Virus record (IMG/VR): IMGVR_UViG_3300033151_000594
Span: 1-41,268 of that record
Strand: one strand, 5' to 3'
Length of the DNA: 41,268 bases
Source: a virus
A program made the translations under genes and the position numbers. Position 1 is the first letter of the stretch. Each line of letters starts with the position of its first letter. Below, one piece after another: positions 1 to 41,268 of this stretch. The notes below the pieces were generated by a model that did no database searches, was not told the DNA's origin, and was given only the letters and a program-made list of their open reading frames with translations.

Positions 1-114
1 TAGTATATCTATCTCCTTGCGTCTTTCTTTTAGCGAATCCTGGACCATCGATCTGAGAGTGCTCAGATGTCATATCAGTCACAGTGTAGACATCGTAAAG
101 CTCTCTTGCGACAG
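1..114. repeat. Terminal direct repeat, left copy (circular overlap)
   Basis: These 114 bases are identical to 41155-41268. The capsid reading frame continues in phase across the join, so this is the overlap of a circular assembly rather than a biological repeat inside a gene. The unique circular length is 41,154 bp. The molecule could be circularly permuted headful DNA; a 114-bp physical terminal repeat is less likely because it lies inside a coding region. Confidence 0.95.
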
Positions 115-193
115 CTCCAACCATGTCATATCCTTCTCGCCATTTAACTTTGGCATTTTTTACCAAATCGTTAAATTGTGAAGTTGTAATCAT
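1..193 (-). CDS. Major capsid protein, 5' part (continues at 41154)
   Basis: This is the N-terminal part of the major capsid gene, whose remainder is at 40370-41154. The ATG at 193-191 begins MITTSQFNDLVKNAK and reads in frame through position 1 into the other end, giving a 325-residue protein (978 bp with stop). The upstream leader is A-rich (TTAAAAACG before ATG) with no clear Shine-Dalgarno sequence. It follows the scaffold and decoration genes in transcription order. See the 40370 entry for the family argument. The split is an artefact of where the circle was opened. Confidence 0.9.
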   Translation of the reverse strand, partial: MITTSQFNDLVKNAKVKWREGYDMVGAVARELYDVYTVTDMTSEHSQIDGPGFAKRKTQGDRYT

Positions 194-223
194 CGTTTTT
201 AACTTTTATTTATTAAATCCCTA

Positions 224-643
224 TTAAGCAGCAGCACCACCCTTGACATTCAACGTAGCAACAACTTGGTCATCTGAAATAACATCAGTCACGAAGAAAA
301 CGTCGTAAGTAGATGCAGTAACGTCAACTGTGCTAGCGTCATCGATATCAATGTGCTCACCGATATCAGTTTGTGCGGCTGTACCTGTTCCTAAATCGCA
401 AAGAAACTTGGCGCTATCATCACTTGGAACTAAAACTGGAACTAAAGTAGCTACAGCATAGTCTGCATCTGTAGCAGCAATTGCAATCTGTAGAAGTCCA
501 AGAGGTTTAATAAGAGCTCCATCAACTGCTGGTGTTAGATAACCATTAGCATCAACGTATACAAGATCATTGAACGCAAATTCAGTTGATACAACCTTTT
601 TGTACCATTCAACATGGTACTTTCCTTTGTAAGGTGAAATCAT
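224..643 (-). CDS. Probable head decoration / capsid-stabilising protein
   Basis: The 139-residue protein lies directly between the scaffold and capsid genes, the usual place of a gpD-like decoration protein. It is acidic, has no cysteine-rich motif or membrane segment, and alternates short hydrophobic stretches with Gly/Asp/Thr turns (for example VDANGYLTPAV, VFFVTDVISDDQ), as expected of a small beta-barrel that coats the shell. It ends in GGAAA. The ATG at 643 has an AAAGGA element about 7 bases upstream, one of the better ribosome sites in the head block. Role is inferred from position and composition, not from a recognised motif. Confidence 0.55.
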   Translation of the reverse strand: MISPYKGKYHVEWYKKVVSTEFAFNDLVYVDANGYLTPAVDGALIKPLGLLQIAIAATDADYAVATLVPVLVPSDDSAKFLCDLGTGTAAQTDIGEHIDIDDASTVDVTASTYDVFFVTDVISDDQVVATLNVKGGAAA

Positions 644-662
644 TTTTTTCCTTTTTAATTAA

Positions 663-1403
663 TTATGAGATGGATATCTCAGCAGACAAGCTATCATCTT
701 CTTTTTCAAGAGCTTCTTTATCAACTCTCATTCTAGTCGCTATACTTAGCTGTCCTTCGGATACCTCTTCTCCATTGTCCCCTTCATACTTACCTGAATT
801 ACCTGCTCCAGCGTTTGAAGATAAATCACGTATATTTTCTTGAGCTTCCGTCTTTCTCATTTCAGCTGGATCAATCTTCTCACCAGCATCAAACTTGCGC
901 AATACTTCTGCTCTCTCTAAATCCCTTATAATAGCTCTAGGACTGTCTTTACCATTCTTAGGATTGTAGTTTAAAGCGATCTTCTCCCACTTTTCGTCAG
1001 TTATTTCAGGATTAGCTTCCCTAAAATCTGCGATGGCTTGCTTCTCGTTCTTAGTTTCAATAGCTTTATTAGCAGCTTCTTCTGCAGCTTTCTGAGTCTT
1101 ACTAAGAGTTTCCTCTTGAAATCTAAGAGAATCTTCATCCCAATTGGATTTGTTCTCATTTTTATCAGCATCTGCATCGTCATCAGTATCCTGATCTCCA
1201 AGAGCTTTCTCATTACCTTTGATCTCCTTGAGTTTAGCTTCTCGCTCAAGCAGTCCTTTTTTGTAATTCTCTTTCTCTTCCTCAGCTTTAGCTTTATCAA
1301 CTTCGATTTGAGCCTTCTCTGATTCTATTTTGCTCAATTCTGCCTTTAACTCTTCAGTTGTTGGCTCGATAACTTCACCATTTTCGTCTTTTTTAATTTC
1401 CAT
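663..1403 (-). CDS. Scaffolding protein
   Basis: The 246-residue protein is highly charged. Residues about 15-60 are a Lys/Glu-rich coiled coil (TEELKAELSKIESEKAQIE), followed by an acidic linker DQDTDDDADADKNE, a second helical region and a Gly/Ser-rich hinge near 200. This is the signature of internal scaffolds that direct procapsid assembly. Order portal - scaffold - decoration - capsid matches podoviral head operons. No protease motif (Ser/His/Asp) is visible, so maturation protease activity is not supported. The ATG at 1403 is preceded by a TTTAAACAT-type leader. Confidence 0.75.
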   Translation of the reverse strand: MEIKKDENGEVIEPTTEELKAELSKIESEKAQIEVDKAKAEEEKENYKKGLLEREAKLKEIKGNEKALGDQDTDDDADADKNENKSNWDEDSLRFQEETLSKTQKAAEEAANKAIETKNEKQAIADFREANPEITDEKWEKIALNYNPKNGKDSPRAIIRDLERAEVLRKFDAGEKIDPAEMRKTEAQENIRDLSSNAGAGNSGKYEGDNGEEVSEGQLSIATRMRVDKEALEKEDDSLSAEISIS

Positions 1404-1528
1404 ATGTTTAAAGACATCTTATTTTAAGACGGTTGTCCTCCGTCCAATATGTTAAAAATTAATACCCTTCTTATAAAGAGCGAATTCAGATTGAGTAGTT
1501 AGGTAATATACTCAATCCTCTTCACTAT
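1404..1528 (-). promoter_or_regulatory. Intergenic leader with two hairpins upstream of scaffold
   Basis: This 125-bp gap in the otherwise packed late operon holds a 9-bp hairpin (1489-1497 with 1509-1517, GATTGAGTA/TACTCAATC) and, nearer the scaffold ATG, a GACGG/CCGTC hairpin around 1430-1446. Neither is followed by a U-run on the minus strand, so they look like mRNA processing or stabilising structures that could set head-protein stoichiometry rather than terminators. No convincing promoter is seen. Confidence 0.4.
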
Positions 1529-1843
1529 CTATTTCTCCTTTTCTGATTCTTCTTTTTTAATAGCTTTTTCTTTTCTTTTCAATTCATGATTGATGTTCGT
1601 ACTCAATGCCTGCAATTCTTTTATTCTACCAACTGTCTGCCAATATTCTTTATCATTCTCCATCCCAAGGCTTAGTAATTGCAATAGACTCTTCTTTCTT
1701 AAGGTATAATACTGTTTCCATCCATTATCCTTATAAGAAACATATAGCCATTTGCTTAATACTCCCTTATCAACAACTCCTAGGTTTTCAGATAGGTTTA
1801 GCTTTAATATTCTCGCTAATAACTTTATAATTAAATTTCTCAT
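1529..1843 (-). CDS. Hypothetical protein between portal and scaffold
   Basis: The 104-residue protein is not recognised. It is basic overall, starts MRNLIIKLLARILKLNL, which could form an amphipathic helix, and ends in a Lys/Glu-rich helix (KRKEKAIKKEESEKEK). Its ATG overlaps the portal stop codon as TAATG, so it is probably translationally coupled to portal. A head-assembly accessory or second small scaffold is possible from position; nothing in the sequence proves this. Confidence 0.6.
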   Translation of the reverse strand: MRNLIIKLLARILKLNLSENLGVVDKGVLSKWLYVSYKDNGWKQYYTLRKKSLLQLLSLGMENDKEYWQTVGRIKELQALSTNINHELKRKEKAIKKEESEKEK

Positions 1844-3816
1844 TATTGTGTTGGTGCTACTGGTAAATTAAGTTGTGATTGTTCTTCTGACTCTTGTCCT
1901 TCTACAGGAGCTTCAAGTTGAGCTCCTCCAGGAGCAGCATCAGCAGGTAATGCTTCTTGTTCTGCTTGATCACTTGATAAATCATAATCATCGACGTCTT
2001 CATTGAATGAAACAATTGTATCTCTGATTAACTTCTCTTCATTCTTCTGGAAGAATTCAGGGAAGGCAGTTCCTAGAGTTCTTAGTTTATCTTCATTCTT
2101 ACTAACTGAATAAGAGCCATTCTTTTGATACATATCTTCAGAAACAATCTTAATCTTATACTCCCATCCCTTTAAGTATTCAGCGGTAACTGCTATCTCT
2201 TCATAGTTTACATCAGGATTAACAGCTTTGAATTCTGTGACATTCTTATCGATATCAGATTGGACTGGAAGAGATTCTTTATCTTTTGCAATAATAATAC
2301 CTCTTGTTCCTTTCTGTCCATTTGCTAAATCAACATTCTCTACAAGAAACTTTCTGAATTGCTCTCCTTTTTCTTTACCAACAACCGCATTGATTCTACT
2401 AGGAGGATAGTAAGTTAGAATATTAAGAGCTCTAAGTTTAATCTTCTGCATCCAAAAACCAGTAATAAACAAGAAGAATATTCCTTTCAACTCTCTAGCT
2501 TTCTCATTGGCAATAACAACTTCTCTTGCAGTAACTCCTGTTCCTTGTACTCCTTGCTGTGCTGAATCAACTGAACTTAAATCTAATCCCTGACTAATAA
2601 GCTTGATCATATTAAACTCCGATTGAGTTGTTCCTGAATTAGGCATCTCTTTGACCTGATTAATATCCTGAACATAAACCTTTGTATCCAATGTAATCAT
2701 CTCATCTTCGAGATCAAAGTCATCCTTATTTATATTTCCTATTAACAAGTTAGTAACAAGACTCTTATATGTCTTATCAGCTGTCATATTATAAAATGAA
2801 TTGATGATATCCTGCTCACCCATCAACGCGTTAGGCAATGAATTCATCCAAAAGAAATCACCTGAAAATGGAGCATATCCACCTTTAGAGAATGGATAAT
2901 ACTTCTCTTCTTTACCAAGCATCATAGGAGCATCAAGCATATTGATACCATTAGCAACAATAACATTTTCATCACTAATCTTATTGAAATAACGAATCAC
3001 TTCAATAGGTCTTTCCTTTGTTCTAACATTCCAATCCTCAAAGAAATATCTCTCGTCCATATCTTTCTCGACTAATTCATTGCCAGTTCTAACATGTTTA
3101 TAGTTAGGATAGTTACTAAACTCATAAGCAAAGTCTCTCTTTGACATGTATTGAACCCAGATAACAGCTGGTTGATCTTGAATATCTCTGACGTAAGCAC
3201 TGTAAACGAAAAAGTTTTCAAGAGGAACAATAAAACTTTTACATCCTTTGTCAATAGTTATCTTCTTTTCTTCAAATTCTACTTCTCCTGTAACTACATC
3301 AAATGATGTTACTTCCTTTCTTGTAACTTTAGTTTTCAAATAACCATCATAATCAATCACTGTTCCCTTTATCGCAGCATCTAAAGTCTCATAGAAATTC
3401 TCTTCTTCTTTGTTTTGATTATCATAACTAGCCTTAACAAGATCCGAAACCACTCCAGCGACCTTCATATTCGTTTCATTCTTTTCATTAACGGCTGTGA
3501 TTCTCATTGGAGGAACATCAAGAGCCACAGAAGCCAATATTGCCATCGTCTTATTCCTTGTAACCGGATGAAAGAAGTTAGCTTGCCATTTCTCTTTAGA
3601 TTGACTCTTTCGACTAGGAACATAACTATTAAACCTTTTCTCTGAATCATCTACGAATTGAGTAAGAGTACGATCATTAAAGTAATGATAAGGCTTATTG
3701 GTTACATCTCTCATCAATTCAAACTCCTCGTAAATCCTTCTTACGAGTTGCATATCCTTAATAGATGGATTATATTTATTCTTTGGCTTATCTAGTTGTT
3801 CTATTTCTTTATTCAT
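1843..3816 (-). CDS. Portal protein
   Basis: The 657-residue protein lies just after the terminase block, where the portal always sits, and its length fits podoviral P22-type portals (about 600-725). It forms the dodecameric DNA channel at one head vertex. The N-terminal region holds helical and Tyr-rich segments (RRIYEEFELMRDV, ENFYETLDAAIKG), then a core with YPFSKGGYAPFSGDFFW and a region MGEQDIINSFYNM typical of the wing and stem. The C-terminal about 40 residues are a Gln/Glu/Pro/Ala-rich tail (EQEALPADAAPGGAQ) likely disordered. Its start overlaps the end of the upstream gene by 8 bp. Confidence 0.85.
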   Translation of the reverse strand: MNKEIEQLDKPKNKYNPSIKDMQLVRRIYEEFELMRDVTNKPYHYFNDRTLTQFVDDSEKRFNSYVPSRKSQSKEKWQANFFHPVTRNKTMAILASVALDVPPMRITAVNEKNETNMKVAGVVSDLVKASYDNQNKEEENFYETLDAAIKGTVIDYDGYLKTKVTRKEVTSFDVVTGEVEFEEKKITIDKGCKSFIVPLENFFVYSAYVRDIQDQPAVIWVQYMSKRDFAYEFSNYPNYKHVRTGNELVEKDMDERYFFEDWNVRTKERPIEVIRYFNKISDENVIVANGINMLDAPMMLGKEEKYYPFSKGGYAPFSGDFFWMNSLPNALMGEQDIINSFYNMTADKTYKSLVTNLLIGNINKDDFDLEDEMITLDTKVYVQDINQVKEMPNSGTTQSEFNMIKLISQGLDLSSVDSAQQGVQGTGVTAREVVIANEKARELKGIFFLFITGFWMQKIKLRALNILTYYPPSRINAVVGKEKGEQFRKFLVENVDLANGQKGTRGIIIAKDKESLPVQSDIDKNVTEFKAVNPDVNYEEIAVTAEYLKGWEYKIKIVSEDMYQKNGSYSVSKNEDKLRTLGTAFPEFFQKNEEKLIRDTIVSFNEDVDDYDLSSDQAEQEALPADAAPGGAQLEAPVEGQESEEQSQLNLPVAPTQ

Positions 3817-4228
3817 TTGATATTCCTAGTTTAATAGAGTCTTCTTCTGTTATCATCTTGACCTTCAAATCTTTTAACTTTGTGAAGTCTTCTCTTTCTT
3901 CTAAGTCTACTATTCCTGACTTAGCCTTTGTTCTCTCTAGAGCTCTCTCATACTTAAGGAACTCTTGTTGATCGATATTCCCTTCTTTATCTAAAACTTT
4001 CTTTCCATATATTCTAATAGCATCCATTGAATTAGCGAACTGTATCTTAACTTGTCTTATCGCTCTATTCTTAGCTAGTCCATGTTTAACTTTCTTGCCT
4101 TTCCTATCAGCTATCTCATAACCAGCACCAAATTCATCCTTTATTCCATTAATTGATATCTTACAATAACCTAGAATAGCACTTCCTTCTTCCCATATAT
4201 AAACATGATTAGCTTTGATCTTTTTCAT
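3809..4228 (-). CDS. Hypothetical protein between terminase and portal
   Basis: The 139-residue basic protein is not recognised. It begins MKKIKANHVYIWEEGSAILG and shows a likely beta-rich N-terminal half (residues 8-50) and a helical, Lys/Arg/Glu-rich second half (EFLKYERALERTKAKSG). No catalytic motif or membrane segment is visible. It overlaps the portal start by 8 bp and so is expressed with head genes. A packaging or portal-assembly accessory is a guess from position only. Confidence 0.6.
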   Translation of the reverse strand: MKKIKANHVYIWEEGSAILGYCKISINGIKDEFGAGYEIADRKGKKVKHGLAKNRAIRQVKIQFANSMDAIRIYGKKVLDKEGNIDQQEFLKYERALERTKAKSGIVDLEEREDFTKLKDLKVKMITEEDSIKLGISNE

Positions 4229-4244
4229 GTAATCTTGTTATAAG

Positions 4245-4598
4245 TTATACCTCCACTCTTTCAATTAAGTCTTGTATAGTTTTAATTGAATCGTTTACCT
4301 TATCAGAATTTCCTCTTATCAAACGTCCGATTGGTGTCAAATCTTGGCTCTCTGCATCGGAACATTTTTCTGGATTCTCTAGCGATAACACAGGTCCGAG
4401 TTTTTCTGCGAGTAAACTAATTACATGAAAAAGCTTCTCAGCCGCTTCAGACTGCATACTTAACTCCTTTTCTATTTCCGGTATTGTAGGTGACGACGTC
4501 TTTGCAACTTCTCCTTCATATTTACCTTCTTGTTCTATTTTTTCATCTTCTCTATACTCTACTCCACTTCTTATTGCTCTCTCCTGTTTTCCATACAT
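4245..4598 (-). CDS. Hypothetical acidic protein in packaging block
   Basis: The 117-residue acidic protein is of unknown family. Residues about 40-70 (IPEIEKELSMQSEAAEKLFHVISLLAEKL) and the C-terminus (DSIKTIQDLIERVEV) form two predicted amphipathic helices separated by a turn-rich stretch, which suggests a helical dimer. It lies 17 bp below terminase large subunit and 16 bp above the next gene, in a tight operon. No conserved residues suggest enzymatic activity. Confidence 0.55.
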   Translation of the reverse strand: MYGKQERAIRSGVEYREDEKIEQEGKYEGEVAKTSSPTIPEIEKELSMQSEAAEKLFHVISLLAEKLGPVLSLENPEKCSDAESQDLTPIGRLIRGNSDKVNDSIKTIQDLIERVEV

Positions 4599-4615
4599 AG
4601 TTTTTTTATTACAAT

Positions 4616-6106
4616 TTAATACCCCCCCATATTTAAATTATACCCACCCTCACTATCATCTGAATCTCTCTTCTTACTTATCCTTCTTTTCATTTGAGCT
4701 TGCGCTGCATGAGACTTAGGAAATGCAAATGTTAACATTAAACTATCTGCAACATCAGGACTATCTATGCCCTTCTTTCTCATCTCATCTTTACTCATTA
4801 TGATCATTGTTCCTGAGCTATCCTTAACTTTAAACTTAATCTGAGTCAATTGATACCAATCAGGATGTCTCTTTAGTTTACCTCCAGCTTTAATCCAATC
4901 TCTCACTCTCCAATAAGACTCAGCTCTTAAATTATAGAAGTTAACTTTATCTAATGGTGATGAGCTTACTTTAATCCCTTTAACAGGAATCTTCTGCTCA
5001 ATGAATCTATCAACTACACCACTTCCGACTCCGATAGCATCTATGAAAACTTCTTTCTTATCTATACTTAACTTATTACATATCTGAATAGTATTCCCAA
5101 CCGTTATCATTAAATTCTTCTCATGATCCTTTCTAGCAATAGCAGCGAAATTTTCCGATCTAACTACAAAACTATTAAAGTTAGCACCTCCTTGAGCTAC
5201 ATCAACTCCTAATCTTCTTGTTCCAAACATTGGAATATTCTCATCAACAAATGCTTCTTCTAATTCATCATCTGTTATTAATGGACTCCAACCATCTTGA
5301 TCAACCATATCAGCCGCAGGAAACTTATTCTCAAAAAGAATGTCGAAGTTAGGCTTAGTCTTTGCAATAGATAAATACTCTTCAGTTAATCTTCCTTCTA
5401 TAAGACCAATAGAGCAATCAATATTCCTACAAAAGACGCTACTATCTCTTGTGTCTGCTAAGAAATGACCTCTAGTAAAAGGGTTACCAATCTTCAAATA
5501 AAAGTAATCATCAGCATTATCAGCTAGCATACGAAAAATCTTACCTTCCATTTCATCGTCAACTAAAGCAGCTTCATCTAATACAACATTAGGAGCTCCA
5601 AATCCCATAACAGCTTCACCAGCCTTAATCTTATTACCTGAATCAACTCCAATAATGAATATCTCTCCTAATGTTCCATCAGAGTGTTTAAAATTAACAC
5701 GATCCTTTGTTCTCTTTCTTCTAAGGGACTCTATTGATTCTCCTTTATCTATTATAAGCTTAGACTTGAAGTAATCATTATCGAAGGCGTGCTGTAAGAT
5801 ATAATCCATAATGATTCTCGCTTTCTCTTTGCTCGGTGCTATAATAGACCATTTCTCTGGAAATGTAGAAGCTCTTAATAAGACCGCTAAGGCTACTGTC
5901 ATAGACTTACCAAAGCGCGTATGGGCCATTAGATGAACGCTGGGATGCTTTCGCTTCCATATATCATTAAAGATCTCACACTGAGTTCGTGTCAATTGTA
6001 ACTTCTCACCTTTTTCATTTTTAAAAAGAACTTCTATTCGCTTAAACGTCTCGTACTGTTCGTCGGTATATTTTAATGTGCGATTCTTTAATTCAACTGT
6101 GTGCAT
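4616..6106 (-). CDS. terL: Terminase large subunit (ATPase and nuclease)
   Basis: The 496-residue packaging motor has both domains. The ATPase carries a Walker A-type loop AHTRFGKS (residues 61-68) and Walker B VVLDE (174-178, E178 catalytic). The RuvC-fold nuclease carries D302 (RLGVDVAQGG), D356 (VFIDAIGVGSG) and D451/D454 (SPDVADS), the acidic triad that cuts concatemers. It acts at the portal vertex to translocate DNA into the procapsid. It follows the small subunit by 8 bp. The start at 6106 is 60 residues before Walker A, normal for the family. Its late position suggests headful or cos packaging; sequence alone does not say which. Confidence 0.95.
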   Translation of the reverse strand: MHTVELKNRTLKYTDEQYETFKRIEVLFKNEKGEKLQLTRTQCEIFNDIWKRKHPSVHLMAHTRFGKSMTVALAVLLRASTFPEKWSIIAPSKEKARIIMDYILQHAFDNDYFKSKLIIDKGESIESLRRKRTKDRVNFKHSDGTLGEIFIIGVDSGNKIKAGEAVMGFGAPNVVLDEAALVDDEMEGKIFRMLADNADDYFYLKIGNPFTRGHFLADTRDSSVFCRNIDCSIGLIEGRLTEEYLSIAKTKPNFDILFENKFPAADMVDQDGWSPLITDDELEEAFVDENIPMFGTRRLGVDVAQGGANFNSFVVRSENFAAIARKDHEKNLMITVGNTIQICNKLSIDKKEVFIDAIGVGSGVVDRFIEQKIPVKGIKVSSSPLDKVNFYNLRAESYWRVRDWIKAGGKLKRHPDWYQLTQIKFKVKDSSGTMIIMSKDEMRKKGIDSPDVADSLMLTFAFPKSHAAQAQMKRRISKKRDSDDSEGGYNLNMGGY

Positions 6107-6114
6107 ATAATTTC

Positions 6115-6645
6115 TTATTTAGCCCAATCTTTTAGTTCACTTTCTAAGTTTCTTACTTTAACTGCTGATCCATCCTCTCCTCCGTCAATACCAATATTCT
6201 GCCTGGCTTTGCCGAATGTTCTATCAAGTAAACTATCTAATGCTTTATTATCAGGTCTCTCTGTTGTTATAAAGTAATAATCACTAGTTCCTTCATACTC
6301 TCCCGCTAAATACGATTCTATCTCTTCTTGGGACTCAATTAAAATAGGCTTAGATTTCTTTCCTTCATCGTCTTCATCAATCCTATAAAGCATCTGAATA
6401 CCTTTAGCTAACGTCATTTGAGACGTAATCAAAGAATCAGAGCTTCTTAAAACACGTTGTTTTATCTCTTCCTGAACAATTCTCTTATCTTTAGTAGCCT
6501 CATTCTCTTGTCCTTCCGGTCTTCCAGCTCCTTTTCTAGGACCACCCCAGCTCGAATTATTTTTCGAGGTTTCATCCACTTTCTTTTTTTTCTTTTCCTT
6601 TTTCATATTAAAAAATAACAAAGTTAAATTTGTCTTTATATTCAT
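6115..6645 (-). CDS. terS: Terminase small subunit-like protein
   Basis: The protein has the motif WGGPRKGAGRPEG near the N-terminus, a Gly/Arg hinge common at the head of phage terminase small subunits, followed by helical segments (KRIVQEEIKQRVLRSSDSL) and a C-terminal SLLDRTFGKARQNIG. It would recognise phage DNA and recruit TerL. It is the first gene of the late operon. The start is uncertain: ATG 6645 (176 residues) has a better A-rich leader (TACAAACATG) but gives an odd hydrophobic N-terminus, whereas ATG 6606 begins MKKEKKKKKVDE and gives 163 residues, more like family members. Confidence 0.75.
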   Translation of the reverse strand: MNIKTNLTLLFFNMKKEKKKKKVDETSKNNSSWGGPRKGAGRPEGQENEATKDKRIVQEEIKQRVLRSSDSLITSQMTLAKGIQMLYRIDEDDEGKKSKPILIESQEEIESYLAGEYEGTSDYYFITTERPDNKALDSLLDRTFGKARQNIGIDGGEDGSAVKVRNLESELKDWAK

Positions 6646-6662
6646 GTTTGTATTAGTCTTTT

Positions 6663-6711
6663 CAACCCTCTAAAACTTTAGGATTGCTAAAGAAACGAAT
6701 TGAGAGGGTTG
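6663..6711 (-). promoter_or_regulatory. Leader hairpin of the late transcript
   Basis: A 9-bp stem (CAACCCTCT at 6663-6671 with AGAGGGTTG at 6703-6711) encloses a smaller hairpin (CTTTAG 6676-6681 with CTAAAG 6687-6692). It lies between the predicted late start site (about 6720) and the first late ATG. On the plus strand it is followed by TTTTTT and could also act as a terminator protecting late genes from antisense transcription, so it may be bifunctional. Confidence 0.55.
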
Positions 6712-6726
6712 TTTTTTATACTTATA

Positions 6727-6755
6727 ATTATATAGCACTTTTCAAAAAAAAGCAA
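6727..6755 (-). promoter_or_regulatory. Late promoter (sigma70-like), minus strand
   Basis: On the minus strand TTGCTT (6755-6750), 17-bp spacer, TATAAT (6732-6727). It is the only good minus-strand promoter I find ahead of terminase, and would start near 6720. Its -35 lies inside one arm of an inverted repeat whose other arm holds the -35 region of the divergent plus-strand promoter. Confidence 0.7.
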
Positions 6756-6760
6756 CCTTT
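6747..6760. repeat. Inverted repeat arm 1 (control region)
   Basis: AAAAAGCAACCTTT here is the exact reverse complement of 6869-6882, 108 bp away. Both arms cover -35 regions of divergent promoters, the arrangement expected of paired operator sites for one regulator, or a by-product of a shared promoter sequence. Confidence 0.7.
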
Positions 6761-6833
6761 TTAAGGGTTGATGCTTTCATTAAAAGATGCTATAAGTATT
6801 GTATAAACAATAAGATTCAAGACTCTTAAAAAA

Positions 6834-6855
6834 GTTATGAAGAGGTTATGAAGAG
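6834..6855. repeat. Tandem 11-bp direct repeat, likely operator
   Basis: GTTATGAAGAG occurs twice with no gap (6834-6844, 6845-6855). The 11-bp period is about one helical turn, so a protein would bind both on one face. It sits 8 bp upstream of a TTGACT -35 hexamer. It is a candidate activator or repressor site. Confidence 0.55.
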
Positions 6856-6862
6856 TTACTAG

Positions 6863-6902
6863 TTGACTAAAGGTTGCTTTTTATTTATTATTGATATATT
6901 AT
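6863..6902 (+). promoter_or_regulatory. Divergent early promoter(s), plus strand
   Basis: Two overlapping sigma70-like matches: TTGACT (6863) - 17 bp - TATTAT (6886-6891), and TTGCTT (6874) - 17 bp - TATTAT (6897-6902). The second shares its -35 context with the late promoter as an inverted repeat. A transcript would run toward the small ORF at 6938 and the terminator at 7013-7040. Confidence 0.6.
6869..6882. repeat. Inverted repeat arm 2 (control region)
   Basis: AAAGGTTGCTTTTT, exact reverse complement of 6747-6760. See arm 1. Confidence 0.7.
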
Positions 6903-6937
6903 ATTAATATTATTAGGTTATTTTTAACAACAAGTTG

Positions 6938-7042
6938 ATGAAAATAGTTTTCAAAAACATAGGAGAAATCAATTCATACATTTGTGTATTGAAAAGAACC
7001 AATAATCTAATTAACCAAACATTTATTTGTTTGGTTTTTTAG
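6938..7042 (+). CDS. Possible leader peptide overlapping a terminator
   Basis: A 34-codon frame begins with ATG about 35 bp after the early promoter(s) and reads MKIVFKNIGEINSYICVLK. Its last codons and TAG stop lie inside the terminator hairpin and its T-run (7013-7040). That geometry resembles leader-peptide attenuation, in which ribosome position decides termination. It could equally be chance: the peptide matches nothing known to me and lacks a Shine-Dalgarno sequence. Confidence 0.3.
   Translation: MKIVFKNIGEINSYICVLKRTNNLINQTFICLVF
7013..7040 (+). terminator. Rho-independent terminator
   Basis: AACCAAACA (7013-7021), 6-base loop, TGTTTGGTT (7028-7036), running into six T residues (7035-7040). 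Orientation is plus strand. It would end the short transcript from the promoter(s) at 6863-6902, or attenuate the early operon. Confidence 0.85.
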
Positions 7043-7230
7043 TCCATGAAAACGTAGAATACGTCGCTTAATCAGGGATTCCGACTAAAAACAGAAAGAC
7101 TCTGAGAAGATCTAAATGAGTAGCTTATTTGTCTGTAGGTACCAGTTAACAAGGTATGTAGTCAAATTCCAGGCTCTGTGAGAACAACCTGGACCTTAAT
7201 CTGCATGTCTTGAAGATAAGTTAAACACTC
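7042..7230 (+). ncRNA. Structured noncoding segment (unknown RNA)
   Basis: No credible gene fits here. The segment can form a series of hairpins: ACGT/ACGT (about 7051-7063), GTCG/CGAC (about 7064-7086), ACAGA (7091) with TCTGT (7132) enclosing ACTC/GAGT, TACC/GGTA (about 7139-7156), and TTCCAGG with CCTGGA (about 7167-7193). A TCTTGAAGAT near 7208 is complementary to ATCTTCAAGA near 7314. Bases are less AT-rich than the flanks, as structured RNAs often are in AT-rich genomes. No family is recognised; it could be the start of a long untranslated leader. Confidence 0.4.
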
Positions 7231-7426
7231 ACTCCATTTTACTAAACAAAACAAACACTAACATCGTTTTAAAAAATTGAATTTTGCTTTTTTTTAAGAC
7301 TACATTCTATTTAATCTTCAAGATAGAATATAAATATAAACATCAATATCACAATCATTTAATCTCAGTATTCTCTTATATTAAGGTACAATCTAATTTT
7401 ACAAAAAAAAGTCTTCGAATAAATAC
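7231..7426. other. AT-rich intergenic stretch, no gene seen
   Basis: Very AT-rich sequence without an ORF of note. It contains a TTTTGCTTTTTTTT run near 7285 resembling the -35 context of the divergent promoters, and the 7314 partner of the long-range complement to 7208. A weak TACAAT near 7387 is not a convincing promoter. I see no further feature. Confidence 0.5.
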
Positions 7427-7483
7427 TAGAACATGAATGTAATATTATACAACGGTTGATTTATTTTATACATGATGTATAAT
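7427..7483 (+). promoter_or_regulatory. Early promoter P1, copy of cassette at 9879
   Basis: TTGATT (7456-7461), 16-bp spacer, TATAAT (7478-7483). The 29 bp upstream of the -35 (TAGAACATGAA... AACGG) match the promoter at 9879-9935 base for base at most positions with identical spacing, so the whole cassette is duplicated. The predicted start near 7490 is 20 bp before the first early ATG. Confidence 0.8.
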
Positions 7484-7510
7484 AAGAATATTAATAATTA
7501 ATATATAAGT

Positions 7511-7720
7511 ATGTATAGAATAACAGTACAGGAAATTACGGAAGTAACTAAAAAAGAAATGTCATGGGAAAAAGTAGCCCCTTATAAAACTAACGACGGT
7601 AAAGAGCATTACTATGCTGACGTAGAAAGAAAAATGACCAAAACTAACGAAAATGAGGTTTACAAACAAGAAGTAGAAGAATTTGATTTAATTGCAGTAA
7701 TTGAAGCTGTAAACAAGTAA
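7511..7720 (+). CDS. First early gene, small hypothetical protein
   Basis: The 69-residue protein starts MYRITVQEITEVTKKEMSW and is rich in charged residues (Lys, Glu, Asp) with one Tyr pair HYYADV. It has no membrane segment or known motif. It is the first gene after strong promoter P1 and is followed at once by structured RNA, so it is likely expressed immediately on infection, when phages commonly deploy small host-takeover or anti-defence proteins. That role is inference from position only. The leader is AT-rich without a Shine-Dalgarno sequence. Confidence 0.65.
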   Translation: MYRITVQEITEVTKKEMSWEKVAPYKTNDGKEHYYADVERKMTKTNENEVYKQEVEEFDLIAVIEAVNK

Positions 7721-7763
7721 CGTATTCTGGTGGTGTAAAAGCCACCAGTCCCTTATAGGGAAT
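7721..7763 (+). ncRNA. Compact two-hairpin RNA element (H0)
   Basis: Directly after the stop codon, CTGGTGG (7727-7733) pairs with CCACCAG (7742-7748) and TCCC (7749) with GGGA (7758-7761); ATTC/GAAT can close them as a three-way junction. There is no U-run, so it is not a standard terminator. It begins the array of structured elements and may stabilise or process the upstream mRNA. Confidence 0.55.
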
Positions 7764-7859
7764 AGTTATTTAAAAGAGAGAGTGGATCTGAAACCGTATA
7801 GGAGCTAGAAAAGTGCACACTGATAAGCAAGGTGCAAATCCTTGCCTCTCTCTTTTAGA
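7763..7859 (+). ncRNA. tRNA-like stem-enclosed RNA element S1
   Basis: AAAAGAGAGAG (7772-7782) pairs perfectly with CTCTCTCTTTT (7846-7856), extendable with A-U and G-U pairs. A hairpin GCAAGG - TGCAAAT - CCTTGC (7827-7845) abuts the 3' strand with no gap, like a T arm stacked on an acceptor stem. The interior has no canonical D or anticodon arm, and GTGCAC (7813) could pair with the TGCA of the T-like loop. The first 23 and last 27 bases recur in S2, so S1 and S2 are paralogues with different interiors. Function unknown. Confidence 0.6.
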
Positions 7860-7986
7860 TAGTTATTTAAAAGAGAGAGTGGCGTATGCCAATTATAATT
7901 GCAAGGTAATATACGAGTAAAACAACCAAAGGCATTATTTGTGGAAACACGCCTCTCGTCAAATCCTTGCCTCTCTCTTTTAGATA
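7860..7986 (+). ncRNA. tRNA-like stem-enclosed RNA element S2
   Basis: It has the same closing stem as S1 (7869-7879 with 7971-7981) and the same GCAAGG/CCTTGC pairing (7901-7906 with 7965-7970), but about 50 bases are inserted in the T-like loop. The insert folds into ACGAG/CTCGT (7913 with 7955) with a GTG-GAAA-CAC tetraloop hairpin near 7941-7950. GGCGT (7881) can also pair with ACGCC (7949). It ends 17 bases before the ATG at 8004. A conserved frame around a variable centre suggests a folding scaffold under selection. Confidence 0.6.
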
Positions 7987-8003
7987 ATTAATAAACAAAT
8001 AAG

Positions 8004-8090
8004 ATGGAAGAAATTAGATTTTTTTTAGTATTGACAGGCGTTGGTGTTTTGTTTTGTTTTGTTTGCTACTTGTACTGCCTATTATTCTAG
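8004..8090 (+). CDS. 28-residue single-helix membrane peptide
   Basis: ATG at 8004 follows the A-rich leader ATAAACAAATAAG, shared with the gene at 8262. The peptide MEEIRFFLVLTGVGVLFCFV continues with CYLYCLLF and is essentially one transmembrane helix with three cysteines. It follows RNA element S2. No family is recognised; small early membrane peptides in phages can target host membrane functions, but nothing here shows which. Real translation is supported mainly by the conserved leader. Confidence 0.45.
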   Translation: MEEIRFFLVLTGVGVLFCFVCYLYCLLF

Positions 8091-8117
8091 TGTTAGGAGC
8101 TATTAAATTATTGTTTC

Positions 8118-8242
8118 TCTAAAAACTAGGTTAACAATGACCTAATGGTATGGTCGGGATAAGCTCCGCCCATTGGTTCAATTCCAATATAATAAATGGT
8201 AAGGTGTAGGTTTGGATCCTACTTGTTAACCTAGTTTTTAGA
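8118..8242 (+). ncRNA. tRNA-like multi-arm RNA element S3
   Basis: A perfect 20-bp closing stem (8118-8137 with 8223-8242). Inside, in order: GACC - TAATGGTAT - GGTC (8139-8155), a D-arm look-alike; GGG/CCC hairpin (8156-8171); ATTGG - TTCAATT - CCAAT (8172-8188), a perfect 5-bp stem with canonical T-loop; a linker; and GTAGG - TTTGGAT - CCTAC (8206-8222) stacked on the closing stem. The span between D- and T-like arms (16 nt) is too short for an anticodon arm, so it is not a functional tRNA. It ends 20 bases before the ATG at 8262. Confidence 0.65.
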
Positions 8243-8261
8243 TAATAAATTAACAAATAAG

Positions 8262-8384
8262 ATGACTAAACAACAACTATACTACAAACTATCAATTATA
8301 AGAGACGATCATCCTGAAGTTAGAGATTTTATTGATGAGATAAGAGAAGATGATTTCTTTGAAGAATGTCATGGTATGGATTAG
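8262..8384 (+). CDS. 40-residue acidic small protein
   Basis: ATG 8262 has a leader nearly identical to that at 8004 (AGATAATAAATTAACAAATAAG). The product MTKQQLYYKLSIIRDDHPEV continues RDFIDEIREDDFFEECHGMD, acidic and helical with net negative charge, reminiscent in composition of DNA-mimic or inhibitor peptides. No homology is recognised. It is enclosed between RNA element S3 and the promoter at 8389, which starts 4 bases after its stop. Confidence 0.5.
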   Translation: MTKQQLYYKLSIIRDDHPEVRDFIDEIREDDFFEECHGMD

Positions 8385-8388
8385 GGGC

Positions 8389-8417
8389 TTGACAAATCGA
8401 TTTGATAGGAGTATACT
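8389..8417 (+). promoter_or_regulatory. Strong sigma70 promoter of pseudoknot RNA
   Basis: TTGACA (8389-8394), 17-bp spacer, TATACT (8412-8417): the best consensus match in the window. Expected start about 8423. It does not share flanking sequence with P1 and P2, and drives the structured RNA at 8423-8559. Confidence 0.85.
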
Positions 8418-8422
8418 AGACA

Positions 8423-8559
8423 GTAAGATTGAAAACTAAATAGATAACTTTTGGAACCTAAGCACTTATAAGTGCAAGCGTGTGGGGATTCTCGAAGGAG
8501 TTTCTCCAAAAGTTATCCGAAAGGAATTTCCCCATGCTTGTTCTCGTAAGTGTTTTTTT
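8423..8559 (+). ncRNA. Pseudoknot-capable small RNA with 3' U-run
   Basis: GATAACTTTTGGA (8443-8455) is perfectly complementary to 8505-8517 (13 bp). CAAGC plus TGGGGA (8475-8488) pair with TCCCCA plus GCTTG (8529-8540), and CACTTA (8463-8468) with TAAGTG (8547-8552) just before seven T residues (8553-8559). The helices interleave, so they form an H-type pseudoknot or are mutually exclusive. Local hairpins GCACT-TATA-AGTGC and CTC-GAAG-GAG fill the loops. Dedicated promoter and terminator-like end make a discrete RNA of about 135 nt, or an attenuating leader for the ORF at 8574. Unrecognised family. Confidence 0.7.
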
Positions 8560-8573
8560 ATTAAACAAAACAA

Positions 8574-8705
8574 ATGAAAGCAATAGTAGCAGCAGTATTT
8601 ATAGTAGCAGTAATAGCTCTTTCTTTTGGATGGTCATATCTACAATGGAATGAATGTAGAGAGATGGGATTCTCAAGATTTTATTGTATTAAACATGTAT
8701 TATAA
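8574..8705 (+). CDS. 43-residue membrane or exported peptide
   Basis: ATG 8574 lies 14 bp after the U-run of the preceding RNA with the leader AAACAAAACAA. The product MKAIVAAVFIVAVIALSFGW has an N-terminal hydrophobic helix of about 18 residues, then a short polar tail with two cysteines (NECREMGFSRFYC). It is a signal-anchor type membrane peptide or exported peptide. If the upstream RNA terminates transcription conditionally, this is the regulated gene. No family recognised. Confidence 0.55.
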   Translation: MKAIVAAVFIVAVIALSFGWSYLQWNECREMGFSRFYCIKHVL

Positions 8706-8729
8706 GTCTAAATAAAGAAAACAAACAAA

Positions 8730-8756
8730 TTGCTTTTTTAATTTTAGCCTTATAAT
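8730..8756 (+). promoter_or_regulatory. Weak promoter candidate
   Basis: TTGCTT (8730-8735), 15-bp spacer, TATAAT (8751-8756). Spacing is short, but the TTGCTTTTTT context recurs at 6750 and 6874. It would serve the genes from 8805 on. Confidence 0.35.
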
Positions 8757-8804
8757 GGATGACCTAACCTTGTCTAACCATAGAAGAATAGAACAATAAA
8801 ACAA

Positions 8805-8969
8805 ATATTAGTAGAAGGTCGAGGATGGGAGGATAGTGATTATAACGGAACAATAGAAAAGTTTACTAAGAATGGGGAGTTAGCATTAGTTGACTGGTAT
8901 AGAAAGGGCAATAAAGAATTCAATGGAAGATATGTTGTTGAAATAATTTATGAAGACTTAACCAATTAA
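8805..8969 (+). CDS. Small protein with apparent ATA start
   Basis: The open frame reads LVEGRGWEDSDYNGTIEKF and on to YVVEIIYEDLTN (54 residues counting the start). No ATG, GTG or TTG is available: the phage's usual leader AAAACAA is followed by ATA where ATG would be expected (8805). Stops close the frame just upstream. Either ATA is used, as it inefficiently can be, or the start has mutated and the gene is silent. The coding-like composition, beta-rich pattern and tight spacing to the next gene argue that it was or is a real gene. Function unknown. Confidence 0.45.
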   Translation: MLVEGRGWEDSDYNGTIEKFTKNGELALVDWYRKGNKEFNGRYVVEIIYEDLTN

Positions 8970-8979
8970 ATAAACAACA

Positions 8980-9210
8980 ATGTTTGGAAAGAAAAAAATA
9001 GAAGACTTAGAAAAAAGATTAGATAGACTAGAAGAAAGATTAGATAGACTAGAAGAAAGACAAAGGTCTTTTATCGAGCATATAGATGTAATAATAAAAA
9101 AATTAACTAAAGAAGGGAAAGAGCATTTTGCTTGGGAGATTAGGAAAGAGGAATTTGAATTAATGGAAGAAGGCAAAAAAATAAGTAAAATAAGAAATAT
9201 AATTAATTAA
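8980..9210 (+). CDS. Coiled-coil small protein
   Basis: The 76-residue protein has a heptad-like repeat at residues 7-30 (KIEDLEKRLDRLEERLDRLEE), encoded by a near-perfect tandem 21-bp DNA repeat at about 9009-9057. The rest is helical and charged. It is probably an oligomeric coiled coil. Replication slippage of the repeat could change its length. ATG 8980 follows AATAAACAACA, a common start context in this phage. No specific function is recognised. Confidence 0.65.
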   Translation: MFGKKKIEDLEKRLDRLEERLDRLEERQRSFIEHIDVIIKKLTKEGKEHFAWEIRKEEFELMEEGKKISKIRNIIN

Positions 9211-9217
9211 ACAACAA

Positions 9218-9640
9218 ATGAATAACAAAGATATATTAAAAAAGCCACTAGATTTTAATACTAAAGAAATTAGGGAGGCTTATAAACTTGGAGCAAAACA
9301 AATGAATAACAAAGAAGAATACATAAAAGCAACAGAGGGAAGGACATTTGCTTCTACCATGAATAACAAAGATATAGAAAACTGGGGGAAAGAATTTAAT
9401 GAGGTTACTAAAAACTTCAGAATATTTAATGACAAAGGAGTGGAAACTTCTAACGAAATTTTAGACTTCATCCAAGAACAACTAGAACAACGTGACCAAT
9501 ATTGGAAGAATAAGATTGAGGAGGTAATTAAAGAGGAGTTTTACAAACTTGAAGAAATTGAAAAGGCTTTTGAAATAAATCAAGAAATAATAAGAACAAG
9601 AAATAATATTATTTTAAAGATTATAAACACTAAGCTATAG
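9218..9640 (+). CDS. Hypothetical protein with repeated MNNK starts
   Basis: The 140-residue, mostly helical, charged protein contains MNNK at residues 1, 29 and 48, each encoded by ATGAATAACAAAGA, and two of them preceded by AACAA like a start site. The three in-frame start-like segments suggest internal duplication or fusion of short early genes, and could give alternative N-termini. The C-terminal half (QRDQYWKNKIEEVIKEEF) is coiled-coil-like, similar to short phage helical proteins of unknown role. Confidence 0.6.
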   Translation: MNNKDILKKPLDFNTKEIREAYKLGAKQMNNKEEYIKATEGRTFASTMNNKDIENWGKEFNEVTKNFRIFNDKGVETSNEILDFIQEQLEQRDQYWKNKIEEVIKEEFYKLEEIEKAFEINQEIIRTRNNIILKIINTKL

Positions 9641-9665
9641 AAGATATAAATATTAAATTAAATAA

Positions 9666-9875
9666 ATGAACGTAAAGGAATTAATAGAAGAGTTGAGTAA
9701 GCACCCAGAGGACACAAGAGTTTTCTTCCCTGGTTATGTAGGACACCCAAGAGATATTAACACAGTAGCAGTAGAAGAATTTGTAAACGACGGAGAAAGA
9801 GCAGTAAGAAACTTGTCTGTTTATGTAGGTAAAAAAGAAGTATCAGAGCCATTTGAAGGATTATTCCTGTTTTAA
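9666..9875 (+). CDS. Small conserved-type phage protein
   Basis: The 69-residue protein begins MNVKELIEELSKHPEDTRVF and is of the common phage type in which a VKELIEELS helix is followed by an acidic turn and short beta strands (TVAVEEFV, NLSVYVGKK). Such proteins occur widely in phage early regions with unknown function. It stops just before the second promoter cassette, which overlaps nothing coding. Confidence 0.6.
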   Translation: MNVKELIEELSKHPEDTRVFFPGYVGHPRDINTVAVEEFVNDGERAVRNLSVYVGKKEVSEPFEGLFLF

Positions 9876-9878
9876 TAT

Positions 9879-9935
9879 TAGAGCATGAAAATAAGATCAT
9901 GGAACGGTTGACTTATTTTGTAGATGCTATATAAT
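9879..9935 (+). promoter_or_regulatory. Early promoter P2, copy of cassette at 7427
   Basis: TTGACT (9908-9913), 16-bp spacer, TATAAT (9930-9935), with the same 29-bp upstream block as P1 (TAGAGCATGAA... AACGG). Conservation beyond -35/-10 suggests a shared activator site or UP-like element. It starts the second early operon with a leader of about 130 bases. Confidence 0.8.
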
Positions 9936-9956
9936 TATAGTATAAGTTAATTAAAG

Positions 9957-10046
9957 TGAATTGCGATTTAATCGAATTCCATAATAACTTAAGAAGGTGT
10001 GCTACTGAGGGGGATGGAAGAGAATTGGCTTCTTCCTCCTCAGTAA
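9957..10046 (+). ncRNA. Structured 5' leader of second early operon
   Basis: Two hairpins: GAATT-CGAT/ATCG-AATTC with one bulged G (about 9959-9980), and a long one with TACTGAGG pairing CCTCAGTA (about 10003-10045) plus an inner GGAAGA/TCTTCC. AAAAAG follows rather than a U-run, so it is a leader structure, not a terminator. It stands 28 bases before the ATG at 10074, echoing the other RNA-then-small-ORF units. Cis-regulation or mRNA protection is possible. Confidence 0.5.
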
Positions 10047-10073
10047 AAAGATTAATATTAAGATTAAAACAAG

Positions 10074-10253
10074 ATGACAAAACTCACAAACAAAGACAAG
10101 GAAAATTATTTAGTAGATGTCTTAGGATATAGTGAAGAAGAAATATATGAAATGGACTTTAATGATTACTTTGATGAAAGAGAAGAGATAGCTTGCTTAG
10201 CTTATGCTGGAAAAATAACACAAGAGAAAGCTGATGAATTACTATCTAAATAA
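10074..10253 (+). CDS. 59-residue acidic small protein
   Basis: ATG 10074 follows the A-rich leader AAGATTAAAACAAG. The product starts MTKLTNKDKENYLVDVLGYS and continues with acidic helices (EEEIYEMDFNDYFDEREE) and QEKADELLSK at the end. It is strongly acidic overall and resembles in composition small phage helical regulators or DNA-mimics. No homology is recognised. It is the first gene of the P2 operon. Its 3' end overlaps the start of a spurious upstream extension of the next gene. Confidence 0.6.
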   Translation: MTKLTNKDKENYLVDVLGYSEEEIYEMDFNDYFDEREEIACLAYAGKITQEKADELLSK

Positions 10254-10260
10254 TAAAACA

Positions 10261-10434
10261 ATGGAATCAACATTAAAAGTCATAACAGTATTAGTATTCT
10301 TATTCGCAGGCATATTTCTATTCTGGTTTTGGAATACAATGGCAATGGGAATAGGAGCGCCTTCATGGATATTACCTACAGCAGTATTAGTAATAGTGGT
10401 AGCATACGTATTGGCGATAGTATTTAGTAATTAA
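10261..10434 (+). CDS. Two-helix membrane protein, holin-like
   Basis: The start chosen is ATG 10261 (MESTLKVITVLVFLFAGIFL), since ATG 10234 lies inside the preceding gene and adds only NNK-type residues. The 57-residue product has two transmembrane helices (about residues 6-23 and 35-54) with a short loop (NTMAMGIGAPSW). Size and topology fit a class II holin or a membrane accessory. A membrane-anchored transglycosylase lies two genes downstream, which supports a cell-envelope role, though early expression is odd for a holin. Confidence 0.55.
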   Translation: MESTLKVITVLVFLFAGIFLFWFWNTMAMGIGAPSWILPTAVLVIVVAYVLAIVFSN

Positions 10435-10443
10435 TAAAGAATT

Positions 10444-10680
10444 ATGAGTAAAGAATTTAAAGATTTGAGTGAATTAAAACAGAATATCCTTATTCTTTCA
10501 GCAAAGTTTATTGCAGATTGGGGTGGAAGTCCTAGTATGGGATTTATAGCAGGGAGAGTTAGACCCTTAGTTACAGTAGCAAGAATCGCACAAGCACTGG
10601 AAGATCTAGAGAAGGATGGATTTATCGAAAGGCTTCCAGGTAAAAAATATCATAAAGGATTTAGAGTAATAGAGAAGTAA
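10444..10680 (+). CDS. Winged-helix DNA-binding protein
   Basis: The 78-residue protein resembles a small winged helix: helix 1 LKQNILILSAKFIADWGGSP, helix 2 and recognition helix PLVTVARIAQALEDLEKDG, then the wing FIERLPGKKYHKGFRVIEK. The pattern matches the LexA/MarR-like HTH in which the first helices are followed by LEKDGFIER. It is likely a transcriptional regulator acting on the phage promoters or host genes. It is the only obvious DNA-binding regulator in the genome and so the best candidate to bind the repeats in the 6.7-6.9 kb control region. Confidence 0.65.
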   Translation: MSKEFKDLSELKQNILILSAKFIADWGGSPSMGFIAGRVRPLVTVARIAQALEDLEKDGFIERLPGKKYHKGFRVIEK

Positions 10681-10695
10681 TAAATAAAAACAAAA

Positions 10696-11388
10696 ATGCG
10701 AAAAATTCTAAACACATGTTTTGGGTGGTTAGGAAAAAAGTTAAAGAGAATGTGGAAGTGGTTTATTAGAAAGAGTACACCATCAATAAAAAATATATGC
10801 GTTGGTGTAACTATGATAGTAATCATGCACTTCACAATCAATATGAGTATAGAAGCAGGTAATATAGCAAAAGAATTATATGAAACAAAAACGAAAACCC
10901 TTACAATTACAAACTTCATTCGAACAAGTGATAATAGAACTGTTATTGATAACGGACAAGATAGAGAAAGCGACAGAGGAATTAAGGAAGATGCACCAGA
11001 GAAATCTATTGAAGAAAAAATAACAGAAGTGTTTCCAGAAGAATCAGAGACAGCAATAGCAATATTCAAAGCAGAGAGCGGACTTGATCCAGAGGCAGAA
11101 TCCACCACAGATAAATTAAAAGATGGAAGACCTTTCTCAATTGGATTAACTCAGATTAATATAACAGTACATGAAGTAGATGGATTAAAATGTCATGAAG
11201 CATTTCAAGGGAAGGATTATACTGCAGTTGTTATTGATGAGGATTTATATAGTAAGTGTATTAAAGCCGCAAAGGATCCAGATAAGAATTTAGCAGTTGC
11301 AGGAGGGATTTATGAAAGAAGTGGTGATAATTTTGGAAGGTGGGGAGCTTTTACTAATGAGTCCTATATTAAATTTTTAAATATTTAA
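10696..11388 (+). CDS. Membrane-anchored lytic transglycosylase
   Basis: The 230-residue protein has a basic N-terminus (KKLKRMWKWFIRK), one transmembrane helix at about 33-52 (ICVGVTMIVIMHFTINMSI), a linker and a C-terminal lysozyme-like SLT domain: catalytic Glu in AIFKAESGLDP, then SIGLTQIN, and NLAVAGGIYERSG followed by FGRWGAF. These match the E, GLxQ and N/A-Y-motifs of transglycosylases that cut peptidoglycan glycan strands. The catalytic domain would face the periplasm or wall. Its early location suggests a role other than final lysis, such as wall remodelling, or a signal-anchor endolysin. Confidence 0.75.
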   Translation: MRKILNTCFGWLGKKLKRMWKWFIRKSTPSIKNICVGVTMIVIMHFTINMSIEAGNIAKELYETKTKTLTITNFIRTSDNRTVIDNGQDRESDRGIKEDAPEKSIEEKITEVFPEESETAIAIFKAESGLDPEAESTTDKLKDGRPFSIGLTQINITVHEVDGLKCHEAFQGKDYTAVVIDEDLYSKCIKAAKDPDKNLAVAGGIYERSGDNFGRWGAFTNESYIKFLNI

Positions 11389-11397
11389 AATAAAATT

Positions 11398-11448
11398 ATG
11401 ACTTACAAAAAGGGGGACTTAGTGAGGATAATCGGAAATAGAAGTTAA
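11398..11448 (+). pseudogene. Very short ORF, possible gene remnant
   Basis: ATG with a normal leader (AAAATAAAATT) opens 16 codons, MTYKKGDLVRIIGNRS, then TAA. The GDLVRIIG pattern is typical of the first strand of SH3/KOW-like barrels in phage proteins, so this may be a truncated copy. No continuation in other frames is seen in the 22 bases before the next gene. Confidence 0.3.
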
Positions 11449-11469
11449 TAAGAGTATAAAAACAACAAC

Positions 11470-12438
11470 ATGAAAAAGGAAATTATAGAAGTAGATAAGA
11501 AAAGAGGAGTCTATCAAATCACTACAACAGATGAAAGATGGTATACAATAAGCGCTATGCATGATGCAACTGGATTACCTTATTTCAAATTTATACCATC
11601 TGTAACTTGGATCACAAGTTATGTCTACAAGGGAGTAGAGTTCTATAAATGGTTAGCTTCAAAAGGATGGGATGAAGCAGAGGCTATTAAAACTGAGGCT
11701 GGAGACAGAGGAACAAAGATTCATAAAGCAATAGAGAAACTTATTGATGGTGAGGTTGTAAAAATGGATACTGAATTTGAAAATCGTTCAGATGAAAAAT
11801 CTACAGACTTAGAACCAGATGAGTACAGTGCAGTAAATTCATTTATTAAATGGTGTGAAGCTGATGAACCGGAGTTTATATTAAGTGAGGTTACATTGAC
11901 TTCAGAAGAGTATGACTTCGCAGGAACAGTAGATGCAGTAGCTAGGATAAATGGAGAGATTTGGATTGTGGATTGGAAGTCATCTCAATACATTTGGCCA
12001 TCAATGAAAGCACAAATCTCAGCATATAAAGTAGCTATAATTGAAATGATGAAGAATAACGAGATTCAAGTAGATATTTCAATCGAGGAAATGGAGAATG
12101 CTAAGATGGCTGTATTACAAGTTGGATATAAAAAGAATAAAAGAAGGTGGAAGTTTACTGAAATTCAAGATGAATTTGAATCATTATTTCTACCAGCTCA
12201 AAAGTTTTGGGATTCAGCTAATAAGAATCAACAACCAAAGCAATACGAATTACCAATGGAATTGAAGCTAAGTATTAATAAAAAGAATGAAGAAAAAAAA
12301 GATGAGTCACAAGCAGAAAAAAAAGATGGCAAGAAAAATGTTCTCAAAAGTGGAAAGAAGAATAAGCCAACCTTTGTTTCAAACAGAACAATGGATGCAG
12401 AGAAAAAAAGAAAGAATGTTAAGGCAACTAAAAAATAA
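11470..12438 (+). CDS. PD-(D/E)XK exonuclease, RecB/Cas4-like
   Basis: The 322-residue protein carries the RecB-family nuclease motifs in order: GDRGTKIHKAIEKL (about 78-91, GxxxH motif), E140 (LSEVTL), D154 in GTVDAV, D168-x-K170 in IVDWKSS, and Q182 in QISAYKVA. It would digest DNA ends, producing ssDNA for recombination or degrading host DNA. The C-terminal 60 residues are Lys/Glu-rich and probably disordered. It lies in front of an SSB-like gene, with RusA later, forming a recombination set. No annealase (Beta/RecT/Erf) is recognised nearby. Confidence 0.85.
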   Translation: MKKEIIEVDKKRGVYQITTTDERWYTISAMHDATGLPYFKFIPSVTWITSYVYKGVEFYKWLASKGWDEAEAIKTEAGDRGTKIHKAIEKLIDGEVVKMDTEFENRSDEKSTDLEPDEYSAVNSFIKWCEADEPEFILSEVTLTSEEYDFAGTVDAVARINGEIWIVDWKSSQYIWPSMKAQISAYKVAIIEMMKNNEIQVDISIEEMENAKMAVLQVGYKKNKRRWKFTEIQDEFESLFLPAQKFWDSANKNQQPKQYELPMELKLSINKKNEEKKDESQAEKKDGKKNVLKSGKKNKPTFVSNRTMDAEKKRKNVKATKK

Positions 12439-12447
12439 GTTAAAAAA

Positions 12448-12609
12448 ATGCCAGGCCAAAAAATTGAAAAGCCAAAAAAGCAATCAGTTAGGCTAAGAGC
12501 GGTTCTATATAAATTATGGGAACAATCAGAACAAAAGGTCGAAGCTGAGGAATACTACGAAGCAAGAATGGAAGAACTAATAAACGTACTTAAAAGTAAA
12601 CTTAATTAA
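12448..12609 (+). CDS. 53-residue basic protein
   Basis: ATG 12448 has the leader AAGTTAAAAAA. The product starts MPGQKIEKPKKQSVRLRAVL and continues as one helix (LYKLWEQSEQKVEAEEYYEA) to LKSKLN. Its first residues MPGQKI echo MPGNKI of the next gene, and the two start sites share about a dozen bases, so one leader was probably copied from the other. It sits between nuclease and SSB genes and may be an accessory of recombination; unknown family. Confidence 0.55.
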   Translation: MPGQKIEKPKKQSVRLRAVLYKLWEQSEQKVEAEEYYEARMEELINVLKSKLN

Positions 12610-12623
12610 TAAACAATAAAAAA

Positions 12624-13352
12624 ATGCCAGGAAACAAAATTGGTAGCGGTAAGCCATTTATCTCTATCGTAGAAGGACAAATCAAGCAAAAAGTAAAAGA
12701 AGGAACACCTGAATCAGAGAGAAGAGATTATGAATTACCTGATAAGACAACAGGGTTTAAATTCGAGCTCAGCTTTGGGTCATGGACAGGAACAGTAGAA
12801 GATTTAAGAATAAAGGAAGGAAAATTTGGTCAAGTTTTAGAAATAGAATTTGAAGATGCTACCTTGTCAATGGGTACTAAAAGTAAGTATTTCGGTGACT
12901 TTGCTAAGAAAATGAAATCAGGAGATATCGATAAAGAAATCACAGTAGCACCTTTTGATTTTGAAGATGAGAATAAAAAGAACAGACGAGGGCTTTCAAT
13001 TTATCAAGGAGGAACGGAGAGAGAGAACTTATTACAGAATTATTATTGGAATGATAAAGATAAGAAAAGCACTCATGGTATGCCTGATCCAGTAGGAGAT
13101 ACAAGGAAATTTGGAGATGATGAGTGGTCTGAATATTTCATAGGAGTTAAAAGATTCTTAATTAAAGACGTATTGGAACCCCTAATGGACCACATCGGAG
13201 AGAGAGATATTAAAGAATCAGTAGATGAAATGATTAATGAGGGAGCAGATGAGGAGATTCCTACAATCAATGAGAATACAGATACTCTTCCTGAGCCAAG
13301 AGAAGATGAGAAAAAAGAAGAAGAGATTAAGATAGAGGACATTCCATTTTAA
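12624..13352 (+). CDS. ssb: Single-stranded DNA-binding protein-like
   Basis: The 242-residue protein has a central beta-rich core (about 45-170; FELSFGSWTGTVEDLRIKEG, VLEIEFEDATLSM) consistent with an OB fold, then an acidic unstructured tail ending KKEEEIKIEDIPF. The terminal acidic-DIPF is the hallmark of SSB tails that dock replication and recombination partners. It would coat phage ssDNA during replication and recombination. Gene order exonuclease - SSB supports this. The length is above bacterial SSB (about 170) but usual for phage SSBs. Confidence 0.75.
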   Translation: MPGNKIGSGKPFISIVEGQIKQKVKEGTPESERRDYELPDKTTGFKFELSFGSWTGTVEDLRIKEGKFGQVLEIEFEDATLSMGTKSKYFGDFAKKMKSGDIDKEITVAPFDFEDENKKNRRGLSIYQGGTERENLLQNYYWNDKDKKSTHGMPDPVGDTRKFGDDEWSEYFIGVKRFLIKDVLEPLMDHIGERDIKESVDEMINEGADEEIPTINENTDTLPEPREDEKKEEEIKIEDIPF

Positions 13353-13370
13353 TAAAAAGGAGGTAGTCTA

Positions 13371-13607
13371 ATGAAGTATTTTTTTCCTGATGTTAAAACT
13401 GTTTTTCCAGGCTTTGCAAAATTCCACGAAGAACTGAAAGAGTTTGAGGAGGCTCCTACAGAGGATAATCAAAAAGAGGAATTAATAGATTTATATCACT
13501 GCGTAGAAGTTTGGATGAAAGTTTTATTCAAAGATGAAGAAGAATTACATCTCTACTTAGAGCGTGTGAAAGAGAAAAATATTCGAAGAGGATTATATAA
13601 AATATAA
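13371..13607 (+). CDS. MazG-like nucleotide pyrophosphohydrolase, short
   Basis: The 78-residue protein has the alpha-helical NTP pyrophosphohydrolase signature EExxE...ExxD: FHEELKEFEEAP and KEELIDLYHCVEVW. It may hydrolyse nucleoside triphosphates (dUTP or (p)ppGpp-like, as proposed for phage MazG) or house-clean nucleotides. It is shorter than full MazG (about 100 residues or more). Unlike its neighbours it has a strong Shine-Dalgarno sequence (AAAGGAGG, 9 bases before ATG), hinting at a separate origin. Confidence 0.6.
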   Translation: MKYFFPDVKTVFPGFAKFHEELKEFEEAPTEDNQKEELIDLYHCVEVWMKVLFKDEEELHLYLERVKEKNIRRGLYKI

Positions 13608-13612
13608 TCTAT

Positions 13613-13631
13613 GGAGGGTGAAATTCCCTCC
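13613..13631 (+). promoter_or_regulatory. Hairpin upstream of queD
   Basis: GGAGGG (13613-13618), 7-base loop, CCCTCC (13626-13631), then CAACTTTTAAA. It could be a weak terminator or leader hairpin ahead of the preQ0 genes. I see no preQ1 riboswitch consensus around it. Confidence 0.4.
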
Positions 13632-13656
13632 CAACTTTTAAAAATAAATTTTAAAT

Positions 13657-14010
13657 ATGTATACATTAAAACTAGAGCATCATTTTGCAGCTGCTCATCA
13701 ATTGACTAATGCCTATACAAAAGAGTGTAATGATTTTCTACATGGGCATAATTGGAAAATTAGAGTAGAAATTAAAACAGATGAATTAAAGAATAATATG
13801 GTTATTGATTTTAAAAAAGTAAAAGAAATAATCAATCAATTAGATCATAAAAATCTAAATGAAGTAGTAGACTTTGAACCTACAGCAGAGAATATATCTA
13901 AATTTCTTTATCGAGAAATTAAAAATTTAAATGATAATGGGGGTAAGATTTGGTTAGTAAAAATAGTCGTATGGGAAGCAGATGGAGCATCTATAACTTG
14001 TGAGAAATAA
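13657..14010 (+). CDS. queD: 6-carboxy-5,6,7,8-tetrahydropterin synthase
   Basis: The 117-residue enzyme converts 7,8-dihydroneopterin triphosphate to 6-carboxytetrahydropterin, second step of preQ0 synthesis. Zinc ligands H14 (FAAAHQL), H29 and H31 (HGHNW) and catalytic C24 are all present, and DHKNLN and the late Glu (VWEADGAS) match the family. Length is normal (about 120). It precedes yopX, queE, folE and queC on the same strand with short gaps. The leader is A/T-rich without a Shine-Dalgarno sequence. With DpdA downstream its likely purpose is DNA, not tRNA, modification. Confidence 0.9.
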   Translation: MYTLKLEHHFAAAHQLTNAYTKECNDFLHGHNWKIRVEIKTDELKNNMVIDFKKVKEIINQLDHKNLNEVVDFEPTAENISKFLYREIKNLNDNGGKIWLVKIVVWEADGASITCEK

Positions 14011-14015
14011 AACAA

Positions 14016-14402
14016 ATGAGAGAAATAAAATTTAGAGCTTGGGATAAAAAGAAAAAATTAATGATTTATAAACCATCTTTGATTGCTTGGGATAAAAATG
14101 GACAAGCATTTATGGATATAACAGAAGAAGGAGATGAGATTGAAGGGCTATGGATAGACATTGTAATGCAATACACAGGTCTCAGAGACAAAAACGGAAA
14201 AGAGATTTATGAATGTGATATTGTAGATGTTCAATTAGATTGGGATTGTAATGGAGAAGTGGTCTTTAGAGAAGGGGAATATAGAGTAAAACTAGACAGC
14301 AAGCACGAACGAAGATATGATAGTCTCTCATTATTATTAGCCAATTCTATTGAAATTATCGGAAACATTTATGAAAATAAAGAATTAATAGAAAACAAAT
14401 GA
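14016..14402 (+). CDS. YopX family protein
   Basis: The 128-residue protein has the family's hallmark start MREIKFRAWDKKKKLMIY, then QYTGLRDKNGKEIYECDIV and the end EIIGNIYENKELI. YopX proteins are widespread in phages, form a beta-rich oligomer and have no settled function. It is inserted between queD and queE; its TGA stop overlaps the queE ATG (ATGA), so the two are translationally coupled. Nothing suggests a direct part in preQ0 synthesis. Confidence 0.9.
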   Translation: MREIKFRAWDKKKKLMIYKPSLIAWDKNGQAFMDITEEGDEIEGLWIDIVMQYTGLRDKNGKEIYECDIVDVQLDWDCNGEVVFREGEYRVKLDSKHERRYDSLSLLLANSIEIIGNIYENKELIENK

Positions 14403-15043
14403 AAATAAGAATTAACGAGATATTTTACTCGATTCAAGGAGAAGGAAAATCTGCAGGAGAACCAGTTCTTTTCGTTAGGTTGAGTGGATGTAGTTTAAAT
14501 TGTAGCTTCTGTGATTCTAAATATCATAAAGAAGAAAGAGATCTAAGTGCAGAGGATATTAACTTATTAAATACTCATAAAAGATGGGTAATAACAGGAG
14601 GAGAGCCTTTATTACAACAAGATGCTATTAATCATTTAATGAAACTATTTGCACCTAATACAGTAGAAATTGAAACGAATGGTACGATAATTGCAAACAC
14701 TCTTCATAAAGAATTAATAAGCGGTTTTAATATTTCTCCGAAAGAACAAAGGTTTCAAGTTCCGAAGACTAAAATTACTGAGCCTACTTTGTTAACTCAA
14801 AAGCATCGACTTAGTTATATTTTAAAGTTTGTTTATTCCGATAAAAAAAGTAGAAAATTCATTGAAGGCATAGTAAGTGATTATAAAATTCCATCTGGTC
14901 GTGTTTGGATTATGCCAGAAGGAGAAACAGAAGAGAAACAAAAAGAGAAAGAGCAAGAGGTATGGGATTATTGTATTGAGAAAGGTTATAATTTCAGTCC
15001 TAGATTACATGTAAATGTTTGGGGAGATAAAAGAGAAGTTTAA
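14399..15043 (+). CDS. queE: 7-carboxy-7-deazaguanine synthase (radical SAM)
   Basis: The 214-residue radical SAM enzyme rearranges 6-carboxytetrahydropterin to 7-carboxy-7-deazaguanine. It has the family opening IFYSIQGEGKSAG, the [4Fe-4S] motif C31-x3-C35-x2-C38 (GCSLNCSFCDS), and the SAM-binding VITGGEPLL. NISPKEQRF and RVWIMPEGET are also family features, as is LHVNVWGDKREV at the end. Length matches short QueE forms. It follows YopX by a 4-bp overlap and depends on QueD product. Confidence 0.92.
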   Translation: MKIRINEIFYSIQGEGKSAGEPVLFVRLSGCSLNCSFCDSKYHKEERDLSAEDINLLNTHKRWVITGGEPLLQQDAINHLMKLFAPNTVEIETNGTIIANTLHKELISGFNISPKEQRFQVPKTKITEPTLLTQKHRLSYILKFVYSDKKSRKFIEGIVSDYKIPSGRVWIMPEGETEEKQKEKEQEVWDYCIEKGYNFSPRLHVNVWGDKREV

Positions 15044-15057
15044 TAATTAAAATAAAA
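15034..15057 (+). repeat. 24-bp intergenic direct repeat, copy 1
   Basis: AGAAGTTTAATAATTAAAAT followed by AAAA, including the last codons and stop of queE, is identical to 15539-15562 at the end of the next gene. The two copies exactly flank the 162-residue gene, which suggests that this gene entered, or can be lost, by recombination between them. Confidence 0.8.
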
Positions 15058-15059
15058 AA

Positions 15060-15548
15060 ATGAAGACACAAAGCATTATTCAAGCTAGTGCGAACGTAAT
15101 CAAGCTTGTAAATTTAACGAAGGGTGACGTATTCAAATCTGTTAAATCAGATAATTATAATGACGGAATATCCTATAACATTGTTACAGAACTTTACAAC
15201 GACGGAGAGAATACTTTTATAGAGGTTGTTCAGTATGAAAAGAGTTACAACGAGGTTAATTCAAAACTAAAAGTATTTAATGGAACAGACGATATTTCTA
15301 TTTTCCCTGCAAAGATTGAAGAAGTTGAAGCGTATTTTGAAGAAGCTTTGGATGGAATAGCAAAAAGCATAGAAGAGGATAAAAAGAATTTACAGTCTAA
15401 AATTGTATCTTACGAAAAAGCACAAGAGTTTGTAGTAGGTGAGATGTCAAAGAAAATACAATCAGCTGAATTTAGTGAACAAACACAAGACGAGTATAAT
15501 TCTCAAAAAGCGTTGAAAGAAGCAAAATTAAAAGAGTTAGAAGTTTAA
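15060..15548 (+). CDS. Hypothetical protein inserted between queE and folE
   Basis: The 162-residue protein is not recognised. The N-terminal 85 residues look beta-rich with SIIQASANVIKLVNLTKGD and ENTFIEVVQYE; residues 90-162 form a long charged helix or coiled coil (EDKKNLQSKIVSYEKAQEF, SQKALKEAKLKELEV). It resembles small phage structural or regulatory proteins. It is bounded by a 24-bp direct repeat, and does not correspond to any known step of deazapurine synthesis, so it is probably a later guest in the operon. Confidence 0.65.
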   Translation: MKTQSIIQASANVIKLVNLTKGDVFKSVKSDNYNDGISYNIVTELYNDGENTFIEVVQYEKSYNEVNSKLKVFNGTDDISIFPAKIEEVEAYFEEALDGIAKSIEEDKKNLQSKIVSYEKAQEFVVGEMSKKIQSAEFSEQTQDEYNSQKALKEAKLKELEV

Positions 15549-15562
15549 TAATTAAAATAAAA
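15539..15562 (+). repeat. 24-bp intergenic direct repeat, copy 2
   Basis: Identical to 15034-15057; lies between the 162-residue gene and folE. See copy 1. Confidence 0.8.
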
Positions 15563-15565
15563 CAA

Positions 15566-16171
15566 ATGTCAGAATCACACAAGTCAAAGTTCTTTGATAA
15601 AGAGAAAGCAGCTGAAGCTACTGCATTATTACTGGAAGCAATAGGATACAACGGTATGGATATGGGTCACTGGAGTGAAGATGAGAATCTAAAAGAAACT
15701 CCTGTTAGGGTAGCTAAGTACTGGGAAATAGTTTGCAATGGTTATGATGAAGACCCTAAGAGACATTTAAAGTTATTTCCTTCAGATTCTGAAGAAAAGG
15801 TTTCTATTACTAATGTAGACTTGTATTCATTTTGTAGCCATCATTTAGCTCTGTTTCGTGGCAAAATCTCCATCTCTTATCTACCTCACGGTAAAGTGAT
15901 AGGTATCTCAAAATTACTTCGTATAGCTCGAGTTTACGCGAAAAGACTACAATTACAAGAGGATTTAGCAAGCCAAATAGCCGATTTCCTTGAGAAAAAC
16001 CTATCAGAGGACGTAGCTGTTGATATTAGAGCCAGTCATTCTTGCATGGAAATAAGAGGGGTTAGAGCGCCGGGATCAGTAACAGTTACTACTGTAGTCA
16101 GAGGTAAATATAGAACAGAGCCTGCTTTAAGGGCAGAGTTCATTCAAGATATTAATGAAGCTAAAAAATAA
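15566..16171 (+). CDS. folE: GTP cyclohydrolase I
   Basis: The 201-residue enzyme opens GTP to 7,8-dihydroneopterin triphosphate, first step of the pathway. Zinc ligands C90 and H93 (FCSHHLALF) and C160 (HSCMEIRGV) are present, as are LPHGKVIGISKLLRIARVYA and RLQLQEDLASQIADFL of the FolE-I core, and TPVRVAKYW near the N-terminus. It is type I FolE, not QueF: the family has CEHH where this has CSHH, a minor change. Carrying folE lets the phage raise flux beyond the host folate pathway. It overlaps nothing; queC follows after 4 bp. Confidence 0.93.
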   Translation: MSESHKSKFFDKEKAAEATALLLEAIGYNGMDMGHWSEDENLKETPVRVAKYWEIVCNGYDEDPKRHLKLFPSDSEEKVSITNVDLYSFCSHHLALFRGKISISYLPHGKVIGISKLLRIARVYAKRLQLQEDLASQIADFLEKNLSEDVAVDIRASHSCMEIRGVRAPGSVTVTTVVRGKYRTEPALRAEFIQDINEAKK

Positions 16172-16175
16172 AATT

Positions 16176-16868
16176 ATGAAAAAAGCAATTATAATTGTAA
16201 GTGGCGGGATGGACAGTGTAACACTTCTCTATGACGTAGTTAAAAAACATGGGAAGAAAAACATTTCAGCTATTAGTTTTAAGTATGGATCTAAACATAT
16301 GAATAGAGAGATTCCCATGGCTGAATATAACTGTAAGAAGTTGGGAGTTAAACATCAAGTAGTAAATGTTAAAGAAGTTTTTAAGAATTTTAACTCAGCC
16401 CTTCTTAATAAAAAAGACAGTGAAGCTATTCCTCAAGGACATTATGCGTCATCTAATATGAAAAAGACTGTTGTTCCTTTTAGAAATGGTATTCTTTTAT
16501 CAATTGCAGCAGGATTCGCAGAGACAAATGATGCTAAAATTATTTATTACGGAGCTCATGCAGGAGATCATACGATTTACGAGGATTGCAGAAAAGAATT
16601 TGTCGATGCAATCAGTGAGGCAATTAAGCAGGGGACTTCTAATAAAATAGTAATTAGAGCACCTTATTGGAATATGAATAAAAAAGGTATTATTAAAAGA
16701 GGAGTTAAATTAGGGGTTGATTACTCAAAGACTTGGACTTGTTATGATCCCAGGAGAAAAAAAGCTTGTGGTAGGTGCGGATCTTGCCACGAGAGATTAG
16801 AGGCATTTAAGTTAAATAAAATGACTGATCCCTTGGATTATGTTAGTATGTTTAGAGATAAAAATTAA
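16176..16868 (+). CDS. queC: 7-cyano-7-deazaguanine (preQ0) synthase
   Basis: The 230-residue ATP-dependent enzyme makes preQ0 from 7-carboxy-7-deazaguanine and ammonia. PP-loop SGGMDS is at residues 9-14; zinc ligands C189, C198, C201 and C204 (TCYDP, CGRCGSC) are at the C-terminus; YGAHAGDHTIYEDCR and PYWNMNKKGIIKRG match the family. ATG 16176 is chosen because an upstream in-frame codon lies inside folE and adds only MKLKNKI. Last of the four biosynthetic genes; dpdA lies 0.5 kb downstream. Confidence 0.93.
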   Translation: MKKAIIIVSGGMDSVTLLYDVVKKHGKKNISAISFKYGSKHMNREIPMAEYNCKKLGVKHQVVNVKEVFKNFNSALLNKKDSEAIPQGHYASSNMKKTVVPFRNGILLSIAAGFAETNDAKIIYYGAHAGDHTIYEDCRKEFVDAISEAIKQGTSNKIVIRAPYWNMNKKGIIKRGVKLGVDYSKTWTCYDPRRKKACGRCGSCHERLEAFKLNKMTDPLDYVSMFRDKN

Positions 16869-16877
16869 GACAAAAAC

Positions 16878-17012
16878 ATGTGCAAAGAATGTAGAAACAA
16901 AGGGTATTTAATTAAAGATGGGGATGTAAAGTATTGTGAGTGCGAAAAAGGTCGAAAACTAAAAGAGATAGAAGATAAAAGAAATCAAAAAGGATACAAC
17001 GATAACTATTAA
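16878..17012 (+). CDS. 44-residue zinc-ribbon-like protein
   Basis: ATG 16878 (leader AGACAAAAAC) opens MCKECRNKGYLIKDGDVKYC, then ECEKGRKLKEIEDKRNQKG. The CxxC...CxC pattern is half a zinc ribbon as in small phage proteins sometimes related to DnaJ-type cysteine repeats. The rest is a charged helix. It is in the preQ0 operon between queC and dpdA. A role as a metal-binding adaptor is only possible, not shown. Confidence 0.6.
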   Translation: MCKECRNKGYLIKDGDVKYCECEKGRKLKEIEDKRNQKGYNDNY

Positions 17013-17021
17013 AATAAATAA

Positions 17022-17351
17022 ATGGAATTAGAAAAAGAGTTACTCAAAAAACATCTTCATGGGCAAGAGAAGTATCATGCGTTCTCCTTCTTGAAAGACG
17101 GTAGAAAAATGTCAGATGAAACTATAGAAGAATTAGTGGATGGTATTAACTACTTGACTTACCAGTTAATTAAAGATAGTCACACAACAGGGGAATTGAT
17201 GAGATTATCTAATGAGCCAGATGGAGTAAAGCTTTTAAATATCATTTACACAGGTCTTATTAGTGAAATACCTAAAATGCAGACCACATCTGAAAATAAA
17301 AATATGAGAGCAATCGCAATCATGAGAGATTTAATTGAAGAATTATCCTAA
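17022..17351 (+). CDS. Hypothetical helical protein upstream of dpdA
   Basis: The 109-residue protein is mostly helical: MELEKELLKKHLHGQEKYHAF, then SDETIEELVDGINYLTYQLI, and an end RAIAIMRDLIEELS. It has a loose resemblance to phage helical nucleotide-binding proteins, such as dATP/dGTP pyrophosphohydrolase-like, but I cannot point to a full motif. It lies 10 bp upstream of dpdA and 9 bp after the zinc-ribbon gene, so it is co-expressed with the DNA modification genes. Function unknown. Confidence 0.6.
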   Translation: MELEKELLKKHLHGQEKYHAFSFLKDGRKMSDETIEELVDGINYLTYQLIKDSHTTGELMRLSNEPDGVKLLNIIYTGLISEIPKMQTTSENKNMRAIAIMRDLIEELS

Positions 17352-17361
17352 AACAAAAAAA

Positions 17362-18204
17362 ATGAAAATATCGCATATCGTGCCTACGAAATTAATAGAG
17401 AAAAATTCAGGAGAGTTCGTTATGGCTCTAGCTAATTACTTAAATAGAGACGAAGTAAATGATTATGAGGAAGCAATAACAGAGGCCTCTCTACCTATAG
17501 TCCTGGACAACGGAGCATTCGAAACAGGGACTGCAGATGGAGTCGATGATTTAATAATCAAAGCAAAAAGATTAAAACCAGCTTATGTATTTGCTCCTGA
17601 TACTCTATTTGATGCAGAGCAAACAAAAAAAGGCTTCGAAACCTTTGAGTATGTTAAAGAAAAGCAAGGAGTTAAATTCTTAACGGCTGTTGTTATTCAA
17701 GCGGATAATCTAGAGGATTACTTAAAAGAATTTCAAAAGTATAATGCAGATCCAAGAGTTTCCGTCATAGGATTATCTTATTTAGCAATAAGTTATTCAA
17801 TGAAATATGAGTCCACTAAGGATATTCCCAAGACAAAAAAGATGATAGCAAAATATCCATTTGACGTATTCTCGGATCCAGACTATACTGAAGATAGAAT
17901 TAAAATGTTAAAAGAAATTAATAATCTTAATTTAGGAAAAATTAAACCGGTTCATTTATTAGGGTTAGGGAAATCATATGAAGATATATTATTTGCAAAG
18001 GAGAATTGCGGGTATTGTTTATACAATGATACAAGTACGTGTTATATGGCCGCCAAAGAAGGATTAACTCTGACTAAAGACTTTGGAGTCCCAGGAGGTA
18101 AAATTAAAGAAAAAATCAATATAGATGAAAATCCTTCTTCTAGGGCTAAAGGGTTACTTAGTATTAATGCTAATAAAATAAAAAAAGAATTATGTCTCAA
18201 ATAA
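17362..18204 (+). CDS. dpdA: TGT-like DNA transglycosylase DpdA
   Basis: The 280-residue protein reads as a TIM-barrel base exchanger of the tRNA-guanine transglycosylase superfamily in its phage DNA-acting form. Visible family marks are VLDNGAFE (D49 candidate nucleophile or base), FAPDTLFD (D80), VIGLSYL (about 135-141), VHLLGLGKS (197-205; compare LMGVGKP of TGT) and CLYNDTSTCYM. The zinc site of tRNA TGT is not seen and the length is shorter than bacterial TGT (about 375), as in DpdA. It would swap guanine in DNA for preQ0. Start ATG 17362 is favoured over an upstream in-frame ATG inside the previous gene. Confidence 0.78.
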   Translation: MKISHIVPTKLIEKNSGEFVMALANYLNRDEVNDYEEAITEASLPIVLDNGAFETGTADGVDDLIIKAKRLKPAYVFAPDTLFDAEQTKKGFETFEYVKEKQGVKFLTAVVIQADNLEDYLKEFQKYNADPRVSVIGLSYLAISYSMKYESTKDIPKTKKMIAKYPFDVFSDPDYTEDRIKMLKEINNLNLGKIKPVHLLGLGKSYEDILFAKENCGYCLYNDTSTCYMAAKEGLTLTKDFGVPGGKIKEKINIDENPSSRAKGLLSINANKIKKELCLK

Positions 18205-18587
18205 ACCCACATGAAATAATAGATAGAGGAATCTTAAAAGTAGTCAAGTTTAGCAAGACGCAACAAGTAGGAATAGATTTAACTAGTTTCAAAACAACTG
18301 CAATTAGAACAGGAGAGAGCTTAAACGTCGAATTAAATGAAATAATTAAACTCCCCTCTGATATTTACGCGATGCTATATGGGAGATCCAGTTTTAATAG
18401 AAAAGGGGTTTTAATTCGGGGAAGTGTTTACGATCCTGGCTACGAAGGACAAGTTGGTTGTACTATTTATAATCTATCAGGAAAAGCTTTGATAATAGAA
18501 GAGGGTGAAAGAATTTGTCAGATGGTATTTTTTGAAGCTGATTCAGCTGCAGATTACGAAGGGCAATATCAGGGAGAGGGATTATAA
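18192..18587 (+). CDS. dUTPase / dCTP deaminase family protein
   Basis: The 131-residue protein has the trimeric dUTPase/DCD fold motifs: QQVGIDLT (motif I), YGRSSFNRKGV (motif II, Ser/Arg), GSVYDPGYEGQVGCTIYN (motif III) and EGERICQMVF (motif IV). The C-terminus YEGQYQGEGL is closer to the YQGQ tail of dCTP deaminase than to the Gly-rich motif V of dUTPase, so the reaction could be dCTP deamination, dUTP hydrolysis, or both. It supplies dUMP and keeps uracil out of phage DNA. It overlaps dpdA by 13 bp. Confidence 0.8.
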   Translation: MSQINPHEIIDRGILKVVKFSKTQQVGIDLTSFKTTAIRTGESLNVELNEIIKLPSDIYAMLYGRSSFNRKGVLIRGSVYDPGYEGQVGCTIYNLSGKALIIEEGERICQMVFFEADSAADYEGQYQGEGL

Positions 18588-18605
18588 GATTAATTTAAAA
18601 CAAAA

Positions 18606-18845
18606 ATGAAGTTTAAACAAATTGCTACAGGCATATATTCTTATATTAAAAAAGGATACGATAGCACTCAACCAGAATTTTCTCACGCTTTATACGGTTT
18701 AACTGAGGAGGGAGAAGTCTATAAATATGATGTAAAAAAGAATGCATTCGTAAAATTAGAGGAAACAAATATTAACAAAGAAAAATATGAAAATAAAATC
18801 CAAGAAGAACCAAGATTTCCATTCTATAAAAATAGACGCTGGTAG
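18606..18845 (+). CDS. Small hypothetical protein
   Basis: The 79-residue protein starts MKFKQIATGIYSYIKKGYDS and has a likely small beta domain (TEEGEVYKYDVKKNAFVKLEE), as in short phage proteins that appear near tail or early accessory regions. It ends in a basic stretch that overlaps the next gene by 59 bp in another frame; the overlap makes its C-terminus less certain. No family recognised. Confidence 0.5.
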   Translation: MKFKQIATGIYSYIKKGYDSTQPEFSHALYGLTEEGEVYKYDVKKNAFVKLEETNINKEKYENKIQEEPRFPFYKNRRW

Positions 18846-19092
18846 ATATAAACCTAAAAAAGAAGAAGAGAGAACTAAAACGAAATCTTGGCAGTTAGAG
18901 GCATTAAAAATAATAGAAGATTTTAATATCAAGGGAGTTTATAAAGGAATAATATTCAAGCACGCAAGACATAATATGCAATATTTACTTGGAAAAGTTA
19001 CTTATACAATTGATAGATTCGGTAAAGATAATATTGGAGACAAAGGAAGATATTTAATTTCTCTCTTTAAAAAGAAGAAGCCATGGGAATAA
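18787..19092 (+). CDS. Small basic hypothetical protein
   Basis: The 101-residue protein is basic, with KPKKEEERTKTKSWQLEALK and a helical centre (LEALKIIEDFNIKGVYKGII), ending FKKKKPWE. ATG 18787 has the leader AAAGAAAAAT, though it begins inside the previous gene. Basic surface and small size would fit nucleic-acid binding; no motif proves it. Unknown family. Confidence 0.55.
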   Translation: MKIKSKKNQDFHSIKIDAGRYKPKKEEERTKTKSWQLEALKIIEDFNIKGVYKGIIFKHARHNMQYLLGKVTYTIDRFGKDNIGDKGRYLISLFKKKKPWE

Positions 19093-19108
19093 CTAGTAAT
19101 AAAAATAA

Positions 19109-19384
19109 ATGAAACAACATATAACTAAAGAACAATGGGTGGAAATTGATGATGATGACGTTCAACTTTTAATTAAAGATTTAATAATGGAACATTCTAT
19201 ATTTCCTTGGGAATTTATCACTATAGGGCAAATGCTTGCATATCTAGGAGCTGATTTCGATAGCATGCTTAAATCTACAAGCTATGAGGTTTTATTAGAA
19301 ATTGATGATGAGATCACCCCTTTTAGAGAATTAGAGCCAGTAGACTCTCTTTGGGAGGCAGTTAAATTTAAATTAAATAAATGA
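19109..19384 (+). CDS. Small acidic hypothetical protein
   Basis: The 91-residue acidic protein begins MKQHITKEQWVEIDDDDVQL and ends WEAVKFKLNK. The pattern ITKEQWVEI...IGQMLAYLG resembles small phage helical proteins found near replication accessory genes, of unknown role. No catalytic motif is visible. It overlaps the next ATG by 4 bp (ATGA), typical coupling. Confidence 0.6.
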   Translation: MKQHITKEQWVEIDDDDVQLLIKDLIMEHSIFPWEFITIGQMLAYLGADFDSMLKSTSYEVLLEIDDEITPFRELEPVDSLWEAVKFKLNK

Positions 19385-19578
19385 GTACATTTATTCAAAA
19401 AGCAATCAATCCAAAAACAGGAAAATTGCAAGTAGCTATTTATCAAGATGATTATTACGGTAATCATAGGTATGGAGTAGGCTTTAGAAAGGATGGGAAG
19501 GATTATAATTTTAACGATTGCGCTAATTATGAAGACTTAGATTTTTACAAAGAAGAATTAATTAAAATAAAAAAATGA
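19381..19578 (+). CDS. Small hypothetical protein
   Basis: The 65-residue protein MSTFIQKAINPKTGKLQVAI has beta-hairpin-like segments and aromatic residues (YQDDYYGNHRYGVGF) and ends in a lysine-rich tail. ATG overlaps the previous stop and its stop overlaps the next ATG, so it belongs to a tight chain of small early genes. No family recognised. Confidence 0.55.
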   Translation: MSTFIQKAINPKTGKLQVAIYQDDYYGNHRYGVGFRKDGKDYNFNDCANYEDLDFYKEELIKIKK

Positions 19579-19805
19579 AATATAAGAATAGAAAGATACA
19601 CTTATCAGAATCAAATAATCCAGATGATGATATATACATCTTTTTTCCGAAAGGTATGGATGTTGGTGATATTCCGTTTAATTTGGAGGCTATGTTAGAA
19701 GCTTTTAAGGAAACCGTTGTCCCTAAAATTAAGAGGATAGATGGATGTGACTACACTCCTGATCTTACTAAAAAGAATTTTTCGTTTAAGCAATCATCTA
19801 AATAA
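19575..19805 (+). CDS. Small hypothetical protein
   Basis: The 76-residue protein MKYKNRKIHLSESNNPDDDI has a short strand (YIFFPKG) and a helix (NLEAMLEAFKETVVPKIKRI). Translationally coupled to its neighbour by a 4-bp overlap. I recognise no domain; it is similar in size and composition to other members of this small-gene chain. Confidence 0.55.
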   Translation: MKYKNRKIHLSESNNPDDDIYIFFPKGMDVGDIPFNLEAMLEAFKETVVPKIKRIDGCDYTPDLTKKNFSFKQSSK

Positions 19806-19806
19806 A

Positions 19807-20073
19807 ATGAAAGCAACTAAAAAACCAATCACAATAGAGTATTTTCCTCTTGAGAGTGCTTATGTTAAAGAAATACAAGAATGGGAGACAGATAAGCACC
19901 CTATTAAGATTGAATACTACAGTGGAGAGATCCTCTTTGCAAAAATTTTCACATTAGAAGGTTCTATGACTGCGAAACCAGGAGATATTATTATTAAGGG
20001 GGTAGAAGGCGAGATTTATCCTTGTAAGAAAGAAATTTTTAATAAAACTTATAATATAAATGAAGGTAACTAA
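19807..20073 (+). CDS. PGDxII-type phage protein
   Basis: The start is ATG 19807 (MKATKKPITIEYFPLESAYV), since an earlier in-frame start lies inside the preceding gene. The 88-residue product has the widespread phage pattern KKPITIE...FTLEGSMTAKPGDIIIKG, followed by GEIYPCKKEIFNKTY. This family is very common in phages and prophages with no assigned function. The fit is good over its whole length. It overlaps the next gene by 14 bp. Confidence 0.8.
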   Translation: MKATKKPITIEYFPLESAYVKEIQEWETDKHPIKIEYYSGEILFAKIFTLEGSMTAKPGDIIIKGVEGEIYPCKKEIFNKTYNINEGN

Positions 20074-20419
20074 AAAACAATTCTTATTATTTAAAAGAGA
20101 ATGTGAATATTGGATTAAGAGACTTGAATTAAATGGATATAAATTTTATTACCATTTAAGAGGAGCAAATGAAGACTCTTTCTGTACAATCCAAGTAAGG
20201 CAAGTCGGACATGTAATATCTATTTTTCTTGCAGAGGATTTTTATTCAAAAGATGATTTATCAGTAACTGACAAATTAAAAGAAACAGCTAAGCATGAAA
20301 TGATACATGCTTTATTATCTAGAATGTCTTCAAATATGGACGCGCGTTTTTTAAGTGAAGATGATGCAGTTGAATTTGAAGAGGAAACTGTTAGAAAATT
20401 AGAGAAGATAATAAATTAA
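20060..20419 (+). CDS. SprT-like HExxH metallopeptidase
   Basis: The 119-residue protein has the zinc peptidase motif H79-E80-x2-H83 (AKHEMIHALLSRM), preceded by a strand pattern (ISIFLAEDF) typical of compact SprT/WLM-like phage peptidases. A third ligand could be one of the acidic residues following (SEDDAVEFEEETV). It would cleave proteins in the cytoplasm, perhaps host DNA-bound proteins as SprT-family enzymes do. The substrate cannot be told from sequence. Confidence 0.7.
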   Translation: MKVTKKQFLLFKRECEYWIKRLELNGYKFYYHLRGANEDSFCTIQVRQVGHVISIFLAEDFYSKDDLSVTDKLKETAKHEMIHALLSRMSSNMDARFLSEDDAVEFEEETVRKLEKIIN

Positions 20420-20428
20420 AACAAAACT

Positions 20429-20500
20429 ATGTATTTTGAATTTACAGTAGCTTTCATCATTGGATCTATGATCTTTTTATTCTTCATAAGAAATGATTAA
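20429..20500 (+). CDS. 23-residue membrane peptide
   Basis: ATG 20429 (leader TTAAAACAAAACT) opens MYFEFTVAFIIGSMIFLFFI, ending RND. It is one transmembrane helix, and its stop directly abuts the ATG of rusA. Chance is possible at this length, but the leader and exact junction favour a real gene. Role unknown. Confidence 0.45.
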   Translation: MYFEFTVAFIIGSMIFLFFIRND

Positions 20501-20860
20501 ATGATAAAAATAATATTAACAGGAACTCCTCCTTCAACTTCAAATATTTATAAATACAGAAGAGCTGGAAATTTTATTATGGGGTATATGTCGAAAGAAG
20601 GGAAGGATAAAAAAATTGAATACCAATGGGAAATGAAATCTCAATGGAAAAATAAACCCCTCTTAGTAGAGGAGTTTAAAATTGATGTAATCTATTACTT
20701 TAAAGATAAAAGAAGAAGAGATTGGGATAATTTTAATAAGCTTTGGATGGATGCTGGATCTGGAATAATCTGGGAAGATGATAAATTAATATCAGATGCT
20801 CATGTTCATAAAAGAATAGATAAAGATAATCCTAGAATAGAATTGCTTATTTTGATATAA
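20501..20860 (+). CDS. rusA: RusA-like Holliday junction resolvase
   Basis: The 119-residue endonuclease begins MIKIILTGTPPSTSNIYKYR, the RusA opening, and has the catalytic region RRRDWDNFNKLWMDAGSG followed by IIWEDDKLI, with D74, D76 and D94 area acidic residues that bind Mg. It cuts four-way junctions so replicated, recombined DNA can be packaged. It completes the recombination set with the exonuclease and SSB. It is the last early gene; its 3' end overlaps the convergent late gene by 14 bp with no terminator between. Confidence 0.88.
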   Translation: MIKIILTGTPPSTSNIYKYRRAGNFIMGYMSKEGKDKKIEYQWEMKSQWKNKPLLVEEFKIDVIYYFKDKRRRDWDNFNKLWMDAGSGIIWEDDKLISDAHVHKRIDKDNPRIELLILI

Positions 20861-23273
20861 GAGTTTTGGTTTTCTTTTTAGTTTCTTTATCCCATAGTTG
20901 TTTAAGTTGAGATTTGGATTTGATAGGTTCTTCAGATAAAATAGCAGAAGGACGATCTCTCCACGGATCTGCTTTTAATTTCTTGTAATCACTATCAAAA
21001 ACAGGCATCTCTATTATTTTTATTGAATCATCATCTCCAAAAACATCCATCATAAAGTCTTCAGCATCATCAAGTTCTTTAAATGCAAACGCACCATAAT
21101 CACCTGATTGAGTTTCTTGGGGCAAAATACCATCCTTTTCAATACTTTTAAGATTTTTTTTATTTGTAACATGATAAACCTTCTTGCTTTTCCTCACAAA
21201 TTCATCAAAACTCTTACCTTCTGCTCTGGCTTTGGACATTTCTTTTTTTACTGTTTGACCCACAGCTGGGCTACCTTTTTTTATTAAATCTCTTTTGGAT
21301 TGAAGAATTTGTTCAAACTTATTAACTATCTTGGCATTACTTTGATCCGGATTAATACCCATTGCTTCAGCCATTTTTCTTACATCTACTTCAAGCTTAA
21401 CATTTTCACCTTTTTTCAATCTAACATTATCAATAAATTCAGTCATAAGAGAGATGTCATCTGAGTCAATCTTTTCTACAACATTTTCAATAGTCAAACC
21501 TGGTTTGATCTTTTTTGCTTTACCAATAATAGTCTTAGTAACTTCTGCAGGGGATTCTTTACCTGGCTGAGGAAATGCCTGATTAATAAGGCTAGGTTTT
21601 TTAGTCTTAGAAGCTTTATCTATAACAGTTTCTCCTGCTTCTTTAGCACCTCTTAATAAATATCTAGCATATTTAGGAGTGGTAATAGGAAATAAGATAG
21701 CCTCAAAAACCTTGTCTATAATTCCTTTTTTAGAAAAGATACCAGCTCCACCTGCGGTAACGACTTTAGTAGGAGTAAGACCTTTACTAAGTTCTGCAGC
21801 TGTTATGTAACTTGTAATATCAACTCCCATTTCTTGTTCTAAGTCTTTAATTGCCTTGATATAAGCTCCTTTATTCTCTCTAAAAATAGACTTTATTCTA
21901 CCAAGAGCAGTAGCCTGTCTAATAGGCTTACCTGTATCATATGCTTTAACAATGTCATTAGCCGCGTCTAATATCCCTTTTTTAGCTGAATAATTGCTAT
22001 ATAAGTCGGCAACTTCTCCCTTCTTACCTCCAAATGACTCAATTACTTCGCCTTTAAAGAAATCCTTGAAGCTTCTTACAGGGATCCCTTCAGCAGATTC
22101 TCTAACAATTCTTTGTCCATACAGATTGTTAACATTTTTAAGAAGAGCCAATGAATCATCGACTGTCATTGCAACTGGATTAATTTGTGTTATATTCCCC
22201 TCTGCATCAACCTTATTCAATATATCATCTCCAAATTTATCAGCAATATTTTCAAGTTGTTTTAATCTACTGTCTGCTAGAGATGTTACATTTTTATACT
22301 TCTCTGAAATAGCAGCTGTAGCCTCTCCCCATTCTTGAGTCATTTTAGTTCTTAAATCTCTCACTGCTCCTTGTGCAGTTCTTAGAGCTTGTTCAGGAGT
22401 AGCTTTCTTTTTAATTAAACTCTCTACCTTCTTAGTGTTTTGAAGATAATCAGCAACGAGTTCATCAGGAATATCCGCTGTATGCTTAGCAATGCCTGCT
22501 AATCCCTTCTTAACACCCTTAGTGGCAGCTTTAGCAGTAAATGCACCAGCTGGAATAGCAGCACCAAAAAGAGTCCCGTAACCAGGTTTTAATATCTCTA
22601 ATCCCTCTTCCCCTTGCTGTAAACCAGTTGTAACGTCATAACCATACCCAAGCGCGGCCCCAGCAGCTGTCTTTTTAGCAGCTTCTTTAACTCCCTTAGC
22701 ACCAAATTTAGTAGCTACAGTAGGAGCTGTCTTGGCGATAGGTTTTAATAATTGACCAGTTTTAGCAGCCTTAGCAGCTTGTCCGTAAGTTCCTGCCGAT
22801 AAAACATCTAATAATACTCCTCCTGCTGATCCTAACACTTGCTTAGAAGTTTTAATTTCACCCATAACATCCTGGATACCGCTTCCTGCTTTGTCGAAAT
22901 AATCCTGAGCAGTATTCATATAGGTCTCTCTCTTTACCGGATCAGCTGTTTTCTGAGCTAATTCCATCATATTTTTTCCTGCTTTCATAAACCTAGCATT
23001 ATTCTCTTCAATCTGTTTTTGATAAAAGGGAGCGGCAATTGCTTGTGCAATACCTTCGCCAAACTCTTTCTCTGACTCAATTAAGGCACCACCAACTGTT
23101 TTTAATAAGCCTGGTTTTTTTTCTTCAGGAGTAACTTGTACTTCGGAGTCATCACCAAATGCCTCGAAATCAAAGCCGGCTCCAGTCTGTTTCTGTTGAG
23201 GTGTTATTTTTTTAATACTTATATCAGATACTCCGGCTTCCTCTTCCGAACCAAATTCTTCGAAATTAAACAT
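20847..23273 (-). CDS. Large internal virion / ejection protein with ART-like end
   Basis: The 808-residue protein is last in the late operon, next to the two other presumed ejection proteins. Long Ala/Gly/Lys-rich helical regions (AAKAAKTGQLLKPIAKTAP, VKEAAKKTAAGAALGYGYD) suit a protein that unfolds through the portal and spans membranes. The C-terminal 110 residues read KVYHVTNKKNLKSIEKDGIL, GDYGAFAFKELDDAEDF and IKIIEMPV, the layout of compact ADP-ribosyltransferase-like domains (YHxT...LxSIxxxGI...G..FAF). It may modify a host target on entry; a missing clear catalytic Glu keeps this tentative. Confidence 0.65.
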   Translation of the reverse strand: MFNFEEFGSEEEAGVSDISIKKITPQQKQTGAGFDFEAFGDDSEVQVTPEEKKPGLLKTVGGALIESEKEFGEGIAQAIAAPFYQKQIEENNARFMKAGKNMMELAQKTADPVKRETYMNTAQDYFDKAGSGIQDVMGEIKTSKQVLGSAGGVLLDVLSAGTYGQAAKAAKTGQLLKPIAKTAPTVATKFGAKGVKEAAKKTAAGAALGYGYDVTTGLQQGEEGLEILKPGYGTLFGAAIPAGAFTAKAATKGVKKGLAGIAKHTADIPDELVADYLQNTKKVESLIKKKATPEQALRTAQGAVRDLRTKMTQEWGEATAAISEKYKNVTSLADSRLKQLENIADKFGDDILNKVDAEGNITQINPVAMTVDDSLALLKNVNNLYGQRIVRESAEGIPVRSFKDFFKGEVIESFGGKKGEVADLYSNYSAKKGILDAANDIVKAYDTGKPIRQATALGRIKSIFRENKGAYIKAIKDLEQEMGVDITSYITAAELSKGLTPTKVVTAGGAGIFSKKGIIDKVFEAILFPITTPKYARYLLRGAKEAGETVIDKASKTKKPSLINQAFPQPGKESPAEVTKTIIGKAKKIKPGLTIENVVEKIDSDDISLMTEFIDNVRLKKGENVKLEVDVRKMAEAMGINPDQSNAKIVNKFEQILQSKRDLIKKGSPAVGQTVKKEMSKARAEGKSFDEFVRKSKKVYHVTNKKNLKSIEKDGILPQETQSGDYGAFAFKELDDAEDFMMDVFGDDDSIKIIEMPVFDSDYKKLKADPWRDRPSAILSEEPIKSKSQLKQLWDKETKKKTKTLISK

Positions 23274-23288
23274 ATTTTTTTATATTAA

Positions 23289-24716
23289 TTAAATATAATC
23301 TACAATAAATCCTTGAGATACAGCCTCTGAGATTTCATCCTTAGTTAGCATACCAGTCTTAGTCTGACCATCTTTAGAAACTTGAACAGAAGCTGCATTA
23401 CCTGCTGCGGTATTAAATGCACCTCTAATTCTTATAAGCTCTTTAAGGAAGTCTTTTTCGGATGACAGTCTATTTATATTTGTAGCAGCTTCACCAAGCA
23501 TCTTCGCTTCAAAGTCGGAAATAGCACCAGATCCCTTCATCATTTGTCTCTTGTCTAATGATAGTAAACCTTTCAATTGTTTAAACTCATTGGCAGTTTG
23601 ACGACCAGCCGTAAATGGAATTGAAAATGGTCCACCCGCAAGACCAGAGATAGCCTTGTATTTATCTTGATCAAGAAGCTTATCAACAATTGATACATTT
23701 TGCATTAGAGTTGCTTTTTGTTCTGGGGACACTTGTTGACTTAATCCTTCAGCGGCTGCTATAACTTCTCCTCGTTGAGCTGCAGGAATTTGAGCTGCGG
23801 ATAATTCTCCTGACTTATATTTCCTAGCTAAAGCTGATACATCATCACCTGTAGTAGCTGCGCTAACGATTTGAGTCCCTGATTCTTTCTTAGCAACATT
23901 CTCAGCTAAATTATAAACATCTATATCGGCTAAATTCATGTTAGCATCAACTCCAAGCCATCCAGCCATCTGTTCGACATATAAATTAGTATCATTCTCA
24001 GTAGGAGGAGCATATTTAGATACGAATTCTTTCAATGTTAAGCCTCTAGATTGATCTAATTGAATTTGATTAATTAATGCTTGGTAACCATCTTCTGGAT
24101 TATTAAATTTAGCAAATCCATTCTCTCCCATAACAGCTCCAGCTTGACCAACAAATCTAAGATTTCCTGGATTGTTATTTCTATCTGCTAATGTACCGGA
24201 TGGAATATAAACTGAATCTATACCAAGCTCAGCTTTCTGTTTAATGATATCAAACTTTTTATTCTCTTGTGCAACTTTTGCTTGTCTTTCTTCTTCTCTT
24301 TGTTCAATATCAAATTTAGCAGCTTCGACAGCTCCTCCGTAAATCTTTGATATATCTTTTCCTCTTCCACCTTCTACGTTCTGCATTATAGTTTTAAAGA
24401 TAGAACCAGAAACTCTTGATGGATCAAATTGTTTTCCTGTTACCTTACCCTCTTTTTCTTGTCTATATTTATATGCATCCTTAGAAACAGCCCTCATAGC
24501 ACTTGAGAAATCAGTAAGACTTCCTTGTCTAGGAACATCACCTCTTCCTTCAGAAGGAAGAACTGACAACCCTGTTCTTGTTTGAGGTACAGGCGTTTCA
24601 GTAGGTGTGGGTGTAGGCGTTTCAGAATCTCCTCCCCAATAAGATCGTCCTAATGGAGTTAATTTACTATCTGATATTTGCCCCGAAGATTGAGGCTGGA
24701 ATCCTTGTCTCGGCAT
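23289..24716 (-). CDS. Internal virion protein with lysozyme-like domain
   Basis: The 475-residue protein has a Pro/Thr-rich N-terminus (SETPTPTPTETPVPQ), then at about 179-256 a lysozyme-fold segment RNNNPGNLRFVGQAGAV, GFAKFNNPEDGYQALINQI, LTLKEFVSKYAPPTENDT and LYVEQMAGWLG. This pattern is the phage virion-associated peptidoglycan hydrolase type, active when DNA enters. The rest is helical. It sits between two presumed ejection proteins, matching the trio of P22/T7-like phages. It would open the cell wall for DNA delivery. Confidence 0.8.
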   Translation of the reverse strand: MPRQGFQPQSSGQISDSKLTPLGRSYWGGDSETPTPTPTETPVPQTRTGLSVLPSEGRGDVPRQGSLTDFSSAMRAVSKDAYKYRQEKEGKVTGKQFDPSRVSGSIFKTIMQNVEGGRGKDISKIYGGAVEAAKFDIEQREEERQAKVAQENKKFDIIKQKAELGIDSVYIPSGTLADRNNNPGNLRFVGQAGAVMGENGFAKFNNPEDGYQALINQIQLDQSRGLTLKEFVSKYAPPTENDTNLYVEQMAGWLGVDANMNLADIDVYNLAENVAKKESGTQIVSAATTGDDVSALARKYKSGELSAAQIPAAQRGEVIAAAEGLSQQVSPEQKATLMQNVSIVDKLLDQDKYKAISGLAGGPFSIPFTAGRQTANEFKQLKGLLSLDKRQMMKGSGAISDFEAKMLGEAATNINRLSSEKDFLKELIRIRGAFNTAAGNAASVQVSKDGQTKTGMLTKDEISEAVSQGFIVDYI

Positions 24717-24725
24717 TTTTTTTTA

Positions 24726-25613
24726 TTAAAAAGTTAAACTAGAGAATGATTTCTCGTCAAATATACCTTGCTTTCTTTGTTCTATGTCAGCTACTTTATC
24801 TTCATAGAATTGACCACTAACATCTCCTAAGGCTTTGTACCCTTCTAACTTAGGAAGATTTTCAGTTCCTAATCTCTCTTCTGCAGATCTACCAATACCT
24901 GTTAAGCTGGATTGTAAATCTTCTCTTCTCTGTTTTATTTCTCTCTCAGCTCTACCTGTGCCTCTGCCCGCTTCTGTTTCTATATCGCCTAACTGCTTCT
25001 CGTATTGACGCTGAGTAGATTCAACAACATTTTTATTATATTCTTCTAATTGCTGAAGTGGTACTGTTCTCTTTGTAGAAAATGTTACTCCTTTATTAGC
25101 AGCATCTTCTATCACTTGTCCTACTTGCTGTTCATAAGATTGCTTTAATTTAGCAAGATCGGATTGTTGCTCTAAGGAGTAAAATTCTTTATTAGTAGCT
25201 AAATCTTCTGCTATGTTTTGAATTTTAATTTCCAATTCATCTTTTTGATATTGAAAAGTATTCTTAGCATCATCAAAACTTCTTCCTATTTCATCTTGAG
25301 CTATTTTAAGAAAACCCTGCCAGTAAGGATCAGCTTGTTTCGTGGCTTCTTTTAATGATTCTTCAAGAAGCTTAGCTTTTTCTTTTGAATCGCTTCTAAT
25401 TGTTTTCCAATTGTATTGAGTAAATTCTTGTTGTTCAGGTGATAGTCTTTGAAAGGAATCCCAACTCCCATTATCTTTCATGGCTTCTTTGAATTTTCTT
25501 TGATCCTTTGAAGACATTGAAGATGATGACTTTGAATCTGAAGGAGCCGTCTGTCCTGGATTCGCTCTCTCCCATTCACGCTTACTGAGACCTCCTCTTG
25601 CTTTACTTCCCAT
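24726..25613 (-). CDS. Internal virion (ejection) protein, coiled-coil
   Basis: The 295-residue protein is mainly helical, with coiled-coil runs (DAKNTFQYQKDELEIKIQNI; QREDLQSS area) and many Gln/Glu/Lys. Its start is a low-complexity stretch SDSKSSSSMSSKDQRKF. No enzyme motif is seen. As first of three adjacent genes at the end of the late operon it fits the smaller ejection proteins that leave the head with DNA. Assignment is from context and composition. Confidence 0.55.
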   Translation of the reverse strand: MGSKARGGLSKREWERANPGQTAPSDSKSSSSMSSKDQRKFKEAMKDNGSWDSFQRLSPEQQEFTQYNWKTIRSDSKEKAKLLEESLKEATKQADPYWQGFLKIAQDEIGRSFDDAKNTFQYQKDELEIKIQNIAEDLATNKEFYSLEQQSDLAKLKQSYEQQVGQVIEDAANKGVTFSTKRTVPLQQLEEYNKNVVESTQRQYEKQLGDIETEAGRGTGRAEREIKQRREDLQSSLTGIGRSAEERLGTENLPKLEGYKALGDVSGQFYEDKVADIEQRKQGIFDEKSFSSLTF

Positions 25614-25630
25614 ATTATTTAATTAGTTTA

Positions 25631-26368
25631 TTATGCTATTTTATCTCTTAAAATCTTATATTTAAATGTCAAATTATAACTTGCTCCTCCACTAAAATCT
25701 TGAGTATATATTGTTAATTTATTAGTATCTATATAATAATCAAGAGTAGGAAAGGTAAGTGCTGAATCTGGTAACATTTGTCCTGAAGTAGAACATAAAA
25801 CAAAGCAAATCGGTATATATCCTAATCCATGAGTTATTTCTTTTACTGTAAAATCTAATGTGTCAATTGCAAATGTTGTGCTTCCAGATAAATCTTCATC
25901 GACTTTAAAAACATTCTTACCACTAAAAAATCTCATTCTTCTTGCATCTGTTTGAGTCAATGCATCATACCCATCTTTCGCTATTCTAATATTTCCGCTT
26001 ATATTATTATTACCTGTCCCTACCCCATCCTCTTGTTGATTGTTAAAGATGATATAGTAAACATCAGCATTAGCATCTCCTGTTATATATAAATTAGAAA
26101 TATCTACATTAGTTAGAGCTGTTCTCTGTCCTCCTTGATGGGGATACCAAACATCTTTAGTATTACCAAGATCTCTTCCTTTAATAAATGCATATACAGT
26201 CGGTCTGTAACCAAGATTATGAGCGATTGTATTACTGCCTCCTGCTCCTAAATTAACAGTACCGCTAGCAAATTCTATCATACAACTCCTATCACTAGTA
26301 AAAGCCAAGTCTTTCTCAGCGTCTATTAACGCATCTCCCCCTGGTTTTGCTATTCTTAATTCTGCCAT
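25631..26368 (-). CDS. Tail-associated beta protein, two repeat units
   Basis: The 245-residue protein has two related halves: AELRIAKPGGDAL ... FTSDRSCMIEF ... IAHNLGYRPTVYAFIKG and GNIRIAKDGYDAL ... FFSGKNVFKV ... ITHGLGYIPICFVLCS. A third unit is the whole of the next gene. Such small beta modules occur in phage tail appendages that trimerise or bind surfaces. It directly follows tail-hub genes. Its start overlaps the end of the neighbouring gene by 1 bp. Confidence 0.6.
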   Translation of the reverse strand: MAELRIAKPGGDALIDAEKDLAFTSDRSCMIEFASGTVNLGAGGSNTIAHNLGYRPTVYAFIKGRDLGNTKDVWYPHQGGQRTALTNVDISNLYITGDANADVYYIIFNNQQEDGVGTGNNNISGNIRIAKDGYDALTQTDARRMRFFSGKNVFKVDEDLSGSTTFAIDTLDFTVKEITHGLGYIPICFVLCSTSGQMLPDSALTFPTLDYYIDTNKLTIYTQDFSGGASYNLTFKYKILRDKIA

Positions 26369-26787
26369 TAAAATTCATCTAAATTTATTATCCAATATGC
26401 AGTGAATGTTTGAGTGCTAGCCACGTTTGCTCCGTCAGCTGTGTAGGCTCCTATTCTGAGTGTATTTAAACTAGGTAAATATGTATAGAATCTTATATAT
26501 GTTGTTCCTCCTCCTTGAGCAGGTACTCCTATCCCGGAATATAAATCAGCTGGAACTTGATATGATCTAGTTCCCTTTAAAATATTAGCAAAGTAAACTG
26601 GATCATATCCCAAGTTATGTGAAACCGAGTGATATCCACTATTGCTTCCTGCTGTTATTGTGAAGTTACTACTTCCGCTAGTCGCGATTTTAAATGTAGA
26701 ATGATCAGAATGAAAAATAAACTTCCAAATATCAGAACTAGTGATATCAGTGTATCCAGGTTTGAGTATTTTAAGTTCAGCACTCAT
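26368..26787 (-). CDS. Tail-associated beta protein, one repeat unit
   Basis: The 139-residue protein is a single copy of the unit found twice in the neighbouring gene: AELKILKPGYTDI ... IFHSDHSTFKI ... VSHNLGYDPVYFANILKG. The match covers the LGYxP core and the opening strand, showing paralogy. It likely forms part of the same tail structure. Its start overlaps the preceding gene's stop by 4 bp. Confidence 0.6.
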   Translation of the reverse strand: MSAELKILKPGYTDITSSDIWKFIFHSDHSTFKIATSGSSNFTITAGSNSGYHSVSHNLGYDPVYFANILKGTRSYQVPADLYSGIGVPAQGGGTTYIRFYTYLPSLNTLRIGAYTADGANVASTQTFTAYWIINLDEF

Positions 26788-27185
26788 GGAGTTACTCCCA
26801 TAAAAATTATTACATTTCCACTACTATCGTAAACCTTAAAACCATAAGTTGACCCCTCTCCATCTATTTCAATTTTCTCATCTCCAACATATAATGTCTT
26901 AGTAAATGTTCCTGTCGCAGCTCCAATATCTCCTCTAAAATAACCACTTTCAGCTTCGAGAACGCCTTCTGCTGTCATTCTCCATCCTGCCTCTCCTTCT
27001 ACATAATCTTTGGATTGTAAATATCCATCAACCAATGAAGCATTATACGAAGCTTCTCCTGATTGAATTACCTCCTGGGATATACCATTAGGAAAATTCG
27101 ATTGCATTGCAGTAGGAACATTATCAAATAATCCTCCTCTTTCGAGATTATTTGAAAAGCCTAAATCTGTGTATAAATTTATCAT
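26784..27185 (-). CDS. Tail fibre / appendage-type protein
   Basis: The 133-residue protein is turn-rich with GWRMTAEGVLEAESGYFRGDI followed by TGTFTKTLYVGDEKIEIDG, the pattern of phage fibre and host-specificity segments in which attribute-style beta strands repeat. The N-terminus MINLYTDLGFSNNLERGGL may be the virion attachment part. It follows the tail hub gene by 1 bp and precedes the LGYxP repeat proteins. Family assignment is by pattern, not a catalytic motif. Confidence 0.55.
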   Translation of the reverse strand: MINLYTDLGFSNNLERGGLFDNVPTAMQSNFPNGISQEVIQSGEASYNASLVDGYLQSKDYVEGEAGWRMTAEGVLEAESGYFRGDIGAATGTFTKTLYVGDEKIEIDGEGSTYGFKVYDSSGNVIIFMGVTP

Positions 27186-28643
27186 TTAGTTAACATTGTC
27201 ATAAATAGTAATAGCTCCTATCTTTGTTTCCCATCCAAATAAAGTAACTCTTCCTGAATCAGTTGTACCTGTAACCTTTATATTAAACCAATTACCTTCA
27301 AGTTTTAAATCTTCTATTTCAGAAACTGGCTGGTTTATTTTTCCAAAAGGTTTCCATTCACTAGGATCATAGGAATTACTCCTAATTAATACCTTTCCGG
27401 TAGAGATGTTTTTAGATAATATCACGATGGAATTAAAATTCTTTCTAATAGCTCTTACAATAAACTCTAAGTCATTTGATTCATACGAATAAGTAATTGT
27501 TTTTGGAGTTGTAGCATAATCAGTAAAACCATAATTCAATTGTAATATTTGACCATCGATATCTCCTCCTGCTATTTGAGATAATCCATCTGAATCAACA
27601 TATTGACAAAACATTCTAAAGTCATTGTAATAAGATCTAACATCCCATCCTTCGTTAGCAAGATTATATTTCAAAACAACATTAGTAAAGTCATCTGAAT
27701 CTATAGAAATATCACCTATAGAAAAATAAGCGTGTTCATCATCTGACCAACAGGTGACGTTATCCCAATTAGCACCAGGAATATTTTCTATGAAGTCTTG
27801 GATAGGTTTAGATATTCTTACAGGATAACCTCCATTAGTAGCCCATATACCCTTAGTATTAATCATAAACACCATTTCCTTTGACTGACAAACGCATTCC
27901 TGTGAATAAACACCTTGATTAATAAGATCTTCAGGAAAAGTAGAACTACCATTCCATCTCTTCATTGTTCTTTTTTTAAACATCAATAAGTACCCAGGAA
28001 CTTTAGCAAGAGCAACGAGATCTCCTCCGTTATCTTCTTGTTCTACTACTATTTCACCTGCGCCAGTACTACCTGTAGCAGTCCATGAAATTGTTTTAGT
28101 ATCAGGATCAGCGATACTTGAGTATTGAATAATACTGTTTTTTGCTCCAATTCCATAAACTCTATCCTTCCATTCAACAGCAGAGCTAAACAGAGGCATA
28201 TTAGCTAAATCAAAAGCACCAGCAGTTGTAATCCATCCTCCTGATACAGTATAAGATTTACATGCGTCAACTTTATTTACTCTTACAGTGGCTCCTAGAT
28301 AAGTAAGAAATCTAGTTTTAAGATCCTTGGTATCGTCTTCAAGTGATTTCGTTCCTGCGCTAGCAAGATAAATATCATTATTGGATCCATCTGAATAGAC
28401 TCCAAATAAAACAGTTCCTGATTCTTCAAAGTGTTGATAGGCACCAAGACATACTTTGCCGGAAGCCATTTGAACTCCTAGTCTTTCTGTACCTAATCTT
28501 GAGACTAACGCTCCTATAAGAACATCTGAATCAAGATTTAATCCAAGCATATAAGAATTTACGGGAGCCAAGCCAGGCTGAACAGTTCTTATCGTTGCTC
28601 TTGAAAAATCTCTACTTTGTATTCCATTTAAAGTTTTTGGCAT
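27186..28643 (-). CDS. Tail hub / stabilisation protein (P22 gp10-like)
   Basis: The 485-residue protein resembles the beta-propeller hub or stabilisation proteins of short-tailed phages: repeated strands with aromatic turns such as VEWKDRVYGIGAKNSI, ALAKVPGYLLMFKKRTMKRW, MVFMINTKGIWATNGGYPV and HAYFSIGDI. Position right after the adaptor supports it as the next ring of the short tail below the portal. No catalytic motif is seen. The family link is by overall pattern and gene order. Confidence 0.65.
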   Translation of the reverse strand: MPKTLNGIQSRDFSRATIRTVQPGLAPVNSYMLGLNLDSDVLIGALVSRLGTERLGVQMASGKVCLGAYQHFEESGTVLFGVYSDGSNNDIYLASAGTKSLEDDTKDLKTRFLTYLGATVRVNKVDACKSYTVSGGWITTAGAFDLANMPLFSSAVEWKDRVYGIGAKNSIIQYSSIADPDTKTISWTATGSTGAGEIVVEQEDNGGDLVALAKVPGYLLMFKKRTMKRWNGSSTFPEDLINQGVYSQECVCQSKEMVFMINTKGIWATNGGYPVRISKPIQDFIENIPGANWDNVTCWSDDEHAYFSIGDISIDSDDFTNVVLKYNLANEGWDVRSYYNDFRMFCQYVDSDGLSQIAGGDIDGQILQLNYGFTDYATTPKTITYSYESNDLEFIVRAIRKNFNSIVILSKNISTGKVLIRSNSYDPSEWKPFGKINQPVSEIEDLKLEGNWFNIKVTGTTDSGRVTLFGWETKIGAITIYDNVN

Positions 28644-28652
28644 ATTTTTTTA

Positions 28653-30065
28653 TTAACTTCTTTCAAAATCTAATTCATCTTCGCTATGATAAGAAATTCC
28701 TGAGACCTTTATCTTTCTTTTGAATTTCTGACCTGAGCTCTCTCTTCTGATGGCGTCTTGTAATATTGTCATAAACATTACATAATCCCCATCATTATAA
28801 TCTCTCTTTGAATCATTCTCAGATATGTTTCTAATCTCCCATTTAAGCCAATATTCTACCATATCATATCTAACTCCAGTTAAAATATCGGTATCACTGT
28901 CTACTTGGACTATATCAGTATAAAAATCCATGTAAATGTTCTTTCCTGCATTAGTAGTGTCAATCAGACCTCCAATGTATAATTTCCCACCCCAAATAGA
29001 GAAATAACTAGGTACTTCTTCACTTTCATTATACCACACATTAGTGTTTATTGGAAGGACGACTGCTATTGAACCATCACCAGTAGCAGGTATTCCACTA
29101 AGAGTGTTGGTTGACTTAGTATTCGTTGTATAAGTCAATGTATACTTAGTGTTATCTATGAAAACATCGACTGTTCCATCTTCATCAGATAAATCAGCAG
29201 TGCTAGTTAATATTAAGCTGGTATCACTAATTTCTCCTTGAGTAGACACAGTTGTAACGTCAATATCCTCCATTAACTCAATGAATTCACGCTTATCTCT
29301 GTAGGTTAAGGCCTCATTACTACCAATTCTTACTGATAAACAAGATTTATTAGAGTTTTTATCATAGTAAGTGTCAGGTAAATCAAAGCCATACTCACCT
29401 CTATTGATTTGATCAATGATGTAATCAAATTCTTGATAATTACTCCATCTCTTTAATTTTCCTCTAACAAAGTTCAAACAAGCATTAACTTTCCTTATTA
29501 AGGTGCCATAAGTAAGATTATCCCCATAATCCTTTCCCATTTCTGTCATAACTCCATGTATTAAATACCCAACGGTATTCATCGCATATCCTGCATATGG
29601 AATAGCATCAGAATAAGCAGAGAAGGTAGATCCTATTGATTCTTTATATCTAGTGAAGTAATAACCAGCTGTATTCGCTGTGTCTTCATATCTAATCTCT
29701 GGATTAGTAGGATTTATATTCTTTAAGACTAATACTGACTTAGCTCCCGTCTCAGTGTCGGCGTGTGAAATTTCTATTTGATCATAAGGAATGATATAAA
29801 CTGGTGTATCCTTAGCATGATCCTGCAATAGATTTGATGCTAAAGTTACATCATTTACAAGGGGTGCTGTTGAAGCATGAGTCTTTATTATCTCAGTTCC
29901 TTCTTCTCCAAATTCTCCAATTTGAATTATCTTATTTATTGCAAAATCAGCTATATTGTAGACGGCTATAGAGCCATCTCCTACATCGGCTGTTTCTTTT
30001 AGTAGTGATTTATCAGTATTTATCCATAAATCCGATACATCTACTATTACTGGCTTGAGCGACAT
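28653..30065 (-). CDS. Head-tail adaptor / connector-type protein
   Basis: The 470-residue protein has an insert-like beta segment at the N-terminus (SIAVYNIADFAINKIIQIGE ... NDVTLASNLLQDHAKDTPVY), a helical core (TYGTLIRKVNACLNFVRGKL, YRDKREFIELMEDIDV), a beta module and a C-terminal helical part (VEYWLKWEIRNISENDS). The helical core with length and gene order preceding the tail hub is consistent with a P22 gp4/T7 gp11-type adaptor attached to the portal. The internal repeat-like Ig modules may decorate it. Assignment by context. Confidence 0.5.
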   Translation of the reverse strand: MSLKPVIVDVSDLWINTDKSLLKETADVGDGSIAVYNIADFAINKIIQIGEFGEEGTEIIKTHASTAPLVNDVTLASNLLQDHAKDTPVYIIPYDQIEISHADTETGAKSVLVLKNINPTNPEIRYEDTANTAGYYFTRYKESIGSTFSAYSDAIPYAGYAMNTVGYLIHGVMTEMGKDYGDNLTYGTLIRKVNACLNFVRGKLKRWSNYQEFDYIIDQINRGEYGFDLPDTYYDKNSNKSCLSVRIGSNEALTYRDKREFIELMEDIDVTTVSTQGEISDTSLILTSTADLSDEDGTVDVFIDNTKYTLTYTTNTKSTNTLSGIPATGDGSIAVVLPINTNVWYNESEEVPSYFSIWGGKLYIGGLIDTTNAGKNIYMDFYTDIVQVDSDTDILTGVRYDMVEYWLKWEIRNISENDSKRDYNDGDYVMFMTILQDAIRRESSGQKFKRKIKVSGISYHSEDELDFERS

Positions 30066-30104
30066 AATATTTAAAATTAATTATTATCATAGTTATCTTC
30101 TTTA

Positions 30105-30126
30105 GGAGGAGTACAATTACTCCTCC
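30105..30126 (-). promoter_or_regulatory. Intergenic hairpin before adaptor gene
   Basis: GGAGGAGT (30105-30112) pairs with ACTCCTCC (30119-30126) around a 6-base loop. On the minus strand no U-run follows, but the A/T leader AATAATTAATTT and the adaptor ATG do. It is one of several similar hairpin-plus-leader units in the late operon. Confidence 0.5.
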
Positions 30127-30134
30127 CAATGACT

Positions 30135-30302
30135 TCATCTTCCTTTATACCTTTTTTCTATTAAGATCTTCTTTTCTCCGTGAATTATCTTGCTGTGTGT
30201 TTCGTTAAATTTCTCTGCGTGTATTGCATGTATTCCAAGTGCAATAGGCGCAAACATTAATAAGGATAAAACCACAACCACTATTAAAAGAATTACTCTC
30301 AA
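30135..30302 (-). CDS. 55-residue single-pass membrane protein
   Basis: A TTG start at 30302 is the only one that keeps the whole hydrophobic helix RVILLIVVVVLSLLMFAPI (residues 2-20); an ATG at codon 16 would cut it and a stop closes the frame just upstream. The rest is a polar tail (ETHSKIIHGEKKILIEKRY). It follows the lysin and a holin-like gene, so it could be a second holin, a spanin-like or Rz-like protein. The identity is uncertain. Confidence 0.5.
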   Translation of the reverse strand: MRVILLIVVVVLSLLMFAPIALGIHAIHAEKFNETHSKIIHGEKKILIEKRYKGR

Positions 30303-30311
30303 ATAGTTTAA

Positions 30312-30476
30312 TTATTTTTTATATCCTGAGATACCCTTTCTTAGAGTCACAAGTCCTAGGCCTTCTAAGATGAGTTGATTATCCGACTGGAGCAATCCTA
30401 AAACAATCATCAACGTACCGACAATATACGCCTTATAACCATTTAGAAACTTTAATGCTTCAACTACTTTTCCCAT
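30312..30476 (-). CDS. Holin-like small membrane protein
   Basis: The 54-residue product MGKVVEALKFLNGYKAYIVG continues TLMIVLGLLQSDNQL and ends LGLVTLRKGISGYKK. The YKAYIVG...LRKGI layout with one clear helix and a second weak one is typical of small holin-like proteins beside phage lysins. It would form membrane lesions that release the lysin. It lies 17 bp after the lysin gene in transcription order. Confidence 0.6.
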   Translation of the reverse strand: MGKVVEALKFLNGYKAYIVGTLMIVLGLLQSDNQLILEGLGLVTLRKGISGYKK

Positions 30477-30493
30477 AATGTTATATTTAATTA

Positions 30494-31096
30494 TTATTTA
30501 CGAGTTACTTCTGCGAAACCATTAATCCTTCCGTATTCTATTTCTATATGAGAACTTGCTCCGTCAAGAGGATCTGCTCCTAACAATCTTCCAGTCTTCT
30601 GATCATATCCGATGACTGCAAGCCAATGATAAGCTCTTCCATGAGACACTCTAACGATACAGGCATTGTCTTTAGAGAAAAGAATTTGCTTAATCTTAGT
30701 GATATCTCTTCTGTAATATCTATAGACGAAGTCAAATGGCAAGAAAGAATCACCGTTCCTCCAAATATACCAGCCTTTCGATGTAAATTTGGCTTTTTGT
30801 GCAATTTCTCTCGGGGTGAAATATTCTCCGAACCAATAAGAAAGCATTGAAAGATCAGTGATTAGACAACCATCTGTGCCAACATCAGTATCGCTGTCTC
30901 CAATTGGAGTATCTTTCCATTTAGGATCATCTTGTTCTAAGAAAATCCAATCTCCAGTCGTGTCGCCAACATCTTCTAATTCAATCTTTGAAAAGGTTAT
31001 CCCTTCTTTTTCTAATATCTTCTTTCTAGCCTTATTACTGTTTTCAGCTTCTACAGTATAATACTCGTTAGGCGTTTCAACTTTATATGTGTCCAT
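30494..31096 (-). CDS. C39-type cysteine peptidase, probable lysin
   Basis: The 200-residue protein has a papain-like C39 domain: WIFLEQDDPKWKDTPIGD, nucleophile C77 in VGTDGCLITDLSML, H157 in RAYHWLAVIGYD and D175 in GADPLDG. These match phage endolysin-type C39 peptidases that cut peptidoglycan cross-links. ATG 31096 is chosen because the 42-residue upstream extension passes through a hairpin and has no start context. No signal peptide is seen, so a holin is needed; a holin-like gene follows. Confidence 0.75.
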   Translation of the reverse strand: MDTYKVETPNEYYTVEAENSNKARKKILEKEGITFSKIELEDVGDTTGDWIFLEQDDPKWKDTPIGDSDTDVGTDGCLITDLSMLSYWFGEYFTPREIAQKAKFTSKGWYIWRNGDSFLPFDFVYRYYRRDITKIKQILFSKDNACIVRVSHGRAYHWLAVIGYDQKTGRLLGADPLDGASSHIEIEYGRINGFAEVTRK

Positions 31097-31122
31097 ATAT
31101 TGTTTATTAATTATTATCCCTC

Positions 31123-31190
31123 TATAAAGCCTGGAAGTGAAAGGGGAATTACTCCCAGGCTTTATAGAAGGCAGAAGGGTATCTTCTGCC
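31123..31190 (-). promoter_or_regulatory. Two hairpins in front of the lysin gene
   Basis: TATAAAGCCTGG (31123-31134) pairs perfectly with 31155-31166, and GGCAGAAG (31170-31177) with CTTCTGCC (31183-31190). On the minus strand, the A/T leader ATAATAATTAATAAAC and the lysin ATG follow. No U-run: likely mRNA stability or processing signals, possibly separating the zinc-ribbon cassette from the lysis genes. Confidence 0.6.
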
Positions 31191-31214
31191 AAAACTATGC
31201 AAGATTTGATAAAT

Positions 31215-31385
31215 CTACGCATGTCCTGTCGGATAATCCTCTGGTTCAGAGGCTTCTATCCTCTTGTGGAAGATACGAATTTTAGTAAAGCATGTCGGAC
31301 ATCTCCAATAATCATCTAGTCTTTCATCAACATGTTCTAGCATTGGAGTTGAGCAACTAGGACAACATTTATATCCTCGTTTCAT
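31215..31385 (-). CDS. 56-residue zinc-ribbon protein
   Basis: ATG 31385 has GGAG 6 bases upstream. The product MKRGYKCCPSCSTPMLEHVD continues ERLDDYWRCPTCFTKIRIF, with two CxxC knuckles (CCPSC and CPTC) forming a zinc ribbon. It overlaps the preceding gene by 17 bp. It belongs to a run of four small CxxC proteins at 31.2-32.2 kb, all with good ribosome sites. Role unknown; DNA- or protein-binding is typical of such ribbons. Confidence 0.65.
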   Translation of the reverse strand: MKRGYKCCPSCSTPMLEHVDERLDDYWRCPTCFTKIRIFHKRIEASEPEDYPTGHA

Positions 31386-31587
31386 TTTTACTCCTATTCC
31401 AATCTACTGAAAGTGTTTCAAGTTCTCCAATTAATGTACGCCACGCACCATGTCCAATATCTCCTTGAAAGTCTAGTAATCCAGTATCCCAGTCCACTTG
31501 AACGACAATATCATATTTATTAGCTAGTAGTACTACCATTCTTAGAAACTTGGCTCGGTCTGATTCCTTCTGATCTAGTAAGTTCAC
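31369..31587 (-). CDS. Small hypothetical protein
   Basis: The 72-residue protein starts at GTG 31587 with AAAGGAGG 8 bases upstream, one of the strongest ribosome sites in the genome. The product MNLLDQKESDRAKFLRMVVL continues with an alternating strand/turn stretch (VVQVDWDTGLLDFQGDIGHG). It overlaps both neighbours. No family is recognised; the strong site and packed context support a real gene. Confidence 0.6.
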   Translation of the reverse strand: MNLLDQKESDRAKFLRMVVLLANKYDIVVQVDWDTGLLDFQGDIGHGAWRTLIGELETLSVDWNRSKNETRI

Positions 31588-31723
31588 TTGTGGCCTCCTT
31601 TGTTCTAGTTAAGGCATTCCTGCATTTCCAGCACAATAACTCCCAAACACCAGGACTTGTTTCAGTTGCAGTGTATATTACTTGATTTACATTTCCACAT
31701 CGTTCACAGCAAGGTTTACGCAT
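31520..31723 (-). CDS. 67-residue zinc-ribbon protein
   Basis: ATG 31723 has GGGAGG 6-7 bases upstream. The N-terminus MRKPCCERCGNVNQVIYTAT and then WELLCWKCRNALTRTKE hold two CxxC knuckles. The C-terminal half is polar and likely disordered, and overlaps the next gene's start. It is one of four CxxC proteins in a row. Function unknown. Confidence 0.65.
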   Translation of the reverse strand: MRKPCCERCGNVNQVIYTATETSPGVWELLCWKCRNALTRTKEATSELTRSEGIRPSQVSKNGSTTS

Positions 31724-31961
31724 TGATTTCCTCCCTTAAAAACTCATTTAAAATTTGATTGTAAAATAACTTAGGCATCTTACTGAAGGGAATTCTTTTT
31801 TCTAACTCATCATGACATTCCCTGCATAGTAAAGCTATATGATTATTCTTAGCTCCTTTCCCAAAATATCTCTTTGGAAATATATAGTGTTTAGTTAACA
31901 ATCTGGCTTCTTTGCACTTAGGGCACTGCCCGTATCTGAGTTTCCTTCTTTCTTTAAACAC
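31716..31961 (-). CDS. HNH-type endonuclease-like protein
   Basis: The 81-residue protein has CxxC (QCPKC), then LTKHYIFPKRYFG with the first histidine, NNHIALLCRECHDELEK with the second histidine region and CxxCH. This is the small zinc HNH layout, in phages often a packaging-linked or homing nuclease. Start GTG 31961 overlaps the stop of the upstream gene; an in-frame stop two codons upstream leaves no alternative. It may nick DNA during packaging or be a mobile element. The HNH core is short, so activity is not certain. Confidence 0.65.
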   Translation of the reverse strand: MFKERRKLRYGQCPKCKEARLLTKHYIFPKRYFGKGAKNNHIALLCRECHDELEKRIPFSKMPKLFYNQILNEFLREEINA

Positions 31962-32169
31962 CTCCCTTCATTAGAAAACAATTTAAACAAAATATTTCTT
32001 TATTTACGAATATCTCAGTGCCTCTTAAAATTTGCTCTTGGCATCTAACACAAACGTAAACTTTTGGTCTAGGTTTTAAAAAAGATTTTACTCCTTTCAC
32101 TATTTTAAATGTCGTTAAACTTAATGCAGTGATTGCGAAAAATAAAACATCTTGTGCAATACTTTTCAT
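31954..32169 (-). CDS. Small membrane-anchored zinc-ribbon protein
   Basis: ATG 32169 has AAGGAG 7 bases upstream. The 71-residue product has a hydrophobic N-terminal helix (SIAQDVLFFAITALSLTTF), then a zinc ribbon with CxxC (VRCQEQI) and a second CxxC (CLNCFLM), ending MKGGV. It heads the zinc-ribbon cassette. Function unknown; membrane anchoring distinguishes it from its neighbours. Confidence 0.6.
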   Translation of the reverse strand: MKSIAQDVLFFAITALSLTTFKIVKGVKSFLKPRPKVYVCVRCQEQILRGTEIFVNKEIFCLNCFLMKGGV

Positions 32170-32191
32170 ATCTTTCTCCTTTTTTAAGGTG

Positions 32192-32485
32192 CTACTTTCT
32201 GTCTTTTAATACTGCTAATATTGATTTAACATCAGCTTTCAAATCACTTATATCAGACTCAATATGTCTTAAATGGTTCTCTTTCACATCATGTAGGTCT
32301 GTACTAATACTATCAAAAATCTTATCACATGACTTTATTCTGTTTTTACAACCCTGTTCTATTAAATTAATCCTGTTTTTAGCTTCGTCGTCTGGGTCTT
32401 TAAAAATTTTATAAGCAAAAATAACCATACCTAATAAAGTACCTACTGAAACTATTAATTCTATCCATCCTCTCCAGTCTTCCAT
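32192..32485 (-). CDS. Membrane coiled-coil protein, holin/XhlA-like
   Basis: The 97-residue protein has one N-terminal helix (WIELIVSVGTLLGMVIFAYK, residues about 7-27) and a long amphipathic coil with many charged residues (ISTDLHDVKENHLRHIESDI and on to SILAVLKDRK). Such topology resembles XhlA/haemolysin-type or small holin-associated proteins. It is 1.1 kb upstream of the lysin in the late operon, so a lysis role is plausible. It follows a GGCTT-TGAA-AAGCC hairpin. Confidence 0.55.
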   Translation of the reverse strand: MEDWRGWIELIVSVGTLLGMVIFAYKIFKDPDDEAKNRINLIEQGCKNRIKSCDKIFDSISTDLHDVKENHLRHIESDISDLKADVKSILAVLKDRK

Positions 32486-32539
32486 TTTTATTGATTAATT
32501 ATTACATTAGAAGGCTTTTCAAAGCCCTCTGTGTAAAAA

Positions 32540-32743
32540 CTATTTTTTCGGCTTTTCAAACTTGTTTCTCAACTCTTCAAACTGTTCTTTTTCCAGCTCT
32601 TCTTGGTTAGCTGGTGTTTTTAATAACTCTACTACTTTCAAAAGAGTTTGTGCTTGTTGCACTCCTCTTGTTTGAGCATTGTCTAGTACCTGAAGGAGGT
32701 AGTTTACTACTTCAGCGTCTAGTTCATACTTTAGCTTTTGCAT
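32540..32743 (-). CDS. Small helical hypothetical protein
   Basis: The 67-residue protein MQKLKYELDAEVVNYLLQVL continues NAQTRGVQQAQTLLKVVELLK and ends in a Lys/Glu tail. This type of short helical protein with the QTRGVQQAQTLL pattern sits next to phage fibre genes in many environmental phages and is usually unannotated. It may be a chaperone-like accessory. No function established. Confidence 0.55.
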   Translation of the reverse strand: MQKLKYELDAEVVNYLLQVLDNAQTRGVQQAQTLLKVVELLKTPANQEELEKEQFEELRNKFEKPKK

Positions 32744-32752
32744 GTATATGAA

Positions 32753-33010
32753 TTATTTAATTAATACTACTAACTTCTTAGGAATTTCTTTAATCGTTAA
32801 ATCGATACTTTCGTCGTCATTTATCTCTTGGATTTGGTCTACAATTAAATCAGCTTCTACTTTGTATCTTTCAATATCATTTAAAAGATTTTCGTGTCTT
32901 TGTTTTAATTCTCTTACTGAAACAAAAGTTTCGACATCCTTTGTTTCTACTTTTTTAATTCTTACGTTTTCGTCAGCGTTCTCGCTTTCTAATGTGTACG
33001 TTGCACTCAT
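32753..33010 (-). CDS. Small coiled-coil hypothetical protein
   Basis: The 85-residue acidic protein starts MSATYTLESENADENVRIKK, then a coiled coil (VRELKQRHENLLNDIERYKV EADLIV region) and a beta-like end (IDLTIKEIPKKLVVLIK). It lies between the fibre gene and another small helical gene; the pair resembles fibre-assembly accessories of marine-type phages. No motif proves this. Confidence 0.55.
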   Translation of the reverse strand: MSATYTLESENADENVRIKKVETKDVETFVSVRELKQRHENLLNDIERYKVEADLIVDQIQEINDDESIDLTIKEIPKKLVVLIK

Positions 33011-33029
33011 TTTATTTTATTATTAATTA

Positions 33030-34649
33030 TTAAATTGATTCACCCAAAGAATTAGCGGTGTACCGAAAGAACTCTCCTCTCATATGAATTGCCTCACTTA
33101 TTGTATCTTGAGCATCTGCTGATAATCTTGTTATTCTCCAAAACATTGCTTTGTCTGTTGCACTTGGCAAATCTATGCCTGTGACTTCTGTGACAATCAA
33201 TCCTCCTGCTGTTGCTGACGCTGTTGTTATAACTGTTAGAGTTTCTTGGGCGGCTGCTCTAACATCTTCATTGACACCAGCCCATAAATATTCAAATTGC
33301 CACTTGGCATTTCCAGGAGAAACTGTGTCTGCATGCCATCCTATATTAAATGTTGGTATAACTGTTCTATCCATATCAGAAGGAATTTTAATAGTTCCTG
33401 ACACTTGTTCTTGATTTGCCTCTATTGCGTCTGCAAACTCCCAACAACCTGTTAATCCATCTTCAACGAATGTAGCAGGTTTACTTCCAGGAGCTTTAAT
33501 CCCGTTTGAGTCTATCCATAAATCTTTCTTAACCCTTGCTGTTCCATGCAAATTAATTTCTCCGTCATCTTTAATTTCTGTGTAATTTGAAGAATCACCA
33601 ACTTTAAATCCGTCACCACCACGAATATAAAAATAATCACTTAAATATTCTATTGTTCCACTTTCAGGTGTGGTTTTTAAGACTCCTGATGTCATTTTCA
33701 AAGGAGCTTTGCTTGCTGTGCCTGCTCCGATATGAAGTTTTGCTGTTGGACTATCTGTTCCTATACCTACGTTTTGAGAAGCGTCAACAGTCAATCCAGT
33801 TGTTCCGTTTGTTATTAAATGTAATATATTTGGGTCAGTATGTCCTATTCCTGTGTCTTCGTCTTGATACCAAGTATAAGAGGGTATAATATTAGACCCA
33901 ACTTGGTCGTTTCTTATTGCCCAATAATCCTTTACTGGTTTTCTGAAATACCCAGAATATAACTGCATCTGTGTAGTACCTCCAAAATCAAATCTCAAAA
34001 CATCATCACTACTTTCATAAATACCAGTATCTCCATCCCCGAAAACTATACCATTACGAAACCCATAAGACACTCCATCGTTAATATGTAATAATCCTTC
34101 AGGACTATCTGTTCCTATACCTACGTTGCCATCAACATAAATATCACTTATAAAATTAACATCATTAGTCCCATCTTGGACAATAAATATTTCTCCTTCT
34201 GTGCCTGAATTGAATTGAAATTTAGTACCTGCTGAATTATATCTGAATAAATAATCGTTTGAATTTCCAAAATTAAATGCCTTGTCATCTAGAAATGACA
34301 TAGCTCCATTTACAACCACCGTTCCAGCTCCGCCTCTTGGCTCAAATCTAACATTTCCACCGCCAGCGATATACATATCAAAAGTATTTGTCGTAGTATC
34401 TGTTAATCTTATTCCGCTTGCTGATGTATCAGTTCCTTGTTTGACTTCTAATTCTCTGTTTGGGCTAGTTGTTCCTATACCTAATCTCTTATTAGTATCA
34501 TCCCAAAACAATTCAGAGGTTTCTGTGTATGTCCATTTACCTGAAGTAGCGTCCCAAAAAGCTATCTGTCCTTGGGCAGTTCCGTTTAGGATGTTTTCTT
34601 TGCTTACAGCGTCTAAATTAGCTGTAAAAGGGTTGAAAGTAAAAGACAT
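33030..34649 (-). CDS. Tail fibre-type protein with NVGIGT repeats
   Basis: The 539-residue protein is Gly/Thr/Asp-rich and carries repeated segments such as RLGIGTTSPNRELEVKQG, NVGIGTDSPEGLLHINDG and NVGIGTDSPTAKLHIGAG, the hallmark of phage and viral fibre shafts ending in intramolecular-chaperone-like tips. The start MSFTFNPFTANLDAVSK is typical of fibre proteins. It probably binds host surface glycans. Its start overlaps the upstream stop as TAATG. Confidence 0.75.
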   Translation of the reverse strand: MSFTFNPFTANLDAVSKENILNGTAQGQIAFWDATSGKWTYTETSELFWDDTNKRLGIGTTSPNRELEVKQGTDTSASGIRLTDTTTNTFDMYIAGGGNVRFEPRGGAGTVVVNGAMSFLDDKAFNFGNSNDYLFRYNSAGTKFQFNSGTEGEIFIVQDGTNDVNFISDIYVDGNVGIGTDSPEGLLHINDGVSYGFRNGIVFGDGDTGIYESSDDVLRFDFGGTTQMQLYSGYFRKPVKDYWAIRNDQVGSNIIPSYTWYQDEDTGIGHTDPNILHLITNGTTGLTVDASQNVGIGTDSPTAKLHIGAGTASKAPLKMTSGVLKTTPESGTIEYLSDYFYIRGGDGFKVGDSSNYTEIKDDGEINLHGTARVKKDLWIDSNGIKAPGSKPATFVEDGLTGCWEFADAIEANQEQVSGTIKIPSDMDRTVIPTFNIGWHADTVSPGNAKWQFEYLWAGVNEDVRAAAQETLTVITTASATAGGLIVTEVTGIDLPSATDKAMFWRITRLSADAQDTISEAIHMRGEFFRYTANSLGESI

Positions 34650-34903
34650 TAAGTTTTGGTTATTGAAGTTATCACGTTGGAAGCATTATAAGCGAGAGTC
34701 AAAGTAGCTACCGAAGTTCCTCCTGCACCACCCGTTTTGTAAGTAACTGTCTCAATCTCTCCTGCTCCGTCTCCTGCTGCGACATAAGTCAAAGCTATGT
34801 AGTCATATTCCCCTATCTCAAATCCTACTAACTTTTGCAGTGTTTCTTCTGTTGCTAGCCCATCAACTAATGGTCTTTTTTTACCCTTCTTATCGCTTAA
34901 CAT
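34649..34903 (-). CDS. Small fibre-associated structural protein
   Basis: The 84-residue protein starts MLSDKKGKKRPLVDGLATEE and continues GFEIGEYDYIALTYVAAG with strands (EIETVTYKTGGAG, SVATLTLAYNASN). This pattern is common in small phage virion proteins situated between fibre genes. It overlaps both neighbouring genes by a few bases. Probably part of the tail or capsid surface. Confidence 0.55.
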   Translation of the reverse strand: MLSDKKGKKRPLVDGLATEETLQKLVGFEIGEYDYIALTYVAAGDGAGEIETVTYKTGGAGGTSVATLTLAYNASNVITSITKT

Positions 34904-35135
34904 AATTCAATATCTTATCGATTAATTCCAGCTGTCCTCCTATCTTGACAAGCTTATCATCATCCATTTCTCTTCTTTCAATTTCTAAATATTTTTGATG
35001 TAATACTCTTTTAGCCTTCATTAGAAATTCATAATTGTCAACTTCTTTAGCGTGAGTTCTAGCATAATTAATAGTATTGAAATACCATTTTATTCTAGAA
35101 AAAAACAACTTTATTGAGTGTATAATTTTTCTCAT
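34890..35135 (-). CDS. Small basic hypothetical protein
   Basis: The 81-residue protein is basic and helical: MRKIIHSIKLFFSRIKWYFN, then THAKEVDNYEFLMKAKRVLH and DKLVKIGGQLELIDKILNYV. The N-terminus is amphipathic with aromatic residues and could associate with membrane. It lies among fibre and virion genes. No family recognised. Confidence 0.5.
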   Translation of the reverse strand: MRKIIHSIKLFFSRIKWYFNTINYARTHAKEVDNYEFLMKAKRVLHQKYLEIERREMDDDKLVKIGGQLELIDKILNYVKR

Positions 35136-35428
35136 TATTCTCTAATTAATAATTGAATCTTGAAAAGTTCATCTTCCGTAGCAGAGTCGACTTTTATTGT
35201 ATAAATTCCTCTTAATGGTAAGTCAGTTAATTCAGCATATTCACCCACTTCTGACGTTCTGTAAAAAACCTCTATTCCATCTGAATCTTCTATTGCATAA
35301 TTGAAAGTAACTGTTGGAGTTACAGGAGTGATTAATATCTGATAACACATCCCTCTTATATGTCTAGTATTTATTGAAGCATCTCCACTTGAAGTTGTTA
35401 CAGTTAACTTTTCTTTATGTATTAACAT
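35135..35428 (-). CDS. Beta-rich virion-associated protein
   Basis: The 97-residue protein MLIHKEKLTVTTSSGDASIN continues with TRHIRGMCYQILITPVTPTV and YAELTDLPLRGIYTIKV, an Ig-like strand pattern found in small phage virion proteins. It is in the fibre module, overlapping the next gene's start by 1 bp. A structural role in the tail or capsid surface is likely; identity unknown. Confidence 0.55.
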   Translation of the reverse strand: MLIHKEKLTVTTSSGDASINTRHIRGMCYQILITPVTPTVTFNYAIEDSDGIEVFYRTSEVGEYAELTDLPLRGIYTIKVDSATEDELFKIQLLIRE

Positions 35429-35437
35429 TTCTTGTTT

Positions 35438-36196
35438 TTATAAATAAGCACTTATTGCTCTGATTATTGTGTTCGATTGAGTTCCTTCTAATTGAAGAGT
35501 TCCACCAGCTCCAAGATTAAAAGCAGTTTTTAAATTTAAATAATAAGTATCTTTTGTTGATAAATTCAATATTTTACTTCTGTAACTATTGTGACAGTCT
35601 CTTATCCCATAACTAGAACTCTGCGTAGCTCTAATATGATAAGTACTTGAAAAATCCAAATCATCTTCTGAATTATTTGCTTTAGATAATGTCATAAAAG
35701 TCTGAATAAAATCAGCACTATTATCATCAACTACAAATAAAGCGGCAGATAATATTGTATACCACAAGCCAATCGGAATATTTATACTAGTTATATTTTG
35801 CCAATCTGTTGAAGTTGTGTCCGCTACAGGATCATTTGTGTTCCTTGATATTTCAACTGTCCACTTATCAGGGTCTAAAGGAAATCCAAAAGGTGCTTTT
35901 TGAGTTGAATAATAAATATCTGTAATTGCTTCATCATCTAAATCATAATCAGTTCCTCCATAAAGGTATATCGAAGAAGAAAATACTGCTGTAATTATGA
36001 AATATTTAACTCCGTCAGTTGGTTGAGTCAACTTAACTCTCATTCCAGGTGAATATAAAGAAGTAGCTCCTGACGGAACTGTTACTGCATAAGTTGGTGC
36101 ATCATTTCCTGCATACTCCCAAGAATTGGAAATTGGAACCCATCCTGATAAAAGCGTGCTTGATAATTCTTGTTCTGTTATTTTTGTCTCTGCCAT
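35438..36196 (-). CDS. Fibre-type protein, paralogue of 521-residue fibre end
   Basis: The 252-residue protein shares a domain with the C-terminal half of the gene at 36664: GWVPISNSWEYAGNDAPTYA, SPGMRVKLTQPTDGVKYFII, YGGTDYDLDDEAIT and APFGFPLDPDKWTVEI align with near-identical counterparts there. Both end in IIRAISAYL or TIRAICAYL. It is a beta-rich receptor- or surface-binding module, duplicated in tandem with a 147-residue gene between. Divergence is concentrated in the last third, as expected for binding surfaces. Confidence 0.7.
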   Translation of the reverse strand: MAETKITEQELSSTLLSGWVPISNSWEYAGNDAPTYAVTVPSGATSLYSPGMRVKLTQPTDGVKYFIITAVFSSSIYLYGGTDYDLDDEAITDIYYSTQKAPFGFPLDPDKWTVEISRNTNDPVADTTSTDWQNITSINIPIGLWYTILSAALFVVDDNSADFIQTFMTLSKANNSEDDLDFSSTYHIRATQSSSYGIRDCHNSYRSKILNLSTKDTYYLNLKTAFNLGAGGTLQLEGTQSNTIIRAISAYL

Positions 36197-36210
36197 ATTT
36201 TTAAATTAGT

Positions 36211-36654
36211 TTAAGCTGCTTCGTAAGTTCCTTCGCAGTGTATTTCGTCATCTTCTGCCCAAGTGTGAGGGGTAGTAGCTGTCATTGATTGATTAACATT
36301 AACAACGCTAGAAGCATTATTTGATACTACTATTCTAAATTGGGTAGCAGATTGCAATCTAGCAAATCCAACAAAAAGAGAAACACCTAATTCTAATAAA
36401 CCTGCATTACCAAGAATTGAAGCTCCTGCAATATAATCTGAATTAGCTTCTACTGGCAATGTGATTAGCGAACTAGAACCTATTGAGCTTGTACTACCTA
36501 AAATAAATTTATATCTAAAATGAACTGTTTTACCTATTTGAATATATTTAGCTACAACAGTTCCATTTCCAACTGTTATATTAGTATGGGCAGGTGTCCA
36601 ATCTTGCCATGCTCCTCCAAATTTTGTTTGTTCTGCTCTTAGTTGTGTTGTCAT
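36211..36654 (-). CDS. Fibre/receptor-type beta protein
   Basis: The 147-residue protein has GGAWQDWTPAHTNITVGNGT, then VVAKYIQIGKTVHFRYKFIL and a C-terminal HTWAEDDEIHCEGTYEAA, the pattern WxDWTPT...NGxxxAxYxxIGKTVxxR seen in phage fibre-tip and surface-binding beta sandwiches. It sits between two paralogous fibre genes. Probably part of the adsorption apparatus. Confidence 0.65.
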   Translation of the reverse strand: MTTQLRAEQTKFGGAWQDWTPAHTNITVGNGTVVAKYIQIGKTVHFRYKFILGSTSSIGSSSLITLPVEANSDYIAGASILGNAGLLELGVSLFVGFARLQSATQFRIVVSNNASSVVNVNQSMTATTPHTWAEDDEIHCEGTYEAA

Positions 36655-36663
36655 AATGTTATT

Positions 36664-38229
36664 TTATAAATAAGCACAAATTGCTCTGATTGTTGTCGGG
36701 CTATCATCTCCACTTAATTCAATTACACTTGTACTTGATTGAGGTGTTTTAATATTAAAATAATAAGTGTCGGCAGTTGATAAAGATAAATTTTTTACTT
36801 TATATTGAACAACTCTCCCTGTTGTTCCCGATGGCCCTTCTAATTTAATATAAAAAATTGAAGTAAATTCAGAATCAGTTTCAGAACTGCTTCCTGTTGA
36901 TAAAGTTGCAAAAATACCCATTCCTCCTCCAGTCGACTCTCTAAAGTAAACTTGTGCTTGATAATCAACAATCCAACTTCCAATAGGGATATCAATAGAT
37001 ATTGAACCAATATTATACCAAACATCAGCTGTCGGAGTTAGTTGTTCTAGTTCTGTTGTATTAACAATTTTCACCGTCCACTTATCAGGGTCTAAAGGAA
37101 ATCCAAGAGGTGCTTTAATTCCTGAATAAGCTGGTGCAGTAATTGCTTCATTGTCTAAGTCATAATCTGTTCCGCCATAAACTGTTAAAACTGTATCAGC
37201 GACTTTTGTCACAATAAAATACTTAACTCCATCAGTAGGTTGGGTTAATTTTATTCTCATACCTGGGGAGTATTTTGAAGCACCTCCGCTTGGAATTGTT
37301 ATTGTATAAGTAGGGGCGTCATCGCTAGCAAAAGCAAAAGCATCATCTATTCCAACCCATCCTACTCCAATATCTTCTTTAGTTTGACCATCTAACAATG
37401 AAGCATTTCCAGCACTAGGAAGGAATCTATCATAATCAACTCTTAAAATATCACCTGTTACAGGTGCAGTAACCATCTCAATAGTATCTGAATCTGTTTC
37501 TGCGTAGTCTTCTGTTATAGTAAGTCTTTGTCCATTCAGGTAAACCTTTATAGTTCCTGCAATATATTCATTAGCTGTGTCGTAAGTTGTATTTGAACTA
37601 TTAATCAATCCTGAAGGTATTTCTGCTCCAATTGCTCCGTAATCACCAACGACCATATTAACACTTCTCAAATAAAATACTCTTATAACTGCATCAGTCA
37701 AAGGAGCTGTGACAAAAGTAATCCCATTATCATCTCCATCTATTGTATAGTCGTCTGTTTCTGTGAGCTTAATACCATTCTTAAATACTTCAATTTTATT
37801 AAATATATAAAGAGTAGAAAAATTAGTTTCTACGCCATCAGGAGTTTCAGTTGGCTCTTCATCAAAGACAAAAACGTCTGCTCCTCCTGCTCCGGTCTCC
37901 CACTTCACTCCTAAGCCCTCAGAAGAATCAGCCTTCAAAACTTGTCCGTCTTCTCCTATAGGAATCCTTGCATTATCAGAATCAAATCCATAAAGATCTC
38001 CCTTTGTTGTTAAAGGGCTTGCTGTTCCAGGATCACTCCATTCAGTATTATAATCAGCACCATCTGTCTTTTCTAGAACTTGTCCAGCTGTTCCTCCTGC
38101 AGGAACTCCTTCTCCAGTGTCTCCTTGATCTCCTTGATCTCCCTGAATACCTTGGTCACCTTGGATACCTTGATCTCCTTGAGGACCAGTCTCCTTAACT
38201 TTAATTTTTACAATTGGAGCTATTCTCAT
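36664..38229 (-). CDS. Collagen-like tail fibre protein
   Basis: The 521-residue protein has a collagen-like Gly-X-Y stretch at about 14-40 (GPQGDQGIQGDQGIQGDQGD), then TAGQVLEKTDGADYNTEW and SEGLGVKW motifs, repeated YTIDGDDNGITFVTAPLTDA-like segments, and a C-terminal domain shared with the gene at 35438 (SPGMRIKLTQPTDGVKYFIV; GFPLDPDKWTV). Collagen-like triple helices trimerise phage fibres. It is probably the main adsorption fibre; DNA of the collagen segment is repetitive and may vary in length. Confidence 0.75.
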   Translation of the reverse strand: MRIAPIVKIKVKETGPQGDQGIQGDQGIQGDQGDQGDTGEGVPAGGTAGQVLEKTDGADYNTEWSDPGTASPLTTKGDLYGFDSDNARIPIGEDGQVLKADSSEGLGVKWETGAGGADVFVFDEEPTETPDGVETNFSTLYIFNKIEVFKNGIKLTETDDYTIDGDDNGITFVTAPLTDAVIRVFYLRSVNMVVGDYGAIGAEIPSGLINSSNTTYDTANEYIAGTIKVYLNGQRLTITEDYAETDSDTIEMVTAPVTGDILRVDYDRFLPSAGNASLLDGQTKEDIGVGWVGIDDAFAFASDDAPTYTITIPSGGASKYSPGMRIKLTQPTDGVKYFIVTKVADTVLTVYGGTDYDLDNEAITAPAYSGIKAPLGFPLDPDKWTVKIVNTTELEQLTPTADVWYNIGSISIDIPIGSWIVDYQAQVYFRESTGGGMGIFATLSTGSSSETDSEFTSIFYIKLEGPSGTTGRVVQYKVKNLSLSTADTYYFNIKTPQSSTSVIELSGDDSPTTIRAICAYL

Positions 38230-38240
38230 TTAAATTATTC

Positions 38241-38633
38241 TTAATATCTAACGCTTACATTAACTGTATAGTTACCTGTTGGTGTTTCTCCGTCGGTTAC
38301 ATCAAGACCAACTTTAATATGAGTAAAGTGATAATGTTTCATATCCATTGCTATTACATCAGTTCCAGCCGCTGCTCTTGTTATTGACGCAACTCTTGTA
38401 TAATTTTGACTATTAGTATTTGCAGCATTACTAATGAGCATATTAAATGCACCGTAAGTTACTCCTCCATCAACTGAAGCTGTAATGGTCATTACTGCAG
38501 ATCTATTTAATACAACTCCTCCTTCAGTGAACTCTATTGTTATTGTTTTAGCTAATCCTACATCAATTGGATCAGATGTAGCATCAGCAATGATTTCATC
38601 ATGAGCCTTGATTACTTTGGGTGTTCGCAACAT
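38241..38633 (-). CDS. Beta-sandwich virion-type protein
   Basis: The 130-residue protein is beta-rich: PIDVGLAKTITIEFTEGGVV, RSAVMTITASVDGGVTYGAF and YHFTHIKVGLDVTDGETPTG. This layout occurs in small phage head or tail surface proteins with Ig-like folds. It precedes the collagen-like fibre gene by 11 bp. No specific family recognised. It could be a capsid decoration or fibre base. Confidence 0.55.
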   Translation of the reverse strand: MLRTPKVIKAHDEIIADATSDPIDVGLAKTITIEFTEGGVVLNRSAVMTITASVDGGVTYGAFNMLISNAANTNSQNYTRVASITRAAAGTDVIAMDMKHYHFTHIKVGLDVTDGETPTGNYTVNVSVRY

Positions 38634-38659
38634 AGTTTTTTAAATTAAATTATTACATT

Positions 38660-38699
38660 AGTCCCCTAATTATTTTAGAGGACTTAGGAAGAATCTAAG
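38660..38699 (-). promoter_or_regulatory. Intergenic hairpin pair
   Basis: AGTCC-CTAA (38660-38669) pairs with TTAG-GGACT (38675-38684) with one mismatch; CTTAG/CTAAG (38683-38699) forms an alternative hairpin reaching into the stop codon region of the upstream gene. On the minus strand, AATGTAATAATTTAATTT and an ATG follow. Terminator-like but without a clean U-run. Confidence 0.5.
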
Positions 38700-38991
38700 C
38701 TAGGAGATCATCTACGAACTCTCCGTTTTCTTTGCTTTCTTCCTTTGCTTCTTCTTTGGGTTTATTCTTCTCTTCAACTTCTCCTTCTTCTTTCTTAACT
38801 TCTTCAGATTTACTTTCTTCTTTTTCTTCTACTGCTTCTTCTTCTATAATTTCTTCCTTCTCTGCTTTTTTAACTTCTTTTTCTTCTTTTCTCTTAGCAT
38901 CAATTTGAGCCAATGCTTCATTATATTCAGGTTCAACATAATCAGGCAATTGTCCAAGCTCTGCTAATCTTTGAAAATTTGGTTTCCCCAT
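38695..38991 (-). CDS. Acidic low-complexity protein
   Basis: The 98-residue protein starts MGKPNFQRLAELGQLPDYVE and then becomes a Glu/Lys-rich low-complexity helix (EEKEVKKAEKEEIIEEEAVE) ending NGEFVDDLLA. It pairs with the strongly basic protein just upstream, so the two might interact. A head- or fibre-assembly chaperone is possible. Function unknown; the coding status rests on an intact frame and normal leader AAATAAAATT. Confidence 0.5.
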   Translation of the reverse strand: MGKPNFQRLAELGQLPDYVEPEYNEALAQIDAKRKEEKEVKKAEKEEIIEEEAVEEKEESKSEEVKKEEGEVEEKNKPKEEAKEESKENGEFVDDLLA

Positions 38992-38995
38992 AATT

Positions 38996-39178
38996 TTATT
39001 TCTTAGATTTTTTAACTACTTTTTTGGAAGCCTTTTTAGAAACCTTCTTAGAAGTCTTTTTCTTAGCTTCTTTTATTACTTCTTTAGCTTCTAATTTCTC
39101 TCTAGCAATTCTTCTTTCTTCTGCTACTTTAGCTGAATGATTTACCTCATTCAATCTTCTTTGACTTGCTTGTCCCAT
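38996..39178 (-). CDS. Lysine-rich histone H1-like small protein
   Basis: The start is ATG 39178 (MGQASQRRLNEVNHSAKVAE); any longer frame runs through a tRNA gene. The 60-residue product has a helical N-terminal half and a C-terminal Lys/Ser repeat (KKTSKKVSKKASKKVVKKSK), like the tails of histone H1-type or small virion DNA-condensing proteins. Strong positive charge suggests nucleic-acid binding, perhaps DNA condensation in the head. This is inference from composition. Confidence 0.6.
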   Translation of the reverse strand: MGQASQRRLNEVNHSAKVAEERRIAREKLEAKEVIKEAKKKTSKKVSKKASKKVVKKSKK

Positions 39179-39201
39179 ATTGTTATTGTTACTTATTACA
39201 G

Positions 39202-39274
39202 AGCCTCGTGTAGGAATCGAACCCACGACATATTGCTTACAAAGCAATCGCTCTTCCGACTGAGCTAACGAGGC
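39202..39274 (-). tRNA. tRNA-Thr (anticodon TGT)
   Basis: A full cloverleaf on the minus strand: acceptor GCCTCGT/ACGAGGC, D arm GCTC-AGTCGGAA-GAGC, anticodon arm ATTGC-TTTGTAA-GCAAT with anticodon TGT reading ACA, variable ATGTC, T arm GTGGG-TTCGATT-CCTAC with one G-U pair. Length 73, discriminator T, no encoded CCA. It is embedded in the late virion operon between a lysine-rich protein and a beta-helix protein. ACA is frequent in this AT-rich genome, so it likely boosts late translation. Confidence 0.93.
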
Positions 39275-39317
39275 TAAGAAGGAGAACATTGTCTCCAACT
39301 TATTTTTTATTAAATTG

Positions 39318-40286
39318 TTAAGTAGTTTGTACAGCAGATCCTCCACCAGCAGTATATGTTGGCAATGAGCTGAATACACCAGTTGCAGTAGCAAGAGCAG
39401 TACAACCAACTTCATAAGTACCTCCTGAACAAATAATTTGTCCAACAGTTAATGAAGCTCCAGTAGCAATGGCTACGGCTGGAGTTGCAGCTGAGTTAGC
39501 AGCATTGATAAATGCACAATTTTTAAATTCTGCACTTCTTTGAAGATCAGCATCAGCAGTTACAGTAACAAATGTTCCTGTTGTATGAGCAGTGCTCTTC
39601 AATATTCTCACACCTTCAAATAAGACTTCTCTAGCTTGCTTAGTTCCGACAGTAGCAAGTTTACCAAATGTAATAACAGGCCTTACAACTGTTCCTGTTT
39701 GTGCATTAGCTAATGATCCGATAGTTCCACCAAACATTTGGAAAGAATCACCATTCATTACTAATTCACTAGCTCCAGTCACGTCAAGATCGGTAGATTT
39801 GTAAATCTCACAGTTATTTAATACTGTGTATTCACCAGATTCTATAAAGCAATATAGGCTTTCATCTTTAGTGTTATTGCTAATAAACTTAATGTTTGTA
39901 AAAGAATTACGAACACCGGAATTTTGAACAGCAGCAATATCAGTTGCAGCTGTGGTTATACCAAGACTAATCTTAGCATTTTGACCATACGCTCTTCCAC
40001 CTAAACCATCCATTCCAATGAAATGAACTCTACTCTTCGTAATAGATAACATGCTTGTTAAAACATGTGAAGCATTTCCCATTAATACAATTACATCATC
40101 CTTATTTGTTCTCGCAAGAGAATAAGCCTGAGCAATTGTCTTCAATGGTTTATCAATAGTATGTCCACTATTGGAGTCATTTCCATCAGTATAATCTACG
40201 AAGAAATATTTTCCTTTTGTAGCAGGTAAGTCTCCACCTATTACAGGGATTCCCATACTGGAAACACCATTTTTAAAATTTGTCAT
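39318..40286 (-). CDS. Right-handed beta-helix virion protein
   Basis: The 322-residue protein begins MTNFKNGVSSMGIPVIGGDL and then has the pectate-lyase-like beta-helix opening YFFVDYTDGNDSNSGHTIDK and KPLKTIAQAYSLARTNKDDVIVL (about 28-70), followed by regular short strands. The FVDxxxGNDSNxG...KPLKTIAQA signature marks phage and bacterial beta-helix surface proteins. It lies just downstream of the capsid gene, so it could be a capsid surface protein or a tailspike-type adhesin. Which one is not decidable from sequence. Confidence 0.65.
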   Translation of the reverse strand: MTNFKNGVSSMGIPVIGGDLPATKGKYFFVDYTDGNDSNSGHTIDKPLKTIAQAYSLARTNKDDVIVLMGNASHVLTSMLSITKSRVHFIGMDGLGGRAYGQNAKISLGITTAATDIAAVQNSGVRNSFTNIKFISNNTKDESLYCFIESGEYTVLNNCEIYKSTDLDVTGASELVMNGDSFQMFGGTIGSLANAQTGTVVRPVITFGKLATVGTKQAREVLFEGVRILKSTAHTTGTFVTVTADADLQRSAEFKNCAFINAANSAATPAVAIATGASLTVGQIICSGGTYEVGCTALATATGVFSSLPTYTAGGGSAVQTT

Positions 40287-40311
40287 CTTATTTTTTTATT
40301 AATTAGCTTGA

Positions 40312-40343
40312 GCTATGGAAGCTTAGTATTAAACCTCCATAGC
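40312..40343. promoter_or_regulatory. Hairpin downstream of capsid gene
   Basis: GCTATGGA (40312-40319) pairs with TCCATAGC (40336-40343) over a 16-base loop, extendable with G-U pairs. On the minus strand no U-run follows directly. It probably stabilises the 3' end of the abundant capsid mRNA or gives partial termination; on the plus strand CCTTTTT follows, so an antisense terminator is also possible. Confidence 0.5.
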
Positions 40344-40369
40344 CCTTTTTACGCGACTGTTAATAAAGA

Positions 40370-41268
40370 TTAAGCAGAAGCATCAGAACCAACGATCCAT
40401 TTTGGATCAAGAACACCTATGTCGTAAGAGGCAGAACTCTTGAACTTCCAACCATCTGTTTCGAAATCCTCTCCATTTCCACCCACTTTAGGAGCAGTAA
40501 ATGTAGGATTCTCAGAAACTTCACACAAAGCGTCTGTGTGATTAGAGTTAGCAATCATCCAGTAATTTGCCTTAGTTGAGTCATTTGCACCAACATTAGT
40601 TGTTGCAAGGTAAGGAAGGATAATGTGCTTGTATTTGTCTTTATATACGTTAGTAGCGTTTTCAGCTGTATCAGGAGCATTTTGAGATTTCAAAAACTCT
40701 TTTACAGCATTCACAGTAGCAGGATCATCACCAGTGATGATAAGATTAGGCTTAACAACTACCTTAACACCATTATGATTAAACATCTTAGTGAAAAGTA
40801 ATTCAGCAGCCTCTAAACCAGCCCGTGAAAAAGTAGCAGTGATCAAGTTAGAGAAAGTACCAGCACCTCCTGTAATTGTATGATCAGTTGCAAATATAGC
40901 TTTACCGTCTCCACTTGTTGTGTAAACAGTTTCACCATCGATATTAGTATAACTAGTTGCACCAGCTAAACCAAAAGTGAATTGATGAGTGAGGTCTAGC
41001 TCCATTCTCTGAGCTGTAGATTCTCCAAGCATTCTCATCTTCTTTTCGATTTCTCGATACTTATCGTATTTTCGCATCTCCCAAGTTACTTCTTCCATCA
41101 AACCAATTCTCAATTGAGAAAGAGTAATAGAGTAACCTTGTTTTGGAGAACCGATAGTATATCTATCTCCTTGCGTCTTTCTTTTAGCGAATCCTGGACC
41201 ATCGATCTGAGAGTGCTCAGATGTCATATCAGTCACAGTGTAGACATCGTAAAGCTCTCTTGCGACAG
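40370..41268 (-). CDS. Major capsid protein, 3' part (continues at 193)
   Basis: This is the rest of the 325-residue major capsid protein begun at 193; the joined gene is complement(join(40370..41154, 1..193)). The frame is open to the window end. N-terminal helical region, then WEMRKYDKYREIEKKMRMLG and QRMELDLTHQFTFG (the HK97 spine-helix type pattern), MFNHNGVKVVVKPNLIITGD and NAVKEFLKSQNAP, ending with a beta-rich C-terminus. Position after portal, scaffold and decoration supports the HK97 capsid. A GTG at 41236 is an internal Val codon, not the start. Confidence 0.88.
   Translation of the reverse strand, partial: VARELYDVYTVTDMTSEHSQIDGPGFAKRKTQGDRYTIGSPKQGYSITLSQLRIGLMEEVTWEMRKYDKYREIEKKMRMLGESTAQRMELDLTHQFTFGLAGATSYTNIDGETVYTTSGDGKAIFATDHTITGGAGTFSNLITATFSRAGLEAAELLFTKMFNHNGVKVVVKPNLIITGDDPATVNAVKEFLKSQNAPDTAENATNVYKDKYKHIILPYLATTNVGANDSTKANYWMIANSNHTDALCEVSENPTFTAPKVGGNGEDFETDGWKFKSSASYDIGVLDPKWIVGSDASA
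41155..41268. repeat. Terminal direct repeat, right copy
   Basis: Identical to 1-114; assembly overlap of a circular genome. See the left copy. Confidence 0.95.

Follow-up and report, generated by a model that had tools for sequence, protein, structure and literature searches.

Structured RNA elements among the small early genes of a phage and a recurrent stem, leader and start-codon plan in its genome

At the start of a block of small rightward genes in a phage genome, strongly folded segments alternate with tiny ORFs, and the question is whether these segments regulate the ORFs behind them, act as RNAs of their own, or serve the mRNA in which they lie. The window, that is the whole stretch of DNA analyzed, was the 41,268-base IMG/VR viral record IMGVR_UViG_3300033151_000594, classed as linear. 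Its left part is transcribed leftwards and carries the terminase, portal and capsid genes, while a divergent block of small genes runs rightward from ~7.5 kb, with the RNA array at its beginning.

Architecture of the array

An earlier note, made from the sequence alone, had described five folded elements here, and all five were recovered on the + strand, with z-scores of -3.8 to -7.7 for the minimum free energy against dinucleotide shuffles. The first, H0 (7727–7761; z -4.8), consists of two adjoining hairpins just past the stop codon of a 69-aa ORF. It is followed by S1 (7760–7868; z -3.8), in which a closing stem of 22–23 bp encloses a 63-nt interior with a T-arm-like hairpin (7827–7845, GCAAGG UGCAAAU CCUUGC) stacked on the closing stem; no ORF is assigned to S1, and no gene follows it directly. 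S2 (7860–7990; z -7.7) has arms nearly identical to those of S1 (repeats D3 and D7), a different 91-nt interior and an inner helix GCAAGG/CCUUGC. S3 (8118–8242; z -5.5) is closed by a perfect 20-bp stem, and its interior holds a D-arm-like hairpin (8140–8154), a T-arm-like hairpin (8172–8188, AUUGG UUCAAUU CCAAU) and a third hairpin (8206–8222). Alignment of S1–S3 gave nothing meaningful outside the arms. The fifth element is a pseudoknot RNA (8424–8559; z -4.5), its start placed by a promoter-like site, in which a P1 helix of 13 perfect pairs (8443–8455/8505–8517) crosses P2 (about 8475–8488/8528–8540), and which ends in U7 at 8553–8559.

These elements also stood out from the rest of the genome. 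In a + strand fold scan of 633 windows, S2, the pseudoknot, S1 and a leader at 9946 ranked 1, 3, 4 and 5, rank 2 being the complement of a late-region hairpin; S3 reached only -2.4 because no window framed its whole stem. A stem scan over the 41 kb placed S1 (7760–7782/7846–7868), S3 (8118–8137/8223–8242) and S2 (7860–7879/7971–7990) at the top, and these three together with the combination of the S1 5′ arm and the S2 3′ arm were the four best long-range stems.

Tiny ORFs follow three of the elements closely, as the earlier note had reported, with stem-to-start distances of 13, 19 and ~18 nt. S2 is followed by ORF28 (8004–8090, +), encoding a hydrophobic 28-aa peptide, and S3 by ORF40 (8262–8384, +), encoding a 40-aa peptide; both are without family match. 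Behind the pseudoknot lies ORF43 (8574–8705, +), encoding a small membrane-type peptide that has a homologue in a distant virus (E 1.1e-12), with the motif ECRExGFSRFYC. The two share the C-terminal motif QWxECRExGFSRFYC, located at 3488–3634 in that very distant virus (L008), and no match to the ORF43-type peptide was found among annotated phage records. Further downstream, a structured 5′ leader (9944–10046, +; z -3.6 for 9950–10050), here called the 9957 leader, ends 28 nt before the ATG of a 59-aa ORF at 10074. The suggestion that it repeats the plan of the array held for structure and spacing; this leader, like the pseudoknot, follows a promoter-like site of its own.

Three sigma-70-type or similar promoter-like sites were assigned on the + strand. 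The sigma-70-type site at 7456–7483 (TTGATT-16-TATAAT) precedes the 69-aa ORF and is expected to drive this ORF, H0, S1, S2, ORF28, S3 and ORF40. A second site (8389–8417, TTGACA-17-TATACT), agreeing with the consensus at 11 of 12 positions, ends 7 nt before the pseudoknot RNA, and a third (9908–9935, TTGACT-16-TATAAT) precedes the 9957 leader. The first and third lie in copies of a 70-nt block (7422–7491 and 9874–9943, 77% identity). Promoter-like matches in the region were no commoner than in shuffles (22 found, 22.9 expected), and score and position are what these assignments rely on. With them, S1–S3 would be internal to the predicted transcript from 7456; the pseudoknot and the 9957 leader would each form either a 5′ leader or an RNA of its own. 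A relative of the phage, L006, also has promoters starting CGGTTGAC, and at 5851–5884 it carries a promoter-like site so near an ATG that a leaderless mRNA would result. In the window, the divergent intergenic region contains a 14-bp perfect inverted repeat, AAAAAGCAACCTTT, around 108 nt (6747–6882; fold z -2.0), and an ORF-free stretch 5′ of the rightward genes (7040–7235) that appeared RNA-like by eye folded no better than shuffles (z -0.6).

The Rfam scan that the earlier note had proposed gave no family: no array element matched any family of Rfam 15 at the gathering score, and a permissive search returned chance-level matches only. Homologues of the array were not found by blastn against phages; five matches to Bacteroides phages (E 0.2) covered only 35 nt (query 262–296), comprising the A-rich leader and the start of ORF28. 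Exact arm patterns were not found in viral and genome contigs either. Close kin are scarce, and this absence of arm and interior homologues among phages and viral and genome contigs is weak evidence.

Several known types of element were considered and rejected. The helix order fits an HDV-like ribozyme, but the expected joining segment contains no C, and Rfam gave no match. The layout of stems and small ORFs prompted the idea of integron attC sites, but the arms lack the GTTRRRY/RYYYAAC core. A preQ1 riboswitch, considered given the preQ0 genes of the phage, gave no match; a type III toxin-antitoxin RNA would lack both its repeats and a toxin-sized gene; and for tmRNA there was only an 11-nt chance match. 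The preQ0 (7-deazaguanine) synthesis genes themselves encode QueD-, QueE-, FolE- and QueC-type proteins (13657–16868) and are common to the window and L006. They are followed by a 289-aa protein (17335–18204) which we take to resemble a phage TGT/DpdA-type enzyme, and for which no Pfam, NCBIfam or PDB match was found.

Stems and A/T-rich leaders before gene starts

Nearly all of 37 gene starts inspected lack a Shine-Dalgarno sequence and are preceded by leaders such as TTAATAAACAAATG. The nearly identical A-rich leaders behind S2 and S3, which the earlier note had singled out, are therefore present but not specific, being the usual start context of this phage. The same holds for the arrangement as a whole. 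A hairpin, a 13–33 nt A/T-rich leader and an ATG also occur before lysin-type and virion genes, and a restriction of the plan to tiny or toxic ORFs is not supported. Of the 21 gaps that precede a gene start and measure 45 nt or more, 11 had a fold z-score of -3 or below, one of which, before 38991, holds a tRNA gene.

The clearest late example is a 21-bp hairpin at 31118–31171 (− strand), 21 nt before the proposed start of the lysin-type gene at 31096, in which both mismatches are G–U on the mRNA strand. This gene probably starts at 31096, after the leader, rather than at the same-frame upstream ATG at 31222. On the same strand, a hairpin at the boundary that separates the major capsid gene from the gene that follows (40310–40345) lies 23 nt before the ATG, one of ~12–15 bp (30099–30132) lies 33 nt before the start at 30065, and others lie 23 nt before 32485 (32509–32530), 26 nt before 38633 (38660–38684) and in the gap before 1403 (1488–1518). 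These spacers compare with 13 nt for S2, 19 for S3, 18 for the pseudoknot and 28 for the 9957 leader. The late hairpins have no U-tract, which speaks against intrinsic terminators. S1–S3, the pseudoknot and the 9957 leader are the most elaborate members of this genome-wide plan of a stable stem, an unstructured A/T-rich leader of 13–33 nt and a start codon.

The inverted-repeat search that yielded the stems of S1, S2 and the lysin hairpin was strand-neutral, yet all seven mismatches in them are G–U wobbles on the mRNA strand. About five of the seven are independent, since S1 and S2 have arms in common, and the calculated chance that a random mismatch would be G–U on that strand is 1/6. This indicates that the structures act as mRNA and not as DNA. 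Fold z-scores, scan ranks and wobble-only mismatches together bear out the claim that structured RNAs lie on the coding strand far beyond chance, and, as the sequence shows, S1–S3, the pseudoknot and the 9957 leader are structured untranslated parts of mRNA, formed on the coding strand and situated either between genes or at the 5′ ends.

Relatives were sought by terminase, exonuclease, wHTH and ORF43, which gave one fairly close virus (L006, terminase 80% identical to that of the window) and a few distant ones. The early region of L006 has no DNA homology to the array, so a covariation comparison of S1–S3 lacks a partner. The capsid-boundary hairpin, in contrast, is at the same place in both genomes with 14 of 14 pairs kept; five pairs are changed on both sides, two on one side, and none is broken, while sliding the partners by 1–3 columns gave at most one double change. 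The hairpin before 1403 keeps all of its 10 pairs with two double changes, which is weak on its own. Pairs kept with changes on both sides indicate that gene-boundary hairpins are selected as RNA in this phage family. By the same gap test, L006 has only one clearly structured gap.

Two further folded segments in relatives, both picked by eye, resemble S1–S3 in plan and not in sequence. One is large and opens the early region of L006 (7140–7445, −; z -3.1), and the other, in L008 (2577–2761, +; z -3.6), has ~20 closing pairs and ends 14 nt before a small ORF. As cases of a similar plan before small early ORFs they are suggestive.

Possible roles of the elements

The reading that we tentatively prefer, by analogy, is that these are intercistronic and 5′-leader structures that define, protect or insulate the ends of mRNAs, the nearest precedent being the RNase III sites of phage T7. 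The stems of ~20 bp would undergo cutting or capping and thereby give every small ORF a separate mRNA end that is protected or insulated from the remaining transcript, in the manner of the RNase III sites in the T7 early transcript. The looped-out interiors of S1–S3 may be released as small RNAs, and the pseudoknot and the 9957 leader, directly behind promoter-like sites, would be the 5′-end structures of primary transcripts. We infer the cleavage, protection or insulation, as well as the enzyme. This reading is favored by the top-ranked folds and stems, the wobble-only mismatches, the occurrence of the plan before ordinary genes, the compensatory conservation and the open starts. Stems of about two helical turns between cistrons, as in RNase III sites, were found in S1, S2, S3 and the lysin hairpin (20–23 bp), and the other hairpins are shorter. 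Against processing, several late hairpins of only 9–16 bp would be short RNase III substrates, no gene stands immediately after S1, and processing does not require complex interiors with T-arm-like hairpins; the single clearly structured gap of L006 also speaks against equal strength across the family. The T-arm-like arms of S1 and S3 lie outside what ordinary mRNA processing explains.

The elements could instead be cis-regulators (attenuators, switches or thermometers) of the tiny ORF behind each, with the pseudoknot and U7 forming a promoter-proximal attenuator. Their position directly before ORFs agrees with this, as do the promoter-like site and U7 end of the pseudoknot, the competing rod and pseudoknot folds, and the common arms that let the 3′ arm of S1 pair with the 5′ arm of S2. 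The predicted folds, however, leave start regions mostly open, that behind S3 being 0.92 unpaired with or without S3, which argues against simple start-codon sequestering as the form of the cis-regulation proposed in the earlier note. Furthermore, no riboswitch family matched even at E 10, and the plan recurs before the lysin-type gene and at virion gene boundaries. We consider such regulation unlikely.

Tentative resemblance to tRNA raises another possibility, that S1–S3 are stable excised small RNAs acting in trans as partial tRNA mimics (T-arm and elbow with a long closing stem), for example on a host tRNA enzyme, an RNA-degrading complex or a tRNA-targeting defence. When perfect hairpins of 5 bp with a 7-nt loop were collected from both strands of the whole window, only two had a T-loop-like sequence (TTCRANY or TGCRANY), and these fall in S3 (8172–8188, AUUGG-UUCAAUU-CCAAU, fitting TTCRANY) and S1 (7828, CAAGG-UGCAAAU-CCUUG, loop TGCAAAT). 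Shuffled genomes contained 0.34 such hairpins on average, and two within 400 nt in 0 of 400, a result that is suggestive and not conclusive because the TG variant was admitted after seeing S1 and the statistic is partly post hoc. U–G directly follows the 5′ arm in S1 and S3, and in S3 a D-arm-like hairpin with GG comes after it. T-loop motifs are also present in many non-tRNA RNAs. D- and T-like hairpins occur together only in S3; S1 has the T-arm alone, neither is closed in S2, and S1 and S2 have no anticodon arm. Neither the tRNA covariance model (RF00005) nor ARAGORN matched within the array, the only scoring gene being tRNA-Thr at about 39201–39274. The tRNA-like hint has some support in the two T-arm-like hairpins, although none of the elements scores as a tRNA. 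That tRNA-Thr (TGT) gene is the only tRNA in the record, and the tRNA of L006 (15826–15897) lies in a stretch aligning with its region. A precedent is given by bacterial Y RNAs, for which tRNA mimicry has been described and which bioinformatic work has identified in mycobacteriophages (PMC12282133). No Ro/Rsr (TROVE) gene was matched in the record by a search that detected its positive control, although part of the genome may be missing from the record and Rsr could come from the host. On balance, a role of S1–S3 as tRNA mimics appears improbable. Decoys for a host defence and exonuclease-blocking structures, listed beside tRNA mimics in the earlier note, may be further roles.

For the pseudoknot (8424–8559), a third option is an independent small RNA that would have a promoter and an intrinsic terminator to itself and no functional relation to S1–S3, an option compatible with other readings for them. 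The promoter-like site 7 nt upstream, the U7 3′ end and the 13-bp P1 are in keeping with this. However, ORF43 begins 14 nt past the U-run with the usual leader, making read-through likely; the terminator scan did not pick up the hairpin at the U-run, which lacks the compact form of a terminator; and promoter-like sites are overall as frequent in shuffles. The pseudoknot RNA may belong to ORF43 as its 5′ leader or exist as a small RNA by itself, and the fully independent version seems quite unlikely.

Distinctly doubtful is the boldest combination, in which S1–S3 would form a new class of phage RNA, closed by long helices, bearing T-arms and excised from early mRNA between micro-genes, that acts in trans on the tRNA or RNA-decay machinery of the host and leaves every micro-gene a message of its own. 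Very improbable indeed is that the inverted repeats work as DNA (origin, recombination or protein-binding sites) with incidental RNA folding, since, despite long inverted repeats close to the divergent gene boundary, the seven mismatches pair only as coding-strand RNA, the elements are placed relative to start codons, and the compensatory changes at the capsid boundary include G–C to G–U.

Comparison with known systems

Knowledge of structured RNAs between phage genes comes mostly from a small number of model phages. In the present phage, which is without Shine-Dalgarno sites, stems and A/T-rich leaders stand at about half of the larger gene gaps, and this plan, with compensatory change at the capsid boundary, offers a concrete case for processing or protection of polycistronic mRNA in such phages. 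If the T-arms of S1 and S3 matter, tRNA-like phage RNAs would be added to this picture.

With tRNA, the array shares the T-arm hairpins (S1 and S3) and the D-arm-like hairpin (S3), and differs in its acceptor-like stem of ~20 bp, the lack of CCA and of an anticodon arm in S1 and S2, and the lack of a covariance-model or ARAGORN match. Bacterial and phage Y RNAs (YrlA) have ends closed by a long stem, with which the closing stem of S3 and its T-arm- and D-arm-like interior may be compared; in contrast, S1–S3 are embedded in an mRNA operon, the window has no Ro/Rsr gene and no Rfam match, and S1 and S2 lack a second arm. The 5′-terminal stem-loops of ompA/papA type, cited in PMC3997798 as stabilizing bacterial mRNA, are comparable to the pseudoknot and the 9957 leader, which also lie at putative transcript 5′ ends and are followed by an unstructured leader, although the pseudoknot of the window, with two long helices and a U7 tail, is more elaborate. 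The nearest precedent is the RNase III sites of the T7 early transcript (PMC8708148). Compared to these R1.1-type sites, S1–S3 have multi-branched interiors of 63–91 nt with T-arm-like hairpins, two of them share arms in tandem, no Shine-Dalgarno sequence follows, and they are candidate cleavage sites; in both, stems separate the early genes on a polycistronic phage transcript and stand immediately 5′ of the starts.
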